Source: a bacterium (GTDB lineage Bacteria; Myxococcota_A; UBA9160; UBA4427). Taken from it: 64,000 bases of DNA. Within the stretch, counting starts at the first letter, position 1, and each line of letters starts with the position of its first letter. The position numbers were made by a program, and so were the translations under genes. Below are positions 1-64,000 of this stretch, in pieces. The stretch lies in contig JANSYR010000008.1 of assembly GCA_024742285.1 (NCBI GenBank), forward strand, positions 124,001 through 188,000. Direction: 5' to 3'. The notes beneath the pieces are model-generated. The model did not search any database. It worked only from the letters and a program-made list of their open reading frames with translations, and was not told the origin of the DNA.

Positions 1-1412
1 GCGATGTAGCCGAGCGCATCATGAAGGAAGTGGAGCCGACCGAGCGCCGTGAACTCATCCAGCATGAGCAGAAGTCTTCTACGCCCGCCCTCCCCTTCAC
101 GGACGGCTTCAAGTTTCTCCGTCAGACGGTGCAGCACCTGTTGCAGGAGCACTCGCATCAGCACCCGTGTTCGCCTCAGGTCAGCGGGCGCAATCGTTAG
201 ATAGAGCGACGTCGGCGTCTCCGCGGCGACGAGGTCTGTGATCCGAAAATCGGATGCCTCCGTGCTCCGAGCCACGACCGGATCCGCGAATAGCCGAAGC
301 GCTCGTCGCACCGTCGAAACGACGCTCGACCGCTCGTTCGGGCTCTTGTTCAGCAACGCCTGGGCCCCGGCCGAAACCGTCGGATGCGTTCTCGTAGGCT
401 CACCCTTTGAGGGGGAACGCCACTTCCAGGCGCCGCTCGGGTCATGAGCCGTATCGATCATCTCGTTGCAAATCGTCTCGATCGGAACGCCCGGGAGCGA
501 AACGAGATCGAGGCAAGCGCGGAGAGTGGCCTGCGGCTGCGAATAGAGAACGTGCAGAGTCAGAGACGTGAGGAAATCGGCGCCGGTCTCCGTCCAATGA
601 ACGCCCGTGTCGTCGCTTCCGTCGCCGGTATCCATGATGATCGCGGCGACGTTCTGGGCGTCCCGAACCTCGAGCGGGCCTAGCCGCACCTCTTCGAGCG
701 GGTTGTACCGGGCCCAATCGGGTCCCTCGTTTCCCTCGGGCGCCGTCGGGTCGAATCGCAGCACCCGGTGGCCGAGCATCTCGCGTCGCCAAGCCGCGGT
801 CTGCGCGTAGTTCTCGCCCTTCATGTCGTGAATGATCGCGCTCTCCACCCACCCTCCGAGCAAGGTCGGAAGGACGAGCCCGACGCCCTTTCCACTCCGC
901 GTGGGAGCGAATGCAAGGCAATGGGAGGGCCCATCGTCGCGGAGGTAGAACGTGCGCGCTCCTTCACCCAATGCGCCCACATAGACGCCGGAGTCGTGGC
1001 CGAGAAGCCCGGCCTCCTCGATCTCCGCCTTCGTCGCGAAGCGGGCGGAACCATAGAGATCGCTTCGCCCGCCAATCTGCCGCGCGCGCCATACCGAGAA
1101 CCCAATGGCCCCGAGGATCGCAAGATGGGAAGGAATCGCGATCGCCCAGTGCCCCACTTCCCAGATGTGTGCCGTCTCAGCCACATCGCGAAAGCGAATT
1201 GCCCACACGAAGTAGCCCCAAGGCGGGTAGACGAGCCCTATCCACGGTGGGCCAAGTGCCTCGGCGAACCCAAGGCGCCATGCAGCCCACTGGGTCGTCG
1301 CCCAACAAGACAGGACGACGATCGCAACCGACATGGATACAGCGCCCAGTGACACGCCGGCCGCACGATTGCGCCCCCCTTTCGGAAGGTGATAGATGGC
1401 GCCACTCGTCAC
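1..1412 (-). CDS. VirD4/TraG-type conjugative coupling protein (3' end cut by window edge)
   Basis: This is the ATPase that brings the relaxase-DNA complex to the mating channel at the inner membrane. Translating the minus strand from GTG at 1412 gives 470 codons with no stop before the window edge. The N-terminus has hydrophobic stretches at about residues 24-40 and 90-108. The Walker A motif APTRSGKG lies at about 169-176 and the Walker B run LLLMLDEFTALGRL at about 447-460. A conserved HDMKGENY segment lies in between. The GTG overlaps the TGA of the upstream relaxase by four bases (GTGA), so the two are probably translationally coupled. The family usually has 600 or more residues, so the C-terminal part lies left of the window. 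Confidence 0.93.
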   Translation of the reverse strand, partial: MTSGAIYHLPKGGRNRAAGVSLGAVSMSVAIVVLSCWATTQWAAWRLGFAEALGPPWIGLVYPPWGYFVWAIRFRDVAETAHIWEVGHWAIAIPSHLAILGAIGFSVWRARQIGGRSDLYGSARFATKAEIEEAGLLGHDSGVYVGALGEGARTFYLRDDGPSHCLAFAPTRSGKGVGLVLPTLLGGWVESAIIHDMKGENYAQTAAWRREMLGHRVLRFDPTAPEGNEGPDWARYNPLEEVRLGPLEVRDAQNVAAIIMDTGDGSDDTGVHWTETGADFLTSLTLHVLYSQPQATLRACLDLVSLPGVPIETICNEMIDTAHDPSGAWKWRSPSKGEPTRTHPTVSAGAQALLNKSPNERSSVVSTVRRALRLFADPVVARSTEASDFRITDLVAAETPTSLYLTIAPADLRRTRVLMRVLLQQVLHRLTEKLEAVREGEGGRRRLLLMLDEFTALGRLHFLHDALGYI

Positions 1413-3088
1413 GCGCCGCCCTCGCGGTCTCGGTCGATTGCCTGCAGTCGCTCGAGGTCGTCGACGCGCCAAACCAATCGGTTTCGGTCGCGCACTGCGG
1501 TGGCTTGCACCTGGGCGCCGACCGCCAAATTTGCCGTCGTCGTCGCGAGCCCGACGAGCTCCCGCCCGTTGTCGACGACCGCCAACTGCTCTGCAGAGGC
1601 GCTCGTCGCGTAGCCGACGAATCGCCCTCTCTGCAGGCGCCCCTCCACGGGATCGGCAATCCGCACGGGCTTGCCGGATGGCGTTTCAAAGCGCTCGAGT
1701 GAATCCATCGTACGAATCTCCGGCGCTTCGAGTTCTGCCAGCGCTTTGAGGGCCTCATGCCAGCCCGTCGCGACCGCCCGGCGCGCGTTCTGGCCCTCAT
1801 CGACGAGAAGCAAATGCTCAAAGAGCGCACGGAAGCCATGGGCCATCCGACGCTCTTGGTGGTAGGCAAGCTCGCGTAGATCGGGGAGGTCCGACCTCCA
1901 GACCGCCACGCCATAACGCTCCACGCCGCGACGCTCGTAGGGAACCGACTCGAGGGTGACCGTCTGCCCCAATCGAAGCTGCCCACGCTCCCGCGCCTCT
2001 CGGATGCGGCGGGTCTGTTGCGCGTAGTGAACGACGCCGTTCTCTCCCTCGAGAAGGACATAGCTCCGTCCGTAGAGGTCGCTCTCGAGACCCGTTCCAA
2101 TCAATCGACCCGTCACGAACAGTCCTTCGGCGGGCTTGAACCTTCTCAGATCCGTGACAGGAGTGCGCATATGAGGAGCGTGTTGAGCGACTCGCTTCGC
2201 GATGTCGCCGGCCTGCTGCAGCTCACGAAGTAGGTCGTCGAATCCGGATTCAAGCCGCCACGTGAACGCACTTCGCTTCTGCGCCAAGCCGAGGTCGCGA
2301 AGATGCTGCAAGCGACCCAGCTCGAATCGGCGCTGCGCAGCCAGGCTCGAATCCGCCGGTGGCAGGTACGCGATACGCACGTCGCCCAAAGCATTCGACT
2401 TGTTCACCAAGGCCCGGTCAATCGACGTCCTGCGGAGTGCCGTCACTTCTCGTGACAGCGTCTCCCGGTGTTCCCGCTCGGTGCGATATCCGAGCTCGTT
2501 GGTCGCGATCTCGATGCTTCGACCTCGGAACCCATGCTTGATGTATTCGGGATCGATCTCGAGCGTCGTGCCGTCTTCTTTGCGCCCGCGGAGCATGATG
2601 TGAACATGAGAGTTATCCGTGTTCTGATGCTCGATCGCCACCCAATCAAGGCGCGTTCCGAGATCAACCGACACCCGTTCCATCAAGTTTCGCGCATGCA
2701 GGCGGAGGTCCATTCGATGCGCTTGTTCGGGGGATACGATGAGCTTCCAGAAGAGCGAATCGCCCTCCTCCTGCCAATCCCGGAGAGCGGAAGCCAGCGC
2801 GCGTTCTTCAGTTTCGGAATCGAACCCGACACCTCGCGCGCCTTCTCGCTGCGCTCCTTCGCGCTCGAGATATCGACCATGTGCAGCCCAAACCTTGTCC
2901 GCCCGATTCGGGACGTAGGCCACCTTGACCACGCTGCGCTGCAGAAAAGGCGCCGCCGCGCTGGGCACAAAGGATGACCCCGGCAATCCAAGTCGTCGGC
3001 TGAACTGAAAGCGTCGCGAAGCACGAGGATGCCGTCCGCGTTCACCGCGAATCTTCCCCGGCCGTACGCGAAGCTCGTCCTCGCTCAT
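1409..3088 (-). CDS. RlxS/DUF3363-type conjugative relaxase
   Basis: Relaxase that would nick the transfer origin and pilot the single strand into the recipient. The 559-residue protein has the histidine metal site in the motif EHQNTDNSHVHIML (His154, His161, His163). It is followed by a segment typical of RlxS/DUF3363 relaxases (RGRKEDGTTLEIDPEYI). A Tyr near residue 73 (AHGRYLER) is a candidate nucleophile. The N-terminal 50 residues are basic and probably disordered, as in this family. The ATG overlaps the stop of the upstream signal-peptidase gene (ATGA) and the stop overlaps the coupling-protein start, so this is the middle of a three-gene transfer operon. Function rests on motif and context; the exact MOB class was not computed. 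Confidence 0.92.
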   Translation of the reverse strand: MSEDELRVRPGKIRGERGRHPRASRRFQFSRRLGLPGSSFVPSAAAPFLQRSVVKVAYVPNRADKVWAAHGRYLEREGAQREGARGVGFDSETEERALASALRDWQEEGDSLFWKLIVSPEQAHRMDLRLHARNLMERVSVDLGTRLDWVAIEHQNTDNSHVHIMLRGRKEDGTTLEIDPEYIKHGFRGRSIEIATNELGYRTEREHRETLSREVTALRRTSIDRALVNKSNALGDVRIAYLPPADSSLAAQRRFELGRLQHLRDLGLAQKRSAFTWRLESGFDDLLRELQQAGDIAKRVAQHAPHMRTPVTDLRRFKPAEGLFVTGRLIGTGLESDLYGRSYVLLEGENGVVHYAQQTRRIREARERGQLRLGQTVTLESVPYERRGVERYGVAVWRSDLPDLRELAYHQERRMAHGFRALFEHLLLVDEGQNARRAVATGWHEALKALAELEAPEIRTMDSLERFETPSGKPVRIADPVEGRLQRGRFVGYATSASAEQLAVVDNGRELVGLATTTANLAVGAQVQATAVRDRNRLVWRVDDLERLQAIDRDREGGA

Positions 3089-3642
3089 CGCAGAGGCCTC
3101 GCCGAACCGAGCGCGGGGAAACTCCAGAGTGGTCGAAGCTCCCCCAACACCATATCAATCGCCACCGGCCCGAAGTAGCGCGAATCCCAGCTGCGCGGGT
3201 GATGGTTGCTGATCAACCAAACCTCACCACTCGCTACCTCGTAGACGCCGTCCGGGATGGGCGCGAGACGCCGGCCCTGTGCATCCGCTTCAGAGGGGTC
3301 GTGGTCTGAAATCCAAACGCCATTGACGCGAATCCCACCGTCCCCCAGCGAGATAAAGTCGCCGGCTATCGCACCAACCGGCTTCCCGATGGGCCGAGCG
3401 CCCCCTGGACAGCTTCCCGACTTCAGATAGCCACGGACACGGCCGAGCGTCGCGGTTTCGATCGGCAGGCATACAAGAACGATGCTGCCACGCGTGAGCG
3501 AAAGCTCAGTTGTCCAGTAAAGCCCTTTCGGCAGGCTGTCACCGGTGGCGACTCGCAGTGGAAACGCTTGAAAGTATTCCGCGCCGACCAGCAGTAGGGC
3601 CAGGACCAATACACAACCAACTCGAATGGAATGCGTTCGCAT
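3085..3642 (-). CDS. traF: TraF-type conjugative signal peptidase (S26 family)
   Basis: Inner-membrane serine peptidase. In IncP-type systems TraF matures the conjugative pilin. The 185-residue protein has one N-terminal membrane segment (about residues 8-24). The catalytic Ser36 lies in TGDSLPKGLYW and the general-base Lys is probably Lys87 in RPIGKPVGAIAGD. The late motif SWDSRYFGPV is typical of S26 peptidases. It is the first gene of the minus-strand transfer operon and overlaps the relaxase start by four bases. No pilin or T4SS channel genes are in the window, so the rest of the mating apparatus must lie to the left. Confidence 0.9.
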   Translation of the reverse strand: MRTHSIRVGCVLVLALLLVGAEYFQAFPLRVATGDSLPKGLYWTTELSLTRGSIVLVCLPIETATLGRVRGYLKSGSCPGGARPIGKPVGAIAGDFISLGDGGIRVNGVWISDHDPSEADAQGRRLAPIPDGVYEVASGEVWLISNHHPRSWDSRYFGPVAIDMVLGELRPLWSFPALGSARPLR

Positions 3643-3913
3643 CGCGCCACCGTACGCGACGACGGCGGCGCGATCGACGGGCCAAATGAAGCTCGGGAGT
3701 TAGCGCCGAGTCAACGCAGCGCGTGAGTCAGAAAATGCTGAGCAAAACCAAGCACGTGCGAACGAAGTGAGTCACACCTTTATCTTGCTTTCGCTTTTAC
3801 TCTTCCTGGAAATCTATTGAGGTCCAACCCAAGATGCCGGACGAGTCATCTCGAGTCCCGGACATTGTTAGGCATGAAGACGAGCGATCTGGAATCGGGC
3901 AAGATGATCGGCG
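3643..3913. promoter_or_regulatory. Divergent intergenic region between transfer operon and methyltransferase gene
   Basis: This 271-bp region separates the leftward transfer operon from the rightward MT-A70 gene, so promoters for both should lie here. It is relatively AT-rich between about 3725 and 3825. I could not fix a convincing -35/-10 pair or an operator by eye. No tRNA or oriT-like hairpin is evident. Confidence 0.4.
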
Positions 3914-4799
3914 ATGGATCAACCCGACTGCTCGCACCCCGATCACGAAGAAGACCGCCTGGTCGAAATCGACCAGGCGAAGAGCGCGCTCGAGAGAGCT
4001 TCCTCGATTCCGGAAGTGCAGCTCCTGAGAGACAAGGCGGAGTCGATCCGAATCTTTCTCCGCCAGCAACAGTCAACCCTCGAGGCGCAGAACCGAGCAG
4101 CCGAGCTCAAGCTCTATGCCGAACGGCGCCTCGGCGAACTCCTCAAAGCGCGGGTGCGCCGAGGCGGTTCGCCAAAGTCGCAGCGTGAAACATCGCTTCC
4201 CGAGGGCATCAACCGAAGCCAGTCTCACCGATGGCAACGAATCGCTTCGATCCCGCGTGAAGCGTTCGAGGAACACGTCCGCAGCAAGAAAGCGCGCGGC
4301 GACGAGATCACATCGAACGATGCTCAGCGTCTTGCCCGGTCGATCGCGCTCCGCGAGGAAGTAGCGGCGCTCGAAACCGACGAAGTCGTGACCGAATCGG
4401 CCCAGAATCTCGAGTCGCTGGTCGCGACTCATTCGGGTTCGTTTCGGACAATCTACGCGGACCCGCCCTGGGCGTACGATAACGGCGGAAGCCGCGGCGC
4501 GGCGAACAATCACTACCCCACGCTCAGCATCGACGAAATCAAGCGTCTTCCGATTTCAGATCTCGCGCACGCTCGCAGCCACCTCCACCTCTGGACGACG
4601 AACGCCTTCCTGTTCGCAGCCCGGGAGATCATTGAAGCGTGGGGGTTCGAGTACAAGAGCTGTTTCGTCTGGGTGAAACCCCAGATGGGGACCGGAAACT
4701 ATTGGCGCGTTTCCCATGAGTTCCTGCTCCTCGGCGTTCGCGGAAAACTCCCCTTCCTCGAACGTGATTGCATGAGCTGGGTCGAAGCGCCTCGCACGG
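3914..4799 (+). pseudogene. MT-A70 family adenine methyltransferase, 5' part (interrupted by IS21)
   Basis: N-terminal 295 codons of an MT-A70-type N6-adenine methyltransferase. The catalytic DPPW motif is at about residues 183-186 (TIYADPPWAYDN), with the expected downstream HLHLWTTNAFL and VWVKPQMGTGNYWR segments. The first 150 residues are charged and helical. The reading frame runs into the inserted IS at 4800 and stops at 4843, giving a 309-residue product lacking the C-terminus. Joining base 4799 to base 7501 (one CACGG copy removed) restores an open frame of exactly 364 codons through WVEAPRT and AHSRKP, ending at 7706. The catalytic motif is kept, but the truncated protein lacks the final Rossmann strand and is probably inactive. 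Confidence 0.93.
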
Positions 4800-4867
4800 T
4801 GCGCATTTCGGCGATCGTGAACGGTCATTTCGCTCCATCGTGAACAGCCGTTTCGGCGATCGTGAAC
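4800..4867 (+). repeat. IS21 left-end subterminal repeats (3 copies)
   Basis: Three copies of ATCGTGAAC begin at 4814, 4837 and 4859, spaced 22-23 bp, each preceded by a TTTCG-type box. In IS21 relatives such arrays are IstA binding sites. They match the right-end array in inverted orientation. Confidence 0.85.
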
Positions 4868-4892
4868 GGAGCGGGTCGACGCTGAATGGGGT

Positions 4893-5633
4893 TTAGCTTC
4901 GCGTCTTCGTCGCCTTTCGTCGAGAATCGCCCTCGAGAGCGATCCGGTGGGCGTTGTGGAGCAGCCGATCGCAGATGGCGTCGGCGATCGTGGCCTCGCC
5001 GACGTGGTCGTGCCAGGCCTCGATCGGCAGCTGGCTGGTCAGGATCGTCGACCGGGCGCCGTAGCGATCCTCGATGATCTCGAGCAGGTCGCGCCGCTCG
5101 CTCTGGCCCAGCGGCACGAGACCCCAGTCGTCGAGCACCAGCACGTCGACCTTGGCGAGCTTCGCCAGCAAGCGCGGATACGTGCCGTCGGCGTGCGCGA
5201 GTGCCAGCTCGTCGAAGAGCCGCGGCACGCGGCGATAGAGCGCCTTGTAGCCTCGCCGCAGCGCCTGCTGTGCCAGGGCGCAAGCGACGTAGGTCTTGCC
5301 CACGCCGGTCGCTCCCGTGACGACGACGTTCTGATGAGCGTCGATCCACTGGCACGTCGCCAGCTGACGGATCACCGACTTCTCGAGCTTCCGACGGCCC
5401 GAGTAGTCGAGATCCTCGACCGTCGCCTGAGAGAGCCTGAGCTTCGCCTGCTTCAGGTTCCGCGCCAGCTTCTTGTTCTCCCGGTCCAGCCACTCGGCGT
5501 CGACCAGCAGCGCCATCCGCTCGTCGAACCCGAGCGCCTGCACGTCGGCGTCCCCTTGTTGTTCGAGCCATGAGTCGGCCAGCGTCCCGAGCCGCATCGC
5601 GCGCAGCTTCTCCATCGTCGGTTCATTGAGCAT
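4893..5633 (-). CDS. istB: IstB, IS21 transposition helper ATPase
   Basis: AAA+ ATPase that cooperates with IstA in target selection and strand transfer. The 246-residue protein has Walker A GATGVGKT at residues 107-114 and the Walker B segment VLVLDDWGLVPL. The N-terminal helical region is typical of IstB (EWLDRENKKLARNLKQAKLR). Length is normal for the family. The start ATG at 5633 overlaps the end of istA by about 11 bases, the usual arrangement. The reading frame shows no damage. Confidence 0.95.
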   Translation of the reverse strand: MLNEPTMEKLRAMRLGTLADSWLEQQGDADVQALGFDERMALLVDAEWLDRENKKLARNLKQAKLRLSQATVEDLDYSGRRKLEKSVIRQLATCQWIDAHQNVVVTGATGVGKTYVACALAQQALRRGYKALYRRVPRLFDELALAHADGTYPRLLAKLAKVDVLVLDDWGLVPLGQSERRDLLEIIEDRYGARSTILTSQLPIEAWHDHVGEATIADAICDRLLHNAHRIALEGDSRRKATKTRS

Positions 5634-7239
5634 CGGTCAGTTCTCCTTGGTTGGGTTCGTGTTGGCTGGGTTCATGAGACTCGTAGTAGTCGCTCCCGCG
5701 CACGTTCGCGTGCAGCGGAAGACGGGGTTGCGACGTCGTCGTCGCGGCGTCGGACTCGACCACGCGATCGAGTCCGTGCTTCAGGATCGACTCGACGTGT
5801 TGATAGGAGCGGGCATGTACGCGCAGAGCACGTGCGCAGGCGGCCTCCAGCCGATCGTTGCCGTACTGCTTGGCGAGGCGCAGGATCCCCATGCAGGAGC
5901 GGTAGCCCTGCTCGGGATGGGGTCGGTCGGCCAGGATGGCCGCGACCAGCGCCCCCGTCGCCTCGCCCACGCTCTCGCCCCAGTGGATGAGCCGCGTCGG
6001 CGTCCACTCGAGATGCTTCTGGTGCGCCTTGGGCATGTGCGAGGGCTTGGTCGAGTGACGGCCCGGGATCCGATGCTCGGGGCCGTGGCGGGTGTGAGAC
6101 GCCACCCGTTCGCCCCGGAAGTAGACCTCGAGCGTCCCGGCCGTGAACCGCAGCTCCACGGCCTCTCCGACCAGAGCGTGGGGAACCGAGTAGTAGTGGC
6201 CCTCCAGCTCGACGTGGTAGTCGATGTTCACCTTCGCGTGCTTCCACTCGGCGAAGACGAAGCGGGTGGACGGAAGCGGGCGCAGGGCGGGCCGGTCGAG
6301 CTTCTCGAACAGCTCCCGACGACTGGCGCGGTAGCTCCGCATGGGCCGGGCGTTGAGCTCGTCGAGCCGCTCGCGGATCCGCGTGTTGAGCACGGCCAGG
6401 GAGAAGAACGTCTCGTGGCGGATCCGTGCGAGGATCCAGCGCTGGACGATCTGGACGGCCACCTCGACCTTGGCCTTGTCCTTCGGCTTGCGAGGCCGGG
6501 CCGGCATCGCCGTCGTGCCGTAGTGCTCGGCCATCTCCTCGTAGGTGCGCTGCAGACCGGGCTCGTAGCGACAGGCGCGCGTCACGCCGCTCTTCAGCTG
6601 ATCGGGCACGAGCAGCTCGGTCACGCCGCCGAAGTACTCGAAGGCGCGCACGTGCGAGGCGATGAAGTCGGCCGACTTCTGACTCTCGGTGGCCTCCGCG
6701 TAGGTGTAGTTCGAGGCGCCGAGGGTCGCGACGAAGAGCTCGACCTCGCGCACCTCGCCGCTGGTCGGGTCGACGACGCTGGGCTTCTTTCCCGAGTAGT
6801 CGATGAAGAGTTTTTCTCCCGCCCGATGGCGTTGGCGCATGGAGCGCTTCTGCTGGCCCAGCCAGCGGCGGTAGTAGTCACAGAACTGCGTATAGGCGTA
6901 GCCGTCGGGGTGGCGCTCCCGGTACTCGTGGTGGAGGAGCTGGAGCGTGACGCCCTTCTGGCCGAGCTCCGTGTGGACCTCCGACCAGTCGGGCAGCGGG
7001 CGAGCCGGGGATCCGCCCAGGGCCTGGCGGTAGAGCCGGTGCTCGAGCTCGACCTCGCCGAGCGGCAGCACGGCCTCCCAGGACTCGAGTCCCGCCGCCC
7101 GGGCTCGGGACAGCGCGGCCGAGACCGCGCCCAAGCTCACGCCCAGGCTTCCCGCCACCTCGCGGTGGCTCCGCCCGAGCGCCCACTTCTGCCTCAGGAT
7201 CTCTCGCAATCGTCGCATCGACAGTCTCCGACCCGCCAT
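5623..7239 (-). CDS. istA: IstA, IS21-family DDE transposase
   Basis: Transposase that binds the terminal repeats and catalyses cut-and-join transposition. The start at 7239 (MAGRRLSMRRL) is chosen because GAGGAGGAGAG lies just upstream; earlier in-frame starts lack such a site. An N-terminal helix-turn-helix (HREVAGSLGVSLGAVSAALS) is followed by an RNase H-like core. Likely catalytic acidic residues are in FIDYSGKKP, LVPDQLKSGV and KAKVEVAV. The C-terminus contains a beta-rich domain (VELEGHYYSVPHALVG). The product is about 538 residues, normal for IstA. Confidence 0.94.
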   Translation of the reverse strand: MAGRRLSMRRLREILRQKWALGRSHREVAGSLGVSLGAVSAALSRARAAGLESWEAVLPLGEVELEHRLYRQALGGSPARPLPDWSEVHTELGQKGVTLQLLHHEYRERHPDGYAYTQFCDYYRRWLGQQKRSMRQRHRAGEKLFIDYSGKKPSVVDPTSGEVREVELFVATLGASNYTYAEATESQKSADFIASHVRAFEYFGGVTELLVPDQLKSGVTRACRYEPGLQRTYEEMAEHYGTTAMPARPRKPKDKAKVEVAVQIVQRWILARIRHETFFSLAVLNTRIRERLDELNARPMRSYRASRRELFEKLDRPALRPLPSTRFVFAEWKHAKVNIDYHVELEGHYYSVPHALVGEAVELRFTAGTLEVYFRGERVASHTRHGPEHRIPGRHSTKPSHMPKAHQKHLEWTPTRLIHWGESVGEATGALVAAILADRPHPEQGYRSCMGILRLAKQYGNDRLEAACARALRVHARSYQHVESILKHGLDRVVESDAATTTSQPRLPLHANVRGSDYYESHEPSQHEPNQGELTDAQ

Positions 7240-7338
7240 CTCTCCTCCTCGTGGAGGCGATGGCGAGCGAACTGTCCAGCGTCGACGGGCTCCCTGGCCC
7301 ACCCCCGTGCTCGTGTGAGCCTGAGGGGGTAGCCCAGC

Positions 7339-7495
7339 GTTCACGATCACCGAAATGGGTGTTCACGATGGCCGAAACGGGTGTTCACGATCCCGAAATG
7401 GCTGTTCACGATCACCGAAATCGGTGTTCACGATCGACCGAAACGAGTGTTCACGTTGGAGCGAAATGGGTGTTCACGATGCTCCGAAACACGCA
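7339..7495 (-). repeat. IS21 right-end subterminal repeats (7 copies)
   Basis: Seven copies of GTTCACGAT (one as GTTCACGTT) begin at 7339, 7361, 7383, 7404, 7426, 7449 and 7472, with a 21-23 bp period of about two helical turns. They are the inverted counterpart of the three left-end copies and probable IstA binding sites. The array sits upstream of istA, so it may also affect its promoter. Confidence 0.85.
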
Positions 7496-7706
7496 CACGG
7501 CTCACAGCCGCAAACCCGCGCTCGTTTCGGAGCTCATCGAGCGCGTCTCGAGCCCGCCGCGGCTCGAACTTTTCGCCCGCTCGAAACGAGATGGCTGGAC
7601 GACTTGGGGCAACCAGTCCGAGTCGGGCCCTCCACCCTTTCCGGCGCGATCGGCGTCAATCCCAGAGTCCGCAAACAACGAACGTCACGAGGAGATCTAC
7701 CAATGA
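7496..7706 (+). pseudogene. MT-A70 family methyltransferase, 3' part after IS21 insertion
   Basis: C-terminal remainder of the methyltransferase that starts at 3914. The frame reads AHSRKPALVSELIERV, then SPPRLELFARSKRDGWTTWGNQ, which is the standard C-terminal signature of MT-A70 proteins (HSRKP followed by LELFARR.GW..WGN). The TSD copy CACGG occupies 7496-7500. It ends with TGA at 7704-7706, which overlaps the ATG of the following NYN gene (ATGA). The two genes were therefore translationally coupled before the insertion. Confidence 0.93.
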
Positions 7707-8407
7707 GCAATATGAACCAGAGCCTTCAGGCCGTACGCAGCTCCGGGATGGCGATTCCCGGCCCTCTGATTGTCGGAATCGACCACAGCAACATCCTCAT
7801 CACCGCTCAGAATCACTCCCGCCAAATCGGAGACCCAAGACCTGAGAATCTGCGGCTGGACATCCCCAACTTGGTGAGGCTCGCCACTGCAGGGCGCATG
7901 CTGACCTATGGCGTGGCAGTCGGATCAAAAATTGGCTCAAAGTCGCCGATTCAATCCATCTATGAACGATCTGGGTTTCAGGCGATCTTTCTCGAGCGCG
8001 GGTTGGTCACCGGACGTGAGGTCGGTGTCGACGTCACCCTTGCCTCAGAACTGCAGTGGTGCTCATTCGAACGAACGCCTGGAACGGTCGTGCTCTTGAC
8101 GGCAGACGGCGCAGGATACGGACGTGGTCGCGGCTTCTTCGCGCTTCTTGAGCGCATGTACCAGATCGGTTGGTCGGTCGAGCTTCTTGCCTACGAAGAC
8201 TCGACGCATCGCGCGATGGCGGACTGGGCAAGGTCGATGGGCCAATTTCGCGATTTGGCGACGTTTCACGAGTCCATCACGTTCGTACCAGGTCGTCGCT
8301 ACTCGACACCGCTCCCGCAGGGTGGAAGACGATTCGAGACATGCATGCGCCCTTCGGCTGAACAAGGCTCCGACTACGAGGACCAGTTGTCCCCGAAGAG
8401 CGCCTGA
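7703..8407 (+). CDS. NYN-domain (LabA/PIN-like) putative nuclease
   Basis: The 234-residue protein resembles NYN-type PIN-like RNases. It has an early acidic motif (IVGIDHSNILIT), a central acidic block (GREVGVDVTLASEL) and the late motif VVLLTADGAGYGRGRGFF, which aligns with the family's SGDGDF region. The tail after residue 205 is polar and lacks a recognisable domain. The start at 7703 has GAGGAG upstream and overlaps the stop of the MT-A70 gene, implying one transcription unit with it. The IS21 insertion upstream may reduce its expression or supply a new promoter. Substrate is unknown. A second NYN protein faces it convergently at 8498. Confidence 0.75.
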   Translation: MSNMNQSLQAVRSSGMAIPGPLIVGIDHSNILITAQNHSRQIGDPRPENLRLDIPNLVRLATAGRMLTYGVAVGSKIGSKSPIQSIYERSGFQAIFLERGLVTGREVGVDVTLASELQWCSFERTPGTVVLLTADGAGYGRGRGFFALLERMYQIGWSVELLAYEDSTHRAMADWARSMGQFRDLATFHESITFVPGRRYSTPLPQGGRRFETCMRPSAEQGSDYEDQLSPKSA

Positions 8408-8497
8408 AGTCACATCGACTAGGGGATGTGGCAAGCAGCCTGGCTGCAGCCACTCCCCCATACCGGGAGGCATTCACGGGCGGGAATGTGAGAGCGA

Positions 8498-9853
8498 CTA
8501 GCCTCGCCCTTCCTTCATGATCGTTTCAACAAACTGATATTCTGAGGCTTCCCACGATCCAACCTTCCCCGTGAACATTACGAGTAGTCCCTCCAAACGA
8601 GCAGGCGGCTTACTGCTCTCCTCCAGTTCACGTTCTAGCTTTCTAAACATGTGGACCTGAACGGCGAATCGAAACGCCCCCAAAGAAGGCGTTGTCTCCG
8701 ACAACACGACCTTCTGGTTTTCGTGAGTCGCAGGCTTTCCCTCGTGTGGACCTGCTGCGACCTGCAGACATTGCGAATCGCGGATCTGAAAGATGACGTC
8801 GTCGACGATCACCTTATCGATCAAGATGTCATTTTCGCTCCTGACATCCCAAAGAGCTCGAATCGTAGCGAGGCTTGTGAAGTCACCGAAGGATGCGGCG
8901 TGATGAATCTCTTCAAAAACCCACCTCGTAATCTCCTCCCAATCCTCTACGCCCACCCATACCGGGCGTCTGTGATTGCTATTCGCTCCGGATTTTCGCG
9001 TCAGAATCGCCATGTAGTCGCGGGCAAGATTCTCAGCATCTGCATCCGCCTGCGAAGAGCCATCTTGCCGACGAGTCAGATAGTAGTCCCGACCGCGGCG
9101 ACGAATCAAAGTGCCGAGTCCCGTCCCCTGGTCCCGAAAATACTGTTCCGCACTCGTGTAGCCGAAGGACGCGAAGTCAACGGGGTGGACTGTTTCCAAA
9201 AGTTGAACGACAACTCCGAGGCGCACTTCCGATGCGGTGGAAAGAACTTCCCTAATTCGCTTCGCGATCGCCTCTGTATGTTTCGCGAGTTCATCCTTTT
9301 TTTCACGCATCAAGAGGGAACGACGAAGTCTCTCGACATCCTTCAGCTCTTCGAGGTAGAGAAACTGATCTGCAACCGCACGGTACGACAGCTTCGCATT
9401 GCCAAAACCCACGACGACAACTCGCGCTCCTCGCTTCTTGAGAGCAATCACAAGTGGCCTCAAGTCACCATCACTGCCGGCGAGCACGAAGGTCTCAATT
9501 TCAGCGTTCAGTAATTGAAGCTCGATCGCATCAACGATCAGTTGATTCTCGGCGGAGTTCTTGTGTTCCTTCCCAGGCACATCGAGCGTCTCGAATCCGA
9601 TTGCATTGAGTTGATCACGGACACCAATGGCAACTCCCTTTTTCGACCCAGCAGGCGGGATGAAATCTGCGTAAGCTCGAACAATTCTCAGATCGGATTC
9701 GTTGACAAGCTCCTTCGTATAGTCGAGAAGGCTTTGCATGTCCTCTTCGACGACCTCCGGGAATGCCGCGAGCGCGGCCTTGTCTGATTCGCGCGCTTTC
9801 TGTCCTCCGACATAGTAGTTCTCAAAATCCACCAGAAGCGCAGCCGTGCCCAT
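8498..9853 (-). CDS. NYN-domain protein with OST-HTH/LOTUS-like region
   Basis: A 451-residue protein starting at ATG 9853 (MGTAALLVDFENYY). The NYN catalytic region spans about residues 1-180, with acidic motifs LVDFENYY, NQLIVDAIELQLL and FVLAGSDGDLRPLV. Residues about 200-265 resemble an OST-HTH/LOTUS fold (KRIREVLSTASEVRLGVVVQ through GRDYYLT), which in other proteins binds RNA. The remaining 180 residues are unassigned. The start at 9898 is possible but less likely, because AAGGG lies just before 9853. The architecture suggests an RNA-directed nuclease. It is convergent with the other NYN gene and sits beside a large nuclease-helicase. Confidence 0.8.
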   Translation of the reverse strand: MGTAALLVDFENYYVGGQKARESDKAALAAFPEVVEEDMQSLLDYTKELVNESDLRIVRAYADFIPPAGSKKGVAIGVRDQLNAIGFETLDVPGKEHKNSAENQLIVDAIELQLLNAEIETFVLAGSDGDLRPLVIALKKRGARVVVVGFGNAKLSYRAVADQFLYLEELKDVERLRRSLLMREKKDELAKHTEAIAKRIREVLSTASEVRLGVVVQLLETVHPVDFASFGYTSAEQYFRDQGTGLGTLIRRRGRDYYLTRRQDGSSQADADAENLARDYMAILTRKSGANSNHRRPVWVGVEDWEEITRWVFEEIHHAASFGDFTSLATIRALWDVRSENDILIDKVIVDDVIFQIRDSQCLQVAAGPHEGKPATHENQKVVLSETTPSLGAFRFAVQVHMFRKLERELEESSKPPARLEGLLVMFTGKVGSWEASEYQFVETIMKEGRG

Positions 9854-10197
9854 CCTGAATCCCTTCGCGATTGCCCGACGCGTTCCCGTGAGTATCACGA
9901 GTCGAGCCAGGTGCTCGATGACCCCTTTGTATAGCTCCGCTAGAGCGACGGTTCATGGGTTCAGCCACCCCCGTAAGGATCGGCCGCGATCAGACCCACG
10001 GCGCCATTCAGCGAATGACCAGCGGCTGGCAGTCACCGAAAGAAGGCCACGAAAAGGGCGGATCAACATCTCCCGAAACATCGGCGAGATACGGGTCGCC
10101 CTCGAGACTCGCCAGGTGTCTCCCGAGTGCCCTGGAGTACGAGCCTAAACTCCGCCGCGACACGGTTTTCGGCTAATGCGGTGCCGCAGACGGAAGC
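9854..10197. other. Intergenic region, no supported gene
   Basis: This 344-bp stretch lies between the NYN-OST gene start and the end of the small helical-protein gene. A 51-codon minus-strand frame (GTG near 10163 to TGA near 10011) is open, but it has no good ribosome binding site and no recognisable motif. The promoter for the 9853 gene must lie near 9860-9950. Confidence 0.35.
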
Positions 10198-10527
10198 CTA
10201 TCGAGCCCGCATCGAAAGGTGACATGCCAACAGACATGCGAAATCGCCAATTGTCTTGCGGTCGTTACCTAGGCTTTCGCGCCAATCAATCGAATGGCCC
10301 TCTCGCCTCATCGACCGACTCAAAATATTGCAACAGTCGATGAAGGCATCATGCGCACTCGACCGAGCTTGATCCATCTGCCTCCTCGCGTCCAAGCTTT
10401 CGACGGCCCAGCGTGCGCGGAATCCCGCGTAGCGGACGGCGGACGCAAGCAGCTGTTCGACTAGCCTTGGATCCCCCACCGACTCGAGTCGAGAAAGCAG
10501 ATCTCTGGATTCTTCAAAGGAAATCAT
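10198..10527 (-). CDS. Small helical protein downstream of RecB-like nuclease/helicase
   Basis: Hypothetical protein of about 109 residues from ATG 10527 (MISFEESRDLLSRLES). An upstream in-frame start at 10605 would overlap the preceding gene by 40 bp and is less likely. The sequence is rich in Leu, Arg and Ala and predicted mostly helical, with one Cys pair (FIDCCNILS) and no signal peptide. I do not recognise a family. It lies 38 bp downstream of the nuclease-helicase on the same strand and is probably cotranscribed, so an accessory role to that protein is possible. Confidence 0.55.
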   Translation of the reverse strand: MISFEESRDLLSRLESVGDPRLVEQLLASAVRYAGFRARWAVESLDARRQMDQARSSAHDAFIDCCNILSRSMRREGHSIDWRESLGNDRKTIGDFACLLACHLSMRAR

Positions 10528-10565
10528 TCGCGATAGGTCCCACAGGCCGTAAACGAAGACAGATC

Positions 10566-13500
10566 TTATGACGGGACCTTCTCCGCGAGCTCCCCATACC
10601 GACAAATCGCATTCACCAACTTCATCTGCTTAGGACTCCGACACTCCGCCCCCATGAGCTTCGGACTCCCCACGATCACGACCGCACACTGCGCCCGCGA
10701 AGTCGCCACATTCAGCCGGTTCGCGCTGAGCAAGAACTCGAGCCCCCGCGGCGCATCCTCCGCCGAACTCGTCGTCATCGAATAGATCACGATCGGCGCT
10801 TCCTGCCCCTGAAACTTATCCACCGTCCCCACCGGCACATCCGCGGGCAAGGCCGCCCGAAGCGCGGCCACCTGCGCGTTGTAGGGCGCCACAACGAGAA
10901 TCTCTTCCAAGCCGACCGGCTGAACCACACCCTCGCGATCGGTCCACTCGACCCCGCTCGCGCCGAACTCCTCCACGAGCCGAGCGACGACCTCGACTTC
11001 CTCCGGCGCACTCGTCTGATTTCCCTCGTGCGAGCACGGCACATACCAAAGCCCTGCCCCCTCCCTGCCCTCCGAAGGTTCCGCCAACCGCGTGGGCCCG
11101 GTGATGCGTTGGCCTTCACAACCCGAACGCGACCGAAGCTTGCCTTCGTAGTAGGTCTCCGAAGTAAACGCACAGATATCGGGATGCAGACGCCACGTTT
11201 CGGGAAGAAAGAGCCCGCGATCCTCGGAAATCGTGTCTCTCCCTTCGAGCAAATGATCGAGGACCGAGACCTCGCTGCCGTCGGGATGACTGCCTTGGAT
11301 GGGTTGGTCGAGCTGCTGTGGATCACCGAGCAGAATCAGATTGCGCGCTGCTTGCGAGGCCGCGACCGCATTGGCCAACGAGAGTTGCCCCGCCTCGTCA
11401 ACGACGAGCGTATCAAGGGTTTCGAACGCTTCCGAACGCGCCCAGCCCCAAACGGTCGCGCCGCCCACCTGGGCGCTGCCCGACGCCAGCTCTTGGTCAA
11501 ATGCGTCGTTGGTCTTTGGGATGATGACGTACTGCGGAATCTCTTCGTCCTTATCCTTGCGTCGCTTCGCGCAGCGAACGGAAACTCCCATCTCCTCTGC
11601 AGCCTCAGGGATCTTCTTGATGAGATTCACGATGACTTTGTGGCTATTCGCGGTGATGCCGACTTTCTGGCCGGCGGCGACAAGCGCGCAGATCATGCGC
11701 GCACCGGCGTGACTTTTGCCCGTCCCAGGCGGCCCTTGAATCGCCAACACCCCACCGTCCAAGTCGAGCGCGAGCCGCTTCGCGGCTTCGACCGAATCTT
11801 CACCGGGCGCACTCAGAGCGCCCTTGATGGGCGTCGCAAATCGGGGCCTCCGCCGCATCAATAGATCCCGTGCAGCACGGTAGGGTCCCGGCGCATCGAT
11901 GCCGTTTTCTGCCACCCACTCGGCAATCGTCTCGATCGCCTCCGGAATCGGGTACGGGCGCACGCTGTCATGTGCGAAGGCAGCCACCGGATGTTCATCC
12001 TTGCTTTTCTGATTCTTTTTGACGTCGACTTCGCGACGGACCGGATCGATATCAACGACTTTTCCAAGTGTGAAGTCGCGGTCGACTTTGAGCGTGTTGC
12101 CCACTCGAATATCGAAATCTTGCTCGACGAAGCGATATCGATGGACCGGGAGTTGGCGCTTGGGAACGGGCAGTTCTTCGAGAAACTCGAGCCCGTAGAG
12201 CCCATGTCGTTCAAACGCGAGGTCCTCGACCGCCAAGTCCTCCAGGCGGAACAGTTCCCATGCGGTGGCCTTTGATTCCCGCCGATGCCACTCAAGCAAC
12301 TGAGCCAGCAACCAGATGCCGTGCTCCTCCGGGGTCCGCTCGCCGGGATCTTCGGGCAGGCCTTCCGTCATCCGCTCGGCCAGTTTTCGGCGGCGGTTCA
12401 GCGCTTCATCCAGCTTTTCGGAAGGATCGCCATCCTTGATTGTGGCTCGAACGATCTCGACGCCCTCGCCCACCTGTTGACTGCGAACCTCTTCGAGCCA
12501 GTCGCGCAGCGAAAGCGTCGAAAGACAATCATCCTTGTTGTAGACGGCCACCCGAGCACGCTCTTCGTGAGAAATCGCCTCTCCCTGCCCGAGCTCAAGT
12601 GCTCGCTCGACAGTTCGCATCCCGGCCGAGGCATCGCGCAAGTCGAGCTCCCGCTCGAATCCATGAACGGCCTCGAGCTGCTTCAGGCCGTACGCCTCTA
12701 CCCCAATGCGAAGAGACTCCTTCACGACCTGGTGGAGGTCGACGAATCGCTCGCTTCGCAGCAAGAAGTCGAGTTCCGCCTCGCGAGTCGCATGCCGCCC
12801 CATCAGTCGCTTCAGCGCCGCCGGCTCGTAGGGAGCAAAGTGGTAGATATGGAGCCCCGGAAACGCCTCGATGCGATCTACCACGAAATCTATCCAGCTT
12901 TCGAAGACGTGCTTCTCCTCCGCGTGCGTGAGCGCCCAGCGTTCCTCGTATGCGCGTGAGCCGTCGGGACTCAGCTCTACCCATCCAAACAAGTATTCGA
13001 GGCCACCCCCATCGACGAACGGGTCACCTTCGAAGTCGAAGAAGAGATCGCCGGGTGAAGGCTCGGGAAGCCGTGCGAGACCGGTCTCGGGCTCACCGGC
13101 TGGGAGAACCTCGACGAGCGGTTTCTCTGCGTTTCGAGATTCCAGCTGAATTCGGGCTTGGTGATGGACACGCTCGTAGCTCTCGGGCGAACCACGTTTT
13201 GGTCTGGGCGCGAGCGGCATGGACGTCCCCGCCAGCGCTGTGAGCGAATCAACATCACGCCCGACGAGCACGTCCCGCTGCAATCGGCTGATGCCCGCTA
13301 CGAGCGAGAGATGGTCATCGACGTGGCGCTGTTTGTCGCATCGACTCCACCACTTGCAGATATCGCACTGCGGGACCGGCTCGGGGTAGGTTGCAAACTC
13401 TAGCTGGCCCGCTGCTTCAGACGCGTTCGAATCCATTGGTTCCGCGACGACCCCCTCCAGTTCCGCGCGAATTCGCCGGTAGTAGGCCATGAAATCGCTG

Positions 13501-14081
13501 GTCCGAAAGCAGTCGGGCTCGTCGTAGCGCCCAGGCGAGATGACGCGAATCTCGTCAGGAAGGCGGCCTTGCAGATCGCTCAGGAGGTCGCTGTAGAGGC
13601 AAAGCTGAAGGACGGTGCCACCGCGGGTTTCGAAGGCAAGTTTCGTATCGACCGCGATGTAGGACCAAGCGCCCAAGTCGCTGGGCTCGTCAACCCGAAG
13701 CAGCACATCAGCAAATCCACGCCAACGCCCACGCACAAGCGGCGCTTGAACAATGGCCTCCGCTCCCCTGGCCATGAGTTCACGAGTCACGGCGACGCCG
13801 CGCGCATCCAGTGAGCGATCGCCCTCATTCACAGATTCGACGCCAACACCCTGCTCTCGCAGGAAATCGAGATAGGCGTTCTCGTGCGCCAAGCCGCGTT
13901 CGCGTAGGACTTCAAGCGTCGGGTCGTGCCAGTCGGGAGACTCGATGAGCTGATGCGCGCGGGCACACTCAAGCCGGGTGAGATGCTGGCAACCGAGGTG
14001 ATTTGCGAGATCTGTCGCCGAAAGTTGAAGCTGCCCTTCGTGTTCGGATTTCTTCACGAGCGCTTTTGCTCCTACCCGCAT
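10566..14081 (-). CDS. RecB-like nuclease / RNase H-like / SF1 helicase fusion (TM0106-type)
   Basis: An 1171-residue protein. The N-terminus (LSATDLANHLGCQHLTRLE) and a Cys cluster near residue 240 (CDICKWWSRC) match TM0106-family RecB-like nucleases related to Cas4. A ribonuclease H-like exonuclease segment follows near residue 345 (DLFFDFEGDPFVDGGG). The C-terminal half is an SF1 helicase: Walker A GPPGTGKS near 785, DEAGQLSLANA near 895, LLGDPQQL, DKFQGQEAPIVIYSM near 1090, and a final RLNVATSRAQ motif. ATG 14081 is preferred over TTG 14084. Such proteins probably unwind and degrade or process DNA. Neighbouring NYN nucleases suggest a defence role, but none is shown for this protein. Confidence 0.88.
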   Translation of the reverse strand: MRVGAKALVKKSEHEGQLQLSATDLANHLGCQHLTRLECARAHQLIESPDWHDPTLEVLRERGLAHENAYLDFLREQGVGVESVNEGDRSLDARGVAVTRELMARGAEAIVQAPLVRGRWRGFADVLLRVDEPSDLGAWSYIAVDTKLAFETRGGTVLQLCLYSDLLSDLQGRLPDEIRVISPGRYDEPDCFRTSDFMAYYRRIRAELEGVVAEPMDSNASEAAGQLEFATYPEPVPQCDICKWWSRCDKQRHVDDHLSLVAGISRLQRDVLVGRDVDSLTALAGTSMPLAPRPKRGSPESYERVHHQARIQLESRNAEKPLVEVLPAGEPETGLARLPEPSPGDLFFDFEGDPFVDGGGLEYLFGWVELSPDGSRAYEERWALTHAEEKHVFESWIDFVVDRIEAFPGLHIYHFAPYEPAALKRLMGRHATREAELDFLLRSERFVDLHQVVKESLRIGVEAYGLKQLEAVHGFERELDLRDASAGMRTVERALELGQGEAISHEERARVAVYNKDDCLSTLSLRDWLEEVRSQQVGEGVEIVRATIKDGDPSEKLDEALNRRRKLAERMTEGLPEDPGERTPEEHGIWLLAQLLEWHRRESKATAWELFRLEDLAVEDLAFERHGLYGLEFLEELPVPKRQLPVHRYRFVEQDFDIRVGNTLKVDRDFTLGKVVDIDPVRREVDVKKNQKSKDEHPVAAFAHDSVRPYPIPEAIETIAEWVAENGIDAPGPYRAARDLLMRRRPRFATPIKGALSAPGEDSVEAAKRLALDLDGGVLAIQGPPGTGKSHAGARMICALVAAGQKVGITANSHKVIVNLIKKIPEAAEEMGVSVRCAKRRKDKDEEIPQYVIIPKTNDAFDQELASGSAQVGGATVWGWARSEAFETLDTLVVDEAGQLSLANAVAASQAARNLILLGDPQQLDQPIQGSHPDGSEVSVLDHLLEGRDTISEDRGLFLPETWRLHPDICAFTSETYYEGKLRSRSGCEGQRITGPTRLAEPSEGREGAGLWYVPCSHEGNQTSAPEEVEVVARLVEEFGASGVEWTDREGVVQPVGLEEILVVAPYNAQVAALRAALPADVPVGTVDKFQGQEAPIVIYSMTTSSAEDAPRGLEFLLSANRLNVATSRAQCAVVIVGSPKLMGAECRSPKQMKLVNAICRYGELAEKVPS

Positions 14082-14297
14082 CAATCAGCAGGGTGGCAGC
14101 GAGTACATCGTCGCTTCAGCCGGACCGGTTCATGTTGAGACGCACGGCAGGAACGGTCGAGTTCCTGTCGGGTCCACGATGCGCACCACTATGCCGTGTT
14201 TCCGTGACAGATACGGCCTTTCGCATTGCTCATTTTGGTAAGCGACCGGGGGCGCGACGAGAAGCAGGCAGGCTGAATCGGAACGTATTTGCATTCT

Positions 14298-14320
14298 ATA
14301 TCTGATTAGCTATTCATATG
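14298..14320. promoter_or_regulatory. SmtB/ArsR-type operator upstream of the Czc-like operon
   Basis: Imperfect inverted repeat with half sites ATATCTGA (14298-14305) and TCATATG (14314-14320), inside an AT-rich stretch. It resembles the 12-2-12 SmtB boxes bound by zinc-sensing ArsR proteins. It lies 27 bp upstream of the arsR-type start at 14348, in a position where a repressor would block the operon promoter. A GAGGA ribosome binding site is at 14336-14340. Confidence 0.6.
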
Positions 14321-14347
14321 TTTATTTAAACGAACGAGGACCATCTC

Positions 14348-14731
14348 ATGCCCAGCGACATTGTCAGTCTCGACGCTTGCGCCGCGAAAGTCATTGATGA
14401 AGCGCGAGTCGAAGCCGCCAAGGCGCAGTTACTGCCCGAGAGCGAGCTCAACGAGTTGACGCAGCTTTTTAAGCTGCTGGGCGACGTCACGAGAGCGCGC
14501 CTTCTCTACGCGCTCCTCGAAGCCGGCGAGCTCTGCGTCTGCGATTTATCAGCTGCCACTGGGACGCCAGAGACGAACGTCTCGCACGCCCTTCGCCTGC
14601 TTCGCACTGCGGGCATCGTGAAGGCTCGACGGGACGGCCGCATGATGTTCTACAGCCTCGACGACGCCCACGTACGCATGCTCCTCGACCTCTCCCGCGA
14701 ACATATGCGCCACACCGTGGAGGCCAACTAG
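14348..14731 (+). CDS. ArsR/SmtB-family metal-responsive repressor
   Basis: A 127-residue winged-helix repressor. The DNA-binding helix-turn-helix spans about residues 58-85 (CDLSAATGTPETNVSHALRLLR). It carries two classic metal-site signatures. One is the alpha-3 motif ELCVCD, as in ArsR/CadC. The other is a full alpha-5 site, DAH then ten residues then HMRH, matching the SmtB/CzrA pattern D-x-H-x10-H-x2-H. It also has an N-terminal Cys (DACAAKV). The alpha-5 set favours Zn(II)/Co(II) sensing, and Cd or Pb sensing through the Cys pair is possible. It is the first gene of an efflux operon and probably autoregulates through the operator just upstream. Confidence 0.9.
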   Translation: MPSDIVSLDACAAKVIDEARVEAAKAQLLPESELNELTQLFKLLGDVTRARLLYALLEAGELCVCDLSAATGTPETNVSHALRLLRTAGIVKARRDGRMMFYSLDDAHVRMLLDLSREHMRHTVEAN

Positions 14732-14733
14732 TC

Positions 14734-16179
14734 ATGCCTCGGCTCGCCCTCGCTCTTTGCTTTGTCTTCTTTGTCTCGTTGTTCGTGTTTCGCAGTGTGG
14801 TGCAATTTCGAAAGACCGGTTCTACGGGCGTCAAGGGCTTCAGCGGCCGAATCGGCTCCCTCCCGTGGCTTGCGGGCGTGACCGCATCCCTCGGCCTTGT
14901 GCTCGCTCCGGTTGCACCATTGGCTGCAATCTATGGCTGGCCGGGCGGCGGGCTCATCCTCTCGAACGCCGCTGTGCACTACATCGGCGCTGCATTCGCC
15001 GTCGCTGGAATCGGTGGCGCGCTGCTCGCTCAGCTCTCGATGGGCAACTCCTGGCGCGTCGGTGTGGATGAAAGCGAAGTGACCGACCTCGTCACTTCGG
15101 GACTCTTTGCTTGGGTTCGAAATCCCATCTTTACCTTCATCTGGACGTCTCTTCTAGGACTGGTTCTCCTCGTTCCGAATGGCGCCGCGCTTCTCGCCGC
15201 CGCGCTCACAGTCATCGGCATCGAGCTCCAGGTACGCGCCGTCGAGGAGCCCTATCTCGAGCAGACGCACGGAGATACGTATCGAAGCTACGCAGCTCGC
15301 GTTGGCAGATTCCTTCCAGGCATCGGACTCTGGCGACGCGGCGGCGGCTCTGGTGCTCACGCGGCATCGGCCTTGGCTCTGGTCGCACTATTAAGTGCAT
15401 TCGGGTGGACCGAGCCTGCGTCGGCGGAGCCCATCCGCGGACGGGTCACTGAAGCCGCTTCTGGCATCCCCCTCCCTGCCGTATCCGTCGTCGTTGAACC
15501 AAACGGCGAACGCGCGGAGACCGACGAGAATGGAAGCTTCGAGGTCGAAGCTCACCAGCCGCGCTCGCTGCGCCTGGAGTACCCGGGTTGGAAGCATGAG
15601 ACGTTTGCCGTTCAAGGCGGCTCGGAAATCGCGGTCGCGCTCGAGCCGGACGCCCAACCGATGCGCCCGAATTTCGACAACACCGAATCAATCGTCATCG
15701 ATGCGGCCCCTGCTGCGATTTGGGCCTACGTCACCGACTACGAGACAAACTGGATGAACTCAAACCCGGAGCACATCTACGTTCGCTTCCTTGCTGAAGA
15801 CAAGACCTTTCGAAACGGCATTCGGTTCGTCCTCTCCGAACACGTTGGCAACGGCCGAGCAGACCAGACCGGATACCTCACCGACGTCGTGCCGCACGAG
15901 ACCTACACCTGGGTGTCGCGTGCCGTCTACACCGGGTACGGCGGATTCTCAGTTCGCGTTGACCAAACCGGCACGTTCTCACTTGAGCCCGTCGATGGCG
16001 GTGTTCTGGTGTCCCACCGCATTCAAGCGGCATTCCCCGACTCGTTTTGGGGCCAGGTCGCGCGCTTCGTCGCCGAGAATCTTGGCGACGCGGCAGGCGA
16101 CGCCGCGCTCCATACCCGCATTGAGCTCGAGTACTTCAAGGAGCAAATCGAGCGCCTTGAGCGAGCGCAGAATGGCTAG
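14734..16179 (+). CDS. Three-domain fusion: isoprenylcysteine/phospholipid methyltransferase-like, CarboxypepD_reg-like, SRPBCC
   Basis: A 481-residue protein. Residues 1-200 form a multi-pass membrane domain resembling isoprenylcysteine carboxyl methyltransferase/PEMT enzymes (SGLFAWVRNPIFTFI, then EEPYLEQTHGDTYRSYAARV). After another hydrophobic segment (about 208-226), residues 230-310 look like a carboxypeptidase-regulatory-like beta domain (IRGRVTEAASGIPLPAVSV). Residues 320-480 match an SRPBCC ligand-binding fold (SIVIDAAPAAIWAYVTDYE). It starts 2 bp after the repressor gene and overlaps the CDF gene, so it is part of the metal operon. Its reaction there is unknown; lipid modification or a chaperone-like function are possibilities. 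Confidence 0.7.
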   Translation: MPRLALALCFVFFVSLFVFRSVVQFRKTGSTGVKGFSGRIGSLPWLAGVTASLGLVLAPVAPLAAIYGWPGGGLILSNAAVHYIGAAFAVAGIGGALLAQLSMGNSWRVGVDESEVTDLVTSGLFAWVRNPIFTFIWTSLLGLVLLVPNGAALLAAALTVIGIELQVRAVEEPYLEQTHGDTYRSYAARVGRFLPGIGLWRRGGGSGAHAASALALVALLSAFGWTEPASAEPIRGRVTEAASGIPLPAVSVVVEPNGERAETDENGSFEVEAHQPRSLRLEYPGWKHETFAVQGGSEIAVALEPDAQPMRPNFDNTESIVIDAAPAAIWAYVTDYETNWMNSNPEHIYVRFLAEDKTFRNGIRFVLSEHVGNGRADQTGYLTDVVPHETYTWVSRAVYTGYGGFSVRVDQTGTFSLEPVDGGVLVSHRIQAAFPDSFWGQVARFVAENLGDAAGDAALHTRIELEYFKEQIERLERAQNG

Positions 16180-16801
16180 TTCGCTCTCCACACCGCGTGA
16201 AGCCCTTCTTCGCCACGCGCTACAGCTCGAGGCCCTGACCATCGCGTGGAACGTGCTGGAATCCGTGGTCGCAGTCTCCGCCGGCTATATCGCAGGAAGC
16301 CCCGCCCTCGTTGGGTTCGGGCTCGACAGCGTCATTGAGACGATTGCCGCTTCCGCCCTATACCGTCGACTGCGCGCAGAGCTTCGAGGCACCACCGGAG
16401 AGGAAATCGAGGACCAGGAGCGCCTCGCACTGCGCATCGTGGGCGTCACGTTTCTACTTCTTGCCGCCTACATCCTCTACGAGGCAGGCACGACACTCTG
16501 GAACCAAGATGCGCCTGAGGAAAGCGGAATTGGAATCGCGCTCGCCGCGCTCTCGCTCATCGTGATGCCCGTCCTCGCCTTCGCGAAGCTCCGAGCCGGC
16601 CAGAAGCTCGAGAGCAGAGCCCTCATCGCAGATTCGAAGGAAACCTTCGTCTGCTCCTACCTCGCTCTTGCGCTCCTCCTTGGCCTCGGCGCCAACGCGC
16701 TCTTCGGCGCATGGTGGGCAGACCCCGTCGCGGCCCTTCTCATGCTCCCATGGGTCGTCAAAGAAGGCCTGGAAGCGTTTGGTGATGACTGCGATGACTA
16801 G
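16172..16801 (+). CDS. Cation diffusion facilitator-like transporter
   Basis: A 209-residue membrane protein from ATG 16172, overlapping the upstream stop by 8 bp. The sequence RHALQLEALTIAWNVLESVVAVSAGYIAGSPALVGFGLDSVIETIA is split here as a substrate-site helix (LVGFGLDSVIET) and a preceding helix. A later SKETFVCSYLALAL segment supplies the second acidic/polar metal-site region. About six membrane segments are visible and there is no cytoplasmic C-terminal domain, as in small CDF-like proteins. It probably exports divalent cations from the cytoplasm, feeding the CzcCBA-type pump encoded downstream. Confidence 0.8.
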   Translation: MASSLSTPREALLRHALQLEALTIAWNVLESVVAVSAGYIAGSPALVGFGLDSVIETIAASALYRRLRAELRGTTGEEIEDQERLALRIVGVTFLLLAAYILYEAGTTLWNQDAPEESGIGIALAALSLIVMPVLAFAKLRAGQKLESRALIADSKETFVCSYLALALLLGLGANALFGAWWADPVAALLMLPWVVKEGLEAFGDDCDD

Positions 16802-16909
16802 AGCCAGTGTGCAGAGAGCCCGCAGCTCCGTTTCAGTCGCGTTGCAGGGTTCCGCTTGCCGGCTCAAGTTCTGGGTGGTAAAAGCCGAGCAACTGGCTGG
16901 GTCAGACTT

Positions 16910-17332
16910 ATGAATCGAACGACACGAAATCGCATTCTCCTCGCATTTGCGCTTCTCCACCTCCTGGCGGACGTGGCGTTCGCTGGCGGTGCGGTTCTTT
17001 GCGTCGGTTCTGACGACCATCGGGCGGTTGAGTCCCAGTATCTCGCAGACCTCGGATGCCACGGCGAGAACCCGTCGCAGCCTGACTCCACGGCTCCCTC
17101 CGTTTCCGACGCGGTCGAGCAGTCTGGTGACTGCACCGACAGCCCGCTCCACTCAGAAGCCGAGTTTTTCACGACTTCCGACCGAGCGCCGGACGCACCG
17201 GCGGGCCTCGTGCACGCCGCCTTCGACCAGCATCTGGCGAGCGCCGACGCGGCGCGCCTTCGACCGTCTGCGCGCACCGCGAGCGAATCCTCGACGCTTC
17301 GCGCGCATCGCACCGTCGTTCTCATCCTTTGA
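16910..17332 (+). CDS. Small secreted protein of the metal-efflux operon
   Basis: A 140-residue protein from ATG 16910 with a clear signal peptide (RILLAFALLHLLADVAFAGG) and a hydrophilic mature region with Cys, His and acidic residues (LCVGSDDHRAV, LGCHGENPSQ). It has no recognised domain. Similar short exported proteins often precede the outer-membrane-factor gene in czc and cus operons (for example CzcI), which suggests a periplasmic metal-related or regulatory role. That link is by position only. Codon pattern and placement support a real gene. Confidence 0.6.
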   Translation: MNRTTRNRILLAFALLHLLADVAFAGGAVLCVGSDDHRAVESQYLADLGCHGENPSQPDSTAPSVSDAVEQSGDCTDSPLHSEAEFFTTSDRAPDAPAGLVHAAFDQHLASADAARLRPSARTASESSTLRAHRTVVLIL

Positions 17333-17439
17333 AATAACACCACGACCTTCTCATGGCTCGGCGTTGATTGGTGCCGCGGATATTTCCGCTCGCTCCGACG
17401 ACGTCGAGCGCATTTTGAACCTCAATTCGTGGTGTTTCG

Positions 17440-18822
17440 ATGGACATATTGAACGGCCGCCGACGGCGCCGACTTACTTCTTCACTGTTTCTAACGGGTG
17501 CGTTGCTCGCAACGGGCTGCACGGCCGCACTGACGCCGCTCCCTGAACCGCGCGCGCTCGGCCGTGACCTGCCAAGGGCCACACTATCGCGTGCCAGCGA
17601 ACGCTCGCCGGGCGCCCCATTTCAAGAACCCGAAGGGCAGCTTGCGCTCGCCACCGCACTGAGCGCGGCCCTTCAAAACAGCCCCCGACTGGAGGCCTTC
17701 GACTGGCGAGTTCGCGCCCAAGAGGCTCGAGCACTCCAGGCCGGCCTCATCCCCAATCCTCAGCTCTCTGTCGAAGGTGAGAATTTCGCGGGTGGCGGCG
17801 ACTTCAACGGGTACGACGCCGCGGAAACCACCGTCTTTCTTGGCCAGCTCGTCGAGCTCGGTGGGAAGCGGGCCAAGCGCCACCGCGTGGCGGTCCTCAA
17901 TCGCGAGCTCGCCGGGTGGGACTACGAAGCCGCCCGGCTCGACGTCATGACCGGAACGGCGCAGCGCTACGTCTCCGCTCTCGCCGCGCGGGAGCGCCTC
18001 GCACTCACGACAGAGATTCTCCGCGTCGCGAAGGAATCACTCAAGGCGACTCGCGCCCGCATAGAGGCCGGCGCGGCGTCGTCCATCGAGGCCGCCCGTT
18101 CGGAAGTTGCCGTGGCCACCATCGCCGCGCAGAAGGGCCGCCGCGAAGTCGAATTTGAGGCGGCGAAGAACGTCCTCGCGTCAAGCTGGGCGGGCGAGGC
18201 TCGCTTCGATTCTCTCGCTGGCGACCTCACAGCACTGCGCAGCCTGCCGGAGCTAGAACGAATTTCGGCAGCGCTCGCGGCGAACCCGGACCTGGCCCGA
18301 TGGGTGAGCGAAGTCTCTCAACGAGAAGCCGCGGTCGACCTTGCGCGAGCACAGGCGATTCCGTCGGTCACCGCCGGCCTCGGTCTACGCCACTTCAACG
18401 ACACCGACGATGCAGCACTGGTCTTCGGAGTCGAGATTCCGATTCCTGTATTCGACCGCAACCAAGGCGGTCGCGCCGCCGCCGCGGCCGAGGCTCGCCG
18501 CGCGCGTGCAATGGCTCGCGAATCCAGGCTTGTTCTCATTCGCGCGCTCGTTGCGGCCCATGCTCAGGCGCTTGGTGCTCACAACAACGCACGTGCACTC
18601 GAGGAGGCCGTGCTTCCGCAGGCGCGTTCCGCCTACGAGCAGACTCGCGACGCGTACCGAAAAGGGCTGTTTCGGCTCGTCGACGTGCTCGATGCGCAGC
18701 GAACGCTCTTCGACGCACGAACCGAATACGTAAACGCGCTCGAGCAGTTCCATACGGCTGCTGCCGAGCTTGAACGACTCGCAGGCTCCTCGCTAGAGGA
18801 CCTTTCCACGGGGAGGAACTGA
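17440..18822 (+). CDS. TolC-family outer-membrane factor of heavy-metal RND system (CzcC-like)
   Basis: A 460-residue outer-membrane lipoprotein-type channel. The N-terminus carries a signal peptide ending in a lipobox (LLATGC, Cys near residue 27). The body shows the two repeated coiled-coil/beta halves of outer membrane efflux proteins, with segments such as LAAGLIPNPQLSVEGENF-like (here LQAGLIPNPQLSVEGE), VLGQLVELGGKR-type (FLGQLVELGGKR) and late YRKGLFRLVDVLDAQRTLF. It lies one base upstream of the periplasmic adaptor gene and forms the outer part of the CzcCBA-type export channel. Confidence 0.9.
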   Translation: MDILNGRRRRRLTSSLFLTGALLATGCTAALTPLPEPRALGRDLPRATLSRASERSPGAPFQEPEGQLALATALSAALQNSPRLEAFDWRVRAQEARALQAGLIPNPQLSVEGENFAGGGDFNGYDAAETTVFLGQLVELGGKRAKRHRVAVLNRELAGWDYEAARLDVMTGTAQRYVSALAARERLALTTEILRVAKESLKATRARIEAGAASSIEAARSEVAVATIAAQKGRREVEFEAAKNVLASSWAGEARFDSLAGDLTALRSLPELERISAALAANPDLARWVSEVSQREAAVDLARAQAIPSVTAGLGLRHFNDTDDAALVFGVEIPIPVFDRNQGGRAAAAAEARRARAMARESRLVLIRALVAAHAQALGAHNNARALEEAVLPQARSAYEQTRDAYRKGLFRLVDVLDAQRTLFDARTEYVNALEQFHTAAAELERLAGSSLEDLSTGRN

Positions 18823-18823
18823 C

Positions 18824-19774
18824 ATGACCCGAACAACACGCCGCCACTTTACTCGACTGCAGATTGCCCTTCTCGCATCAATGGCCGTCGCTTGCCATTC
18901 CGCGGTCGAAGAAGGACAGGCAGAGCAGGACCACGAGGGCGAAGGGCATGAAGAGGAGCTTGTTCTCTCCGACGCCGAACTCGAGGAGTTTGGCATCGCG
19001 CTCGCCACAGCAGGCGCCGGCCGCATCGCGAAAACCGTAGAGCTACCGGGCGAAATACTTCCGAACCAGGACCGTGTGGCGCACATCGTTCCGCGCTTTC
19101 CGGGCGTCGTAAAATCAGTTTCGAAGGCCATCGGCGATACCGTCAAACGAGGTGACTCGCTCGCGTCGGTCGAGAGCAGCGAGAGTCTGTCCACCTACGC
19201 CGTCAAGTCTCTGCTCGAAGGCGTCGTCATCGAACGACATGTCGCCGTCGGCGAGTCCGTGACTACCGCGCGAGAGCTCTTTGTCGTCGCGGACCTGAGC
19301 GAAGTCTGGGTCGATTTCCAGGCCTTTCAGAAGCACCTCCCTTCCCTTCGAGCCGGCCAGCAAGTGCACATCTCAGCCGGTCACGGATTGCCTGAAGCAG
19401 AGGCGTCCGTCAGTTACATCTCGCCCGTCGTCGATGAATCCACGCGGACGGCCACGGTGAGAGCGGTGCTTCCGAACGAAAAGGGCGATTGGCGCCCTGG
19501 CCTGTTCGTGACTGGCCGCGTCGAAACAACCTCTGTCGACGTCCCGATTGCCGTGCCGCGTTCTGCCATCCAGACCGTGGGTGAAGTGCCGGTGATTTTC
19601 GTTCGAGACCACGAGGGCTTCGAACCGCGTCCGGTGCACCTAGGCCAAAGCGGACCTCACTTCGTCGAGGTCTCCGATGGGCTCGCCGCAGGCGACGTCT
19701 ACGTCTCAAGTGGGGCCTTCACTCTCAAAGCCGAGCTCCAGCGCGGAGAGCTCGGCGAAGGTCACGGGCACTAG
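18824..19774 (+). CDS. RND periplasmic adaptor (CzcB-like)
   Basis: A 316-residue membrane-fusion protein. A signal peptide is followed by a Cys (MAVACHSA) that may be lipidated. Next is an acidic, His-containing linker (EQDHEGEGHEEEL) suited to metal binding. The barrel-sandwich region includes RFPGVVKSVSKAIGDTVKRG and the beta-barrel region YISPVVDESTRTATVRAVL. The C-terminus is His-rich (GEGHGH). It links the inner-membrane pump to the outer-membrane factor and may hand metal to the pump. Tight spacing on both sides (1 and 2 bp) shows a single operon. Confidence 0.9.
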   Translation: MTRTTRRHFTRLQIALLASMAVACHSAVEEGQAEQDHEGEGHEEELVLSDAELEEFGIALATAGAGRIAKTVELPGEILPNQDRVAHIVPRFPGVVKSVSKAIGDTVKRGDSLASVESSESLSTYAVKSLLEGVVIERHVAVGESVTTARELFVVADLSEVWVDFQAFQKHLPSLRAGQQVHISAGHGLPEAEASVSYISPVVDESTRTATVRAVLPNEKGDWRPGLFVTGRVETTSVDVPIAVPRSAIQTVGEVPVIFVRDHEGFEPRPVHLGQSGPHFVEVSDGLAAGDVYVSSGAFTLKAELQRGELGEGHGH

Positions 19775-19776
19775 TC

Positions 19777-22700
19777 ATGAATACATTAATTCGATTCGGA
19801 CTCGAAAATCGCCTCCTCGTCGTTGCGCTTGGACTGCTCGTCGTTGCTGCAGGTTTCCAGAGCTACCGCGGGCTACCCGTCGACGCCTTTCCCGACGTAA
19901 GCCCCAATCTCGTTCAGGTCTTTACGACCACCGAGGGCATCTCGCCCGAAGACGTCGAAAAGTACGTCACGTTCCCCGTCGAAACGTCCATGAACGGGCT
20001 ACCCGGCCTCGCCCGCATACGCTCGGTCTCAAACTTCGGTCTGTCGGTCGTCAACGTCTACTTCGAGGATGATGTCGACATCTATTTCGCCAGACAGCTA
20101 ATCGGAGAGCGCCTCCAGGAAGCGAGAGAACAGATTCCAGAGGGCTTCGGTGAGCCAGAGATGGGCCCCATTTCAACAGGGATGGGCCTGGTGCTCTTCT
20201 ACTATCTCGAGGACAAGTCCGGTAGCTACACGCTCGAAGAGCTCCGGACCATGCAGGACTGGATAGTCAAGTTCCAGCTCCAGACGGTCCCGGGCGTCAC
20301 CGAAGTGCTCGGCATCGGCGGCGATGAGAAACAGTTTCACGTTCTCATCCACCCAGAAGACCTGCTCCGCTACGACCTCACCACAAGCGAGATTCTCGAG
20401 CAAATCCGCCAGAACAACTTGAACGTTGGCGCCCAGTTCATCGAGCGCGACGCTGAGGAGTACGTCGTTCGCTCCGTTGGCCTTGCCACGAGCATCGATG
20501 ACCTCGAAAGCATTGTCCTCAAGACCAAAGACGGCACACCCGTCTTTCTCGCCCAGGTGGCTGACATCGAAATCGGCGGCGCCGTCCGAAGAGGCCTTCA
20601 GACTCGAAACGGCGAAGGCGAAGTCGTCTCCGGGATGGTCATCAAGCTCTTCGGCACCAACTCATCGACCGTTATCGAACGAGTCGAAGACAGAATCACC
20701 TCTATCAACGCCTCGCTCCCACCGGGAGTCCGAATCGTCCCCTACTACGAGCAGAAGACGCTCGTAACAGCCTCGGTTCAAACGGTCCAGGACGCGCTCG
20801 TTCAGGGAATCGTCCTCGTCTCCCTAGTCATCGTTGTCTTCCTGGGTGCTCTTCGCCCGAGCATCGTTGTCGCGCTCTCTATTCCGTTCTCGGTTCTCTT
20901 TGCGACGCTCGGCATGGGCCAATTCGATATCTCAGCCAACCTCATGTCCCTTGGTGGCCTCGCCATCGCAATCGGCATGATGGTGGACGGCACCATCGTG
21001 CTCACCGAGAACGTCGACCGACTGCTTCGGGCACGCGGACCAGATGCGTCTCGCAAGGAAGTGGTGCTTCAGGCGTGTAGTGAAGTTGCTCGGCCCATCG
21101 CCTTTGCCATTTCCATCATCGTCATCGTATTCCTTCCACTCTTCACGCTTGAGGGCGTTGAGGGGAAGACATTTCGGCCACTGGCCTACACGGTGGCGCT
21201 CGCCATGGGGGGCTCGCTCGTGTTCGCCCTGGCCCTCGCCCCGCTCCTGTCGTTCACCGTGATGAGAGCGCCGAAGAGTGGCAACACGGGCCCTCGTTGG
21301 CTCACGCCGGTCATCGGCCTCTATCGCCCGCTCGTCACGCGGTTCGTCAAACAGCGCTCGCTTGCCGTAGTGCTCGCTGGCGCCCTGCTCTCGCTCGGCG
21401 TACTCGCCTTCCCGTTTCTAGGTTCCGAGTTCACGCCGCGCCTACAGGAAGGCACGCTTGTGCTCCGCCTCACCATGGCACCGTCCATCTCGCTCAACGA
21501 GAGCAAACGCGTGACACTCCTCGTCGAGAAGCGGCTCATGAAAGTGCCTGAGGTCAGCGGCGTCGTCACGCGAATCGGTCGAGGCGAAGTGGGTGCGCAC
21601 GCCGACCCCATCAACAGCGCAGAGATGTATATCCTGCTAGAGCCCCAAGAATCGTGGCGAACCGACAGCCAGGAAGGGCTCGAACAGCTCATCAGAGACG
21701 GCGTCGGTCGAGTCCCAGGCGTCCTCACCAACTTCACGCAGCCCATTGCGATGACCGTCGACGAACTGCTCGAAGGCGTTCGCGCTGAGCTCGCCATCAA
21801 ACTCTACGGCGATGACCTGGAGCTCCTTGCTCAGAAGGCCGGCGATGTGGCCCAAGTCGTGGGTCGCGTGCGCGGCGCCGCCGATGTTCAAGTAGACCAG
21901 GTTTCAGGCACACCCCAGCTCGTCGTCCGAGTCGACCGGAAGGCCGTCGCCCGATACGGCATGAATGTCGAAGACGTCCAGAACACCATTCGCACGGCCG
22001 TTGGCGGCGAGGTCGCGGGTCAAATTTTCGAGGGCGTGCGTCGTTTCGACATCTTCGTCCGATTCGCCCCAGAATACCGCTCCACGCCCGAAGCCATCGG
22101 CGACATTCTCGTCCCCGGCCCAGAAGGCGTTCGCGTACCGCTCTCTGAGCTCGCCACGCTTGAGGAAATGGTTGGACCAAGGCAGATTACGCGCGAAGAC
22201 AACCAGCGATTCATCACCATCCAGTGCAACGTGCTCGACCGCGATATAGGCTCCTTCGTCGAAGAAGCGCAGAAGGCTATTGACCAGCGCGTGGAGCTAC
22301 CCGCAGGCTACTTCGTGACCTGGGGCGGCCAGTTCAGACTCCAGCAAGAAGCCAACCGCCGGCTCGCCGTCGTCGTGCCGATAACGCTCCTCATCATCTT
22401 CGTCCTGCTCTTCTCGAGCTTCAATTCGCTGAGAAACGCATCGCTCATTCTGCTGAACATTCCCCTCGCCCTTGTCGGCGGAATCGTCGCGCTCTGGCTG
22501 TCAGGCCAGAACCTCTCCGTGCCGGCGTCTGTGGGCTTCATCGCGCTCTTCGGTATTGCGCTCGAGAACGGAATGGTCCTTGTCACTTACCTCAATCAGC
22601 TTGTGTCCGAGGGTCGAGACGTTGACGAAGCGTCCGTCGAGGGCGCATGCCTCCGCCTTCGTCCGGTCCTCATGACGGCGGCGACGACCGCCCTTGGGCT

Positions 22701-22866
22701 CCTGCCTCTACTGTTTTCCACTGGAACCGGAAGCGAGGTACAGCGACCGCTCGCCACGGTCGTTGTGGGCGGGCTCATCACCTCAACTGTGCTCACGCTC
22801 CTCGTCATCCCCGCGCTTTATCGATGGTTCTCCCACGGAGGCGGGAACGAGGGCCGCTCTGTCTGA
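19777..22866 (+). CDS. Heavy-metal efflux RND pump (CzcA/CusA family)
   Basis: A 1029-residue inner-membrane proton/cation antiporter with the RND layout of twelve membrane segments and two large periplasmic loops. The transmembrane-4 signature reads GLAIAIGMMVDGTIVLTEN. It keeps the Asp and Glu of the proton relay, but it has AIG where CzcA proteins have DFG, so it resembles the HME3/HME4 side of the family more than classical CzcA. The C-terminal segment GSEVQRPLATVVVGGLITST is typical. With an SmtB-like repressor and a CDF gene in the operon, zinc, cobalt or cadmium is a reasonable substrate guess, but the motif leaves this open. Confidence 0.92.
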   Translation: MNTLIRFGLENRLLVVALGLLVVAAGFQSYRGLPVDAFPDVSPNLVQVFTTTEGISPEDVEKYVTFPVETSMNGLPGLARIRSVSNFGLSVVNVYFEDDVDIYFARQLIGERLQEAREQIPEGFGEPEMGPISTGMGLVLFYYLEDKSGSYTLEELRTMQDWIVKFQLQTVPGVTEVLGIGGDEKQFHVLIHPEDLLRYDLTTSEILEQIRQNNLNVGAQFIERDAEEYVVRSVGLATSIDDLESIVLKTKDGTPVFLAQVADIEIGGAVRRGLQTRNGEGEVVSGMVIKLFGTNSSTVIERVEDRITSINASLPPGVRIVPYYEQKTLVTASVQTVQDALVQGIVLVSLVIVVFLGALRPSIVVALSIPFSVLFATLGMGQFDISANLMSLGGLAIAIGMMVDGTIVLTENVDRLLRARGPDASRKEVVLQACSEVARPIAFAISIIVIVFLPLFTLEGVEGKTFRPLAYTVALAMGGSLVFALALAPLLSFTVMRAPKSGNTGPRWLTPVIGLYRPLVTRFVKQRSLAVVLAGALLSLGVLAFPFLGSEFTPRLQEGTLVLRLTMAPSISLNESKRVTLLVEKRLMKVPEVSGVVTRIGRGEVGAHADPINSAEMYILLEPQESWRTDSQEGLEQLIRDGVGRVPGVLTNFTQPIAMTVDELLEGVRAELAIKLYGDDLELLAQKAGDVAQVVGRVRGAADVQVDQVSGTPQLVVRVDRKAVARYGMNVEDVQNTIRTAVGGEVAGQIFEGVRRFDIFVRFAPEYRSTPEAIGDILVPGPEGVRVPLSELATLEEMVGPRQITREDNQRFITIQCNVLDRDIGSFVEEAQKAIDQRVELPAGYFVTWGGQFRLQQEANRRLAVVVPITLLIIFVLLFSSFNSLRNASLILLNIPLALVGGIVALWLSGQNLSVPASVGFIALFGIALENGMVLVTYLNQLVSEGRDVDEASVEGACLRLRPVLMTAATTALGLLPLLFSTGTGSEVQRPLATVVVGGLITSTVLTLLVIPALYRWFSHGGGNEGRSV

Positions 22867-22920
22867 ACTCCCCCTCCGGCGTTCGCGTTCAGAAGCTGGG
22901 CGCGCGCCAACACCCAAAAT

Positions 22921-22944
22921 CCACCGAACGAACCCCTTCGGTGG
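22921..22944. terminator. Hairpin downstream of the Czc-like operon
   Basis: Perfect 8-bp stem CCACCGAA / TTCGGTGG around an 8-base loop, 55 bp after the pump stop codon. No T-run follows on either strand, so it may be a Rho-independent terminator of weak type or simply an mRNA-stabilising hairpin between convergent units. Confidence 0.4.
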
Positions 22945-23015
22945 CCCGAAGAGAATCCTAGACACCCTTTACCAAGTCTTCTCCCTCAACTCCAACCTGG
23001 CCCGATGCATGCCAG

Positions 23016-23309
23016 CTAAGCCGCACGAAGCGCTTCGACAAGCAGCTCTCGCGGAGGCACGCCCGCACTCCCATACATCCGGCAGCTAAGCGCAAAATCC
23101 GTACGCTCTCGCGCGTCGGTCTCAATGTCGCGACCACTTACGCGCACACTGGGTGAACCGATAAATCGAAGTCTTTCGGCCGCCTCAAGAGACTCGACCG
23201 CGACCTCCAGAATTTGGGCATCGATACCGAGCTCCCCTACCACTTGACGCACAAGGTCCACGGTCAACTTGTGGTTCGGACAGCCTGAGAAATAGAGAAT
23301 TTCAATCAC
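23016..23309 (-). CDS. Small thioredoxin-fold-like protein
   Basis: A 97-residue cytosolic protein. The N-terminus IEILYFSGCPNHKLTVDLVRQ fits the first strand and helix of a thioredoxin-like fold with a single Cys in place of CxxC. The centre has a cis-Pro-like segment (FIGSPSVRVSGRDIE), followed by a conserved Cys (ALSCRMYG). Similar proteins are found beside mercury and other metal-resistance genes. It is the last gene of the leftward series starting at csoR and lies 97 bp after dmeF. Exact function is unknown; thiol-mediated metal handling is an inference. Confidence 0.7.
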   Translation of the reverse strand: MIEILYFSGCPNHKLTVDLVRQVVGELGIDAQILEVAVESLEAAERLRFIGSPSVRVSGRDIETDARERTDFALSCRMYGSAGVPPRELLVEALRAA

Positions 23310-23405
23310 CTAATAGGGCCTCCGCATACCCATCCCCCGCTGCGCCTCGGGCACCCCTTTCGTCCATCCACCCCGCGCCCCGCAACGCCCACGTGTGTCA
23401 GTCGT

Positions 23406-24344
23406 CTACGCGGCGTCCTCTACGTGCTCCGGGCAACGAACGACCTCGACGGTGACATGCGCGACTTCAGCCGCACATTCCAAGAGCGTTTGGTAGTGCT
23501 CGGGCTGCTTCGGTTCGTCGGAGATGACCGAAGCAATCACCGCCACGCGACCCGGAGCGACTTCCCACACGTGTAGGTCAGCCACGACGTCAGTTGTGCC
23601 TTCCTCGAGCGTCGCGCGGAGCTTCGCGCTCGTCTCAGCCGTGATAGAGCCGTCCAGGAGCACAGCCGATGTCTCGCGCAGCAACCCGTAGGACCATCGG
23701 GCGATGACGACCGACCCCACGATTCCCATCGCCGGGTCCATCCATCCCCAACCGAAGAGCTTTCCGCAGAGGAGCGCGAATATTGCCGTCAACGAAGTCA
23801 ATGCGTCAGCCAACACGTGAAGATAGGCGGCTCGCAAGTTGTGGTCGTGGTGATGACCGTGATGGTCGCCAGCGCCGTGATGATGATGTCCGTCCCGAAG
23901 CAACCATGCCGATACGAGATTCACCGCAAGTCCGACGGCAGCTACAGCAATCGCCTGGTCGAATGAAATCTCAAGCGGATTGAAGAACCGCTGTCCGGAC
24001 TCCCAGGCAATGAGAAGCGCCACAACAGCCAGCACTACCGCGCTCGTGAAGCCTCCCAGGACGCCTACCTTGCCCGTCCCGAACGAGAATTGTGAGTTGC
24101 TTCGATGTCGCCGAGCAAACCAATAGGCGAATGCCGTAATGCTCAGAGCAGATGCGTGGCTAGCCATGTGCCAGCCGTCTGCGAGCAGCGCCATCGAGTT
24201 GAAGACGCTTCCCGCCGAGATTTCTGCAACCATCATCACCAGCGTGAGCCCGATGACGAATCGTGTCTGACGCTCGTTTCGGTCATGGCTCGCCGACAGA
24301 TAGTCGTGGCTGTGCTCCCAAGCCTCGCGATTGGTTCCATGCAT
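23406..24344 (-). CDS. dmeF: CDF-family Co(II)/Ni(II) efflux transporter, DmeF-like
   Basis: Inner-membrane cation antiporter of 312 residues from ATG 24344 (MHGTNREAWEHSHDYL). It shows the DmeF hallmarks: an N-terminal HSHDY motif, GTGKVGVLGGFTSA, and a long His-rich cytoplasmic loop (GHHHHGAGDHHGHHHDHN). Metal-site residues are in LLADGWHMASHASAL and LHVLADALTSL. A C-terminal ferredoxin-like domain (TTDVVADLHVWEVAPG) is present. It starts 4 bp after the ion-channel gene, so the two are cotranscribed. Confidence 0.9.
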   Translation of the reverse strand: MHGTNREAWEHSHDYLSASHDRNERQTRFVIGLTLVMMVAEISAGSVFNSMALLADGWHMASHASALSITAFAYWFARRHRSNSQFSFGTGKVGVLGGFTSAVVLAVVALLIAWESGQRFFNPLEISFDQAIAVAAVGLAVNLVSAWLLRDGHHHHGAGDHHGHHHDHNLRAAYLHVLADALTSLTAIFALLCGKLFGWGWMDPAMGIVGSVVIARWSYGLLRETSAVLLDGSITAETSAKLRATLEEGTTDVVADLHVWEVAPGRVAVIASVISDEPKQPEHYQTLLECAAEVAHVTVEVVRCPEHVEDAA

Positions 24345-24348
24345 TTCG

Positions 24349-24939
24349 TCAACCTCCGCGCGGCGAACACGCAATACAAGAAGAAAAGTACTGCCCGAGT
24401 ACCAACCCAACGAAGCCGATTCCGAGCAGACCTTGGACAGCCGTCATCGTCTTCGCGAGCAAGCCAACGGGCACGATGTCGCCATAACCCACGGTGGTCA
24501 TAGTAACCACGCTCAGGTAAAGCGAGTCTCCGAAAACCGCGTGAAGTCGAGCCGTATGTTCCGACCCGGAAGCACCTCTCTCACCCCAGATGGGTTGCAT
24601 CCCGGAAAACGAAGGGTCCATGCCGCTCGCTTGCAGAACCGCATACGTCACGGCAAAGACCACCACGAGCGAGAAGTAGACCTCGAGCAGCGCTCTGAGC
24701 TCAAACGACTCGCTCTCTCGCACGAGGCGGCGAAGCACGACAGCGAGGAAAATGGCCGGCACAACGGCCCCAGCGGCAAACAGCACGAGTAGGAACTCGG
24801 CATTCGGCGCAATCGCCATCGTCGCTTCCGCATGCATGACGCTACTCAGGTAGAGCCTGAGCCCCAGATATGGAACTGCGGCCAGCGTGAGCGCGAGAAG
24901 GAACGGTCGTTTCTCGAGTGCTTCGAAGGCAGTAACCAT
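24349..24939 (-). CDS. Two-TM potassium-channel-like protein
   Basis: A 196-residue membrane protein with a K+-channel selectivity filter (VTMTTVGYGDIVPVG), followed by a final pore-lining helix (VQGLLGIGFVGLVLGQYF). Two further hydrophobic segments near the N-terminus give about four membrane spans. No ligand-binding RCK or cyclic-nucleotide domain is present. It sits between a sterol-desaturase-like gene and dmeF on the same strand with short gaps, so it belongs to the metal-resistance gene set. Conductance of K+ is expected from the filter. A role in metal stress, for example membrane-potential adjustment, is only an inference. Confidence 0.85.
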   Translation of the reverse strand: MVTAFEALEKRPFLLALTLAAVPYLGLRLYLSSVMHAEATMAIAPNAEFLLVLFAAGAVVPAIFLAVVLRRLVRESESFELRALLEVYFSLVVVFAVTYAVLQASGMDPSFSGMQPIWGERGASGSEHTARLHAVFGDSLYLSVVTMTTVGYGDIVPVGLLAKTMTAVQGLLGIGFVGLVLGQYFSSCIACSPRGG

Positions 24940-24950
24940 TTCCCCCCTCT

Positions 24951-25826
24951 CTACGCTGGTGAACCCGCCGACGCGTCTCGAGGTCGAGCGCGAAAGGGCT
25001 CGGCGAGCTGCGACAGGTACGCGCTCGGGTAGTCGGGCTCCGCGCCGATTCCAAGCTCTTCAGACGTGAACCGCGTCTCTCGTTGCTCGTAGTGAAACGT
25101 GCCGAGGGCATGGTCGACGAGCGTTGTGAACAGCCCAAAGTTTACGTCGCCCAGATTCGCATCCTTCTGGTGATGGAATCGGTGAACTTCGCTCACCGCA
25201 AGCACGTAGCGAAGCGGGCCAACGCTGTAGTCCACGTTCGAGTGCTGCAAGAGTAGTTGGACAGCGACACAGAATACGAGCGCCGTCGCGACCGATGGCG
25301 GCAAGCCCATCAGCACCAGCGGTGTGGTGCCGACGACGGTCTCTATCGCCTGGTGCACGGGGTGCTTCATCAGCCCGTTGAAGCCGTACATCCGCTTCAC
25401 GCTGTGGTGTACTGCGTGAAATCGCCAAAGCACGTCGAGCCGATGACTCGCATAGTGCGCGAGCGCAATGCCGGCGTCGGCGACGAGCACGGCGAGAAGA
25501 ACCTGCAGAACGAAGGGCCAACCCTCAGGCCAGATTCCCCCAATCGCGAGCAGCGACGTAAAGACAGGTAGAAGAAGAAGGGTGCCGAAGTTCGCCACCT
25601 CGTTTACGAGCGCGTGAAGGATGTCCCTGTCAGCGTCGTCGTGGGACCGATTCCAGTCCTCTTCATAGGGAAGTAAACGCTCTGCCCCGAACGACAGCGC
25701 AATCGCACATCCCAGAATCACCGGAAGCCACCAAAGGGCTGCACCGTTTGCGATGACAGTAAGCCCCACGCCATTGAACCCAATCAGTATCAGCGGACAG
25801 AACCCGTATCGAATAGCGCTGGCCAT
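24951..25826 (-). CDS. Sterol desaturase/fatty-acid hydroxylase superfamily membrane protein
   Basis: A 291-residue di-iron membrane enzyme from ATG 25826, preceded by GAGGGAG. The three histidine motifs of the superfamily are present: HYASH, HAVHH and HRFHH, within several hydrophobic segments. These would hold a di-iron centre that hydroxylates or desaturates lipids. It lies between csoR and the ion-channel gene in a leftward series and is probably induced with it. The lipid substrate cannot be told from sequence. Its presence in a metal island hints at membrane remodelling. Confidence 0.85.
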   Translation of the reverse strand: MASAIRYGFCPLILIGFNGVGLTVIANGAALWWLPVILGCAIALSFGAERLLPYEEDWNRSHDDADRDILHALVNEVANFGTLLLLPVFTSLLAIGGIWPEGWPFVLQVLLAVLVADAGIALAHYASHRLDVLWRFHAVHHSVKRMYGFNGLMKHPVHQAIETVVGTTPLVLMGLPPSVATALVFCVAVQLLLQHSNVDYSVGPLRYVLAVSEVHRFHHQKDANLGDVNFGLFTTLVDHALGTFHYEQRETRFTSEELGIGAEPDYPSAYLSQLAEPFRARPRDASAGSPA

Positions 25827-25879
25827 CAACTACTCCCTCGTGAGTCGGCGCCGCCCCAGCAGCAACCGTATTCGGATGG

Positions 25880-26164
25880 CTATGGCCGCACGCGACCGAA
25901 GCGAGAAAACACGTCCATCAATTCGTCGAGCTTTTGTTTGCGCTCCTTCGGCTTCCCGCTTTCGATGGCGCTCGTGACGCACGTCTCAACGTGCTGGGCG
26001 AGCACCAGGTGCCCCACCCTATCGAGCGCCCCTTCTACGGCCGCCACCTGATGCAGTACATCCACGCAATACCGGTCTTCCTCGACCATGCGTTGAATTC
26101 CCGCCACCTGGCCAGCGATCTTCTTTAGCCGAGCCTGAACCTTCTTCCGTGCCTCTTCCTTCAA
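25880..26164 (-). CDS. csoR: CsoR-family copper-sensing repressor
   Basis: A 94-residue all-helical repressor. I chose TTG 26164 because GGGGAG lies 6 bases upstream, the product has normal CsoR length, and the operator then falls upstream. An ATG at 26224 abuts the operator and would add an unusual Arg/Pro-rich leader. The metal ligands match the Cu(I) CsoR pattern: Cys in EEDRYCVDVL, then HVETC providing His and Cys. KVQARLKKIAGQVAGIQRMV is the family N-terminus. Copper binding should release DNA and induce both the Cus-type operon to the right and its own leftward genes. Confidence 0.88.
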   Translation of the reverse strand: MKEEARKKVQARLKKIAGQVAGIQRMVEEDRYCVDVLHQVAAVEGALDRVGHLVLAQHVETCVTSAIESGKPKERKQKLDELMDVFSRFGRVRP

Positions 26165-26224
26165 ACTGCGTCTCCCCGGCGGCCAGGCCCTTGCGGCCCC
26201 CCGCCTCGTCGAGGTAGGATACAT

Positions 26225-26241
26225 ATACCCTGGTAGGGTAT
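26225..26241. promoter_or_regulatory. CsoR-type operator
   Basis: Perfect palindrome ATACCCTGGTAGGGTAT in the divergent region between csoR and the copper-efflux genes. TACCC/GGGTA inverted repeats are the known CsoR binding pattern. From here the repressor could control both directions. Confidence 0.85.
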
Positions 26242-26306
26242 CAAGATACCTACTCGGTCGACCGATAGATGCAGTGAAGATGGAATCTCGAGCAAAGGTG
26301 GGATTG

Positions 26307-26708
26307 GTGAAGCGACGCAATTGGCTCATCGCGACCGTCGCGGCAGTATTCGTACTGCAGGCACCGCTTTGCGTCTTCGCGTGTATTCCCGGCTCTGGTT
26401 CCGACGCCGAGATGGCCGCAGGCGAGCACGAGATGCCCTCCTGCCACGAGCAGGCGCCCGCAGCAAGCGACACTCCGAATCAGCCGGCGGAATCCCACGA
26501 CGAATGCGGTTGTGAGAGTTCCTACAGCGCCGTTCTCGTGAGTCCCGACCAGACGCTCTCGAACGCGCAGAACATCGTCGCACTTCCGCCGCGCGTTCTT
26601 GCAACGCCGCTCGCCCAGCTCTCTACGCGGACCTCGACCGTTTGGGCAAACAAGACCGACCTCCCACCGCCGAACATCCTTCTCCTGAAATCCACACTAC
26701 TCATCTGA
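26307..26708 (+). CDS. Small exported Cys/His-containing protein, first gene of the Cus-type operon
   Basis: A 133-residue protein from GTG 26307, chosen for the AAAGGTGG site just upstream; alternatives at 26274/26280 add a short leader. A signal peptide (NWLIATVAAVFVLQAPLCVFA) precedes a mature part rich in Cys, His and Met (EHEMPSCHEQ, HDECGCESS), suggesting copper or silver binding in the periplasm. The C-terminus LPPPNILLLKSTLLI is of a type common among short proteins in cus-like operons. No defined domain is recognised. Confidence 0.6.
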   Translation: MKRRNWLIATVAAVFVLQAPLCVFACIPGSGSDAEMAAGEHEMPSCHEQAPAASDTPNQPAESHDECGCESSYSAVLVSPDQTLSNAQNIVALPPRVLATPLAQLSTRTSTVWANKTDLPPPNILLLKSTLLI

Positions 26709-26803
26709 TTTCCCGACTTCTTTCTGTCGCCCCACTCGCCTTGCGCTGAGTGGATTCGCGCTGCGTTCTTCGTGGCGATGACGAGAATTCGGGAGAACTT
26801 CGG

Positions 26804-27499
26804 ATGAACCCCATATCGAGTCGAGGCGGAGCATTTGCTCTCGCCTTGACCCTGCTCTTCTGTGCGACCGCCCAAGCGACCGCGCAAGAGGGCCACAAGC
26901 AGGCGCAACAGGTGCCGAGCGAGCAGATACCGGTCGAAGAGCGAAACGCCCTTCCTTCGGCAATTCCTCGCGTTGAAGAGGAATCGGCGCATGACCATGG
27001 CAACCATGGTCTCGACGAGAATTCTCTAAGCGATTCGGCGCGCGACGACGCGACCGACCACAACGTGCCGAAGCCGCTTCGCTGGCTCGGGAAGTTCCAC
27101 CCGCCCGTCACGCATTTTCCGATTGCGTTGCTCACGGCCGCCGCCCTGGCGGAGCTGCTCTTTCTGAGAACCGGCTCGCCCGCCTATCGCCACGCACTGC
27201 ATTTCTGCGTGCGAATAGGGGCAGCGGCCGCCGTTCTCGCCGCCCTACTCGGCTGGTTTTTCGCCGGCTTCCGTCTCGTAGACGAAGAGTGGGTGATGAC
27301 CGCACACCGATGGGCGGGCACTTCGGTCGCCCTCTTCTCGCTCGGGTTGCTCTTGCTGACTGAGCGCCTGAAAGGCGATGCCACAGCGACCGCAGAGTTC
27401 CGATTTCGCGCCGTGCTGTTTACGGCTGCAGGACTCGTCGGGGCAACTGGATTCCTGGGTGGCGCGCTCCTTTACGGACTGGACCACTACGCATGGTAG
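26804..27499 (+). CDS. DUF2231-like membrane protein with His-rich periplasmic linker
   Basis: A 231-residue protein from ATG 26804 with a signal peptide (FALALTLLFCATAQATA). A hydrophilic segment with HDHGNHG follows, then four membrane helices starting at HPPVTHFPIALLTAAALAELL. The motif HP.vvHFPiaL and the tetra-helical layout are typical of DUF2231 proteins, which are thought to bind haem or serve electron transfer. It overlaps the next gene. In copper operons these proteins probably act in the membrane redox response. The exact role is unknown. Confidence 0.7.
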   Translation: MNPISSRGGAFALALTLLFCATAQATAQEGHKQAQQVPSEQIPVEERNALPSAIPRVEEESAHDHGNHGLDENSLSDSARDDATDHNVPKPLRWLGKFHPPVTHFPIALLTAAALAELLFLRTGSPAYRHALHFCVRIGAAAAVLAALLGWFFAGFRLVDEEWVMTAHRWAGTSVALFSLGLLLLTERLKGDATATAEFRFRAVLFTAAGLVGATGFLGGALLYGLDHYAW

Positions 27500-28785
27500 G
27501 TGCAATGACGAAACAAACCGCCAACATCGTTCTCTTCGCGCTTCTTCTGACGACACCGACGACCGGCCTGGCAGAAGAACCCCTCCCCACAGTGCTCACT
27601 CTCGAGTGGTGCCTCGAGCGCGCGAGCGAAGCCAACCCGGCTCTCGCCGAAGCTGCCGCTATCACCTCCGCCGCCGAACATCGCGTTCGACCGGCGGGTG
27701 CGCTCGATGACCCGAGGATCGCCTACGACGCGAGCAACATTCCGACCGGCGATTTCAACTTCGACTCAACGCCGCTATCCGGGCATCAATTCGGGCTTCG
27801 GCAGAAGCTGCCCTTTCCCGGGCTTCTTTCCAGCAGGAAGAAGGCCGCAAGGAGGGGCTACGAGGCATCAAAGCTGCTCGTCGAAGACCGTCGGCTCCTC
27901 ACAGATGGCGCGGTCGAAACAGCCTGGTCCGAAGTCGCCTTCGCGCAACAAGCGCTCGACATCACAGACCGAAACATCGACCTCCTTCGCCAGCTCGCGG
28001 CCACCGCCGAATCCCGGTATCGCGTCGGAAGCGGCCTCCAGCAAGACGTCCTTCGCGCCCAGGTCGAACTCACCGCCCTGCTTGAAGAGCGGCTTCGCCG
28101 CGTGGAAGCCATTGCGCGCACAAGCGCGCATCTCGTCGCACTACTCGACTTACCCCCTGAGACGGAGCTTCCCCGCACCAGCGGGCTCGAATCGGACACC
28201 GCCGTTCCGCCGCTGTCACCCCTCCTCACTCAACTTGAGAAACAGAATGCTCGCCTCCGCTCCGCCGAAAAGAAGGTCGAAGAGGCGCGCCTTCGCATTC
28301 GCGTCACCGAGCTCGAAGGCCTGCCCGACATAGATCTCGGCATCGGCTACCGCGCCAGGAAGAGCGTCCCGGGCGACCCGGTTGATGGAGATGATTTCGT
28401 CTCGGCCGGTTTCACTGTGCGCCTTCCGCTCGACCGCTCGAAATGGCGCTCGAAAGTATCAGAACGAAGGGCACTGCTACGACGCGCAGAAGCCGAGTTT
28501 CGCCGAGTGCGTGCGGAACTCGGTGCAGAGACCCGAAGCGCACACGCAGGGCTCGTTCGAGCCTCTTCCGAAGAAGCGCTGCTTGAAACCGGGCTTGTTC
28601 CCCAAGCCCGTCAATCGCTCGAAGCGAGTCGCTCCGCCTACAAGGTTGGCCGCATCGAGTTCCTAAGCCTTCTCGACAGCCAGGTTCGACTGCTAGGTGC
28701 CGAGCTCCGGCTCGTCCGCGCACGCGCAGACAAACGCAGAGCCTTCGCCGCACTAGAAACCGCTGCCGGGGAGAAACTGCGATGA
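27493..28785 (+). CDS. TolC-family outer-membrane factor (CusC-like)
   Basis: A 430-residue outer-membrane efflux channel subunit. It has a signal peptide (NIVLFALLLTTPTTGLA) without an obvious lipobox Cys. Repeated helical halves are visible, with PAGALDDPRIAYDASNIP and YKVGRIEFLSLLDSQVRLL as characteristic segments. ATG 27493 overlaps the upstream stop; ATG 27505 is an alternative that removes four residues. Its stop overlaps the adaptor start (ATGA), so it is translated with the CusB-like gene. Confidence 0.9.
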   Translation: MVGAMTKQTANIVLFALLLTTPTTGLAEEPLPTVLTLEWCLERASEANPALAEAAAITSAAEHRVRPAGALDDPRIAYDASNIPTGDFNFDSTPLSGHQFGLRQKLPFPGLLSSRKKAARRGYEASKLLVEDRRLLTDGAVETAWSEVAFAQQALDITDRNIDLLRQLAATAESRYRVGSGLQQDVLRAQVELTALLEERLRRVEAIARTSAHLVALLDLPPETELPRTSGLESDTAVPPLSPLLTQLEKQNARLRSAEKKVEEARLRIRVTELEGLPDIDLGIGYRARKSVPGDPVDGDDFVSAGFTVRLPLDRSKWRSKVSERRALLRRAEAEFRRVRAELGAETRSAHAGLVRASSEEALLETGLVPQARQSLEASRSAYKVGRIEFLSLLDSQVRLLGAELRLVRARADKRRAFAALETAAGEKLR

Positions 28786-30302
28786 ACAAAACCACCCTAC
28801 TCACCATTCTCGTCGCCCTCGTCGCCATCGCTGCCGGCTGGTGGGGCCGCGGACTGATGTCAACCGAACACGACATGAGCTCGCCGAGCGCAACGGCTTC
28901 GGCCGATGGCCCCTGCCCCGGTGGTGCAGAGCCCCTCTACTGGAAAGCTCCCATGGACCCGAGCTACGTGCGTGAATCGCCCGGAAAGTCGCCCATGGGT
29001 ATGGACCTTGTGCCTGAGTGTCCAGGCGTCGCGAACGCCGCACCCGAAGGTGCTGTCATTATCGATTCGGCCACGATGCAGAACATCGGTGTTCGCACCG
29101 CGCCGGTCGAGCGACGAGACCTGGCACGCGAGGTCAGGGCCGTCGGACGCGTCGCCTACGACGAACGACGCGTTGCGCACGTGCACACGAAGGTTCAAGG
29201 TTGGATTGAGAATCTCTTCGTGGACTTCGTTGGCCAGGAGGTGAAGCGCGGACAACCGCTGCTCGAAATCTACTCTCCGGAACTCGTCGCCACTCAAGAG
29301 GAGCTCCTGCTTGCAGCCCGCTATCGGGAATCCACAGAAGACAGCCCGTTTGAAGACGTTCGTGGCGGAGGTGCCTCCCTCTTCGAAGCAACGAAACGGC
29401 GGCTCGCGCTGTGGGATATCGCGGACCGTGACGTGAAGCGCCTGCTCGAAACTGGCGAGGTAAAGCGAACCCTCACGCTCTACGCCCCTGCTTCTGGATA
29501 CATCACTCGCCTCGGCGTCCGCTCAGGCATGGAGGTGCAGCCGAACTCTAACCTCTACACCATCGCCGACCTTTCGCGCGTCTGGGTGCTTGCGGACGTC
29601 TACGAATTCGAGCTGCCCTGGCTCGAGCTCGGCCAGATGGCCCACGTTGAGCTCAGCTACTTGCCCGGCGTTCCCATGCAAGGCGAGCTCACCTACATCG
29701 CACCCTTCCTCGACCCCAAGACCCGAACAGCAGAAGTTCGCCTCGAGCTCGACAACGCCGACGGAAAGCTCAAACCGGAGATGTTCGGAAACGCCGTCAT
29801 CGCCGGCGCGCCCCGCCCGGGAGCGCTCGCCATTCCGACTGATGCCGTGATTCGCTCGGGCACTCGCACGGTGGCCATCGTCGCACTCGGCGATGGGCAA
29901 TTCGCGCCGCGCGATATCCAGCTAGGTCTCGATAGTGGCGACGGATGGCTCGAGGTCCTCTCCGGCCTCGACGAAGGAGAAGATGTCGTGGTCTCCAGCC
30001 AATTCCTCATCGACAGCGAGAGCAACCTGCAGGAAGCAGTTCAGAAACTGCTCGCCGCCAGAGCCGGCGATGCAGCCGAGGTAAGCGAGGACCACTCGGG
30101 GCACGAAATGCCGGGGGACGAGACGATGGACCATTCCGGACACGACATGCCTTCGAACCGGGTTCCGCCGAACGAAGCGCCCATGAACCACGAAGGTCAC
30201 TCGATGCCAATGGAGCACTCGATGCCCGACGACCATTCGATGCACAGTGGTCACCAGGCACCGGCCACCGAGCACGACCGCTCCAAGATGGCTGAGGAGT
30301 AG
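28782..30302 (+). CDS. cusB: CusB-like periplasmic adaptor with heavy-metal-binding domain and His/Met-rich tail
   Basis: A 506-residue membrane-fusion protein. An N-terminal membrane anchor is followed by a heavy-metal-binding motif at about residues 44-75 (YWKAPMDPSYVRESPGKSPM then GMDLVPEC). The usual hairpin, barrel-sandwich (VKRGQPLLEIYSPELVATQE) and beta-barrel parts follow. The last 70 residues are extraordinarily rich in His and Met (HSGHEMPGDE, HEGHSMPMEHSMPDDHSMH), fitting Cu(I)/Ag(I) binding. It is placed between CusC-like and CusA-like genes with overlap on one side and 5 bp on the other. Confidence 0.92.
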   Translation: MNKTTLLTILVALVAIAAGWWGRGLMSTEHDMSSPSATASADGPCPGGAEPLYWKAPMDPSYVRESPGKSPMGMDLVPECPGVANAAPEGAVIIDSATMQNIGVRTAPVERRDLAREVRAVGRVAYDERRVAHVHTKVQGWIENLFVDFVGQEVKRGQPLLEIYSPELVATQEELLLAARYRESTEDSPFEDVRGGGASLFEATKRRLALWDIADRDVKRLLETGEVKRTLTLYAPASGYITRLGVRSGMEVQPNSNLYTIADLSRVWVLADVYEFELPWLELGQMAHVELSYLPGVPMQGELTYIAPFLDPKTRTAEVRLELDNADGKLKPEMFGNAVIAGAPRPGALAIPTDAVIRSGTRTVAIVALGDGQFAPRDIQLGLDSGDGWLEVLSGLDEGEDVVVSSQFLIDSESNLQEAVQKLLAARAGDAAEVSEDHSGHEMPGDETMDHSGHDMPSNRVPPNEAPMNHEGHSMPMEHSMPDDHSMHSGHQAPATEHDRSKMAEE

Positions 30303-30307
30303 TCGAG

Positions 30308-33300
30308 ATGCTTAGAAATATCGTAGAAGGCTCCGCAAGAAATCCGTTCCTCGTCGCTCTAGGCATCGCCGGGCTCCTCGCGTGGGGAACCTACGCGGTC
30401 GTCAACACGCCGCTCGACGCGATCCCGGACCTTTCAGACGTCCAGGTCATCGTCTTCACCGAGTATCCCGGTCAGGCGCCTCAGGTCGTCGAAGACCAGG
30501 TCACCTACCCGCTTTCGACCGCAATGCTCGCCGTGCCCTTCGCCAAGGTCGTTCGCGGCTACTCGTTCTTCGGCTTTTCGTTCGTCTACATCATCTTCGA
30601 AGACGGCACCGACCTCTACTGGGCAAGAAGCCGCGTACTCGAGTCGCTGAACTTCGTCTCGGGCCGTCATCCGGGTGGCGTCACGCCGACGCTCGGCCCA
30701 GATGCCACCGGCGTCGGCTGGGTCTATGAGTACGCGCTCGTCGACAGGACCGGACAGCACGACCTCGCAGAGCTTCGTTCCATTCAGGACTGGCACCTCC
30801 GCTACGAACTACAGACCGTGCCCGGCGTGGCCGAGGTCGCCAGCGTCGGCGGTCAGGTGCGCCAATACCAGGTCGAAGTCGACCCGAACCAGATGACCGC
30901 ATACGGGCTATCGCTCGCGCACGTTCGACACGCCATCAAACGAAGTAACGCCGACATCGGCGGAAAACTCCTCGAGCAAGCCGAAACAGAATTCATGGTG
31001 CGCGGCCGAGGCTACGTCGAGTCCGTCGCCGACCTTGAGAGCGTAGCCGTCGGCGCAAGCGAGTCCGGCACCCCGATTCTGCTCAAGAACATCGCCACCG
31101 TTTCGCTCGGGCCAGAGCTTCGGCGCGGCCTGACGGACCTCGATGGCGAAGGCGACGTCGCGGCCGGCGTCGTCATCATGCGCTTTGGAGAGAATGCGCT
31201 TGAGACAATTCGAAACGTCAAAGAGAAGCTCGCCGAACTCGCCGAGAACCTTCCGCCCGGCGTCGAGATTGTGACCGTCTACGACCGAGGGCCCTTGATT
31301 GAGCGCGCCATCGACAACCTGCGCGAAAAACTCCTTCAGCAAGGTCTCATCGTCGCTCTGATTTGCTTCGTCTTCCTCGTGCATTTGCGCAGTGCCATCG
31401 TCGCCATTTTGCTCCTGCCCTTCGGAATTCTCTTCTCCTTCATCGTGATGTACCACCAGGGCATAAACGCCAACATCATGTCGCTCGGCGGCATTGCAAT
31501 TGCCATCGGCACCATGATTGACGCCGGCATCGTCATGGTCGAGAACGCTCACAAGCACCTCGAGCGGGACAAGGGCAAAAAGCCGCGGACCGAAATCCTC
31601 ATCGATGCCGCCGTGGAAGTGGGCCCATCGCTCTTCTTCTCGTTGCTCATCGTCACCGTGTCCTTCCTCCCCATTTTCGCCCTCGAAGCCCAGGAAGGCA
31701 GGCTTTTCAAGCCGCTCGCGTTCACGAAGACCTATGCAATGGCGGGTGCTGCGCTGCTTTCCATCACCGTCGTTCCGGCACTGATGGTCTGGCTCGTGCG
31801 GGGGAAGATTCTTGCCGAAGAAAGGAACCCGCTGAACAGAGCCGTGCTCTGGGCCTACCGGCCGGCACTCGGCTCTGCCCTCAAGCACCGCTTCACGGTG
31901 CTCGCTCTGGCCCTGCTCCTGCTCGCCTCGAGCCTCTACCCGCTGAGACAAATTGGTTCTGAGTTCATGCCGCCTCTAAACGAAGGCGACCTGCTCTATA
32001 TGCCGACCACCCTGCCCGGCCTCTCGATTACCAAGGCGCGAGAACTCCTCCAGCAAACGGACCGCATCATCGCCACCGTTCCTGAAGTGGAGCGCGTCTT
32101 CGGGAAAATCGGACGTGCGGAGACGGCTACGGACCCGGCTCCGCTTTCGATGATTGAAACCACCATCACGCTGAAGCCGCGAAGCGAATGGCGCCCGGGC
32201 ATGACCCCACAAAAGCTGATCGCCGAGCTCGACGGTATGATTCGATTCCCCGGACTCACCAACGCCTGGACGATGCCGATTAAGACCCGCATCGACATGC
32301 TCTCGACCGGCATCAAGACGCCTGTGGGAATCAAGGTCTCTGGTCCGGATCTCTCCGTCCTCGAAGGCATCGGAGAACAAATCGAAGCCACGCTCCGCGA
32401 AGCGCCGGGCACTCTCAGCGTCTACGCTGAGCGAGTCGTGGGCGGTAACTACCTCGACATTGATATCGACCGCACCAAGATTGCTCGATACGGCCTGACC
32501 GTGGGCGACGTGCAAGACGTGATTCAGACCGCCATTGGCGGCATGAACATCAGCCAGACCGTCGAGGGCCTCGAGCGCTATCCAATCAACCTCCGCTACA
32601 GCCGGGAGCTTCGCGATGACATCTCGTCACTTCGCCGGGTCCTCGTCCAAACGCCAGGCGGAGGACAGGTTCCCCTCGAGCAGCTGGCCACGCTTCGCTT
32701 CGCCAAGGGCCCCCCGGCCATCAAGACGGAAAATGCGCGGCCGAATGCGTGGGTCTACGTCGACCTCGAAGGCATCGACGTTGGCACCTACGTAAAAAAC
32801 GCGAAGCGAGCACTCGACGCCGAGCTCGACCTTCCGCCCGGATACACACTCATCTGGAGTGGGCAGTTTGAGTATCTCGAACGGGCGCAGAAGCGCCTCG
32901 CCCTCATCGTACCGCTCACGCTGAGCATCATATTCCTGCTGCTCTACCTGAACTTCCGAAAGCTATCAGACACGCTGCTTGTCGTCGGCGCGATTCCGTT
33001 CGCGCTCGTCGGCGGGCTCTACCTACTCTGGTGGCTGGACTACGACTTCAGCGTCGCCGTGGGCGCGGGGTTCCTCGCGCTCGCAGGTCTCACAGCCGAG
33101 ACCGGCGTCATCATGCTGCTCTTCCTCAACCAGGCCCGCGACCGGGCGCTCGAGGCTGGCACGCTCCGAACGGTTCAGGACCTCTGGCAAGCGACGGTCG
33201 AAGGAGCCACCTATCGCGCGCGACCGCTGCTGATGACCGTGGCCTCTGACGTCATTGGCCTCCTTCCCATCATGTGGGGAGCCGGCACGGGATCAGAAAC

Positions 33301-33433
33301 CATGCGGCGAATTGCCGCCCCCATGGTCGGCGGCGTGCTGACGGCAACGCTCGTCACCCTGATCGTCATCCCCGTTCTCTTCGTCATCGTTCACGGCCGC
33401 GGACTCCCCTCGGCCAAAGCCGATGCCGACTAG
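30308..33433 (+). CDS. cusA: CusA-like Cu(I)/Ag(I) efflux RND pump
   Basis: A 1041-residue inner-membrane RND pump. The transmembrane-4 signature GGIAIAIGTMIDAGIVMVEN, followed by AHKHLERDKGKK, is that of HME4 (CusA) pumps for monovalent copper and silver. Several periplasmic methionines are in place for a Met relay (for example WTMPIKTRIDMLSTGIKTP and GGMNISQTVEG). Length and twelve-helix layout are normal, with no frame damage. It completes a CusCBA-type system controlled, by context, through the CsoR operator about 4 kb upstream. Confidence 0.95.
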   Translation: MLRNIVEGSARNPFLVALGIAGLLAWGTYAVVNTPLDAIPDLSDVQVIVFTEYPGQAPQVVEDQVTYPLSTAMLAVPFAKVVRGYSFFGFSFVYIIFEDGTDLYWARSRVLESLNFVSGRHPGGVTPTLGPDATGVGWVYEYALVDRTGQHDLAELRSIQDWHLRYELQTVPGVAEVASVGGQVRQYQVEVDPNQMTAYGLSLAHVRHAIKRSNADIGGKLLEQAETEFMVRGRGYVESVADLESVAVGASESGTPILLKNIATVSLGPELRRGLTDLDGEGDVAAGVVIMRFGENALETIRNVKEKLAELAENLPPGVEIVTVYDRGPLIERAIDNLREKLLQQGLIVALICFVFLVHLRSAIVAILLLPFGILFSFIVMYHQGINANIMSLGGIAIAIGTMIDAGIVMVENAHKHLERDKGKKPRTEILIDAAVEVGPSLFFSLLIVTVSFLPIFALEAQEGRLFKPLAFTKTYAMAGAALLSITVVPALMVWLVRGKILAEERNPLNRAVLWAYRPALGSALKHRFTVLALALLLLASSLYPLRQIGSEFMPPLNEGDLLYMPTTLPGLSITKARELLQQTDRIIATVPEVERVFGKIGRAETATDPAPLSMIETTITLKPRSEWRPGMTPQKLIAELDGMIRFPGLTNAWTMPIKTRIDMLSTGIKTPVGIKVSGPDLSVLEGIGEQIEATLREAPGTLSVYAERVVGGNYLDIDIDRTKIARYGLTVGDVQDVIQTAIGGMNISQTVEGLERYPINLRYSRELRDDISSLRRVLVQTPGGGQVPLEQLATLRFAKGPPAIKTENARPNAWVYVDLEGIDVGTYVKNAKRALDAELDLPPGYTLIWSGQFEYLERAQKRLALIVPLTLSIIFLLLYLNFRKLSDTLLVVGAIPFALVGGLYLLWWLDYDFSVAVGAGFLALAGLTAETGVIMLLFLNQARDRALEAGTLRTVQDLWQATVEGATYRARPLLMTVASDVIGLLPIMWGAGTGSETMRRIAAPMVGGVLTATLVTLIVIPVLFVIVHGRGLPSAKADAD

Positions 33434-33452
33434 CCCGAAAGGACACCTAACC

Positions 33453-33701
33453 ATGATTGAAAGACTCACCGCCCTTGTACTCACGAGCCTCCTAGCCCTC
33501 TGCCTCTCTGCAGGCGTTGCCAGCGCCGGGCACCACGAGGTCGAGAAACCGCCGAAGAAGGAGCACCACAACCACGGCAAGCACGAGGGTCACGAGATGG
33601 AGCCGGAACACGCCAAGGGCGACGACCACAAGGGACAACAAGGCCACGGCGACCATCATGACCACGGGAAGAAGCCGAAGGCTGAGGACACCAAGAAGTA
33701 G
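33453..33701 (+). CDS. Small His-rich periplasmic protein
   Basis: An 82-residue protein from ATG 33453, preceded by AAAGGA. A signal peptide (LTALVLTSLLALCLSAGVASA) releases a mature part made mainly of His, Lys, Glu and Asp (HHNHGKHEGHEMEPEH, GHGDHHDHGKK). It has no globular domain and probably acts as a periplasmic metal buffer or chaperone. It follows the CusA-like gene by 19 bp and should be cotranscribed. Histidine content suggests Cu(II), Zn or Ni binding. Confidence 0.75.
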   Translation: MIERLTALVLTSLLALCLSAGVASAGHHEVEKPPKKEHHNHGKHEGHEMEPEHAKGDDHKGQQGHGDHHDHGKKPKAEDTKK

Positions 33702-33727
33702 CCACTCCACTCAGAAGGAGGCGCCGG

Positions 33728-33991
33728 ATGACTGAGAACAAACCGTGGACCTGCCCGTTTTGCAGGATGCGCACACGCCGCCGCCTCCTCCGGGTGCCGC
33801 TCTGCGCCATTTGCCTCGAGCAATCGAACGACTTCCTTTGGGTGTCGTTCGTGCAGGTGGGGCTGCTCTCAGCGGGCGCCATCGATGGACTCTTCTTTGT
33901 CATCGAAGAGCTCCTGCTCTTTTTCGTTCTCATTGTCATCAAGCACCGGCTGCCAGCGGTCCTTGACCGCGTTGTGGAGGACAGGACATGA
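33728..33991 (+). CDS. Small zinc-ribbon-like membrane protein
   Basis: An 87-residue protein. The N-terminus carries two Cys pairs (CPFCRM and CAIC) spaced about 20 residues apart, as in a zinc ribbon or rubredoxin-like knuckle. A strongly hydrophobic segment follows (LSAGAIDGLFFVIEELLLFFVLIVI) that I shorten to residues 48-72. An AGGAGG site lies upstream. The TGA overlaps the ATG of the following MauE-like gene. It is not a family I recognise. A partner role to the membrane redox protein encoded next is likely from the overlap. Confidence 0.6.
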   Translation: MTENKPWTCPFCRMRTRRRLLRVPLCAICLEQSNDFLWVSFVQVGLLSAGAIDGLFFVIEELLLFFVLIVIKHRLPAVLDRVVEDRT

Positions 33992-34486
33992 GCGAAGCTC
34001 TCGAACACGACCCATTGTAGCCAGCTTCTCGGAGACACTGCTGTCAGCGCGACCGTCGTGGCTGGCGAGAGTCCCCTCGCGCTCAGCATGTGCGTGCTCG
34101 CAATCCTCAAGCTTTGCGACCTCAAGAGTTTCGCGAACCAGTTCCTCGGCTGTGACCTGCTCGCCCGACGCGTTGTCCGCTACGCCCACCTCTACCCATT
34201 CGCAGAGGCCTTTGTCGGCGTCGGTATGCTCGCGGAAATTCTCACCCCACTTGTAAGCGCCACGGCGCTCTTCATCGGTGGCGTCGGCGCCGTGTCGGTG
34301 ATCAAGGCGGTCTACATCGACAGGCGCGAGCTCCGATGCGCCTGCGTTGGTGGCAACAGCAACGTGCCACTCGGTTTCATCTCGCTGACCGAGAACCTGA
34401 TGATGCTCGTGATGGGGCTGCGACTCGCAATCACCCAGCGCCCTTCCCCGAATCTCGCACCCAAACTTATCGATACAGAAGTATAG
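33988..34486 (+). pseudogene. MauE/DoxX-like membrane protein gene with two frameshifts near the start
   Basis: The C-terminal part (34058-34486) reads LAILKLCDLKSFANQFLGCD, with an RCACVGG Cys motif and four hydrophobic segments, as in MauE-like membrane proteins linked to disulfide or copper handling. The expected start is ATG 33988, which overlaps the upstream stop (ATGA), but that frame ends after ten codons. Plausible coding continues in a second frame (PIVASFSETLLSA, to about 34050) and then in a third (VVAGESPLALSM onward). Two small indels would repair it. GTG 34058 could still start a shortened 142-residue protein, so loss of function is not certain. Confidence 0.55.
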
Positions 34487-34631
34487 TGATTCGACTGAAA
34501 TCCGTGCTCTCGAGTGTCCTAACAGTGGTTACGATTGACTCGTGGGTCTCGCGATGTGCGGTGGAGCGGGCCGGCGTCAGGAGTCAAAGCGACTCTGTCG
34601 CGGCTTACGAGGAGTGCGTTTCGGCAGCCAT

Positions 34632-34950
34632 ACTGTGACCATTTCATCCCCCGTATTCCCACTCATTCCGCCCTATTCCGTCTCGGAATCTCCTAACCCC
34701 TTGTTTTTCCTAGACCCCGTATAAGGCTTCGAACCTGAGGGTCGGGGGTTCGAATCCCTCCCGGCGTACCATTCTTTTTCAAGCACTTAGGTCGGCTCTT
34801 GTTAGGCCCCTGTCTTGGGTAGCCTGATGCTCTACGGGATCCGGCCCGAACGGCCGAGCGGATTTCGCTTCAGTTCGAAGTACTTGCGAACCGACCTCGC
34901 TCGCGTTCGTTGCCTGCGTTTGGACACGATCGGTCACGCGCGGGGCACAT
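34632..34950 (+). repeat. tRNA-3'-half att-like repeat, copy A
   Basis: Left arm 34632-34720 begins ACTGTGACCATTTC and includes spaced ATTCC direct repeats. The tRNA-like core is 34721-34771: anticodon loop CTTCGAA, stem CCTGA, variable GGGTC, T-stem/loop GGGGG-TTCGAAT-CCCTC, acceptor CCGGCGT, discriminator A, CCA. The right arm (34772-34950) contains CAAGCACTTAGG, GTTAGGC at 34801 and GTAGCCTGATGCTCT. There is no D-arm or 5' acceptor strand, so it is not a working tRNA gene. It is shared with copies B to E in the same orientation. It probably marks the right end of the ICE. Confidence 0.85.
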
Positions 34951-35463
34951 ACCGCGTCGGCCGAACCCCGAAAGGCCGGTAAGGCATTCAACGCGCTGTG
35001 TCTATCGCGGGATCGTCCCGGGTCATGTCGTAGTGGAGCAGGCCGGGGATCTCGGCGGAGACGCCGACGCAGTCGATCACGTCGAAGAGCGCCGTGTCGT
35101 CGTCGGCGCCGAGCACGATTTACTTCGCGACGCGCGGATTCACGAACTGCATCACGCGCACCAGCTGCACGGCGATCTGTGCGCGCATCTACAGCGGGCT
35201 CGGGCGCTGGCCCTCGTGCAGGTGGTGGCGGATAAGGCATTCAAGGCGCGTTTTCGCCACCACCGATATCTACGCTTCTGACAACTGGCGTCCCGGCGGG
35301 GAGGAAACGGCCCTTACCGGGGCGATTTCAAGGTTGCGCGCGGGCGGGCTGCGGGCGATCGGCGTTCGCCCGCGGGCGCGGTGCCGTCGGGGCGAACAGG
35401 TCCCTGGCCGCGACGCGAGTCGAGCAGATCGGGCAGGCGCGGGGAGCCTTGAAAGCCACCGTC
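34951..35463 (-). other. Decayed fragment region between copy A and the IS91-like transposase
   Basis: No intact gene. On the minus strand between about 35190 and 34995, an open stretch interrupted by one TAA reads RAQIAVQLVRVMQFVNPRVA, then DDDTALFDVIDCVGVSAEIP. It looks like a remnant of an unidentified coding sequence. At 35277-35320 a segment starting TCTGACAACTGGCG resembles segments at 47536 and 48949 and may be a mobile-element end. Confidence 0.35.
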
Positions 35464-37302
35464 CTATTCAGACTCCGGGCCCGACTGATCGAAGTCGAAG
35501 CCCGGGTCGTCGCCCCAGTCGAGCTCGGAGGAGGGCTCGTCGAAGCGTCCCTCAGCTCGAGGCTTCGAGGCAGCCAGCGGCGGGGCTCGTGACGGCATCT
35601 TCAGGCAGTCCAGGATGCGACGGGCCACGTCCGGATCCGTGATCGCCGAGAGGACCCGCATCCGAGCGCCGCAGCCGGGGCAGCACAGCGCGTCGACCTC
35701 GAAGACGCGCTGGAGAAGATCGGCCCAGGCCGTTCGACGCGAGTCCCCACGTCTGTCCGTAGGCGCCCGCGTCGCCGCCGACGACCGCTCACCCTCGGTG
35801 GCGCGCACATCCGGCATGGGCGACTCGGTCGGAAGAACCACAGGTAGAGACCCATCGTCGACTCCACCCGGGCCCGACCAGACCTGCGTCCCTGTCGAAA
35901 GCGCCCCCGGCTCCCCAGAGCTCGAACTTCGTCTCGCTCCGACGCCCAGTTCGAGGGTCGGATCGACGCCGCCCACCATCGATCGCCCGGCGACGACGAC
36001 CTGATCTCGCCCTTCCTCTACAGGCCCCGGCACCACCCGATCCCGTCCACTCGCGCACGGGGCCAGCACCCCGTGGTATCGAACCTGATGCGCTCGCGGA
36101 GGCGGAACCAGCGGTGCCAGGCGCTCGAGCAGCTCCGTCCGCTCCATCACGACGTGCGTCGTCCCGTCCCTCCACGGCGTCTTGAGTCGATAGGCGAGCC
36201 GTCCGTCATGCATCTCCTCGAGCCGCTCGAGGGCCAGCGGCGGACGTGCCACGTAGCGACACAGACGCTCGAGCCGACGACGATCCCTTGCCGGGACCGC
36301 CACGTCGGCGTGCAGGCTCATCCCGCCGTGGCGGACACAGCGCGGCGGGATCCCGGCCCCGGGCTCGACGCCGTCCTCTTCTTGATCGTCGAAGCCGGGA
36401 TCGACCCGATCCCCGAGCCGCCGCCACGGTTCACCGGCCTCCGGCCCTGTCGCGATCCGGGAACGGATCGACGCCGCAGTGAGCATCGCCAGCAGCGGCT
36501 CGTCCTCGGCCAGGCGATCCTCGCCTTCCTCGATCCCCAGAGCCTCGAGCTGTCGGCGGATCCGCCGGGCCGTCCCCGCCAGGACGCGGGCCACGTCGTC
36601 AGTCTCGGGCGGGTCGAGCGCGCGGAAGCGGCCGGGCGTTCTCGCGCCCCCCTCGTACACCCCGTCGAGCACGAGCGCATGGAAGTGCGGCGTCAGGTTG
36701 AGGGCCGAGCCGAAGCGCTGGATGAACGTGACCGAACCGCACGCCCCGCCCCGCACCCCGAAGTCCCGCTTCGCGCGCCGTCGGTAGTCTGCGAACATGG
36801 CGCGCAGGAAGCCGCGCAGCACCTCGCTCGTGAGCCGCGCGTTCCAGGCACAGCGATACCGGAGCGGATAGGGAAGTGTGAGCACCCACTGGCGGACGGG
36901 CACTTCGGGAAGGACCCGATCGACGAGATGGGCGGCCGTATCCGCCATCCTGCGCCCGCCGCAGGACGGACAGAAGCCACGCCTCTTGCATGAGAAGGCG
37001 ACGAGCCGATCGTGGCCGCAGGCGTCGCAGTGGACGCGCAAGAAGCCGCGGGTGAGCACGCCGCACTCGAGATACGCCCGGATCTCCCGCTCGACGAAGC
37101 GCGCGACGGGCGCACCCGCCGACCGGGAGCGTTGGAGGAACGACTCGAGGTCTTCGCGCACGACGCGGTGGAGGAGCGTCTTCTCGGGCTCGTGGCGTTC
37201 GTATTCGATGAGGACGGCGCCCGCGAGACCGGGACGGAAGCCATTTCCATACGCAAGCCGTGTGCCCAAGCAGGGCGAGCGGTATGCCGTGTCGCAACGC
37301 AT
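35464..37302 (-). CDS. IS91-like HUH transposase
   Basis: A 612-residue rolling-circle-type transposase. An N-terminal Cys cluster (residues 92-114: CDACGHDRL, SCKRRGFCPSCGGRR) forms a zinc-binding domain. The catalytic HUH pair is His206/His208 in LNLTPHFHALVLDGV. A candidate nucleophile Tyr350 lies in LCRYVARPPL. A second Cys motif near the C-terminus (ALCCPGCGARMRVLSAITD) is also typical of this family. The frame is intact. First Met is at 37302. Element ends were not defined by eye. It sits inside the cassette between att-like copies A and B. Confidence 0.88.
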   Translation of the reverse strand: MRCDTAYRSPCLGTRLAYGNGFRPGLAGAVLIEYERHEPEKTLLHRVVREDLESFLQRSRSAGAPVARFVEREIRAYLECGVLTRGFLRVHCDACGHDRLVAFSCKRRGFCPSCGGRRMADTAAHLVDRVLPEVPVRQWVLTLPYPLRYRCAWNARLTSEVLRGFLRAMFADYRRRAKRDFGVRGGACGSVTFIQRFGSALNLTPHFHALVLDGVYEGGARTPGRFRALDPPETDDVARVLAGTARRIRRQLEALGIEEGEDRLAEDEPLLAMLTAASIRSRIATGPEAGEPWRRLGDRVDPGFDDQEEDGVEPGAGIPPRCVRHGGMSLHADVAVPARDRRRLERLCRYVARPPLALERLEEMHDGRLAYRLKTPWRDGTTHVVMERTELLERLAPLVPPPRAHQVRYHGVLAPCASGRDRVVPGPVEEGRDQVVVAGRSMVGGVDPTLELGVGARRSSSSGEPGALSTGTQVWSGPGGVDDGSLPVVLPTESPMPDVRATEGERSSAATRAPTDRRGDSRRTAWADLLQRVFEVDALCCPGCGARMRVLSAITDPDVARRILDCLKMPSRAPPLAASKPRAEGRFDEPSSELDWGDDPGFDFDQSGPESE

Positions 37303-37479
37303 CGACCCGTCCAGTCCTCACGTCGAGACGAGCCGCCCGGGGCAGACGAGGCCTCGAGTTCACCCGTTGCCCGTGAACCCGGGTCGGCGCCAGGCGCCCT
37401 CTTCCCGCCTGCTACCCTCTGCGGTCAGCGCGGTCAGAATGTCCAGGTCGGACCCTCCGACCGCGAAGCCGGAGTGCAC

Positions 37480-37674
37480 ATGAAACTCGCCATCGAACTC
37501 TCCGACGAGCAGGCGAACCGACTGCGTGAAGGCGCAGACCGCCTCGGGATCGAGCCCGAGCAGCTCGCGCTCGCGGCCGTGATGGATCTGATCGCCTCCG
37601 AGGGACCCGATTTCGATTCCGCGGCGACGCGGGTACTCGAGAAGAACCGGGAGCTCTACCGGCGCCTTGCGTGA
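37480..37674 (+). CDS. Antitoxin of a Phd/Doc-like module
   Basis: A 64-residue protein (MKLAIELSDEQANRLREGAD) of ribbon/helix-type character, with a hydrophilic helical C-terminus. It lies directly upstream of a Doc-like toxin gene, and its TGA overlaps the toxin's GTG by four bases, the standard antitoxin-toxin coupling. It would neutralise the toxin and probably autoregulate the pair. The family assignment is by length and context, as sequence motifs are weak. Confidence 0.7.
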   Translation: MKLAIELSDEQANRLREGADRLGIEPEQLALAAVMDLIASEGPDFDSAATRVLEKNRELYRRLA

Positions 37675-38075
37675 CGAGATACCTCTCGCTTCGTGAGATT
37701 CTGACCCTGCACGAACGGATCGCGGCCGGCTCCGGAGGGGGCATCGGCGTGCGCGATCTCGGGCTGCTCGAGTCTGCGATCGCGCAGCCTCGGCAGAGCT
37801 TCGACGGCCAGGACCTCTACCCTTCGATACTCGACAAGGCCGTCGCGTTGGGATTCTCGCTGGTCTCGAATCATCCCTTCGTCGACGGCAACAAGCGTGT
37901 GGGCCATGCGGCGCTCGAGGTCTTCCTGGTTCTGAATGGGCACGAACTCGAGGCATCGGTCGATGAGCAGGAACGAATCATTCTTGCGGTCGCAGCCGGT
38001 GAGATGAGTCGAGACGACTTTTCGGCGTGGGCCGAGCGCCATGTCGTGGAGATGACATCCGACGGCGAGACGTAG
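37671..38075 (+). CDS. Doc-type toxin (Fic-fold kinase)
   Basis: A 134-residue protein from GTG 37671. The signature HPFVDGNKRVGHAALEVFL matches the Doc branch of the Fic fold (HxFx-D-x-NKR), whose members phosphorylate EF-Tu and halt translation. The N-terminal segment (YLSLREILTLHERIAAGSG) and GVRDLGLLESAIAQP are also typical of Doc proteins. Catalytic residues all appear present. It is coupled to the upstream antitoxin gene. As the last genes before att-like copy B, the pair could stabilise the cassette against loss. Confidence 0.9.
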   Translation: MTRYLSLREILTLHERIAAGSGGGIGVRDLGLLESAIAQPRQSFDGQDLYPSILDKAVALGFSLVSNHPFVDGNKRVGHAALEVFLVLNGHELEASVDEQERIILAVAAGEMSRDDFSAWAERHVVEMTSDGET

Positions 38076-38112
38076 TCATCACGCGTCGGCAGACACTCTT
38101 CGACCTCGTTCC

Positions 38113-38313
38113 ACTGTGACCATTTCGCACCCCGTATTCCCGTGCATTCCCGCTCATTCCCGTTCGCGATCTCGTAAGTGCCTGTCTTTCCTAGACCCCG
38201 TATAAGGCTTCGAACCTGAGGGTCGGGGGTTCGAATCCCTCCCGGCGTACCATATAAATCAAGTACTTAGAGATGTTAGGTGGGTGAGCCTCAGGTTCTC
38301 ATGACTGAGGCTC
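38113..38313 (+). repeat. tRNA-3'-half att-like repeat, copy B
   Basis: Left arm from 38113 (ACTGTGACCATTTCGC) with ATTCCCG repeats. The core at 38202-38252 is identical to copy A from ATAAGG to CCA. The right arm begins ATAAATCAAGTACTTAG with GTTAGGT at 38275, then diverges from the other copies. A 9-bp perfect hairpin, GAGCCTCAG / CTGAGGCTC (38286-38294 and 38305-38313), follows. Confidence 0.85.
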
Positions 38314-38544
38314 GGTGACGAGCGAAAGAGCTCCCCCCCCGAATTCTTCAACAATTCCGTCAACTTACGCTGCGGCCGCTTCGAGGCGCGCGAGATCAAT
38401 CGCGACGTTGCGGACGGCCCTAGACGGTCCTCCGCCATTAGCGGACATTTTGGACAAGGCAGGAAACGCGGCCCTCCAGGTCCGGCAGTCGAGACCTGGC
38501 TTTCGTCCTGGACCTAGTCTCGCGCGCTTGCAGGAGAAATTGAC

Positions 38545-39102
38545 TTGACCACAAGAATGACACGCCGCCGCTTGCTAGAAGCTGGGGCCGGGGCCGCATT
38601 CGTCCTCGGAGCCGGCCCGCTCATTTTTGCATCAGATACGACCCACGGAGGAAAGATGAAGCTCAGAGGAATCAATCGAATCATGGTTGCGGTGCGCGAC
38701 CTGGAAGAGTCCAAGAAATTCTACTCAGAACTCCTTGGCGCCACGTTTCACGAGGCGAATTGGACAGGTACCGCGTTCGGTATTGATGTTGCGATCAGCT
38801 GGGATGCTGGAATCGAGCTCTGCGCGCCAATGGTAGGTCGAGAGAAGGACAGCGTGGTTTCGCAGTTTTTAGATACGAACGGCGAAGGCGTGATGAACGT
38901 CTTTATTGGCGTCGGTGACGCAAGCGCAGCAAAGGCACGAGCTGAAGCGGCGGGCGTCGAAGCATTCCACTCTCTCGACTACACACAGGATGAAATCGAC
39001 GCCCATCTAGACGGTTTGTTCCGAAAGTACGAAGAGCACAACCTGAACTCGGCCGCGAAGTGCGGCTTTGCAATCACGTTGGCCCAGATCGACCCCAAGT
39101 AG
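38545..39102 (+). CDS. Tat-exported VOC (glyoxalase/bleomycin-resistance fold) protein
   Basis: A 185-residue protein. A twin-arginine-type leader (TRRRLLEAGAGAAFVLGAGP) is followed by a vicinal-oxygen-chelate domain (INRIMVAVRDLEESKKFYSE, GVMNVFIGVGDASAAKARAE). TTG 38545 is spaced 8 bases from AGGAG; ATG 38557 is the alternative start. Candidate metal ligands cannot be assigned with certainty. It heads the second cassette and is followed 33 bp later by a SnoaL-like gene, suggesting a small catabolic or detoxifying unit acting in the periplasm. Confidence 0.75.
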   Translation: MTTRMTRRRLLEAGAGAAFVLGAGPLIFASDTTHGGKMKLRGINRIMVAVRDLEESKKFYSELLGATFHEANWTGTAFGIDVAISWDAGIELCAPMVGREKDSVVSQFLDTNGEGVMNVFIGVGDASAAKARAEAAGVEAFHSLDYTQDEIDAHLDGLFRKYEEHNLNSAAKCGFAITLAQIDPK

Positions 39103-39135
39103 AACGACCAAGGCCGAGCACATCGGGAGAATGCA

Positions 39136-39642
39136 ATGCCGGAAAACAATGCAGCAATTCAAGAGTTGTTGGACAAGAAAGCCTGCGAGGAGCTGCTTGC
39201 TCGCTATGCATGTGCGCTGGAGTGGATAGACGAAGAGGCGCTCAGGGCCGTCTTCTTTGCGGACGCGGATGTCGACTACGGATTTTTCAAGGGTCGAGGA
39301 GACGAGTTTGTTCCCGCGATGATGGCGCAAATTCGGGGCTGCCTAAGGACATGGCACAATAACGGCACTCCGCTTCTCCGAATCTCTGGGGATGAGGCGC
39401 AGGCGGAAACACACGGCACGGGAGCAACAATCGTCGAGATAGATGGCCAGACGGTGACTAGTCTCCTGGGCGGGCGTTACCTGGACCGGTTGGAACGCCG
39501 TGATGGAGCGTGGGGGATTGCGAAGCGCGTGTACGTCGTTGATTGGCACCAGACAATAAGCAGGGATTCTGCGACCGAAGCCCTTCCCGGGATGAACATG
39601 CTGATGCCCAGCGCTGAACATTCGTTGTATCGACGTCTATAG
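39136..39642 (+). CDS. SnoaL-like (NTF2-fold) protein
   Basis: A 168-residue single-domain protein with the alpha+beta barrel features of SnoaL-like/bile-acid-dehydratase-type proteins: KKACEELLARYACALEWIDE, LRAVFFADADVDYGFF, and a closing ERRDGAWGIAKRVYVVDW. Acid-base residues are not certain. No signal peptide is visible. It follows the VOC gene closely and is probably cotranscribed. Likely an isomerase, dehydratase or hydroxylating accessory protein of small-molecule metabolism. Confidence 0.75.
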   Translation: MPENNAAIQELLDKKACEELLARYACALEWIDEEALRAVFFADADVDYGFFKGRGDEFVPAMMAQIRGCLRTWHNNGTPLLRISGDEAQAETHGTGATIVEIDGQTVTSLLGGRYLDRLERRDGAWGIAKRVYVVDWHQTISRDSATEALPGMNMLMPSAEHSLYRRL

Positions 39643-39739
39643 AATCGCGTTCTTGGCCTCGGTTTGACGCCAATTCTAAGAACTTGGAGGCGGAGATCGT
39701 GACAGTCAAACGAGAGAGCGGCCTGGGCGCGCGGACTTT

Positions 39740-40280
39740 TCCCGCACCAGTTCTCTCGGCTCATCGACAATCCTGTCCGCCGTCTAGTGTTGCGTCCCGA
39801 GACGCTTGCGGACCGGCTGCCTCTGTTGGGCTGAAGCCGAATTCTTGAGCTTGGGCCCGGTTCCGGCTACTTCAGCCCGGTTCTCGCCGCTCGTATCCCA
39901 ACGGGTCGCCTCGAACTCCTTGACCTTCAGCCCGAGATGTTTGCGACAGAAAATTTGAACTTCAGAGGCGGGGCTTTGAGAACGTCGGCTACGCGACCGG
40001 AAACGCTGGCGACGCACTTCCTTTCCCCGATTCCCATTTCGATGTGGTCTTCATTTCGAGTGTTCTGGGTGAAGTTCCCGATAAGGAGCGCTGCATCCAC
40101 GAGCTCCACCGAGTCCTTCCCGCGACAGGAACCTTGGCGATTCACGAATCGATTCCGGACCCCGACCTGATGCGGCGAGGCACGTTGCGCGAGCTTGTTG
40201 AATCCCACGGTTTCGAGTTACTGCAGACGTGGGGTCCGGGATGGAACTACACCGCGAACTTTGCGAAGGCGGTTCGTTGA
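39740..40280 (+). pseudogene. Class I SAM-dependent methyltransferase, broken
   Basis: The first part reads LIDNPVRRLVLRPETLADRL, a TGA at 39832-39834, then RILELGPGSGYFSPVLAARI (SAM-binding motif I) and LELLDLQPEM. Near 39960 the frame shifts, after which GFENVGYATGNAGDALPFPD, FDVVFISSVLGEVPDKERCI and a C-terminus to 40280 follow. One nonsense codon and one frameshift are enough to explain the damage. It is probably the decayed third gene of the cassette. Confidence 0.8.
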
Positions 40281-40563
40281 GCCCGGGGCACGTCACCCCA
40301 TGATTTGCAGTTCTACATCCCTAATTGAATCAGTTGCCAGGAACGTGGCGCGCGCCGCCAATTCGCAATTCGCGGTCTTGAGGCAAAGCCGTTTCACGGG
40401 CTATTCATCCGCGATGGGCGCCCAATTTTACCGAGAGATTTTCGAATTCCAGGGACCGTCTACGGCCGTCAGGGCCGTCTATCCGACCGCTCCATGCCGC
40501 TGTACGCCGCTCTGTGCCGCGCCCACGACGTAACTCATTGATTTCCGTCATCCTCGGGTGATT
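40281..40563. other. Noncoding stretch before copy C
   Basis: No gene seen. Unlike copies A, B, D and E, this stretch shows none of the conserved left-arm sequence before the tRNA-like core. It contains short CCGTC/CCGCT-type simple repeats near 40460-40520. Confidence 0.5.
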
Positions 40564-40669
40564 CTTCGAACCTGAGGGTCGGGGGTTCGAATCCCTCCCG
40601 GCGTACCATATGATTTCAAGTACTTAGGTCGCTTCCTGTTAGGCCCCCGTTCCAGGTAGCCTGGTGCTC
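40564..40669 (+). repeat. tRNA-3'-half att-like repeat, copy C (no left arm)
   Basis: The tRNA-like identity begins exactly at the anticodon loop (CTTCGAACC, 40564) and runs to CCA at 40608. The right arm matches the other copies (TTTCAAGTACTTAGG, GTTAGGC at 40638, GGTAGCCTGGTGCTC). Upstream sequence is unrelated to the left arm of the other copies. This fits a junction whose left partner was a different element. Confidence 0.85.
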
Positions 40670-40932
40670 AAGCGAACTGCAAGCGTGCTGCCTCGAAGTT
40701 GCCCAACCAAATCGCGCACTTGCTGCCACATAGGCGCGAGTCGCACGGCGCCTCTTGGTCACAGATGGTCACAATCGCGTCGCAACGCCGGTCGCGCAGT
40801 ATCACCAGTTTCGCCGGCGCCACCGCCATCGGCCCGAAGTGCTGCCCCTCGCGAAGCAGAACAGGCGGCGGTTCCCGTCTTGACAAGCGTTAGGCCGCCA
40901 CCGGACAAGTAACCTCGACGGGAAAGATCGCC

Positions 40933-42120
40933 TCAGCTGGACGAGCCACTCGGGGAGAGTTCGATGATCCAGCGCGGAACAAACGGTTGATTGGTCGCGA
41001 CCGCACCCTGAATCCGATCAACCCGATAGCTTCGATGCGCTCCCGTATCCGCGCGCTCGGCATGCAACAGGACGTTTCCGGATCGGGTCCGTCGCAAACT
41101 GTACGGCTCGATGCGGCGCACGCTTCCCTGATAGGTCAAATCCACGCAGAGATGATTCGCCGCGGCAAATCGAATGGCCTGCAGAGGATGCGAGCCGAGA
41201 CCTCCGACAGTCGCCCCAATGGCGGGGCGCAACACGACATCGCCATCCGCCAGGGAGTACGGCTCCGGAAGTGGCACACGCTCTGGCGTGTGGAGCCATT
41301 CGAAGAAGTCCGAAAGGGTCGACCAGAACGATTCGAACGGAGGGAGCTCGGGGAGCTGATGCGCGAGCATCGCCTCCCATTGTGCAACAATTGCCTCCCG
41401 CGCACCTCCTACCGATTCGAGCGTCGGCACCTGAAGGCCCTTGAACTCACACTTCTCGGAAAGCACGCGCAACACATCCCCTGCCCGCTCGCGCGCCTCC
41501 GGACGACGGAACAAGTGAACGACATCATAGAGGTCGCGCGCACGGCCCCGATCCCCGAGCGCGCGCGTCTTTTCGGCGAACACCTCGACGTAGGGATAAG
41601 CAAGCACGGCCATCCCACTCGCTGGACGGTCGCTGTACTCATGACTGATCGGAAGCCGTTCGGGGGTTTCCACCAGCAGTTCGTCTGCGGTGAGATCGAA
41701 TTTGACGCGTGGCATCGCACTCGCTGGAAGGCGCAACGGTCCGCGGTAGTACACCCGACCTTCAACCGAAGCGTGGCCCCTCGGATTCGTTCGCACATCG
41801 AAGCGCAACCGTTCTTCTGGGATCTCGAGGCCGACTTCGTCGTAAAGCGACGCCGCGATCTCTCGGAAGACACCAGTGAGGTAGCCCGAGTCGAGCTGCG
41901 CTTCGTCTCGAAGCGTGAAATCGAGATCTTCCGAGAATCGGTACGTCTCGAAGTGAATCTTCTTGAGGCACGTGCCCCCTTTGAATACCCATTGTTCGGC
42001 CAGCTCGCGGTGGTTCCCTATCGCGTGAAGAAGCCAACCGAGCACATAGTCCTTCTCGACAACCGTGGGTTCGAGCGAAAGGATGCCGGCCCGTTCGAGG
42101 ATCTCTTCCTTGTCAATCAT
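40933..42120 (-). CDS. AbiEii-type nucleotidyltransferase toxin with C-terminal WYL-like domain
   Basis: A 395-residue protein from ATG 42120 (MIDKEEILERAGILS). The N-terminal 260 residues match AbiEii/AbiGii toxins: EKDYVLGWLLHAIG, then WVFKGGTCLKKIHFETYRFS and EDLDFTL with the acidic catalytic residues. The C-terminal 110 residues look like a WYL domain (LQAIRFAAANHLCVDLTYQG, VRRIEPYSLRRTRSG, HRSYRVDRI), which in other defence proteins senses a ligand. AbiEii-type enzymes transfer nucleotides to tRNA or other targets and stop growth. The start overlaps the AbiEi-like stop by 8 bp. Confidence 0.85.
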   Translation of the reverse strand: MIDKEEILERAGILSLEPTVVEKDYVLGWLLHAIGNHRELAEQWVFKGGTCLKKIHFETYRFSEDLDFTLRDEAQLDSGYLTGVFREIAASLYDEVGLEIPEERLRFDVRTNPRGHASVEGRVYYRGPLRLPASAMPRVKFDLTADELLVETPERLPISHEYSDRPASGMAVLAYPYVEVFAEKTRALGDRGRARDLYDVVHLFRRPEARERAGDVLRVLSEKCEFKGLQVPTLESVGGAREAIVAQWEAMLAHQLPELPPFESFWSTLSDFFEWLHTPERVPLPEPYSLADGDVVLRPAIGATVGGLGSHPLQAIRFAAANHLCVDLTYQGSVRRIEPYSLRRTRSGNVLLHAERADTGAHRSYRVDRIQGAVATNQPFVPRWIIELSPSGSSS

Positions 42121-42916
42121 GCGTGCTGAACATCCATGACTCAGGGACACGAAGTCGCCAACGCGTTACGATTCGAGGACAGGGAATGGACGAATCGAGT
42201 TTCGCAATACCCTGAGTGAGGGCATCGCGGCACGAATCGAGCTGCAAAGGACTCGCTATCGCCGCGCGCTCGAGTAGGAAACCCAAACGTTTGAAGACGG
42301 CGCCATTCCCAACCTCCTCCGCAACTTCAATCAGGCGATCGAGATCCGCGCGCGGCGAGGCCGCGTATTCTTCAAGACAATCTGAAACGTGCTGGATTCC
42401 AGGACCCGCACGCGGTTGAGCGAGCATGTCAATCAGCGTTCGCTCGGCATCGGAAATCGGGACGCGGGTTGAGCCCACCCAATGCGTGCGAATCCCACTT
42501 GTCTCATCGCTCGATGATGGAAAGACTGCGTAGGTGGCACCGCCTCTCGCGAGCTTTCGACTTCGACCGGGCGCGAAGACACAGACGTCGCGAAAGATCT
42601 GCTCTGTTAGGTCCCAATGATGCGCGGCTGTCCAACCCCCGACGTATCCCCCAGGCAGCAGATGCGGCACGACTATCCAGGGCTCCTCGATCGGGGTATC
42701 CGCGTGCACCCGGTCGAGCGGAATCGGCGCGTAGTGGCCACGCTGGACGCGCCTCAGCCAACCTTGCTCCGCCCAACGCGCCAGACGCTTCGCGGCTGCT
42801 TGGCGCCCGAGGCCCAGCGTTCTCGCTGCGCCTTCGACGGTGATCCAACCGTCATGAGCACGCAGCAGACGGGAGAGATCTTCTCGAGACCTTGAGGTAC
42901 GCAGTGGCCGATTCAT
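42113..42916 (-). CDS. AbiEi-type antitoxin/repressor
   Basis: A 267-residue protein. The N-terminal winged helix (GWITVEGAARTLGLGRQAAA, then KRLARWAEQGWLRRVQRGHY) resembles AbiEi antitoxins. The C-terminal part has the family's WTAAHHWDLTEQIFRDVCVF and ISDAERTLIDMLAQP segments. AbiEi counteracts AbiEii without binding it and represses the operon. The gene is upstream of and overlaps the toxin gene, the normal order. An AT-rich region with an inverted repeat lies just upstream. Confidence 0.88.
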   Translation of the reverse strand: MNRPLRTSRSREDLSRLLRAHDGWITVEGAARTLGLGRQAAAKRLARWAEQGWLRRVQRGHYAPIPLDRVHADTPIEEPWIVVPHLLPGGYVGGWTAAHHWDLTEQIFRDVCVFAPGRSRKLARGGATYAVFPSSSDETSGIRTHWVGSTRVPISDAERTLIDMLAQPRAGPGIQHVSDCLEEYAASPRADLDRLIEVAEEVGNGAVFKRLGFLLERAAIASPLQLDSCRDALTQGIAKLDSSIPCPRIVTRWRLRVPESWMFSTHD

Positions 42917-42960
42917 AGTATATTGATCGTATCGTATATCTCATAAAATGAGAATTAGGA
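42917..42960 (-). promoter_or_regulatory. AT-rich promoter/operator of the AbiE-like pair
   Basis: An AT-rich stretch just upstream of the AbiEi-like start. It contains the inverted repeat TCTCATAAAATGAGA (42939-42953) and TACGAT-type -10 candidates on the minus strand. AbiEi proteins bind inverted repeats in their own promoters, so this is a plausible operator. Confidence 0.5.
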
Positions 42961-43108
42961 TACGCCTCATATACTTTAAACACACCCGGGGGAAATCGAA
43001 GACCAGCGCCATACACCGATGATTCGAGAGAATGTCGAATTCGCAGCGAAAAGCTTGGGTGACAGGAGCGTGGGAGCACACGGGTTTTCCTGCCGACTTC
43101 CGCCGCAG

Positions 43109-43425
43109 ACTGTGACCAATTCATACCCCGTATTCCCGCTCATTCCGCCCTATTCCGTCTCGAAATCGTCTAAGTCGTTGTTTTTCCTAGACCTCGTATA
43201 AGGCTTCGAACCTGAGGGTCGGGGGTTCGAATCCCTCCCGGCGTACCATATATATCAAGTACTTGGAACCACGCTGTTAGGCCCCTGTTTCGGGTGGCCT
43301 GATGCTCTTTGGGATCCGACCCGAACGGCCGAGCGATTTTCGCTTCGATACGGGGGACTTGCGTACCGTCCTCGTTCGCACTCGTTGCCTGAGCTTAGAC
43401 ACGATCGGTCACGATTGGGGCACAT
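43109..43425 (+). repeat. tRNA-3'-half att-like repeat, copy D
   Basis: Left arm from 43109 (ACTGTGACCAATTC) with ATTCC repeats, core 43198-43248 identical from ATAAGG to CCA, and a long right arm to 43425. The right arm parallels that of copy A (CAAGTACTT, GTTAGGC at 43276, GGCCTGATGCTCT, CCCGAACGGCCGAGCG, GACACGATCGGTCACG). The full unit is 317 bp against 319 bp for copy A. Confidence 0.87.
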
Positions 43426-43656
43426 GTCCCATTGCGCGAAAACGCGGACGGCGAGTGAGATATGCGAGGCGCGTTCTCGGTACTGCCGATACCCGCGTTT
43501 TCTACGCGTGCGTCCCGCCTGGAAGACACTCTTCTTCCTAGGTCGACGAGACCCGCGGAAAGACGGACCTCGGCAGCCTCCTCCAGGTCGAGATACCTAT
43601 GATCATCCCGTGTGGCGTCGTAGACTTGCGGGCGCAGAATTTCGCCGACGCGGTGT

Positions 43657-44427
43657 TCAGCGGGGCACCATACCACCGTCGGCGAACACGACGTGCCCCG
43701 TGATGAAGCTGCCGGCATCCGATGTCAACATGAGCGCCGGCCCGACCATCTCGTCGGGATGGGCCTTGCGCTTCTGGATCTGGATCGAGGTCATGACGTC
43801 TTGCGCCTCACTGGAGTTCGCACGGACCATGTCGGTGTCGACCGTCCCCGGGCTGAGTGCATTGACCCGGATGCCGAAGGGCTCGAATTCGGCGGCCATC
43901 GATCGGGTCGCGGACATCAGCGCGGCCTTCCCCATGCCGTAGAGAGAGATCGTCGACGAGAAGAGAAATGCCGCCCCTGTCAGGACATTGAGAACGCATG
44001 CGTGCTCGCTCTTCTTAAGATGCGGCAGCGCCTCTTGGATCAGGAAGACGGGACCGCGCAGGTTGACCTCGAGCGACTTGTTCCAGGCTTCCGTCGTGTA
44101 GCTCCCAGCGTTCTGCGCAAGTGCGGTTGCGGCGTTGTTCACGACGACGTCGATTCCGCCGAAGGTGTCTACGGCCTGCTCGACGAGGCTGGCGAGGTCG
44201 CCGAGTTCGCCCATGTGGGTCGGGACGCCGAGCGCCTCGCCGCCCATCGCGCGGAGGTGCTCCTCGGTCTCCTTGCACGCCTCGGGCTTCCGACTCGCGA
44301 CGACGACCTTCGCACCTGCGGCGACGTAGCCCTCGGCGAGGGAGCGGCCGATTCCGCGCGTGCCTCCGGTGACGAGGACGACGCGATCCGTCATGTCGAA
44401 GAGTCCCTGCAACTTTTCCCGGTCCAT
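43657..44427 (-). CDS. Short-chain dehydrogenase/reductase
   Basis: A 256-residue classical SDR. The cofactor motif TGGTRGIG is near residues 20-27. The structural motif is NNAA, the catalytic YGMGK (SLYGMGKAALMS), and the C-terminal loop PGTVDTDMVRA. Length is normal. Arg residues after strand 2 (VVASRKPEA) suggest NADP(H). It oxidises or reduces an unknown alcohol/ketone. It lies downstream of the TetR gene on the same strand, in the fourth cassette with a VOC and a dioxygenase-like gene. Confidence 0.92.
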   Translation of the reverse strand: MDREKLQGLFDMTDRVVLVTGGTRGIGRSLAEGYVAAGAKVVVASRKPEACKETEEHLRAMGGEALGVPTHMGELGDLASLVEQAVDTFGGIDVVVNNAATALAQNAGSYTTEAWNKSLEVNLRGPVFLIQEALPHLKKSEHACVLNVLTGAAFLFSSTISLYGMGKAALMSATRSMAAEFEPFGIRVNALSPGTVDTDMVRANSSEAQDVMTSIQIQKRKAHPDEMVGPALMLTSDAGSFITGHVVFADGGMVPR

Positions 44428-44588
44428 CTCTCTGCTCTCCTTTGGCGTCCGATTGCGAGGCGACCGCTATGCGATCTCAGGCCACGTTCCCGTTACACAG
44501 ACGAACGCGAAGGTTCGCGCGAGGATGCCCCATGAAGACGTCGACTCCGACCGAGATGGCCATCGTGCCCTCCTCTCGCGTGTCGTCT

Positions 44589-45305
44589 TCAGTCCCTTCG
44601 GGCATCGCTTGCTCGTCCGCCTCGTGTTCGGGCGTTTCGAAGGGATCGTGGCCTCGGCGCATAGGCGTCGATCGCAGACTCCTTCAACCCGAGCCCTCGA
44701 CCACAGAAGAGAACCGCTTCGCGGACCAGCTTGCGCTTGGATCCGGCGTAGGGAATCGCCGAGGCGCCCGATAGCGACCCCGAGCTGATCATCGAGCCAA
44801 CGTGCTCCAGGAAGTTCCAGGCGTTCTTGGGGTCGACTGCGACCCGGTCGAGGCTTCCCTCACTCGCCGCCGCACGAAGTGCTGCGGAAAAGGCATCTGC
44901 CCCGATCTCCTGACCGCGCCCGTAGATCGTTTTCGCGTGCTGACCGTCGCCGGCGAGGGAGAGGAGCAACATCCGCTGTCCGACGGCGGGGGGCGAGTCG
45001 GGTACGAGATGAACGCAGGCGTCGAAGTATCGCCAGAGCATCTCGACCAGTCCCTGCGTCGAGGGCTCGGGCAGCTGCAGAACGGAGAAGTTGTGGTCTT
45101 GCTCCCGCGCGACGCGTTCGAGCACCGCCTCGTGCAAAGCCCGCTTGGACGGGAAGTGCTGGTAGAGGAGCGCTTCCGAAATTCCGGCCGACTCGGCGAT
45201 CTCACGAGTGCGGGCGCCGTCGAATCCTTTCGCCGCGAAGGCCGCCGTTGCTGCTTCGAGGATGGAGCGGCGCCGATCCGCGTGTTTCAGTCGTTGGGTA
45301 GGCAT
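44589..45305 (-). CDS. TetR-family regulator
   Basis: A 238-residue regulator from ATG 45305 (MPTQRLKHADRRRSILEAAT). An in-frame ATG at 45326 lies inside the palindromic operator and is less likely. The N-terminal helix-turn-helix is typical (TREIAESAGISEALLYQHFP). The C-terminal ligand-binding domain is Ala/Leu-rich with a polar tail. It is transcribed divergently from the VOC/dioxygenase genes, with a perfect 14-bp palindrome between them, so it should repress those genes and itself until a small ligand binds. Confidence 0.9.
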   Translation of the reverse strand: MPTQRLKHADRRRSILEAATAAFAAKGFDGARTREIAESAGISEALLYQHFPSKRALHEAVLERVAREQDHNFSVLQLPEPSTQGLVEMLWRYFDACVHLVPDSPPAVGQRMLLLSLAGDGQHAKTIYGRGQEIGADAFSAALRAAASEGSLDRVAVDPKNAWNFLEHVGSMISSGSLSGASAIPYAGSKRKLVREAVLFCGRGLGLKESAIDAYAPRPRSLRNARTRGGRASDARRD

Positions 45306-45315
45306 GACAGTTTTA

Positions 45316-45329
45316 TAAGTGTACACTTA
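45316..45329. promoter_or_regulatory. TetR-type operator
   Basis: Perfect palindrome TAAGTGTACACTTA, 11 bp upstream of the TetR start and about 135 bp upstream of the VOC start. The length and symmetry suit a TetR-family dimer. Confidence 0.75.
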
Positions 45330-45463
45330 CTTATCATCGGAGTTCAACCCCGACGCGCTACGCGAACGCCGCTCTTCATCGCGGCCCGCTCCGCATGCCG
45401 CAAGTGAGCGCGAAGCGAGATGGATCAGGTCGGATACGCCGAACTCACCTTGGAGGTCATCGA

Positions 45464-45892
45464 ATGACAACGACCAACGACACCCGCTTCGGCTTCGCGA
45501 AGCTCATCGTCGACGACGAGGAGAAGCTCGCGACCTACTACGAAGAGGTCTACGGACTCGGCGTGGTGAACCGCGTCGAGGGCGAGGCGGGCGGACTCGG
45601 CGAGCCCTTCCGCGAGATCATGCTCGGGCGGAACGGAGAGCTGACCCCGAACGAGTCGCTCGTCCTGTTCAAGTTCGTCGACCGAGCGACGCCCCGCGAT
45701 CAGGAGTCCATCCTCGGTTTCATCAGCGAAGACCTCGACGCCCTCGCAAATCGCATCACCGACAACGGAGGGAGCCTCAACGGGCCGATCCAATCGATGC
45801 CCGAGCACGGCGTCCGCGTGCTCTTCGCCACCGATCCGGAGGGGCACCTGAGCGAGAACGTCGAGCTCATCCCCACCGAGAACACCGAGTAG
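45464..45892 (+). CDS. VOC-family (glyoxalase-like) protein
   Basis: A 142-residue protein from ATG 45464, with GGAGG upstream. A single vicinal-oxygen-chelate domain is evident: RFGFAKLIVDDEEKLATYYE, SLVLFKFVDRATPRDQ, and EHGVRVLFATDPEGHLSENV. The last motif is typical of lactoylglutathione-lyase-like proteins. No export signal. It lies 15 bp upstream of a dioxygenase-like gene and is divergent from the TetR gene, so it is probably induced with its neighbour by a compound the cassette degrades. Confidence 0.85.
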   Translation: MTTTNDTRFGFAKLIVDDEEKLATYYEEVYGLGVVNRVEGEAGGLGEPFREIMLGRNGELTPNESLVLFKFVDRATPRDQESILGFISEDLDALANRITDNGGSLNGPIQSMPEHGVRVLFATDPEGHLSENVELIPTENTE

Positions 45893-45907
45893 AAAAGGAA
45901 GTAACCC

Positions 45908-46972
45908 ATGAACATCGAGCAAGCGAAAGTCCTTCGTCCCGTCGCCCCGCCGCGAATCATCGAAGACGCCTACACCGAAGATCAGCACGCGAGGCTCCTC
46001 GACCTGGTACGACGGGACGGGCCGTGGCCGCTCATCGTCGCCCATCACTTCCAGTCCGCCGAGGAGCTCGTCGCGACGACGTCCGGGGCGATACCCGAAG
46101 GCGTCGAAGTCTCGCTAGACATGTTCCTCACACCCGTGTTCCGAGGCTTCCTCTCCCACGACGGAATCTGTCTGTATCCGGAGATCCAGGACTGCTTCTA
46201 CAACCCACGCTTCCTCGACCTCGTTCGCGACTACTGGGGAGCGAAGTACGCCGAGCCGGAGGGGATGCTCTTCAACATCCAGGGCCCCTGCTCGGGCGGA
46301 GGGTCCCCGCACCTCGACGCCACGCGGTTCCGGGGGATCTCACTCGACAACACGCCCGTCTGGCTGATGAACACGATGGCGAAGTCGGGTCTCTTCAAGC
46401 GCTGGCAGGCGCGCAAGTCGCAGATCGTGGCCTGGTACTACCGAGGACGGATCGGCGGCGGCTTCGTCTATTGGCCCGACGGGCCCCACGAGCAGCCGAC
46501 GACGCTTCGCGCGCCGATGTGGGGCCGGGCCGCGGTCGTCGAGAACGAGATGATGTTCCACTCGGCCCAGTCGTGCGGCGCCCCGGCGCTGCGCAAGCCC
46601 GAGGGTCTCGCCTTCCATTCCCTGATGGGGCCCGATCCCGAGTCCGAGGGGGGCTGGCGCATCACGACCGAGGGCGAGGTCATCCAGCGGGTCCCCGAGG
46701 ACGAGTTGCGCTTCCTCGTGCATTGGGGCGCCAACGTCTACATGGACCTGGACGAGCTGAAGCTCTTCGCCGACCACACCGACGACCTGACGCACGAGCG
46801 CGTTTTCGATGTCTTCCTCGAGGATCTCAAGAGGCGCAACGTCGACTTCGATCCGCCGTCCGACCCGCTGACGGACACGGCTTTCATCACGCTGCTCAAC
46901 GAGGTCTACGGCATCGATCGGCCGCTGATCATTCCACCGGAGCCGGAGGAGGAACGCGGGATCGCGGCGTGA
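45908..46972 (+). CDS. Phytanoyl-CoA dioxygenase-like non-haem iron protein
   Basis: A 354-residue protein. The probable iron triad starts with His and Asp in SPHLDATRF; a downstream His, perhaps in MMFHSAQSCG, completes it. The overall pattern fits Fe(II)/2-oxoglutarate-type dioxygenases of the PhyH sort, but the distal Arg for 2-oxoglutarate is not certain, so an unrelated cupin-like oxygenase is possible. It is cotranscribed with the VOC gene. With the SDR and TetR genes it forms a four-gene oxidative catabolism cassette. Confidence 0.65.
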   Translation: MNIEQAKVLRPVAPPRIIEDAYTEDQHARLLDLVRRDGPWPLIVAHHFQSAEELVATTSGAIPEGVEVSLDMFLTPVFRGFLSHDGICLYPEIQDCFYNPRFLDLVRDYWGAKYAEPEGMLFNIQGPCSGGGSPHLDATRFRGISLDNTPVWLMNTMAKSGLFKRWQARKSQIVAWYYRGRIGGGFVYWPDGPHEQPTTLRAPMWGRAAVVENEMMFHSAQSCGAPALRKPEGLAFHSLMGPDPESEGGWRITTEGEVIQRVPEDELRFLVHWGANVYMDLDELKLFADHTDDLTHERVFDVFLEDLKRRNVDFDPPSDPLTDTAFITLLNEVYGIDRPLIIPPEPEEERGIAA

Positions 46973-47030
46973 GTTGCGGCGACTCATTCGGCCGGGAGTT
47001 CGACGGCGAGCCGCGTGAAGTCGGCCTCAC

Positions 47031-47176
47031 ACTGTGACCATCTCGCACCCCGTATTCCCGCGTATTCCGCCCTATTCCCGTTCGGGATCTCGTAAGTCCC
47101 TGTTTTTACTAGGGGCCGTATAAGGCTTCGAACCTGAGGGTCGGGGGTTCGAATCCCTCCCGGCGTGCCATTCAAG
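47031..47176 (+). repeat. tRNA-3'-half att-like repeat, copy E (left arm and core)
   Basis: Left arm from 47031 (ACTGTGACCATCTCGC), core 47120-47170 as in the other copies but with GCGTGCCA instead of GCGTACCA. The right arm is cut after CCATTCAAG at 47176 by an IS-like segment. Its probable continuation resumes at 49034. Confidence 0.85.
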
Positions 47177-47279
47177 TCAGGGTGAACCGCCCGGGGAATC
47201 CCGGAGGCGGTGGCCTGCCCCCGCTTTCACGTGGGCGTCGAACTGGAATTCGCTGTCATCATCGTGATCCGACGACGAG

Positions 47280-47390
47280 ATGGCACGAGAGAGAGACCCG
47301 GTAGAGTATCGCCGTCGGGTGATCGACCGGGTCGAGGGACTTGCGCTTCCGTCCCGTACAACACGGCAATGCGCCGCCCCTAACCCTTGA
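47280..47390 (+). pseudogene. Possible IS3 OrfA relic
   Basis: A 36-codon frame starts ARERDPVEYRRRVIDRVEGL, which resembles the beginning of IS3-family OrfA proteins (PVEYRRRxVxL), then loses the pattern and stops. It is about 100 bp inside the left inverted repeat, where OrfA would start. The segment 47391-47520 shows nothing further. Confidence 0.4.
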
Positions 47391-47520
47391 ACGAATCCCC
47401 AAGGACGAACCCGCGAGCCAGGCGGCTTGGTTCATCGAGTTCCATGAACACCGCGGCCGAGTCTGGCCGTGCTCCGCCGAAGACCTCCGCGCGGCCGCGC
47501 TTTCCATAGAACCCTCTCGG

Positions 47521-48480
47521 TCAACCCGCTCCGTTTCGTTTGGGTCCCACCGGGGAGGAAGCGGCCCCTTCCGGGCGCAGCGAGACGACGCCCATCAAGA
47601 GCGCCAAGAGACACACCAGCCACGCGCCACGCCACCCCAGGCTCGGAACCGGGGTCGGGGCCGCGACGGCGTCGTAGTACTCGACGATCTCCTCGTCGAT
47701 CTGGAAGCTCGTCGCACTGATCGTCGCGAAGCCGCCGCCGTGAAGGAACTCAGTGGGCGCGACGCCATCGGCGGCCGCGATCGAGAGGCTGACCTCCTCC
47801 TCGGAGAAGCCCTGGATCGAGATCGAGCCCGTCGCAAGCTGAGCCGCGCGATCCAGAAAGAGGTCGAGATCGAAAATCGCTCCGCCGAGGAGTGCGTTCG
47901 CCTCGGCCGGAGTGAGATCGAGGGTCGAAGCGGTGGTGGGACCGAACAACTCGAAGAGCTCGAGTCGAAGCGAGGCGGATTCCGTCGCGCCGCTGCGAAC
48001 CATCAGGACTGTCATCGTCACACGATAGACGTCGGCGCCATCGACGTGCGTCGATCGCATCGACGCGAAGCCGCTCCCATCCCCGACCATCTGCGTTCCC
48101 GCGAACCTGCCTCGCATCCCGATATCGCCGAGCCCCCAATTCGTGGCGTCGACGACCGTCACCTCGGAGATCGGAAAAGGCAGCGGGAAATCGAGCGTCA
48201 CCAACCCTCTTGCCACGCCGCCGATCAACTCCGGCGCTCCGGCCCCGGTGGTCCCATCGGTCAGGACATCTTGACCGATCTGTCCCCCGAGCCCCAGGAG
48301 GTCGATATCGGGTACGGTTGGATAGCCGGTCTCAGCGTCGAAGTCTTCCAGGTAGACGCGATCGGCGAGCGCGAAATCCAGCGCGGCCACGTCACCGGGA
48401 ACTGCGACGAGCAGACCCAGGACACAACTGGAGACCGCGGTCCGGCGCCATCCTCGAATACAGCTTGCGAAGTCTTGCAC
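47521..48480 (-). CDS. Secreted protein with PEP-CTERM-like/VPxxGWRG C-terminal sorting tail
   Basis: A 319-residue exported protein. GTG 48480 is preceded by GGAGGGACTC, whereas the far ATG at 48651 gives an implausible leader. The N-terminus has a signal peptide (AVSSCVLGLLVAVPGDVAA). The body is beta-rich with no recognised domain. The C-terminus, PTPVPSLGWRGAWLVCLLAL, has a short motif, a hydrophobic helix and basic residues, as in exosortase-type sorting tails. It sits within an IS3-like segment, so it may be passenger DNA. Confidence 0.65.
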   Translation of the reverse strand: MQDFASCIRGWRRTAVSSCVLGLLVAVPGDVAALDFALADRVYLEDFDAETGYPTVPDIDLLGLGGQIGQDVLTDGTTGAGAPELIGGVARGLVTLDFPLPFPISEVTVVDATNWGLGDIGMRGRFAGTQMVGDGSGFASMRSTHVDGADVYRVTMTVLMVRSGATESASLRLELFELFGPTTASTLDLTPAEANALLGGAIFDLDLFLDRAAQLATGSISIQGFSEEEVSLSIAAADGVAPTEFLHGGGFATISATSFQIDEEIVEYYDAVAAPTPVPSLGWRGAWLVCLLALLMGVVSLRPEGAASSPVGPKRNGAG

Positions 48481-49007
48481 GAGTCCCTCCGTATTCGAAT
48501 CGGTCGCCGGCGGACGCGCGATCGAGTCGTGGGTGTCGGAAGCGAAGATACGCAGCGATGCGAATGGAATAGCGTGACAGCAGCGCTGCCTCCTCGCCAC
48601 CCGCTTTCGGTCGGCAGCGGCGATCGGAGGCGAACGCTGGAGGGATCGCATGCGACGCCTCGGCGCTCAACGACCGATTCTAGACGGCTGCTTCCCGGGG
48701 ACTTCGTGCGGCGATTCCCACCGACGCGCTCTTCGCTGTAGCTGCTTACGGCACGACGCCCGGGTGGCTTCGCGCTCTTCTTCACACACGCCGTGCGGCC
48801 CGCGAAACCGTTCCGAGATCCGACCCAGATCGACGTCCTCCGAAGTCGGGAATCGCCTCTCCTCCGGCGCACTTTGCACACCGTCCCACCGGATCATGGC
48901 GGCTAGGAAATAGACGCTGGGCTTTCGGCGCCTTCGATGGCTGCGGTTCTGACAACTTTCGTTCCGCCGGGGAGAAAACGGCCCTCGACTCAACCAAGAG
49001 AGTCTCT
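48481..49007. other. No supported gene
   Basis: Holds the promoter side of the secreted-protein gene. Several short overlapping frames are open on both strands, but none has a motif or convincing start. The segment at 48949-48986 (TCTGACAACTTTCG...) is similar to segments at 35277 and 47536 and may be a mobile-element end. Confidence 0.4.
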
Positions 49008-49033
49008 GGAATTCCCGGTGTGGTTCACCCTGA

Positions 49034-49160
49034 TCCGAGTAGCCTGGTGCTCTATCGGACCTCGCCGCCACGGACGAGCAGATTTCGCTCCAGTTCGAAG
49101 TACTTGCGAAACGAGCTGGCTCGCGCACGTTGCCCGGGGATCGCCAGAATCGGTCACGCC
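49034..49160 (+). repeat. Right-arm remnant of att-like copy E
   Basis: GTAGCCTGGTGCTCTATCGG, a GACGAGCAGATTTCGCT-type segment, GTTCGAAGTACTTGCGAA and CGGTCACGC match the right arm of copy A in the same order. It resumes immediately after the IS-like segment. About 40 bp of arm, including the GTTAGGC motif, is missing. Confidence 0.7.
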
Positions 49161-49180
49161 CGCTGCCACGAGGACGGAGA

Positions 49181-50164
49181 TCAGCCGGTGCATACCGATG
49201 TCGTCCGCGGCCCACCCGGATGGAGCGCGACGCCCGAATTTGGGTCCACTGGAGGACCCGCCGGCACGAAGCCCCCCACCGTCGGCTGATTCCAGGAGAG
49301 GAAATAGCCGGCCTTCAGCGCTTCGATGTCGAGCGTGTCGGCGAACGCCGGGATCTCGCCCAGGCGTGCCATGTATCCCGACAAGGCGGGCGTGTCGCGC
49401 ACGAAACGCGCGTTCAGGCGATAGAGCGAGTGGTAGACGGCGTCGAAACGCGCAAGATGTGGGAACGCGTGGACGTCCGCGAGCGTGACGCGATCCCCCA
49501 TCAGGTAGGGGCCGGCCGCGGCGAGGCGCTCTTCCAGAGCGTCCAGAGCGGCGAACACCGCGTCGTGATGGGCTCGATAGGTCGACTGATCCGCGGCGAA
49601 TCCGGCTCGATAGATCGGGGTGATCAGCGCTTCGTCGAGGAAATCACTCAGGTCATCGATCGCCTCGCGTGCGGCCTCGGGGTAGAGCATCTCCGAGTCT
49701 TCCGAGGGGAAGACGCGGTCGAACTGTCGAATGATCTCGGCGGATTCGTTGTTCACGATCGTCCGCGTCCGGGTGTCGAAGCGGACCGGCACGGACGCGC
49801 GCCCCGCGTATCCGGGCGCCGCGTGTGCGTAGATCCCCGGGAGGTGGCTCACCCCTTCCAGGGGACTGGGCGCACTGTCGGCGCTCCGATGGCGGTCGAT
49901 GAGATTCCAGCCGGCCGAGGTCTGGACCGGATCCGCGATGGTCAGTCCGACTCGATCCTGGACGCCCTTCAGCGCCCGAACGATCTCGGTCCGGTGCGCG
50001 AAGGGGCAGAGCTTCGACGTGAAGAGCCAGTACCGGTTGGGCTCGACCGGGTAGGCCGGATCGCCGAGCGCGGCATGGAAATCGGTCCGTGCCACATGGC
50101 AGAGTTCGCGACCCGGCCCGGCGCCCAGGGTTTTGTCGTCGGTCTGTTCGAGCGTTTGGATCAT
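49181..50164 (-). CDS. Xi-class glutathione S-transferase / glutathionyl-hydroquinone reductase-like
   Basis: A 327-residue cytosolic enzyme from ATG 50164 (MIQTLEQTDDKTLG). The N-terminal thioredoxin-like domain holds the catalytic Cys in SKLCPFAHRTEIVRALKG, close to the CPWA motif of glutathionyl-hydroquinone reductases. The substitution of Phe for Trp is a small departure. The C-terminal helical domain includes YLMGDRVTLADVHAFPHLAR. Such enzymes reduce glutathionyl-hydroquinones or dechlorinate aromatics. Length is typical. Confidence 0.88.
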   Translation of the reverse strand: MIQTLEQTDDKTLGAGPGRELCHVARTDFHAALGDPAYPVEPNRYWLFTSKLCPFAHRTEIVRALKGVQDRVGLTIADPVQTSAGWNLIDRHRSADSAPSPLEGVSHLPGIYAHAAPGYAGRASVPVRFDTRTRTIVNNESAEIIRQFDRVFPSEDSEMLYPEAAREAIDDLSDFLDEALITPIYRAGFAADQSTYRAHHDAVFAALDALEERLAAAGPYLMGDRVTLADVHAFPHLARFDAVYHSLYRLNARFVRDTPALSGYMARLGEIPAFADTLDIEALKAGYFLSWNQPTVGGFVPAGPPVDPNSGVALHPGGPRTTSVCTG

Positions 50165-50198
50165 GATCGTGCGTCCTCGATTCTTTGCTGGGCGAATT

Positions 50199-50546
50199 TC
50201 ATGCGGCGGCGGAGACGACGCGTCGTGCGTGGCGATCGACCAGTCGGCCGGCCTCGCGTAGGTCCCCTCCACGGATCGACGATGTCGCTGGTCCCCGAAC
50301 TCCTGGTATTCGATGGCGACGCGGTTTGTCTCGTCGACGCCGAGTTAGCGAGAGCAGGTGCGGGTCACCGATCTGACCAGACAGACGAACGCGGTCGGTC
50401 TCGACGACGTCCATCACGGCCGCGACAACCTCTCGATCCGTGACGCCCGCCTTCCCGAGCTCGCGAACGAGGTCGAGGAGCGTGATCACGCTGCCTGGGG
50501 CGGCGCCGGGGTCCGGCTCGAATGCGATGGCGGTCGCAGGCGTCAT
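50199..50546 (-). pseudogene. Small hypothetical gene, probably frameshifted
   Basis: Starts well (ATG 50546 with GAGGA upstream), reading MTPATAIAFEPDPGAAPGS, then LLDLVRELGKAGVTDREVV and DRVRLSGQIGDPHLL. After about residue 68 it turns into an Arg-rich sequence typical of a wrong frame, and a neighbouring frame (GVDETNRVAIEYQEF) looks more natural. One indel near 50345 would explain this. No family recognised. It ends close to the start of the GST gene on the same strand. Confidence 0.4.
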
Positions 50547-50845
50547 CGACTTTTCCTCTCGAGTGCTGTCTCAATGGCAATGCATTTGGCATGCCAAGCG
50601 TCATGCCTGAGCGATTCCGCTTGTGCGGTCGGCACTTCCGGCGAATCCAGGGACTCGGGCGGGGTCCGTGACGGAACGAGATTGCGTCGGGAACGACGAC
50701 GTTTCGTGGCATGCGGCGGTCCTGGCGTGGTCCGGCTATGTGCGCCGGGCTCCGGTCCGAGGAAGCGCGAGTCGGCGTCGGGGGCCGCCCTTGGTCGGAA
50801 GGCACGGCGCGTCATTCCGAGGATCGAGTCCGAATCGCGCGGCGG

Positions 50846-51049
50846 ATGTCCGCCACGAAGGACGGAGCGAGTCTCTGGTCCGACACCCACCACCGGACCT
50901 ACGACGACATCTTCAAGCTGCAGGAAGAGATCACCGTCGACGTCGCTGCGGCGCTCGACCTCCGCCTTCGCGCCGCGACGACGGCCGCCACCACCGAGAG
51001 CTTCGAGGCCTACGACGCGTACCTCTTCTCGCCGAATGCGGTGGATCTG
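50846..51049 (+). pseudogene. Fragment of a TPR/adenylate-cyclase-like regulatory protein
   Basis: A short frame reads LWSDTHHRTYDDIFKLQEEI, then TVDVAAALDLRLR. This matches the linker that precedes TPR repeats in many transcriptional or cyclase-type regulators (LW.e.ydr...diF.lQdeIa..va..L.l.l). The rest of the gene is missing on both sides. It is a remnant only. Confidence 0.5.
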
Positions 51050-51183
51050 GGAATCGCGATTGGCGTCGTCGTCAGCGCCCATCTCGCAAGAATAGCCACT
51101 CGATGGCGATCGCTTCGGCCGCGCTGCCCTCTGAAATAGCCGCAACCACTCGGGAACCGACCAACGCGCGTCTTCGGGAAGCG

Positions 51184-51525
51184 TCACCGGCACCGACGAC
51201 GCTTCCCGCTCTGCTTCGCCAGGATGTCGACGACGTAGTGCGCCTAGTTCTCGGAGAAATCGGGCGCCTGGGCGGACAAGCTGTCGTCCGCGTCCCCCTC
51301 CCTCGCGTGGTAGAGGCCGATGACGATTCCGAGGCACGTCGTCTGCGCGGCCTCTTCCAACCCGAGCTCGATCTCTTGCTGAAGGTCCTCCAGGTAGGGC
51401 GCCATCGTCGTGTCGAGCGTGTGCTGTGCCCTTTCCCAGTCGGGTGTATACGAACTGTCTCTCGGGTCTGGACCGCCCCGGGTTCTCCGGAGACTCTGGC
51501 AAACTCGGGACGGTTCACGGTTCAA
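51184..51525 (-). pseudogene. Unknown small gene with in-frame stop
   Basis: The frame reads LDTTMAPYLEDLQQEIELGL, then CLGIVIGLYHAREGDADDSL and PDFSEN. A TAG at 51244-51246 interrupts it, after which AHYVVDILAKQSGKRRRCR continues to TGA at 51184. The continuity in one frame suggests a single nonsense mutation. No family recognised. Confidence 0.35.
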
Positions 51526-52043
51526 GGTTTGGTCGAGGGTCCTGTGAGAAGGTGCAGTGATCGACGGTTCGCGGTGAACTCATGCTTCTGGCCTGGATAG
51601 CTCTGGAAGAGCTGCCGATGCGCTCGATACGAGAACTCATCTGCCCGACGCTCATAGTCTCTGATCCACGCGATGAGCATCTCCAGATTGGCGTTCTGAG
51701 CCTCCTCTGTCGGGTACTTGTGAGGTTCCCACGGGCGATTCCTCGCATTCTCGACGCACGTTTCCGTGCCGGGGTTGAGGAATACGATTTCCGTGGCTCG
51801 TGGAAGGACGAGCTCCAACAGATCGGCGTAGCAGCCTTCGACGACCCATTGCCGTTCCGCTCCAATGAATCGAAGGATGTCTGCCTGGCTTGATTGCAGT
51901 GAGCGCCGCGTGGGCTGTTCTGAATCCGCTTCCCAAGCAACCGTATCGAGATCCATATGGGCACAGGCCAGGTGCTCACTGCACATCCTGGCGTAGGTCG
52001 ACTTCCCTGAGCCAGAGTTGCCGAATATCACGATGCGTTTCAA
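51522..52043 (-). CDS. Small P-loop kinase-like protein (adenylate/shikimate-kinase-like)
   Basis: A 173-residue protein. TTG 52043 (reading LKRIVIFGNSGSGKST) is preferred because GGAGTGGAC precedes it; the longer ATG form at 52097 adds a basic leader. Walker A FGNSGSGKST is at about residues 6-15, followed by an early Asp pair (AHMDLDTVAW), a Trp-Val-Val-Glu-Gly strand (RQWVVEGCYADLL) and a lid-like YERRADEFSYRAHR segment. This matches the small ATPases annotated as adenylate-kinase-like or FlaR-like. Substrate unknown. Confidence 0.75.
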   Translation of the reverse strand: MKRIVIFGNSGSGKSTYARMCSEHLACAHMDLDTVAWEADSEQPTRRSLQSSQADILRFIGAERQWVVEGCYADLLELVLPRATEIVFLNPGTETCVENARNRPWEPHKYPTEEAQNANLEMLIAWIRDYERRADEFSYRAHRQLFQSYPGQKHEFTANRRSLHLLTGPSTKP

Positions 52044-52077
52044 AGTCCACTCCAGTCGACGTGCACGACTACGACTC

Positions 52078-52114
52078 AGCGACTGACGTGCCCCCAACCA
52101 CTGGGGCAGTCGCT
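52078..52114. repeat. Long hairpin at the end of the IS3 relic
   Basis: Outer stem AGCGACTG / CAGTCGCT and inner CCCC / GGGG, around 37 bases long. It starts TGACGTGCCCCC when read from 52083, which is like an IS3-family terminus. It lies at the 3' side of the transposase relic. Confidence 0.4.
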
Positions 52115-52400
52115 ATGCCAACCCTGCTCCGAACTCCCTCGGCGTCAGCTCACCCAATGAGCTGTGAGGTCGTTCCTCGTTGTCGCGCCTGCGACATGCC
52201 TCGATCTTCCGCCGGATAGCCCGAAGACTCGTGAACCGGTGCTCGTTGAGACCTTCGTCTCGGAGCGTCCCATTGAAGCTCTCGGCCGAGGCGTTCTGCA
52301 CGGGCGAGCCGGGATCGATCTAGTCGAGATCGTTCCCACGATCCTCTGCCCAGGTCAGGAGCGCAAGACTCACGGACTCGGGGCCGCTGTTGCAGGTGGT
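52113..52400 (-). pseudogene. IS3-family OrfB transposase, C-terminal relic
   Basis: The last 62 codons read NASAESFNGTLRDEGLNEHR, then NEERPHSSLGELTPREF, the hallmark C-terminus of IS3-type integrase-fold transposases. Upstream in the same frame are NSGPESVSLALLTWAEDRG, a TAG near 52321, then IDPGSPVQ. The region before about 52400 is lost. A nonsense codon and 5' truncation make it non-functional. Confidence 0.85.
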
Positions 52401-52702
52401 CGGCCGGGGAAGTCGGATCGTCGAGCTTGAACTGCCAGGCTCGCCCGGATCGCGACGAGGAACTCCGCGAGCGGCTGTAGGAGCCAGCGTCCCAGTGGCG
52501 TCGGTTCCGTCCTCCGGGCCGCCCCGAGCCCGGCCGGAATCGAGCGTGCTCGTCGCCGGCCAGAGACGCGGTGTGCGCCATGCGGCGCGGTGGTAGGCAG
52601 ATCGCGCGCAATTCCCGCCCGAAGCGAGGGCGGCTGCGGCGCGGTCGGGAGATCTCGGGCACGATATAGGCCAGGCGTCACGCTCGATGCTCGGAGGTTC
52701 CG
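52401..52702. other. No supported gene
   Basis: A 302-bp high-GC stretch with overlapping low-complexity frames only. It holds the upstream region of the PEP-CTERM gene at 52703, which has GGAGG just before its start. Confidence 0.5.
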
Positions 52703-53401
52703 ATGATTCGCAAGTCGTCTTCGAGTCCGCATCCGGTCTGCGCTCTCCTCGTCCTCGCGTTCCTCCTGAGCTTCGTCACGGCCCCGTCGGCGCAGGTCGT
52801 GAGCGGCTTCGACGTCGACCAGGAGGGATGGCAGGCCTATCCGGTCGGGGAGACCGAGCTCAGCTGGGTCGAGACCGGAGGCGTACCGGGGGGTTATGTC
52901 CGGGGGGTGGACATCGGAAGCGGCTGGGCCTACGTCGAGGCGCCCGCAGCGTTCGCGACCGAGCTCGACTACCCGGGCCTGCTGGCGTTCGATCTGCGCG
53001 CGTTCACGAGCGACCCTGGGAGCTATCCGATCCAGTACGACGTGCGCGTCGGGATCGAGGGAAACGGACTCGTCCTCCTGAACGAGCTCTCGCTTCCGGA
53101 CGGGGTCTGGCGTTCGTACGAGTTCATCCTCCACGAGCTCGCCGGCTGGCGCATCCAGGCCGATCTGAACCAGAACTACGATCCGACCGCGCCGGTCCCC
53201 ACACCCGCCGAGCTCGAGTCGGTCCTGGTGAACGCGACCCGACTCGTGATCGCGGCGGACTACGGCAACGGCACGACCGGGAACGGCACGATCGACGAGG
53301 CCCACCTCGACAACGTCTTCGTCCCCGAGCCGACGGGAGCGATCGGTCTGGCGCTCGGCCTCGTCATGCTTGGAACCCTTTCCCGATCGCGAAGGAGCTG
53401 A
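52703..53401 (+). CDS. PEP-CTERM secreted protein
   Basis: A 232-residue exported protein from ATG 52703, with GGAGG upstream. Signal peptide ALLVLAFLLSFVTAPSAQ. The mature body looks like a carbohydrate-binding or laminin-G-like beta sandwich (GFDVDQEGWQAYPVGE, DIGSGWAYVEAP). The C-terminus is a textbook PEP-CTERM tail: VPEPTGAIGLALGLVMLG followed by SRSRRS. Such tails are processed by exosortase. No exosortase gene is in the window. Confidence 0.88.
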   Translation: MIRKSSSSPHPVCALLVLAFLLSFVTAPSAQVVSGFDVDQEGWQAYPVGETELSWVETGGVPGGYVRGVDIGSGWAYVEAPAAFATELDYPGLLAFDLRAFTSDPGSYPIQYDVRVGIEGNGLVLLNELSLPDGVWRSYEFILHELAGWRIQADLNQNYDPTAPVPTPAELESVLVNATRLVIAADYGNGTTGNGTIDEAHLDNVFVPEPTGAIGLALGLVMLGTLSRSRRS

Positions 53402-53755
53402 AGGCACTCGACCGGCACGGGCCGTCGGGGTCGCGATCCGCTTCCTGCCCAGTATTCGGTCCCCCCACGCCGCTCGATTGCAGATCCGGAGTCCTCGTCG
53501 ATGTCACGCAACCACGCTCGTCTCCAGCCGACGCCCCCCATCGCTCGCACGATCCGCAGCACAGCGCGCGCCGCGCTCATGCTCACCGTCCTTGGCCTGC
53601 TCCCCGCCGCCCGACCCGCGAATCGCTCTCTGGCGTCCAGGGCAGTGTGGGACGGCGCAGGCGCTGGGGTCCCAGCGCTTCGTCCCTTCGCCGCGATTCA
53701 GATTCCCGGGGCCTCCGCGTGGGCCGAGGAGATCTCAGAGGACCGGAAAGAGCAA
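53402..53755. other. No supported gene
   Basis: A 354-bp region between two convergent genes. A 103-codon plus-strand frame overlaps it, but it lacks motifs and looks like a shadow. Confidence 0.45.
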
Positions 53756-53787
53756 AGCCCCCGCCGCGCCAACGCGCGACGGGGGCT
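53756..53787 (-). terminator. Strong GC-rich hairpin terminator
   Basis: Arms AGCCCCCG / CGGGGGCT with an extended GCGC stem. Read on the minus strand it is followed by TTTGCTCTTT. It lies 22 bp past the stop of the beta-helix gene and can also serve the convergent plus-strand unit. Confidence 0.75.
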
Positions 53788-53808
53788 CGCTCCTCGCGGT
53801 CGGCTCGA

Positions 53809-54969
53809 CTAGGGACAGATCGCCCCGCTGCACAGGTTGCCGCCGAGATTGGTGCCACCGGAGACGTCGCCACCGGCGTTGCTCGACATGACGTTCTCGC
53901 CGTACCCGGTGCCGAAGCTCAGGTTCAGGCCCTCGCCCGTGTTCTGCCGCAGCGTGTTGCCCATCACGTTGCAGCCCGACGAACACTGGATTCCATCGTC
54001 CCCGGCCGCGTCGCCGTTGTCGAAGGACGTGTTGTCGTGGATCGTGCAGCCGCTGCCGCACTGGATCCCGTCGGCGAGACTGTTGTAGACGGCGTTGCGC
54101 GCGATCGTGCAAGCATTGCCGCAGTCGATCCCGTTGGCGGAGCTGCCCTGGATCGTGTTGTCACTGACGTTCGATCCGTTCCCGGCGTCGATGCCATCGT
54201 CGCCGGAGCCGCCGTCGCCGGACGTGGTCACGGTGTTGTTCTGGACCGTCGAGTAGGTGCTGACGTTGATCCCGATCCCGGCGTTGTCGCGGACCGTGTT
54301 CCCCAGCATCGTCGCGCCGGCCGTGGCGGACAGCCCGCCGTTGCCGTTGCCGACGGAGACACTTCGGTGGACCGCCGAGTTCGCGCCCAGCACGACGCCC
54401 GTGCCCCCGTTCTGGTGGAACGAACTATCGGCGACCAGGGCACCGGGCCCCGAGCTCATTCCGAAGCTCGCGTTCCAACGTGAGGTGAGATTCTCGATGC
54501 GCGCCTGCGTTCCGGCGTTCACCCCGTGTCGTCCCATGCCGGCGATCTGGCCGTTGGACACCGAGAGCCCGAAGATGATTCCCGCGACGTCGATTCCGTC
54601 GCCGGTGCTCGAGCTTCCGGGCGTACAGTCGGTCGTCGAGCCGACGCAGGTCGTGCCGAGGATCGAGAAGCCGCCGAGGTCAACCGAGGCGTCGTTGATC
54701 TCGACGACGATGCCGTCGGTGCTCGTGTTGGGGACGATCAGGTCGCTCGTCAGTCGGAAGCTCTGGCTGCCCGCGCTGGACGTGATCGTCACGGGGTAGC
54801 CGGGCGCGTCTCCGGGAAAGCAGCCCGAGTTGAGGGCACAGGAGCCGTTGATCTCGAGCACGCCGTCGTAGGCCGAAGCCGTTCCGGCACCGCCGGCGAG
54901 CGTCAGGAAGCTGGCGACGGTGGCCAGTCCGAGGCCGATCATCTTGTCGTGGATTCGAATTCGATTCAT
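53809..54969 (-). CDS. Secreted right-handed parallel beta-helix repeat protein
   Basis: A 386-residue exported protein with a signal peptide (LGLATVASFLTLAGGAGTASA). The body is made of short Asn/Gly-rich turns characteristic of NosD/pectate-lyase-like beta helices (GNTVRDNAGIGINVSTYSTV, NNTVTTSGDGG). Several Cys residues are present (CGNACTIARN, QCGSGCTIHDN). No catalytic set could be assigned. It has no PEP-CTERM tail. Likely a surface polysaccharide-binding or modifying protein. Confidence 0.85.
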   Translation of the reverse strand: MNRIRIHDKMIGLGLATVASFLTLAGGAGTASAYDGVLEINGSCALNSGCFPGDAPGYPVTITSSAGSQSFRLTSDLIVPNTSTDGIVVEINDASVDLGGFSILGTTCVGSTTDCTPGSSSTGDGIDVAGIIFGLSVSNGQIAGMGRHGVNAGTQARIENLTSRWNASFGMSSGPGALVADSSFHQNGGTGVVLGANSAVHRSVSVGNGNGGLSATAGATMLGNTVRDNAGIGINVSTYSTVQNNTVTTSGDGGSGDDGIDAGNGSNVSDNTIQGSSANGIDCGNACTIARNAVYNSLADGIQCGSGCTIHDNTSFDNGDAAGDDGIQCSSGCNVMGNTLRQNTGEGLNLSFGTGYGENVMSSNAGGDVSGGTNLGGNLCSGAICP

Positions 54970-55083
54970 GGTCGTATTCCTCTTTGAAGGGAAGCGTTGA
55001 GAAGGGGAGCGAGACGGTCCGCTCGCTCGGGCGAGGACGGGGCGTGCTTTCCTAGCGGGTACCCCGACCGGAGGGATGTGGCT

Positions 55084-56028
55084 TCACGCGACGCCCTCCC
55101 GAACCGGCGATCGCTTCACGCGCCTCGTCGCGCGGACGAGCCCGAGCGCGCCGATCGCGAGCGCCGCCGCGAAGCCGGGCTCCGGAGCCTGGATCGCCTC
55201 GACGTCGGCGGCACGCCAGCTCGCCGCGTTGCCCGATCCGTCCGCCGTGGCGTCGAAGCCCAGCGGCCTCACCCAGAGGCCGGTGGACGGGTCGAACTCG
55301 ACCACGTCCTCGTCGCTGAAGAAGAGGACGCCCCCGATGTCGCCGTCCGAGTCGAACGAAACGAACAGGTTGCCCGTCGCGTCGTCGTAGCTCGCGCCAT
55401 CGAGGTCGAGGCTCGCCGGGATCCCGAAGCTCGAGGCATCGAAGGCCATCGAGAAGTCGGTGCCGTCGAACCGGACGAGGTCCTCGTCCGCCGCGGTGAA
55501 CGAGCCGAAGTCGACGTGGGTGGTGAAGGAGAGGACCAGCTCGCCGTCGAGCCCTCGGGCCAGCGCGTCGACCTCGACGCCCGCCGGGATCCCCTCCGCA
55601 GAGGCGTCGAAGATCACGCTGTAGTCGGTGCCGCCCGAATAGCGAACGACGTCGCCGGGCGAGGGCACGGTTCCGAAGAGCTGGATCGGCTCGTCGAAGA
55701 CGATGAGCCGACGCCCGCCCCCTTCGTCGTGATAGCCGACGACGGAGACCTCCTGACGACCGGCGACGAAGCCCCCGAGCGACTCTTCGACGACGACGCC
55801 GAGCAGGTTGTCGGCCACGAGGTCCTGGTCGGTGACGAGATCGGTCCCGCCTCCCGGAATCAGATCGATCGTGACGTCGGGGGACGCGATCAGGAGATCG
55901 GGAGCGGCCAACGCGTTCGTGGTCGCGAGCGCCACGAACGGGACGAGCAGGGTGCAGAGTCGCCCCCTCCTCGCCCGACGGCGTCGCGGTCCTCGCGACC
56001 GGTCGTACGGGGACGATTGGTGCTTCAT
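55084..56028 (-). CDS. PEP-CTERM secreted beta-propeller-like protein
   Basis: A 314-residue exported protein. A basic N-terminus precedes a hydrophobic signal (LCTLLVPFVALATTNALAAP). The body contains several similar units ending in an Asp-Phe-Asp pattern (LVRFDGTDFSMAFDASSFG, VVRYSGGTDYSVIFDASAEG), consistent with a small beta repeat. The tail is PEP-CTERM (APEPGFAAALAIGALGLVR then basic residues). It lies next to another PEP-CTERM gene and a beta-helix gene, a surface-protein cluster. Confidence 0.85.
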   Translation of the reverse strand: MKHQSSPYDRSRGPRRRRARRGRLCTLLVPFVALATTNALAAPDLLIASPDVTIDLIPGGGTDLVTDQDLVADNLLGVVVEESLGGFVAGRQEVSVVGYHDEGGGRRLIVFDEPIQLFGTVPSPGDVVRYSGGTDYSVIFDASAEGIPAGVEVDALARGLDGELVLSFTTHVDFGSFTAADEDLVRFDGTDFSMAFDASSFGIPASLDLDGASYDDATGNLFVSFDSDGDIGGVLFFSDEDVVEFDPSTGLWVRPLGFDATADGSGNAASWRAADVEAIQAPEPGFAAALAIGALGLVRATRRVKRSPVREGVA

Positions 56029-56272
56029 GGGATTCCTCCATCGATCGGGGCGCAGGATCGGGCGACTGCCCGACCCGTCGCGTCCCGGCTTTCGATGGAG
56101 AGGCGCTATTGCGCTCCTAGCGGTGTCGTCCGCTCGAAGCCGCCGAGGAATATCGGTGTTTTTTCACGCGACGATTCGGCGGGAACTTCGTGTCCGTGAA
56201 GCGGCCCACAGTCGAACGTCCGCGCAGAAGCGATCATTTCGGGGCTCGAGGGCATCTCTGGAGGTGGAATCA

Positions 56273-57103
56273 TTGAAAACGGAGTACGGATCGGCCTCGA
56301 ATGACGCGACCGCGCAGCGGATCGCTCCCTGGGAATTCCCCTCGCGCCCTGGAGCGCGAGGCGAGGAGAGCGAAGCGCGAGCGTATTCCGGTGTGGCGGC
56401 CGCGCAGGAGCGCGAGTCCCTCGGACTGGCGGCCCAGCTGGGGGCGGATCTGCCGCGTGACCTGCTGCTCAGCGTGGCGAAGGCGCTGATCGGTGAGCTC
56501 ACGGACGCGTCGTCGCTCGAGGAGGAGCTTCGTTCTGTCGCTCGTGCGCCGACCCGCGCGCGGGGCCGCTTCGTGCGCGAAGGAGATGTCTGGCGCATCG
56601 AGTTCGGTGAAGAGGTCGTGTGGCTGCGCGACGCGAAGGGGCTGCACGACCTGGCGAACCTGCTCGCCCAGCCGAACACCGACGTTCCCGTGATGGAGCT
56701 CTACTGCGAAGCGGGCCCCGAGGACGTTTCGATCTCGTGCCCGGGTGAAGACACCCTGCTCGACGAGCGAGCGCTGCGGGAATACGTAGATCGGATCCGG
56801 GTGCTGCAGCGGGAGCGCGAGGACGCGGAAGCGCGCGCGGATCTCGGCGCGATCGAGCGATGCAGCGAGGAGCTCGAGTTCCTGGAAACGACGCTCTCAC
56901 GTGCCACCGGCCTCGGCGGCCGATCGCGCCGGACCTCGGGTCCGAGCGAGCGCGCCCGTAAGGCCGTCTCGAATCGGATCCGGGCTTCGATCCGGCGAAT
57001 CTCGAAGGCGGCGCCAGAGCTCGGCGCGCACCTCGAGGAGTCGATCCGAACGGGCAGTGGGTGCGGATATCGCCCGATCGCGGAGGTGGACTGGGGGTTC
57101 TAG
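56273..57103 (+). CDS. Conserved bacterial protein with C-terminal RIR/LGxHLxxSIRTG domain
   Basis: A 276-residue protein. No ATG fits, but TTG 56273 lies 7 bases after GGAGGT, which I take as the start. The C-terminal half (LDERALREYVDRIRVLQRER, then SERARKAVSNRIRASIRRIS and APELGAHLEESIRTGSGCGY) is a conserved region found at the ends of various regulatory, ATPase or cyclase-type proteins. The middle WRIEFGEEVVWLRDAKGLHD segment resembles the associated small domain. The function is unknown. Confidence 0.7.
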   Translation: MKTEYGSASNDATAQRIAPWEFPSRPGARGEESEARAYSGVAAAQERESLGLAAQLGADLPRDLLLSVAKALIGELTDASSLEEELRSVARAPTRARGRFVREGDVWRIEFGEEVVWLRDAKGLHDLANLLAQPNTDVPVMELYCEAGPEDVSISCPGEDTLLDERALREYVDRIRVLQREREDAEARADLGAIERCSEELEFLETTLSRATGLGGRSRRTSGPSERARKAVSNRIRASIRRISKAAPELGAHLEESIRTGSGCGYRPIAEVDWGF

Positions 57104-57193
57104 CGGACGCCCGGACATCGGAAGCTCGAGGTCCCGATCGGGGTCGCGCCGGGCGCCTGCACTAGACTTCGTAGAGCGAAGGGAGACGCAACC

Positions 57194-57913
57194 ATGGGCA
57201 TTGCCGTGATCACGGGCGCCGGGCGCGGGCTCGGTCGGGCGATCGCCGGCCGGCTCGCCCGCGACGGACACCACGTCGTCGCGGTCGATCTCGACGGCGA
57301 TACGGCAGAGCGCACTGCGGCCGACGTCGGCGGCGAGGCCCGGCAATGCGACGTGAGCGACTGGGCTTCGGTCGAAGCCCTCGCGGCGAGCGTCGAATCC
57401 TGCGACATCCTGGTGAACAACGCCGGGATCTGGCACTACGACTCGCTCCTCGAGTCGACCGCCGAACACCTCGACGCGGTGCTCGGCGTGAACGTCGTCG
57501 GCACGCTGGCCTGCAGCCGCGCTTTCGCGCCGAAGATGATCGCGGCCGGCGGCGGCGCGATCGTGAACGTCTCCTCGGCGGCAGCCTGGACGAACTCCCC
57601 GGGCACCGGGGTCTACCCGGCCACCAAGGCGGCGGTGATCTCATTGACCAAACAGATGGCCATCGAGTGGGGCGAGCACCAGATCCGCGCGAACGCGGTC
57701 GGTCCCGGTCTCGTCGTCACCGAAGGAAGCGCGGCCGCCCACAGCGGCGAGAAACGAATCGAGCGCGCGAAGAACATCCCGATCCGACGCGTCGGCGAGC
57801 CGGCCGACATCGCCGACGTCGTCTCGTTTCTCTGTAGTGACGAGGCTCGCTACGTGACGGGCCAGAACCTCTTCGTCGATGGCGGGATCACCGCAGGCCG
57901 AGCAGCGATCTGA
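57194..57913 (+). CDS. Short-chain dehydrogenase/reductase (FabG-like)
   Basis: A 239-residue classical SDR preceded by GGGAG. Cofactor motif TGAGRGLG at residues 7-14, Asp after strand 2 (VAVDLDGD) indicating NAD(H) preference, NNAG, catalytic Ser/Tyr/Lys in VSSAAAW and VYPATKAAV, and PGLVVTEGS. Length is normal. It is convergent with the TonB-receptor gene. Substrate not evident. Confidence 0.93.
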   Translation: MGIAVITGAGRGLGRAIAGRLARDGHHVVAVDLDGDTAERTAADVGGEARQCDVSDWASVEALAASVESCDILVNNAGIWHYDSLLESTAEHLDAVLGVNVVGTLACSRAFAPKMIAAGGGAIVNVSSAAAWTNSPGTGVYPATKAAVISLTKQMAIEWGEHQIRANAVGPGLVVTEGSAAAHSGEKRIERAKNIPIRRVGEPADIADVVSFLCSDEARYVTGQNLFVDGGITAGRAAI

Positions 57914-57985
57914 ACGGATCCAGGCGGAGCGCCTCGTCGGTAGTCAGCGGAATCGATCGGCGCGCCCTCACCGCCGCCGAGCGGA

Positions 57986-60568
57986 TCAGAATCGGGCGGT
58001 GAGCGTCAGGCCGTAGGTCCGCGGATCGGCCACCGCGTGCAGGATCGCGTTCCGCACCCGGGCCAGGTTGAACACGTCCTCGGTGTACCGCTGATCCGTC
58101 AGGTTCTCGACCCATCCGGCGACCTCGACGCCGGTGCCCGGCATGCTGTACGTGAGCCGGAGGTTCATGAGCCAGACGCTGCCCTGTCGGACCAGGTAGG
58201 AGTTCGCAGCGCTGAAGAAGACGGAGTCCTTGAACGACCAGTCGAAGCGCGGCACCAGCTCGCCCCAACGCGTGGAGAGCGGCCAGGCGACGAAGCCGAC
58301 GAACGCGAACTCGGGCGAGTTCACCACGCGGTTCCCCGTGAAGTCTTCCTGCGTGACCCGTTCGACGAGATTGTCCCCGACGTTCTGGGCCGAGAGCGTG
58401 TTCACGAAGTCGGTGTAGTGCGCGTCCAGCCAGGAGAACGTGAGCCGGATCCAGAGATCCTCGACCAGCGGGGGCGCCCAGCCCTGGAGCGGACGAAGGT
58501 CCGCCTCCATCTCGAAGCCGAGCACGTCCGCGTCGTTCGCGTTGATCAGGTCGGGGACCGGCGTGGCGCCGCGCGCGTTGCGCACGGCGATCACCTGGAG
58601 GTCCTGATAGTCGTAGAAGAAGAACGCCGAGCTGAGGGCGACGCGATCTCCCAGGAACCGGGCGCGGAGCCGCGCTTCGATCGAGTCGACGATCTCCGGA
58701 TCGACGGGCTCGGAGAGCGCACCCCGCTCCGCGCCTTCCGGGCCCGGGTTCAGGACGGCGCTGTTGATGTGGGGTCCCTTCCAGCCGCGGGTGTACCCGA
58801 GCGACACGTCGAAGCCGGGCGTGGGGCGCCAGGTCGCGACGATCCGACCGGCCCAGCCGAAGGCCGTCGCGGCGGAGGTCGCGAGCGTCGGCGGGATGGG
58901 CTCGCCGGCGCGCGGACTGTTCCGGTCGAAGCGCTTCGGCACGATCTCACCCGTCCCCGGAATCACGCGGACGATCCGCCGGACGAGGTTCATCTCCTTC
59001 TCGTCGTAGTTGAACCGGGCACCCGTCTCGAGCGAGAAGGTCTCCGAAGGGCTCCACTCGAAGTCGCCCCAGAAGCTCGTGTGCCGCGTGAAGAAGGTGA
59101 ACTCCTGATCGGTCGCGTCGGCGATCAGGCCGAACGGGAAGAAGTTCTCGGCGTCGATCGCGTCGTAGAGGAACATGCCTCCGACTTGCCACGCATACCC
59201 ATCGTTCCCGTCGTAGTCGAGCCGAACCTCCTGGGAGAGCTGGTAGGCGCGATTCACGAGATCGATGTGAAGGGCCGGCGTGGGGCTCGCATCGAAATTG
59301 ATCTTGGTGTCGCGCTTGCTCCATTCGTAGCCGGTCACGGAAGTGACGCGGTACGCGCCGAAGGTCGCCGAGCCGACGAGGCTGCTGCCGAAGAGGTCGA
59401 TCTTCTCCTTCTCGACCCGGTCGTAGTCACCTTCGAAGGGGTTCCCGATGTACGGATCCTCGACCAGCGGGTAGGTCCCGTCCGGCGCGAAGACACGGGT
59501 GTCCGGGTCGAAGTACTCGTCGATGTCGCGGCCGTCCGGTGCCGGGCGAGGGACGGTATCGAGCAGCCGCTGATCCGCGCCGACGAGCTGGAACTGCCGA
59601 GCGTCGCCGCGATTCTGGCCGCCGTGCAGGTTCAGCTGCCAGTCCATGTCGAAGAGGGGCAGCTGGAGCCGGAGGATCGAGCGCGCGCCCCAGTTCCGAA
59701 CGTCGTTCACCCATTCCTTGACGCTCCCCCCTCGGCTCCGGGTCCAGCCGGCGCCCGGGGGCGACAGGAACGTCGCCGTATTCTCAGCCGTGTAGCAGGC
59801 CCGACTCACGTCGAAGATCAAGCGATTATTCAGTCCCTCGGGCGTCTCGACGTTGATGTCCCGAGGAGAGGGCGGGCGGATGTAGTCGACGTCGGCGCAG
59901 CGGTTCTTCGTCGTGCCGCGGCGCACGCTCCATTGCGCCGCCGAGCGCATCGACAGCGTATCCTCGACGAGGACGTTTTCGACCGCGACGTCGGCGTCGA
60001 TCTGGTCGAAGCGGCCGTAGGTGAGCGAGACGTTGGTTCCTGGCGTACCGGTCGGCTTCCGCGTCACGATCCGGACCGTGCCGGCGGACGCGTTGCGGCC
60101 GTAGCGCGTCGCCTGCGGCCCGCGGAGCACCTCGATGTTCTCGGTGTCGAAGAGCTGCGCGAGCTGGCCGGTCGGCGAGTTCATGTAGGTCTCGTCGATG
60201 TAGACGGCGACCGACGAGGAAGAGGACGCCGTGAAGTCACGAATGCCGACGCCGCGGATGAAGAGCGTCGGGGACGAGGCCGCGAAGGGGGTGCGGATCT
60301 CGAGGTTCGGGGTGAACGCGGCGATGTCGGCGATGTCCGCCGCGCCGATCGCCTCGATGTGCTCGGCGTCGAACTCGATGATCGAGACGTCGTCGTAGGA
60401 GAGCGCCTGGCCGCCGCCTTCCCCGAAGACGATCATCTCCTCGATCCCGCGGAAGGGATCGTCCGCCGCGCGCGAGGCCGCTGCCGAGAAGGACGACGAT
60501 GCGACTCCCACCAGGAGCGCCAAGACGAGGGCGTGCGGGGCTTCACGGCGAAGGGCGCGGGTTCGCAT
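57986..60568 (-). CDS. TonB-dependent outer-membrane receptor
   Basis: An 860-residue receptor from ATG 60568 (MRTRALRREAPHALV); the upstream ATG at 60646 is less likely. Signal peptide LVLALLVGVASSSFSAAASRA, then a plug domain with FTPNLEIRTPFAASSPTLFI and VEVLRGPQ-type (here IEVLRGPQATRYGRNASAGT) motifs. The rest is a beta barrel of alternating aromatic strands ending in ...YGLTLTARF, with a terminal Phe. It imports an unknown large substrate such as a chelate, sterol or glycan. No FecR or TonB gene is adjacent. Confidence 0.95.
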   Translation of the reverse strand: MRTRALRREAPHALVLALLVGVASSSFSAAASRAADDPFRGIEEMIVFGEGGGQALSYDDVSIIEFDAEHIEAIGAADIADIAAFTPNLEIRTPFAASSPTLFIRGVGIRDFTASSSSSVAVYIDETYMNSPTGQLAQLFDTENIEVLRGPQATRYGRNASAGTVRIVTRKPTGTPGTNVSLTYGRFDQIDADVAVENVLVEDTLSMRSAAQWSVRRGTTKNRCADVDYIRPPSPRDINVETPEGLNNRLIFDVSRACYTAENTATFLSPPGAGWTRSRGGSVKEWVNDVRNWGARSILRLQLPLFDMDWQLNLHGGQNRGDARQFQLVGADQRLLDTVPRPAPDGRDIDEYFDPDTRVFAPDGTYPLVEDPYIGNPFEGDYDRVEKEKIDLFGSSLVGSATFGAYRVTSVTGYEWSKRDTKINFDASPTPALHIDLVNRAYQLSQEVRLDYDGNDGYAWQVGGMFLYDAIDAENFFPFGLIADATDQEFTFFTRHTSFWGDFEWSPSETFSLETGARFNYDEKEMNLVRRIVRVIPGTGEIVPKRFDRNSPRAGEPIPPTLATSAATAFGWAGRIVATWRPTPGFDVSLGYTRGWKGPHINSAVLNPGPEGAERGALSEPVDPEIVDSIEARLRARFLGDRVALSSAFFFYDYQDLQVIAVRNARGATPVPDLINANDADVLGFEMEADLRPLQGWAPPLVEDLWIRLTFSWLDAHYTDFVNTLSAQNVGDNLVERVTQEDFTGNRVVNSPEFAFVGFVAWPLSTRWGELVPRFDWSFKDSVFFSAANSYLVRQGSVWLMNLRLTYSMPGTGVEVAGWVENLTDQRYTEDVFNLARVRNAILHAVADPRTYGLTLTARF

Positions 60569-60651
60569 GGCGTCGGACGTTCGCGCATCGGGCCGGCGCC
60601 TGCACCCGGCGATCCGGCGGCAAGAAAGGCTCGTCGGTGGTATCAAGGGGC

Positions 60652-61596
60652 ATGCGTTGTCTCCACGTGGGTCGCGTCTCTGCCGCGCTCATCCTGGTCG
60701 CGCACCTCGGCGCCTCGGCCTGCGCGACCGCGCCGCGCGACGAGCCCACGCTCGCGTACACCCCCGAGTCGTTCGCCACGGAAGTGCAGCGCCGTGTGCC
60801 CGGCCTCCCCGAGCGACTCGCGAGCGCCCCGTGGGCGGTCGACGAGGCCGTGATCGAGCGCAGCCGGCGGAGGCTGCGACGGGTTCCCCGCGGTCCGTCG
60901 AAGATCGAAGCCCTCGTCGACTTCCTCTCCGAGCCGGAGCCGGACGGCCTCGGCCTCGCCTACGACTTCGCCGCCACGGGCACGGCCGAACGGACCCTCG
61001 AGCGCAAAAGGGGCAACTGCGTCTCGCTCGCGATGGTGCTGGTCGGGATCGGGCGCGGGCTCGGATGGCCGACGTATTTCGTGGAGATCCGCACTCGCCA
61101 GCCGGAGACCCAGGCCTTCTCCACGGTGAAGGCCGTCAGCGATCACATGGCGGTCGTGATTCCGGTCGCGTCGTATTCGATGATCGTGGATTTCACGGGC
61201 CGCGTGGACGACATGGAGAACGCTCGCGTGATCGACGACGTGACCGCCTACGCCCATGTCCTCAACAACCTCTCGGCACAGGGCGTGATGCTCGAGACGA
61301 AGGAGCCCGATGAGGCGGCGTGGGACGCGGCGATCCGGGGGTTCGAGCTCGCCACGAAGCTCCAGCCCGAGCTCGGGCGCGCCTGGAACAACCTGGGGAT
61401 CGCGCTGACTCGCCGAGGCCGCTTCGAGGAAGCGCGCGAGATGTATCGCCGCGCCGTCGAGCTCGACACGGCCTTCGGCGCCGCCGAACACAACCTGACC
61501 GTCATGGAGACGCGAGCGGAGGGCGCGACGCGGGTCCGCGTGGCGCCGCTCGTCGGGACGTCCCCTACGAAAGGGAACGGCGACGCCCTGCCGTGA
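60652..61596 (+). CDS. Lipoprotein with transglutaminase-like and TPR parts
   Basis: A 314-residue protein from ATG 60652, with a lipobox (LGASAC). The region around RKRGNCVSLAMVLVGIGRGL, SDHMAVVIPV and SMIVDFTG contains Cys, His and Asp in the order of transglutaminase-like proteins. A TPR-like pair follows (AIRGFELATKLQPELGRAWN, GRFEEAREMYRRAVELD). It probably acts in the periplasm on peptides or envelope. It is divergent from the TonB receptor gene. Confidence 0.8.
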   Translation: MRCLHVGRVSAALILVAHLGASACATAPRDEPTLAYTPESFATEVQRRVPGLPERLASAPWAVDEAVIERSRRRLRRVPRGPSKIEALVDFLSEPEPDGLGLAYDFAATGTAERTLERKRGNCVSLAMVLVGIGRGLGWPTYFVEIRTRQPETQAFSTVKAVSDHMAVVIPVASYSMIVDFTGRVDDMENARVIDDVTAYAHVLNNLSAQGVMLETKEPDEAAWDAAIRGFELATKLQPELGRAWNNLGIALTRRGRFEEAREMYRRAVELDTAFGAAEHNLTVMETRAEGATRVRVAPLVGTSPTKGNGDALP

Positions 61597-61664
61597 CGGC
61601 TTCGCCGATCTTCGCCGTCTCCACCGCCCGCCCCCTGCCCCGTTCGTCACGGGCGAGTCGCGAA

Positions 61665-62882
61665 TCAACCGTCGATCCGCAGCTCCACGGGCATGCGCTT
61701 CAGCGAGTGGGTGAAGTTCGAGCGCATGTAGTCCGCCGCGCCGGCGCACTGCACCTCCACGCCTCGGCGGAGCAGCTCCTCGAAGACCACGCGCATCTCG
61801 AGTCGGGCGAGTCCCGCGCCCAGGCAGAAGTGGCGACCGAAGCCGAACGCGAGGTGCTCGTTCGGCCGTCGAGCGATGTCGAAGGTATCGGGCGCGTCGA
61901 AGACGGCCTCGTCGCGGTTGGCGGACGAGTACCAGACGACGACGCGATCCTCCTGGCGGATCGCCTGGCCTCCGATCTCGGTGTCCCTGGTCGCCGTCCG
62001 GCGGAAGTGGTGGATCGGTGTGGTCCAACGAATCACCTCCTCGATGGCGACTGGCAACCCGCCCGGCTCGCGGCGGAGGCGCGCCCATTGGTCCGGATGC
62101 TCCGTGAAGGCGAGCATGCCGCCCGAGATCGCTGCCTTGGTCGTCTCGATCCCGGCCGTGATCAACAGCATGAAGAAGGACGCGAAGGCGTCGGCGTCCA
62201 TCGTGTAGCCCTCGATCTCCGCCTGGAGGATCTTCGTCGCGACGTCGTCGCGCGGCTCCCGGCTTCGCGCCCGGCCCAGCTCGAGCGCGTACGAACCCAT
62301 CTCGAGGATGGCCTCGACGTTCTCGCGATTGCCGTCGTCGCCGCCGAGCTCGGGATCGTCGAACCCCTGGATCCGATGGGCGAGCTCTCCCAGCCGCGGC
62401 CGATCGTCTTCGGGGACCCCCATCATCTCCGTGATGATCCGGAGGGGCAGCTGACTCGCGACGTCCTCGACGAAATCGCAACGCCCCTTCTCGAGCGCGC
62501 GGTCGAGCACGCCTGCGAAACAGCGCCGGGCGAAGGGCTCGAGATCGAGGACCCGCCTCGGCGTCATGCCTCGGCTCACGAGGGCGCGGAGCCGGGTGTG
62601 TCGGGGCGGATCGATCTCGAGCATCGTCCGCGCGCGGCCGCTCGTCTCGAACGACTCGTCGTAGATCATGATGCCGCGGCGTTCGGAGGAGAAGGTCTCC
62701 GAGTCACTGCTGACCGCGAGCACGTCCGCGTGCCGGGTCAGGGCCCAGAACCCCGTGCCGTCGGCCTCTTCGTTCCAATGGATCGGATGGTGTCGGCGGA
62801 GATGTCGGAAGACGTCGTGGGGCGTGCCGTGGGCGAAGAGCTCGACGTCGGCGAGATCGATCGACTCGAGGGACGGGTCCAT
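61665..62882 (-). CDS. Cytochrome P450
   Basis: A 405-residue soluble bacterial P450 from ATG 62882 (MDPSLESIDLADVELF); the upstream ATG 62924 is possible. The I-helix motif ITAGIETTKAA, the K-helix ExxR in EEVIRWTTP, and the haem-ligand signature FGFGRHFCLGAGLARLE are all present. The N-terminal region (DPPRHTRLRALVSRGMTPRR) is typical of class-I P450s similar to CYP125/CYP142-type steroid or terpene hydroxylases, though that comparison is by eye. It needs a ferredoxin partner, not seen here. Confidence 0.94.
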   Translation of the reverse strand: MDPSLESIDLADVELFAHGTPHDVFRHLRRHHPIHWNEEADGTGFWALTRHADVLAVSSDSETFSSERRGIMIYDESFETSGRARTMLEIDPPRHTRLRALVSRGMTPRRVLDLEPFARRCFAGVLDRALEKGRCDFVEDVASQLPLRIITEMMGVPEDDRPRLGELAHRIQGFDDPELGGDDGNRENVEAILEMGSYALELGRARSREPRDDVATKILQAEIEGYTMDADAFASFFMLLITAGIETTKAAISGGMLAFTEHPDQWARLRREPGGLPVAIEEVIRWTTPIHHFRRTATRDTEIGGQAIRQEDRVVVWYSSANRDEAVFDAPDTFDIARRPNEHLAFGFGRHFCLGAGLARLEMRVVFEELLRRGVEVQCAGAADYMRSNFTHSLKRMPVELRIDG

Positions 62883-63227
62883 CGAGGAATCTTGACGCGC
62901 ACGACGGACGACGACCACTCCCATCGGGTCGGTCGATGATCCACGCGCGCTTCGCGTCCTCGGCGAAGTCAGGCGGGGTATTCGCTCGCCTCCTGGAGGA
63001 TCTCGAGGGGTCGCCGGACGGCGTGATCGATCTCGGCGAGCTCACGTTCGCCGACGACCGCCCGCACTCGCTGCTGGAGCGCGTCGTGCGTCTCCGCGCC
63101 CCTGCGCGACGGCGAGAAGAGCGAACGCAGCTGACGACGGGCTAGCGTTGCTCACGCGCAGACTCGCACTCCGACGCCGAACGCGATCTGCCGGCTCGCA
63201 TCCTTGCGGGCGAACGAGGAGAGACCG
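62883..63227. other. No supported gene
   Basis: A 345-bp divergent region between the P450 and the Nudix gene. A 69-codon plus-strand frame (62936-63145) lacks a good start and any recognisable motif. Promoters for both flanking genes should be here. Confidence 0.45.
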
Positions 63228-63947
63228 ATGGGTGACGAGGTGAAGGACTTCAACGAGCGGATCGCGGGTGGCAAGGGCGACGCCACCGTGATCATGCCCG
63301 CAGCGACCGTGATCCTATTGAGAGACACGGACGCCGGCCCGGAGACCCTCATGCTCAAGAAGAACTCGAAGATCGCGTTCGGCGGGATGTGGGTCTTTCC
63401 GGGTGGCCGGGTCGATGACGAAGACGCGCCGGGTGCTGCCGACGACGACCGGGCGCGCGCGGCCGCGGTGCGCGAAGCCAACGAGGAAGCCTCCCTCGAT
63501 CTCGACGCGCGCGAGCTCGTCTGGTTCTCCCATTGGACGCCGCCGCCCGTCGAGATCCGCCGCTACAGCACGTGGTTCTTCGCGGCGCGCGCAAGGCAGC
63601 ACGACGTCACGATCGACCAGGGAGAGATCACCGACAGCCAGTGGATCCGTCCGGCAGAGGCGATCGAGCGACACCGAAGCAACGAGATCCAGCTCGTCCC
63701 GCCGACGTTCGTGACGCTCCACTACCTGGCCCAGCACGATTCCGTCGATACGGCCCTCGGAAATCTCGTCCCCACCGCCGGTCCGCGCCACTACGTGACC
63801 CAGATGACCAAGGGGGACGACGGCATGGTGATCCTGTGGGAGGGCGATGCCGGCTACGAGACCCGCGACGCGTCCGTCGCAGGGGCTCGCCACCGCCTCA
63901 CGATGGGAAGCGGCGGCTTCGTCTTCGACGACTCGGGCGTCCGCTAG
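63228..63947 (+). CDS. Nudix hydrolase (NUDT19/acyl-CoA-type)
   Basis: A 239-residue protein from ATG 63228, preceded by GAGGAGAG. The Nudix box is extended: GGRVDDEDAP..., then REANEEASLDL, which supplies the metal-binding Glu residues. The segment KIAFGGMWVFPGGRVDDED and the late TPPTFVTL-type (here VPPTFVTLHYLAQ) motif resemble NUDT7/19-like CoA hydrolases. It hydrolyses a nucleoside-diphosphate-linked compound, possibly an acyl-CoA. It is a likely chromosomal housekeeping gene. Confidence 0.9.
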   Translation: MGDEVKDFNERIAGGKGDATVIMPAATVILLRDTDAGPETLMLKKNSKIAFGGMWVFPGGRVDDEDAPGAADDDRARAAAVREANEEASLDLDARELVWFSHWTPPPVEIRRYSTWFFAARARQHDVTIDQGEITDSQWIRPAEAIERHRSNEIQLVPPTFVTLHYLAQHDSVDTALGNLVPTAGPRHYVTQMTKGDDGMVILWEGDAGYETRDASVAGARHRLTMGSGGFVFDDSGVR

Positions 63948-64000
63948 CGGGACGCGGAGAGGCCCCGGCTCGCCTGGTCCGGCGCTTCGTGAATGCCGTA

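Follow-up and report, generated by a model that had tools for sequence, protein, structure and literature searches.

The cargo zone of this ICE was probably assembled from independent pieces and does not form one system, with a large nuclease-helicase as the piece likely to act in defence. The pieces would be: an ATGA-coupled pair of an MT-A70 methyltransferase gene and a NYN gene (NYN1), the former apparently inactivated by an IS21 element; a lone NYN-OST gene, seemingly a divergent relative of a gene in most genomes of the class; and a TM0106-type nuclease-helicase gene followed by that of a small helical protein. Three observations bear on the last of these: its domain architecture, its intact active sites, and the recurrence of its homologs beside defence systems. 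It is most likely an ICE-borne, DNA-degrading candidate defence factor. An earlier note on this DNA had proposed one defence module of four genes; this is largely refuted within the collections searched, as the genes do not co-occur elsewhere and the methyltransferase gene is broken.

The mobile element and its borders

The window, meaning the whole 64,000-nucleotide stretch analysed, comprises positions 124001-188000 of contig C8 in a 56-contig, 6.5-Mb assembly; coordinates below are those of the window unless prefixed with C8. The ICE is real, because a 50-bp direct repeat in tRNA-Arg, a tyrosine integrase, VirB8/VirB4 and a relaxase are all present. The ICE proper measures 68.7 kb and is integrated in tRNA-Arg. 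Third-position GC falls from ~0.9 in the host to 0.6-0.75 from about 90 kb of C8 onward. The 3' part of tRNA-Arg(TCG) (C8:90043-90119) is the source of the direct repeat. The left att copy, at C8:90072, lies in the 3' end of this tRNA gene at the left end of the ICE, and the first right-hand copy (34724-34772, plus strand) is a 49-bp stretch identical to the tRNA-Arg 3' end.

The gene content of the ICE runs in order: tyrosine integrase; type I R-M genes (HsdM, HsdS); VirB8/VirB4-type transfer genes; relaxase region; and cargo. The type I R-M genes lie near the integrase end and outside the window (C8:99103-105769), where HsdM, HsdS and an HsdR-like frame are found. Transfer genes occupy the first part of the window on the minus strand (1-3642) and include a TraG/VirD4-like gene, assigned by reading the ORF (3-1472), a DUF3363 relaxase (1409-3088) and an S26 TraF-like peptidase (3085-3642), the latter two identified by Pfam. 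The peptidase and relaxase genes flank the cargo on the left; on the right it is bordered by an ArsR-like gene, behind which come efflux genes (OEP). This position between transfer genes and metal-resistance genes agrees with the earlier description.

Past the ICE, further right-hand att copies were found at 38205, 40564 and 43201, the repeat being 47-50 bp. The four tandem right-hand repeats bound three small segments of about 3.5, 2.4 and 2.6 kb, and this series of att-bounded segments is an accretion array. The segment at 34724-38205 holds a transposase-like ORF (35464-37302) and, from ORF reading, a putative small antitoxin with a Doc/Fic-type toxin (about 37477-38075). In the segment at 40564-43201 lies a type IV toxin-antitoxin pair, AbiEi/AbiEii (40933-42916); its AbiEii protein has a weak C-terminal WYL match.

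Architecture of the nuclease-helicase

The nuclease-helicase (10566-14081, minus strand; 1171 aa) is a TM0106/COG2251-type protein that joins: an Fe-S PD-(D/E)XK nuclease; a DEDD (RNase H-like) exonuclease; and an SF1 Upf1/Dna2-like helicase. Residues 21-529 match NCBIfam TIGR03491 over its full length (profile 2-462 of 462; E=1.2e-68) with a score of 232.2 bits, above the curated cut-off of 97.45 bits, and the RNase_H_2 domain (E=1.9e-16) falls inside this match at residues 346-529. An SF1 helicase (AAA_11/AAA_12, IGHMBP2-like; AAA_12 E=4.8e-28) makes up the C-terminal half. Its nearest PDB entries are UPF1 (E=2.9e-16) and DNA2 (E=2.7e-12); the nuclease half has no PDB match by sequence.

Alignment with 80 homologs indicates that the residues expected for each predicted activity are retained. 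The Fe-S cysteines C31, C239, C242 and C248 are all present; the last three are kept in 80/80 homologs and C31 in 78/80, with two gaps. The PD-(D/E)XK residues E67, D125, D145, K147, Q159 and Y163 are likewise kept throughout. The exonuclease residues D349/E351/D518, the Walker A and B motifs and the key helicase residues of the C-terminal part show no variation or almost none.

COG2251 proteins combine a PF13482 exonuclease with a PD-(D/E)XK domain (DUF83), frequently with tandem AAA domains (PMC3985635), and the architecture of the window protein agrees with this published classification. Its domain order is that of the TM0106 family (TIGR03491; COG2251) fused to an SF1 helicase. The layout also resembles that of eukaryotic DNA2, an Fe-S nuclease with an SF1 helicase; relative to DNA2 and UPF1, the window protein has an additional RNase H-like exonuclease domain. 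Hna likewise joins a helicase and a PD-(D/E)XK nuclease in one large chain, and a similar logic is possible. It is, however, an SF2 DinG-like protein of 845 aa that lacks an Fe-S cluster and carries its nuclease C-terminally (PMC13381803). The window protein is an SF1 enzyme whose Fe-S-type nuclease is N-terminal and which has a DEDD domain besides, and this difference in motor superfamily and nuclease position rules out Hna as its identity. Nuclease-helicase immunity was also considered as an identity and set aside.

Neither PADLOC-DB v2 nor NCBIfam attaches a named defence system or function to the TM0106 family. A literature search returned no defence paper for TM0106 or TIGR03491, and COG2251 yields classification papers only. 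The protein is a good single-gene defence candidate from a known enzyme family that has no named defence system.

Genomic context of the homologs

Loci were built around the 80 best nuclease-helicase matches from 84,980 genomes, with flanks reaching 10 kb if the contig was long enough, and the neighbours were clustered into recurrent families and then matched to PADLOC. Antisense ORFs aside, most tested recurrent families match: type I HsdM, DrmD, PDC-S37/Hhe, HerA, SIR2, and type III Mod and Res; further recurrent neighbours match SngA, SngB and SngC of Shango. Two tested families have no PADLOC match (L050:9132-10043 and the ArdC-like L070:2439-3461). At least one defence gene occurs in 40 of the 80 loci and in none of 28 control stretches taken from that genome set (Fisher p=1.6e-7, a value that overstates the case, as the defence-gene probes were drawn from those 80 loci and the contrast is partly circular). 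The independent part of the association is that the recurrent neighbours proved to be defence families. The TM0106-helicase family is strongly associated with defence loci, a link that comes from the present analysis.

Shango genes frequently adjoin the nuclease-helicase gene directly. In L069, L094 and L107 the genes run SngA, SngB, SngC, nuclease without interruption on a single strand, SngC and the nuclease gene being 24-96 nt apart, and L061 resembles them; a divergent SngA lies 208-322 bp away in Mesorhizobium, L091 and the acidobacterial L104. The loci with SngABC directly beside a TM0106-helicase, L054 and L055 among them, show these two arrangements and come from several bacterial groups, including Mesorhizobium, Bradyrhizobium, Hyphomicrobium and an acidobacterium. 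Shango-linked rows are spread over more than one clade of the homolog tree. A role for the TM0106-helicase as an accessory nuclease of Shango is possible. Hhe-like genes lie on the same strand about 40-260 nt away or overlapping in L044, L063, L073 and L097. In Ensifer (L030) the TM0106-helicase gene comes after two others, one for a DrmD-like helicase and one TmtA-like.

Relatives of the nuclease-helicase were found in 104 plasmid records, 29 of them conjugative. The ArdC-like (antirestriction-type) gene that lacks a PADLOC match recurs near L048, L059, L070, L102, L114 and L121, which suggests plasmid or ICE contexts for TM0106-helicases.

These contexts also bear on whether the enzyme serves general DNA repair or recombination and simply rides on mobile elements. 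The helicase domain is Dna2/Upf1-like, and some homologs lie near dinB, ImuA, error-prone polymerase or SbcCD-like genes. Separately, the defence reading is weakened by about half of the homolog loci having no named defence neighbour. Against a repair role stand the defence genes at the other half, the scatter of several phylum labels across the homolog tree, and a patchy occurrence, with a full-length or long homolog in only about 7/91 genomes of the class. On this evidence a repair enzyme is fairly unlikely, and a defence factor is the preferred reading.

Around the window copy itself, Shango (SngA, SngB and SngC), DrmD, HerA, Hhe and type III partners are absent from the window and the two adjacent 20-kb stretches. 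Of the families probed, only the type I R-M (HsdM) of the ICE matched, about 30 kb distant.

The small helical protein

One candidate partner of the window nuclease-helicase is present: a 109-aa protein encoded on the same strand, 38 bp downstream of the stop codon of the enzyme gene (10198-10527, minus strand), with ATG 10527 as its probable start. AlphaFold2 predicts an all-helical bundle, described as four-helix (mean pLDDT 88.7). ORF calling, profiles and AlphaFold2 thus bear out the earlier description of a small helical ORF beside an 1171-aa nuclease/helicase.

A fold search against the PDB gave no match at E<=0.001. The only relative in the plasmid collection is on a Mammaliicoccus plasmid (E=8e-7), where it adjoins genes for an EEP phosphatase and a PIN_8 nuclease. 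A weak match was recorded in G435 (E=4.5e-4); those in G078 and G649 were rejected as chance, their frames overlapping a transporter gene and a bacteriochlorophyll-type gene. The protein appears to be an orphan family.

It has been considered whether the two genes form a system of their own, in which the small protein would inhibit the enzyme, act as its sensor or be its immunity partner. The shared strand and 38-bp spacing, the confident helical-bundle model and the nuclease and phosphatase genes beside the Mammaliicoccus relative are consistent with such a pairing. In contrast, no TM0106 gene was seen at the Mammaliicoccus locus, and the small protein is near none of the 80 homologous enzymes and in none of 50 of the genomes carrying them, the latter a weak result from a set with no positive control. 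A dedicated two-gene system is therefore unlikely; the enzyme would work by itself or supplement other defence systems as an added nuclease.

The MT-A70-NYN1 pair and the IS21 insertion

The MT-A70 gene is interrupted by a 2,696-bp IS21-family element (4800-7495, minus strand) that contains istB (4893-5633) and istA (5623-7350); NCBIfam identifies its IS21 transposase (E=3.8e-86) and IstB (E=1.2e-75). Consistent with insertion, the element has matching ends (TGCG..TTTCGG) with multiple subterminal repeats and is flanked by a 5-bp target duplication, CACGG, at 4795-4799 and 7496-7500. The N-terminal part of the methyltransferase (3914-4799, plus strand) matches Pfam MT-A70 (E=2.9e-13, profile 1-110 of 172) and PADLOC MTase_II (E=4.7e-31). 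The C-terminal remnant (7496-7706, plus strand) returns to frame when the flanks of the element are joined, giving one continuous 363-aa MT-A70 frame (...EAPRTAHSRKPALVSELIERVSSPPRLELFARSKRDGWTTWGNQ... across the junction). The region was reported from 7496 because this is the right-hand IS21 junction, so that only the C-terminal stub of MT-A70 lies inside it.

The MT-A70 stop codon overlaps the NYN1 start codon as ATGA (7703-7706). From this overlap and the joined frame, it follows that a coupled MT-A70-NYN1 unit once existed. The presence of an MT-A70 gene is supported by both profile sets; its place as an intact member of the gene set is lost, and to judge from the sequence it is now a pseudogene, inactivated by IS21.

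NYN1 (7703-8407, plus strand; 234 aa) is a putative PIN-like NYN-domain protein, recognized through alignment and a Pfam NYN score (E=0.0056) that falls below the curated cut-off. Alignment with relatives indicates that active-site residues D27, N30, E106, D110 and D135 are retained, and the catalytic Asp/Asn are invariant in alignment with Chloroflexota and Hymenobacter relatives at 26-34% identity. No NYN1 relatives were found in 284 genomes of the phylum or in 349 Pseudomonadota. A few occur in Chloroflexota (34-37%), with ordinary gene neighbours, and a distant one (37%) occurs in one of the 50 genomes with nuclease-helicase homologs, on a different contig.

The NYN-OST gene

The second NYN gene (8498-9853, minus strand; start codon ATG 9853) is convergent with NYN1, as ORF calling and profiles confirm. 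Its product comprises: a NYN nuclease domain at residues 4-168 (Pfam E=2e-18); an OST-HTH-like region at about 190-262; and a C-terminal region of ~180 aa. The earlier assignment holds fully for the NYN domain; the OST-HTH-like region is unscored by Pfam in the window protein and is seen through alignment with host-type NYN-OST proteins, whose OST-HTH does score. An AlphaFold model made with no alignment was uninformative (pLDDT 33).

Both NYN proteins have distant relatives only, and both predicted active sites appear largely preserved. For NYN-OST, the scan of the genome contig collection gave no close relative, and the C-terminal ~180 residues (8498-9043) have no detectable relative among plasmids. 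Scans of viral contigs gave no matches for any of three proteins, namely NYN1, NYN-OST and the small helical one. Weaker relatives of NYN-OST are single-copy genes in 75/91 genomes of the class, the host included. These housekeeping-type NYN-OST (LOTUS) proteins share with the window protein the NYN domain and, by alignment, the OST-HTH-like region after it, at 25-30% identity; the ICE copy differs in its extra C-terminal residues and in a D-to-E change at position 102. The window protein thus appears to be a divergent, ICE-borne relative of a gene common to most genomes of the class. Because relatives are this widespread, the family is not defence-specific. The earlier view that these protein types recur in phage-defence contexts is supported for the nuclease-helicase family.

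Evidence against a single module

In a single multi-gene module, the methyltransferase would mark self DNA, the NYN proteins would cut RNA, the nuclease-helicase would destroy DNA and the small protein would regulate. Points consistent with this are the physical grouping of the genes on an ICE, the ATGA coupling, the largely kept NYN active sites, the type I R-M on the same ICE and the AbiE pair in a neighbouring att-bounded segment. The arrangement of the locus argues against it: the genes form three units and occupy both strands, in keeping with the earlier expectation of at least two transcription units. Promoter and terminator scans of the locus performed no better than shuffles. None of the 80 nearest nuclease/helicase loci carries, in the flanks covered, a gene for the small protein, the MT-A70 N-terminal part or either NYN protein. 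The disruption of MT-A70 and the position of NYN relatives elsewhere, outside recognised defence contexts, point the same way. No named system has such a gene composition, in agreement with the earlier note. A single module is accordingly very improbable; the absence of relatives may still be compatible with a very rare, lineage-specific one. Cargo assembled from independent pieces remains the favoured explanation.

Discussion

If the nuclease-helicase acts in defence, its domains suggest the following steps: the SF1 motor would load onto invading or damaged DNA; ATP-driven unwinding would follow; and the Fe-S PD-(D/E)XK and DEDD sites would degrade the strands fed to them by the motor, analogous to Dna2 or AddAB. 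DNA as the substrate, the direction or polarity of movement, the trigger and a protective effect against phage are inferred, as is whatever part the small protein may play.

More tentatively, and with the balance somewhat against it, TM0106 nuclease-exonuclease-helicases could constitute an unnamed, widespread anti-phage or anti-plasmid factor, working alone on ICEs and elsewhere as an interchangeable DNA-degrading add-on to Shango, Hhe-like, DrmD-like, type I and III R-M, and HerA-SIR2 systems; here, a new small helical partner might control the enzyme.

In place of a vaguely delimited candidate of four genes, the analysis offers a single gene family that can be tested. It also illustrates that ICE cargo can mimic a module through accretion, and that one part of such cargo may already be disrupted by an insertion sequence. 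Should the family prove protective, defence would gain an architecture with three DNA-processing activities in one chain, and unrelated defence systems would appear to share a DNA-degrading accessory.

Follow-up and report, generated by a model that had tools for sequence, protein, structure and literature searches.

Several systems of genomic islands and other stacked elements already described resemble the locus considered here. The Islander survey counts 2083 of 3919 islands as anticodon-centred (PMC4383910), and the anticodon loop has been described as a 7-bp overlap region (PMC8371274). Like Islander islands, the elements described below would restore the tRNA gene, leave a displaced 3' fragment at the far border and use exchange at the anticodon loop; in Islander, however, each tandem member needs its own integrase and tandems of at least three members number four (PMC4383910), whereas here four successive elements have none that we could detect. 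A second relative is the set of ssrA islands of Dehalococcoides, where multiple islands stand in tandem within 100 kb behind one RNA gene and repeats of the RNA 3' end carry a conserved motif just upstream, both as in our array; 15 of those islands are without an integration module, so that integrase-less members occur there as they do here (PMC3146451). The Dehalococcoides site is in the T loop of ssrA and is served by a serine recombinase (PMC3146451), in contrast to the anticodon-loop site and tyrosine integrase of the present array, which also has two arm groups with 10-bp repeats.

Two further systems are instructive. As in the accretion of CIMEs with ICEs and IMEs (PMC5704250), integrase-less elements bounded by att sites stand in tandem where a target gene has its 3' end; unlike CIMEs, the elements here are small (2.4-3.9 kb) and have no detected integrase remnant. 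The array also works like the integron cassette arrays called CALIN, with head-to-tail cargo, one recombination site and no integrase, but its site is half a tRNA and is found beside ordinary tyrosine integrases (PMC11389934). Literature searches on tandem tRNA-Arg islands in Myxococcota and on integrase-less tandem arrays gave no evident description of this array, which is a new example of a known process, tandem accretion at an anticodon-centred tRNA site, in an apparently uncultured lineage of Myxococcota.

The stretch of DNA analysed, called the window below, is 64,000 nt long (G000:C8:124001-188000) and belongs to a 6.5-Mb genome in 56 contigs. On its + strand CTTCGAACC occurs seven times, against 0.93 expected, a number reached by 0 of 100 shuffles. 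Five of the seven matches run on as CTTCGAACCTGAGGGTCGGGGGTTCGAATCCCTCCCGGCGTRCCA and are called copies A to E (Table 1); the remaining two, at 19618 and 30151, are unrelated to these. Each of the five is 45 nt long and corresponds to the 3' half of tRNA-Arg(TCG), beginning with the first anticodon-loop base and ending with CCA. The loop is the 7-nt CTTCGAA, the following CC belonging to the stem. The copies are arranged head to tail, all five on the + strand in the orientation of the intact tRNA, and the half is identical in A to D, with a single substitution in E. Rfam and ARAGORN detected nothing over the window; the intact tRNA-Arg(tcg) gene is at G000:C8:90043-90119 (+), with copy A 68.7 kb downstream on the same strand. 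The start-to-start spacings from A to E are 3481, 2356, 2640 and 3922 nt.

Judged from their sequence, the half-tRNA copies are the attachment sites of a tandem array of tRNA-targeting elements. We give a probability of roughly 85% to the reading that site-specifically integrated elements stand in tandem behind tRNA-Arg(TCG), copy C being the border between E2, of arm group II, and E3, of arm group I. Every element would carry the tRNA 3' half from the anticodon loop on; insertion would restore the tRNA gene and leave a half-tRNA at the far border, and each copy would be the right end of one element joined to the left end of the next. Because the sequence left of the loop is then the element's own arm and that to the right is tRNA, identity on the left stops at the loop. 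Strand exchange by the integrase would span the 7-bp loop, and the inverted core sites would be supplied by the anticodon stem. New elements may enter at the tRNA or at any half-copy, and the small elements may be moved by integrases acting in trans, or in cis from neighbours.

Table 1. Features of the tandem array, in window coordinates.
Feature	Position	Strand	Remarks
Copy A, half-tRNA attachment site	34727..34771	+	border of 68.6-kb upstream island and E1
Copy B, half-tRNA attachment site	38208..38252	+	border of E1 and E2
Copy C, half-tRNA attachment site	40564..40608	+	border of E2 (arm group II) and E3 (arm group I)
Copy D, half-tRNA attachment site	43204..43248	+	border of E3 and E4
Copy E, half-tRNA attachment site, one substitution	47126..47170	+	border of E4 and a further element, E5
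E1	34772..38207		IS91-like transposase (35464-37302 -), Fic family protein (37671-38075 +)
E2	38253..40563		glyoxalase-like (38545-39102 +), SnoaL_4 (39136-39642 +)
E3	40609..43203		AbiEii-like (40933-42150 -), AbiEi-like (42113-42916 -)
E4	43249..47125		short-chain dehydrogenase (43657-44427 -), TetR (44589-45326 -), glyoxalase-like (45395-45892 +)
E4, fourth ORF	45908-46972	+	without Pfam match
Group II right-end arm of E2, the left flank of copy C (~100 nt)	40464..40563	+	homologous to G058 and G033 arms; right-end matrix
Three 10-bp repeats CTCCATGCCG CTGTACGCCG CTCTGTGCCG, proposed arm-type integrase sites	40490..40519	+	
GTAAC motif at -34 from the loop	40530..40534	+	
E2 18-nt inverted repeat, left arm	38413..38430	+	17/18 match
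E2 18-nt inverted repeat, right arm	40453..40470	-	

What distinguishes copy C from its neighbours? The original prediction was that A, B, D and E have in common a left arm running through GTATAAGG and that the identity of copy C with the others begins at the anticodon loop, and both statements are borne out: the shared arm (family D2, 159 nt) is 77-85% identical among the four and absent from C, which reads GGTGATT left of the loop and has 0 nt in common with the others to the left of CTTCGAA. The intact tRNA has GCATCAGG where A, B, D and E have GTATAAGG, so no copy's left arm is tRNA sequence; tRNA-derived identity starts at the loop in all five, A, B, D and E adding AGG. That the left side of copy C is unrelated to the other arms, as had also been claimed, is correct for the overall sequence, with z values of 1.4, 0.1, 4.3 and 1.5 against A, B, D and E (shuffles for these values, for the matrix and for the periodicity below keep base composition, not dinucleotides), and incorrect for the plan, the 10-bp repeats and the TAA motif at -34 being alike.

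Across a set of 56 non-redundant arms, the segment from 35 to 85 nt left of the loop has a period of exactly 10, with z 11.3 at lag 10 and 4.8 at lag 20, the other lags from 5 to 19 remaining within 1.7. G[TC]AA[CG] begins at -34 in 19 of the 56, and all five window copies have 10-bp repeats, [CG]TAA[CG] exactly 34 nt before the loop, and the loop itself. We infer that the repeats are arm-type integrase sites set in a row at intervals of one helical turn. Such a row would be comparable with the P' arm of phage lambda and its contiguous sites.

The arm of copy C recurs elsewhere. A pattern made of its last 15 bases plus CTTCGAACC, allowing up to 3 mismatches, was matched in 4 of the 90 genomes of the class, and the reversed control in none. 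The matches are the window's own, one in another family (G058, 1 mismatch) and one in another genus (G014, 0 mismatches); a match in G027:C140 with 3 mismatches was set aside as a chance hit, since no tRNA sequence follows on its right. In G058 the homology spans the whole arm, and in G014 it is confined to the loop-adjacent part; over 100 nt the G014 arm scores 54, equal to the shuffle maximum of 54. Compared with the 67 other arms that have enough sequence, the arm of copy C gives z 18.8 and 11.3 (G058 twice) and 9.9 (G033, in a third family). The named records in which a GATT-type end adjoins this core are, for six of six stretches, MAGs of Myxococcales, Myxococcota or Deltaproteobacteria.

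When the right ends of 14 elements are scored against one another in a matrix, two groups separate. Group I takes in E1, E3, E4, the C8 island, two elements of G047 and one of G007; group II takes in E2, two elements of G058, one each of G060, G020 and G033 and, weakly, the element on contig C6. Group I scores are 24-145 within the group and at most 22 against group II, with a maximum of 25 in 588 shuffles, a rough yardstick for right-right scores since the shuffles pair left ends with reverse-complemented right ends; by that maximum the group II scores of E2 with G060 (22) and with G020 (23) are at noise level. The left and right ends of E2 have an inverted-repeat score of 31, above all 588 shuffles, which marks E2, judged by its ends, as a coherent element of a second kind. 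The E2 left end against the inverted right end of the second G058 element, G058b, scores 29, also above the shuffle maximum.

One might think that copy C, the sole copy of the five in the window with a different left arm and with identity starting exactly at the loop, is a chimera, in which exchange at the loop has swapped a group I left side for that of another element type. We consider this very unlikely, as the arm is a conserved element end found at the same loop junction in other genomes, the two ends of E2 belong together by the inverted repeat just described, and att-site recombination re-pairs whole elements and would not unlink the two ends of one. In the original prediction copy C was a recombinant junction between two element types; two types do meet there, but the arm is an intact group II end elsewhere, so the special recombinant falls away. 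By its sequence, copy C is an ordinary border between two element types, not an aberrant one.

Where does tRNA identity stop in other genomes of the class? A pattern that requires the loop matched 66 of 90 genomes. As this first collection required the loop, a pattern lying 3' of it, in the T arm and acceptor, was also run and matched 62 of 90; merging the contexts from both gave 168 distinct sites, whose classes depend on the mismatch cut-offs chosen. The 66 sites classed as tRNA-Arg appear to take in some tRNA-Arg(TCT) genes, and the 68 classed as half-copies contain at least one other intact tRNA (L130). The 134 T-arm-anchored sites comprise 60 tRNA-Arg, 1 other tRNA, 41 ungapped half-copies from the loop, and 32 that have only the T arm or an indel. 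Of the 41 half-copies, 15 have 0 nt of identity left of the loop, 24 have 1-5 nt and 2 have 10-11 nt. Agreement with the tRNA is 0.95-1.0 in the loop, drops to 0.61-0.78 over positions -1 to -4 and is down to 0.46 at -5; that the 5' stem agrees in part fits a role as inverted core site.

The 32 T-arm-only or indel sites are a mixed class: 6 have the loop 18-19 nt upstream, a shift of one or two bases; 8, whose variable region contains an insert, have it 35-77 nt upstream; 4 have their sole loop match 92-110 nt upstream, possibly that of a neighbouring copy; and 14 are without a loop. The 73 T-arm-anchored non-tRNA copies contain a tRNA-Leu (L222) and L215, which ARAGORN calls as tRNA-Arg with a long variable region. 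The loop is kept in 55 of the 73. The other 18, which take in the tRNA-Leu and the 89-bp tandem repeats of G069, are a real exception to a sharp stop at the loop. The G069 repeats (L219:1500-1800, G069:C163) each end in the T arm and acceptor of this tRNA and have a GC-rich inverted repeat in front. Half-tRNA copies in three other genomes, L113:3702 (G020), L133:732 (G048) and L136:759 (G004), have hairpin-rich inserts in the T loop, past which T-arm or acceptor sequence resumes.

These breakpoints bear on the place of exchange. A tyrosine integrase exchanging strands in the anticodon loop had been proposed from the window, and the sharp left limit at the loop fits; junctions from other genomes, to which the proposal had also looked, cluster at the loop and the adjacent 5-nt stem, apart from the 18 of 73 that break elsewhere. 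The exchange might instead fall outside the loop, within the T arm or at another point along the 45 nt, the loop being simply where retained homology ends on the left. The shared sequence does extend over 45 nt, and in 32 of the 73 non-tRNA copies the best agreement starts at the variable region and runs to the right, or indels precede that region. We hold this to be unlikely, however: the partly conserved 5' stem fits inverted core sites around a 7-nt overlap, and the tandem arm repeats and the -34 motif stand at a fixed distance from the loop. Exchange at the loop is what we infer, though sequence cannot place the two cleavages within the 45 shared nt.

On a different account, homologous recombination or segmental duplication spread the half-tRNA copies and decay set the left limit. 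Some flanks are indeed related, the left ends of E1 and E4 being 81% alike over 166 nt, and the 18 copies of the class with other breakpoints would suit such a process. But the cargo of E1 to E4 differs, the 45-nt half is identical in A to D though the arms diverge, the left limits found in different families gather at the loop, and integrases sit at the tRNA end. We consider duplication and decay very unlikely, slightly less probable even than a chimeric copy C.

Which enzymes might move these elements? A 430-aa tyrosine integrase is encoded at C8:90054-91346 (-), in antisense overlap with the intact tRNA; its integrase domain matches PF00589 (E 4.3e-29, C8:90270-90791 -), and contig C8 has no further PF00589 match. 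A protein-pattern scan of genome contigs with this integrase found no relative. About 21 residues at its C-terminus are the tRNA 3' half read antisense (G000:C8:90054-90119; L011:4054-4119), and since the tail is encoded within that half, excision would alter the C-terminus of the protein. The C6 and G058 integrases have similar C-terminal tails over their own sites. In E1 to E4, 16 integrase queries from the same genome gave no match, so that each of the four has att sites at both ends and no integrase match. As regards descent from a complete ICE or IME by deletion, integrase remnants were likewise not detected in E1 to E4, but fragments are present in G047 and G020 intervals. The 26 intervals between neighbouring sites in the fetched stretches include 20 without an integrase match, and at lengths of up to 10 kb the figure is 17 of 20; in the six with a match the gene is at the left end, on the opposite strand.

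Integrase type agrees with arm group in the three complete elements, C8 (I) and C6 and G058a (II), the C6 and G058a integrases being 49% identical over 201 residues. An exception is G047a, where group I arms adjoin a fragment related to the G058 integrase, and the correspondence between integrase type and arm group is therefore not a clean one. The C6 element is an integrase-bearing one of 11.3 kb between half-tRNA-like sites (G000:C6:56890, 68206, 79212). The fetched C6 stretch has no intact tRNA, and the locus is possibly a secondary integration site. We considered whether C20:432 is the clean, unoccupied counterpart of the C6 element and rejected this, since C20 and C6 are 97% identical over 219 nt on the right and only 71% over 462 nt on the left; with a left side of that kind, the pair cannot bound the exchange from the right. 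A tblastx step in this comparison gave no match.

What might such an arrangement amount to? It is conceivable, though we would not bet on it, that tRNA-Arg(TCG) is the dock of an integron-like system in this uncultured Myxococcota class. Integrase-less cassettes of 1-4 kb, with standardised arms (three 10-bp repeats, a fixed -34 motif and an anticodon-loop core) in two or more arm groups, would be shuffled in trans by different integrases sharing one core, giving mixed arrays like A to E. One tRNA core with two arm groups separates recognition of the core from recognition of the arms, and offers a map that can be tested. Those island finders that demand an integrase for each member miss tiny integrase-less arrays, which may thus be under-counted. 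The cargo, with an AbiE-like toxin-antitoxin pair, a Fic-family protein and glyoxalase-like genes, is of a type that such arrays could spread.

The toxin-antitoxin pair of E3 (40933-42916) is AbiEii/AbiEi-like, and its AbiEii-like protein matches a WYL domain at the C-terminus. No right border was seen for E5 or for the array as a whole, and a search for the native flank downstream, made with ORFs of six genomes of the family, gave no shared border. Inside the left end of E5 is a 1.86-kb stretch (window 47177-49033) with 30-nt inverted repeats at its edges that are 83% complementary; an ORF within it may encode a PEP-CTERM-type exported protein, which it resembles, and the element-end sequence of E5 picks up again after the stretch, at ~49034.
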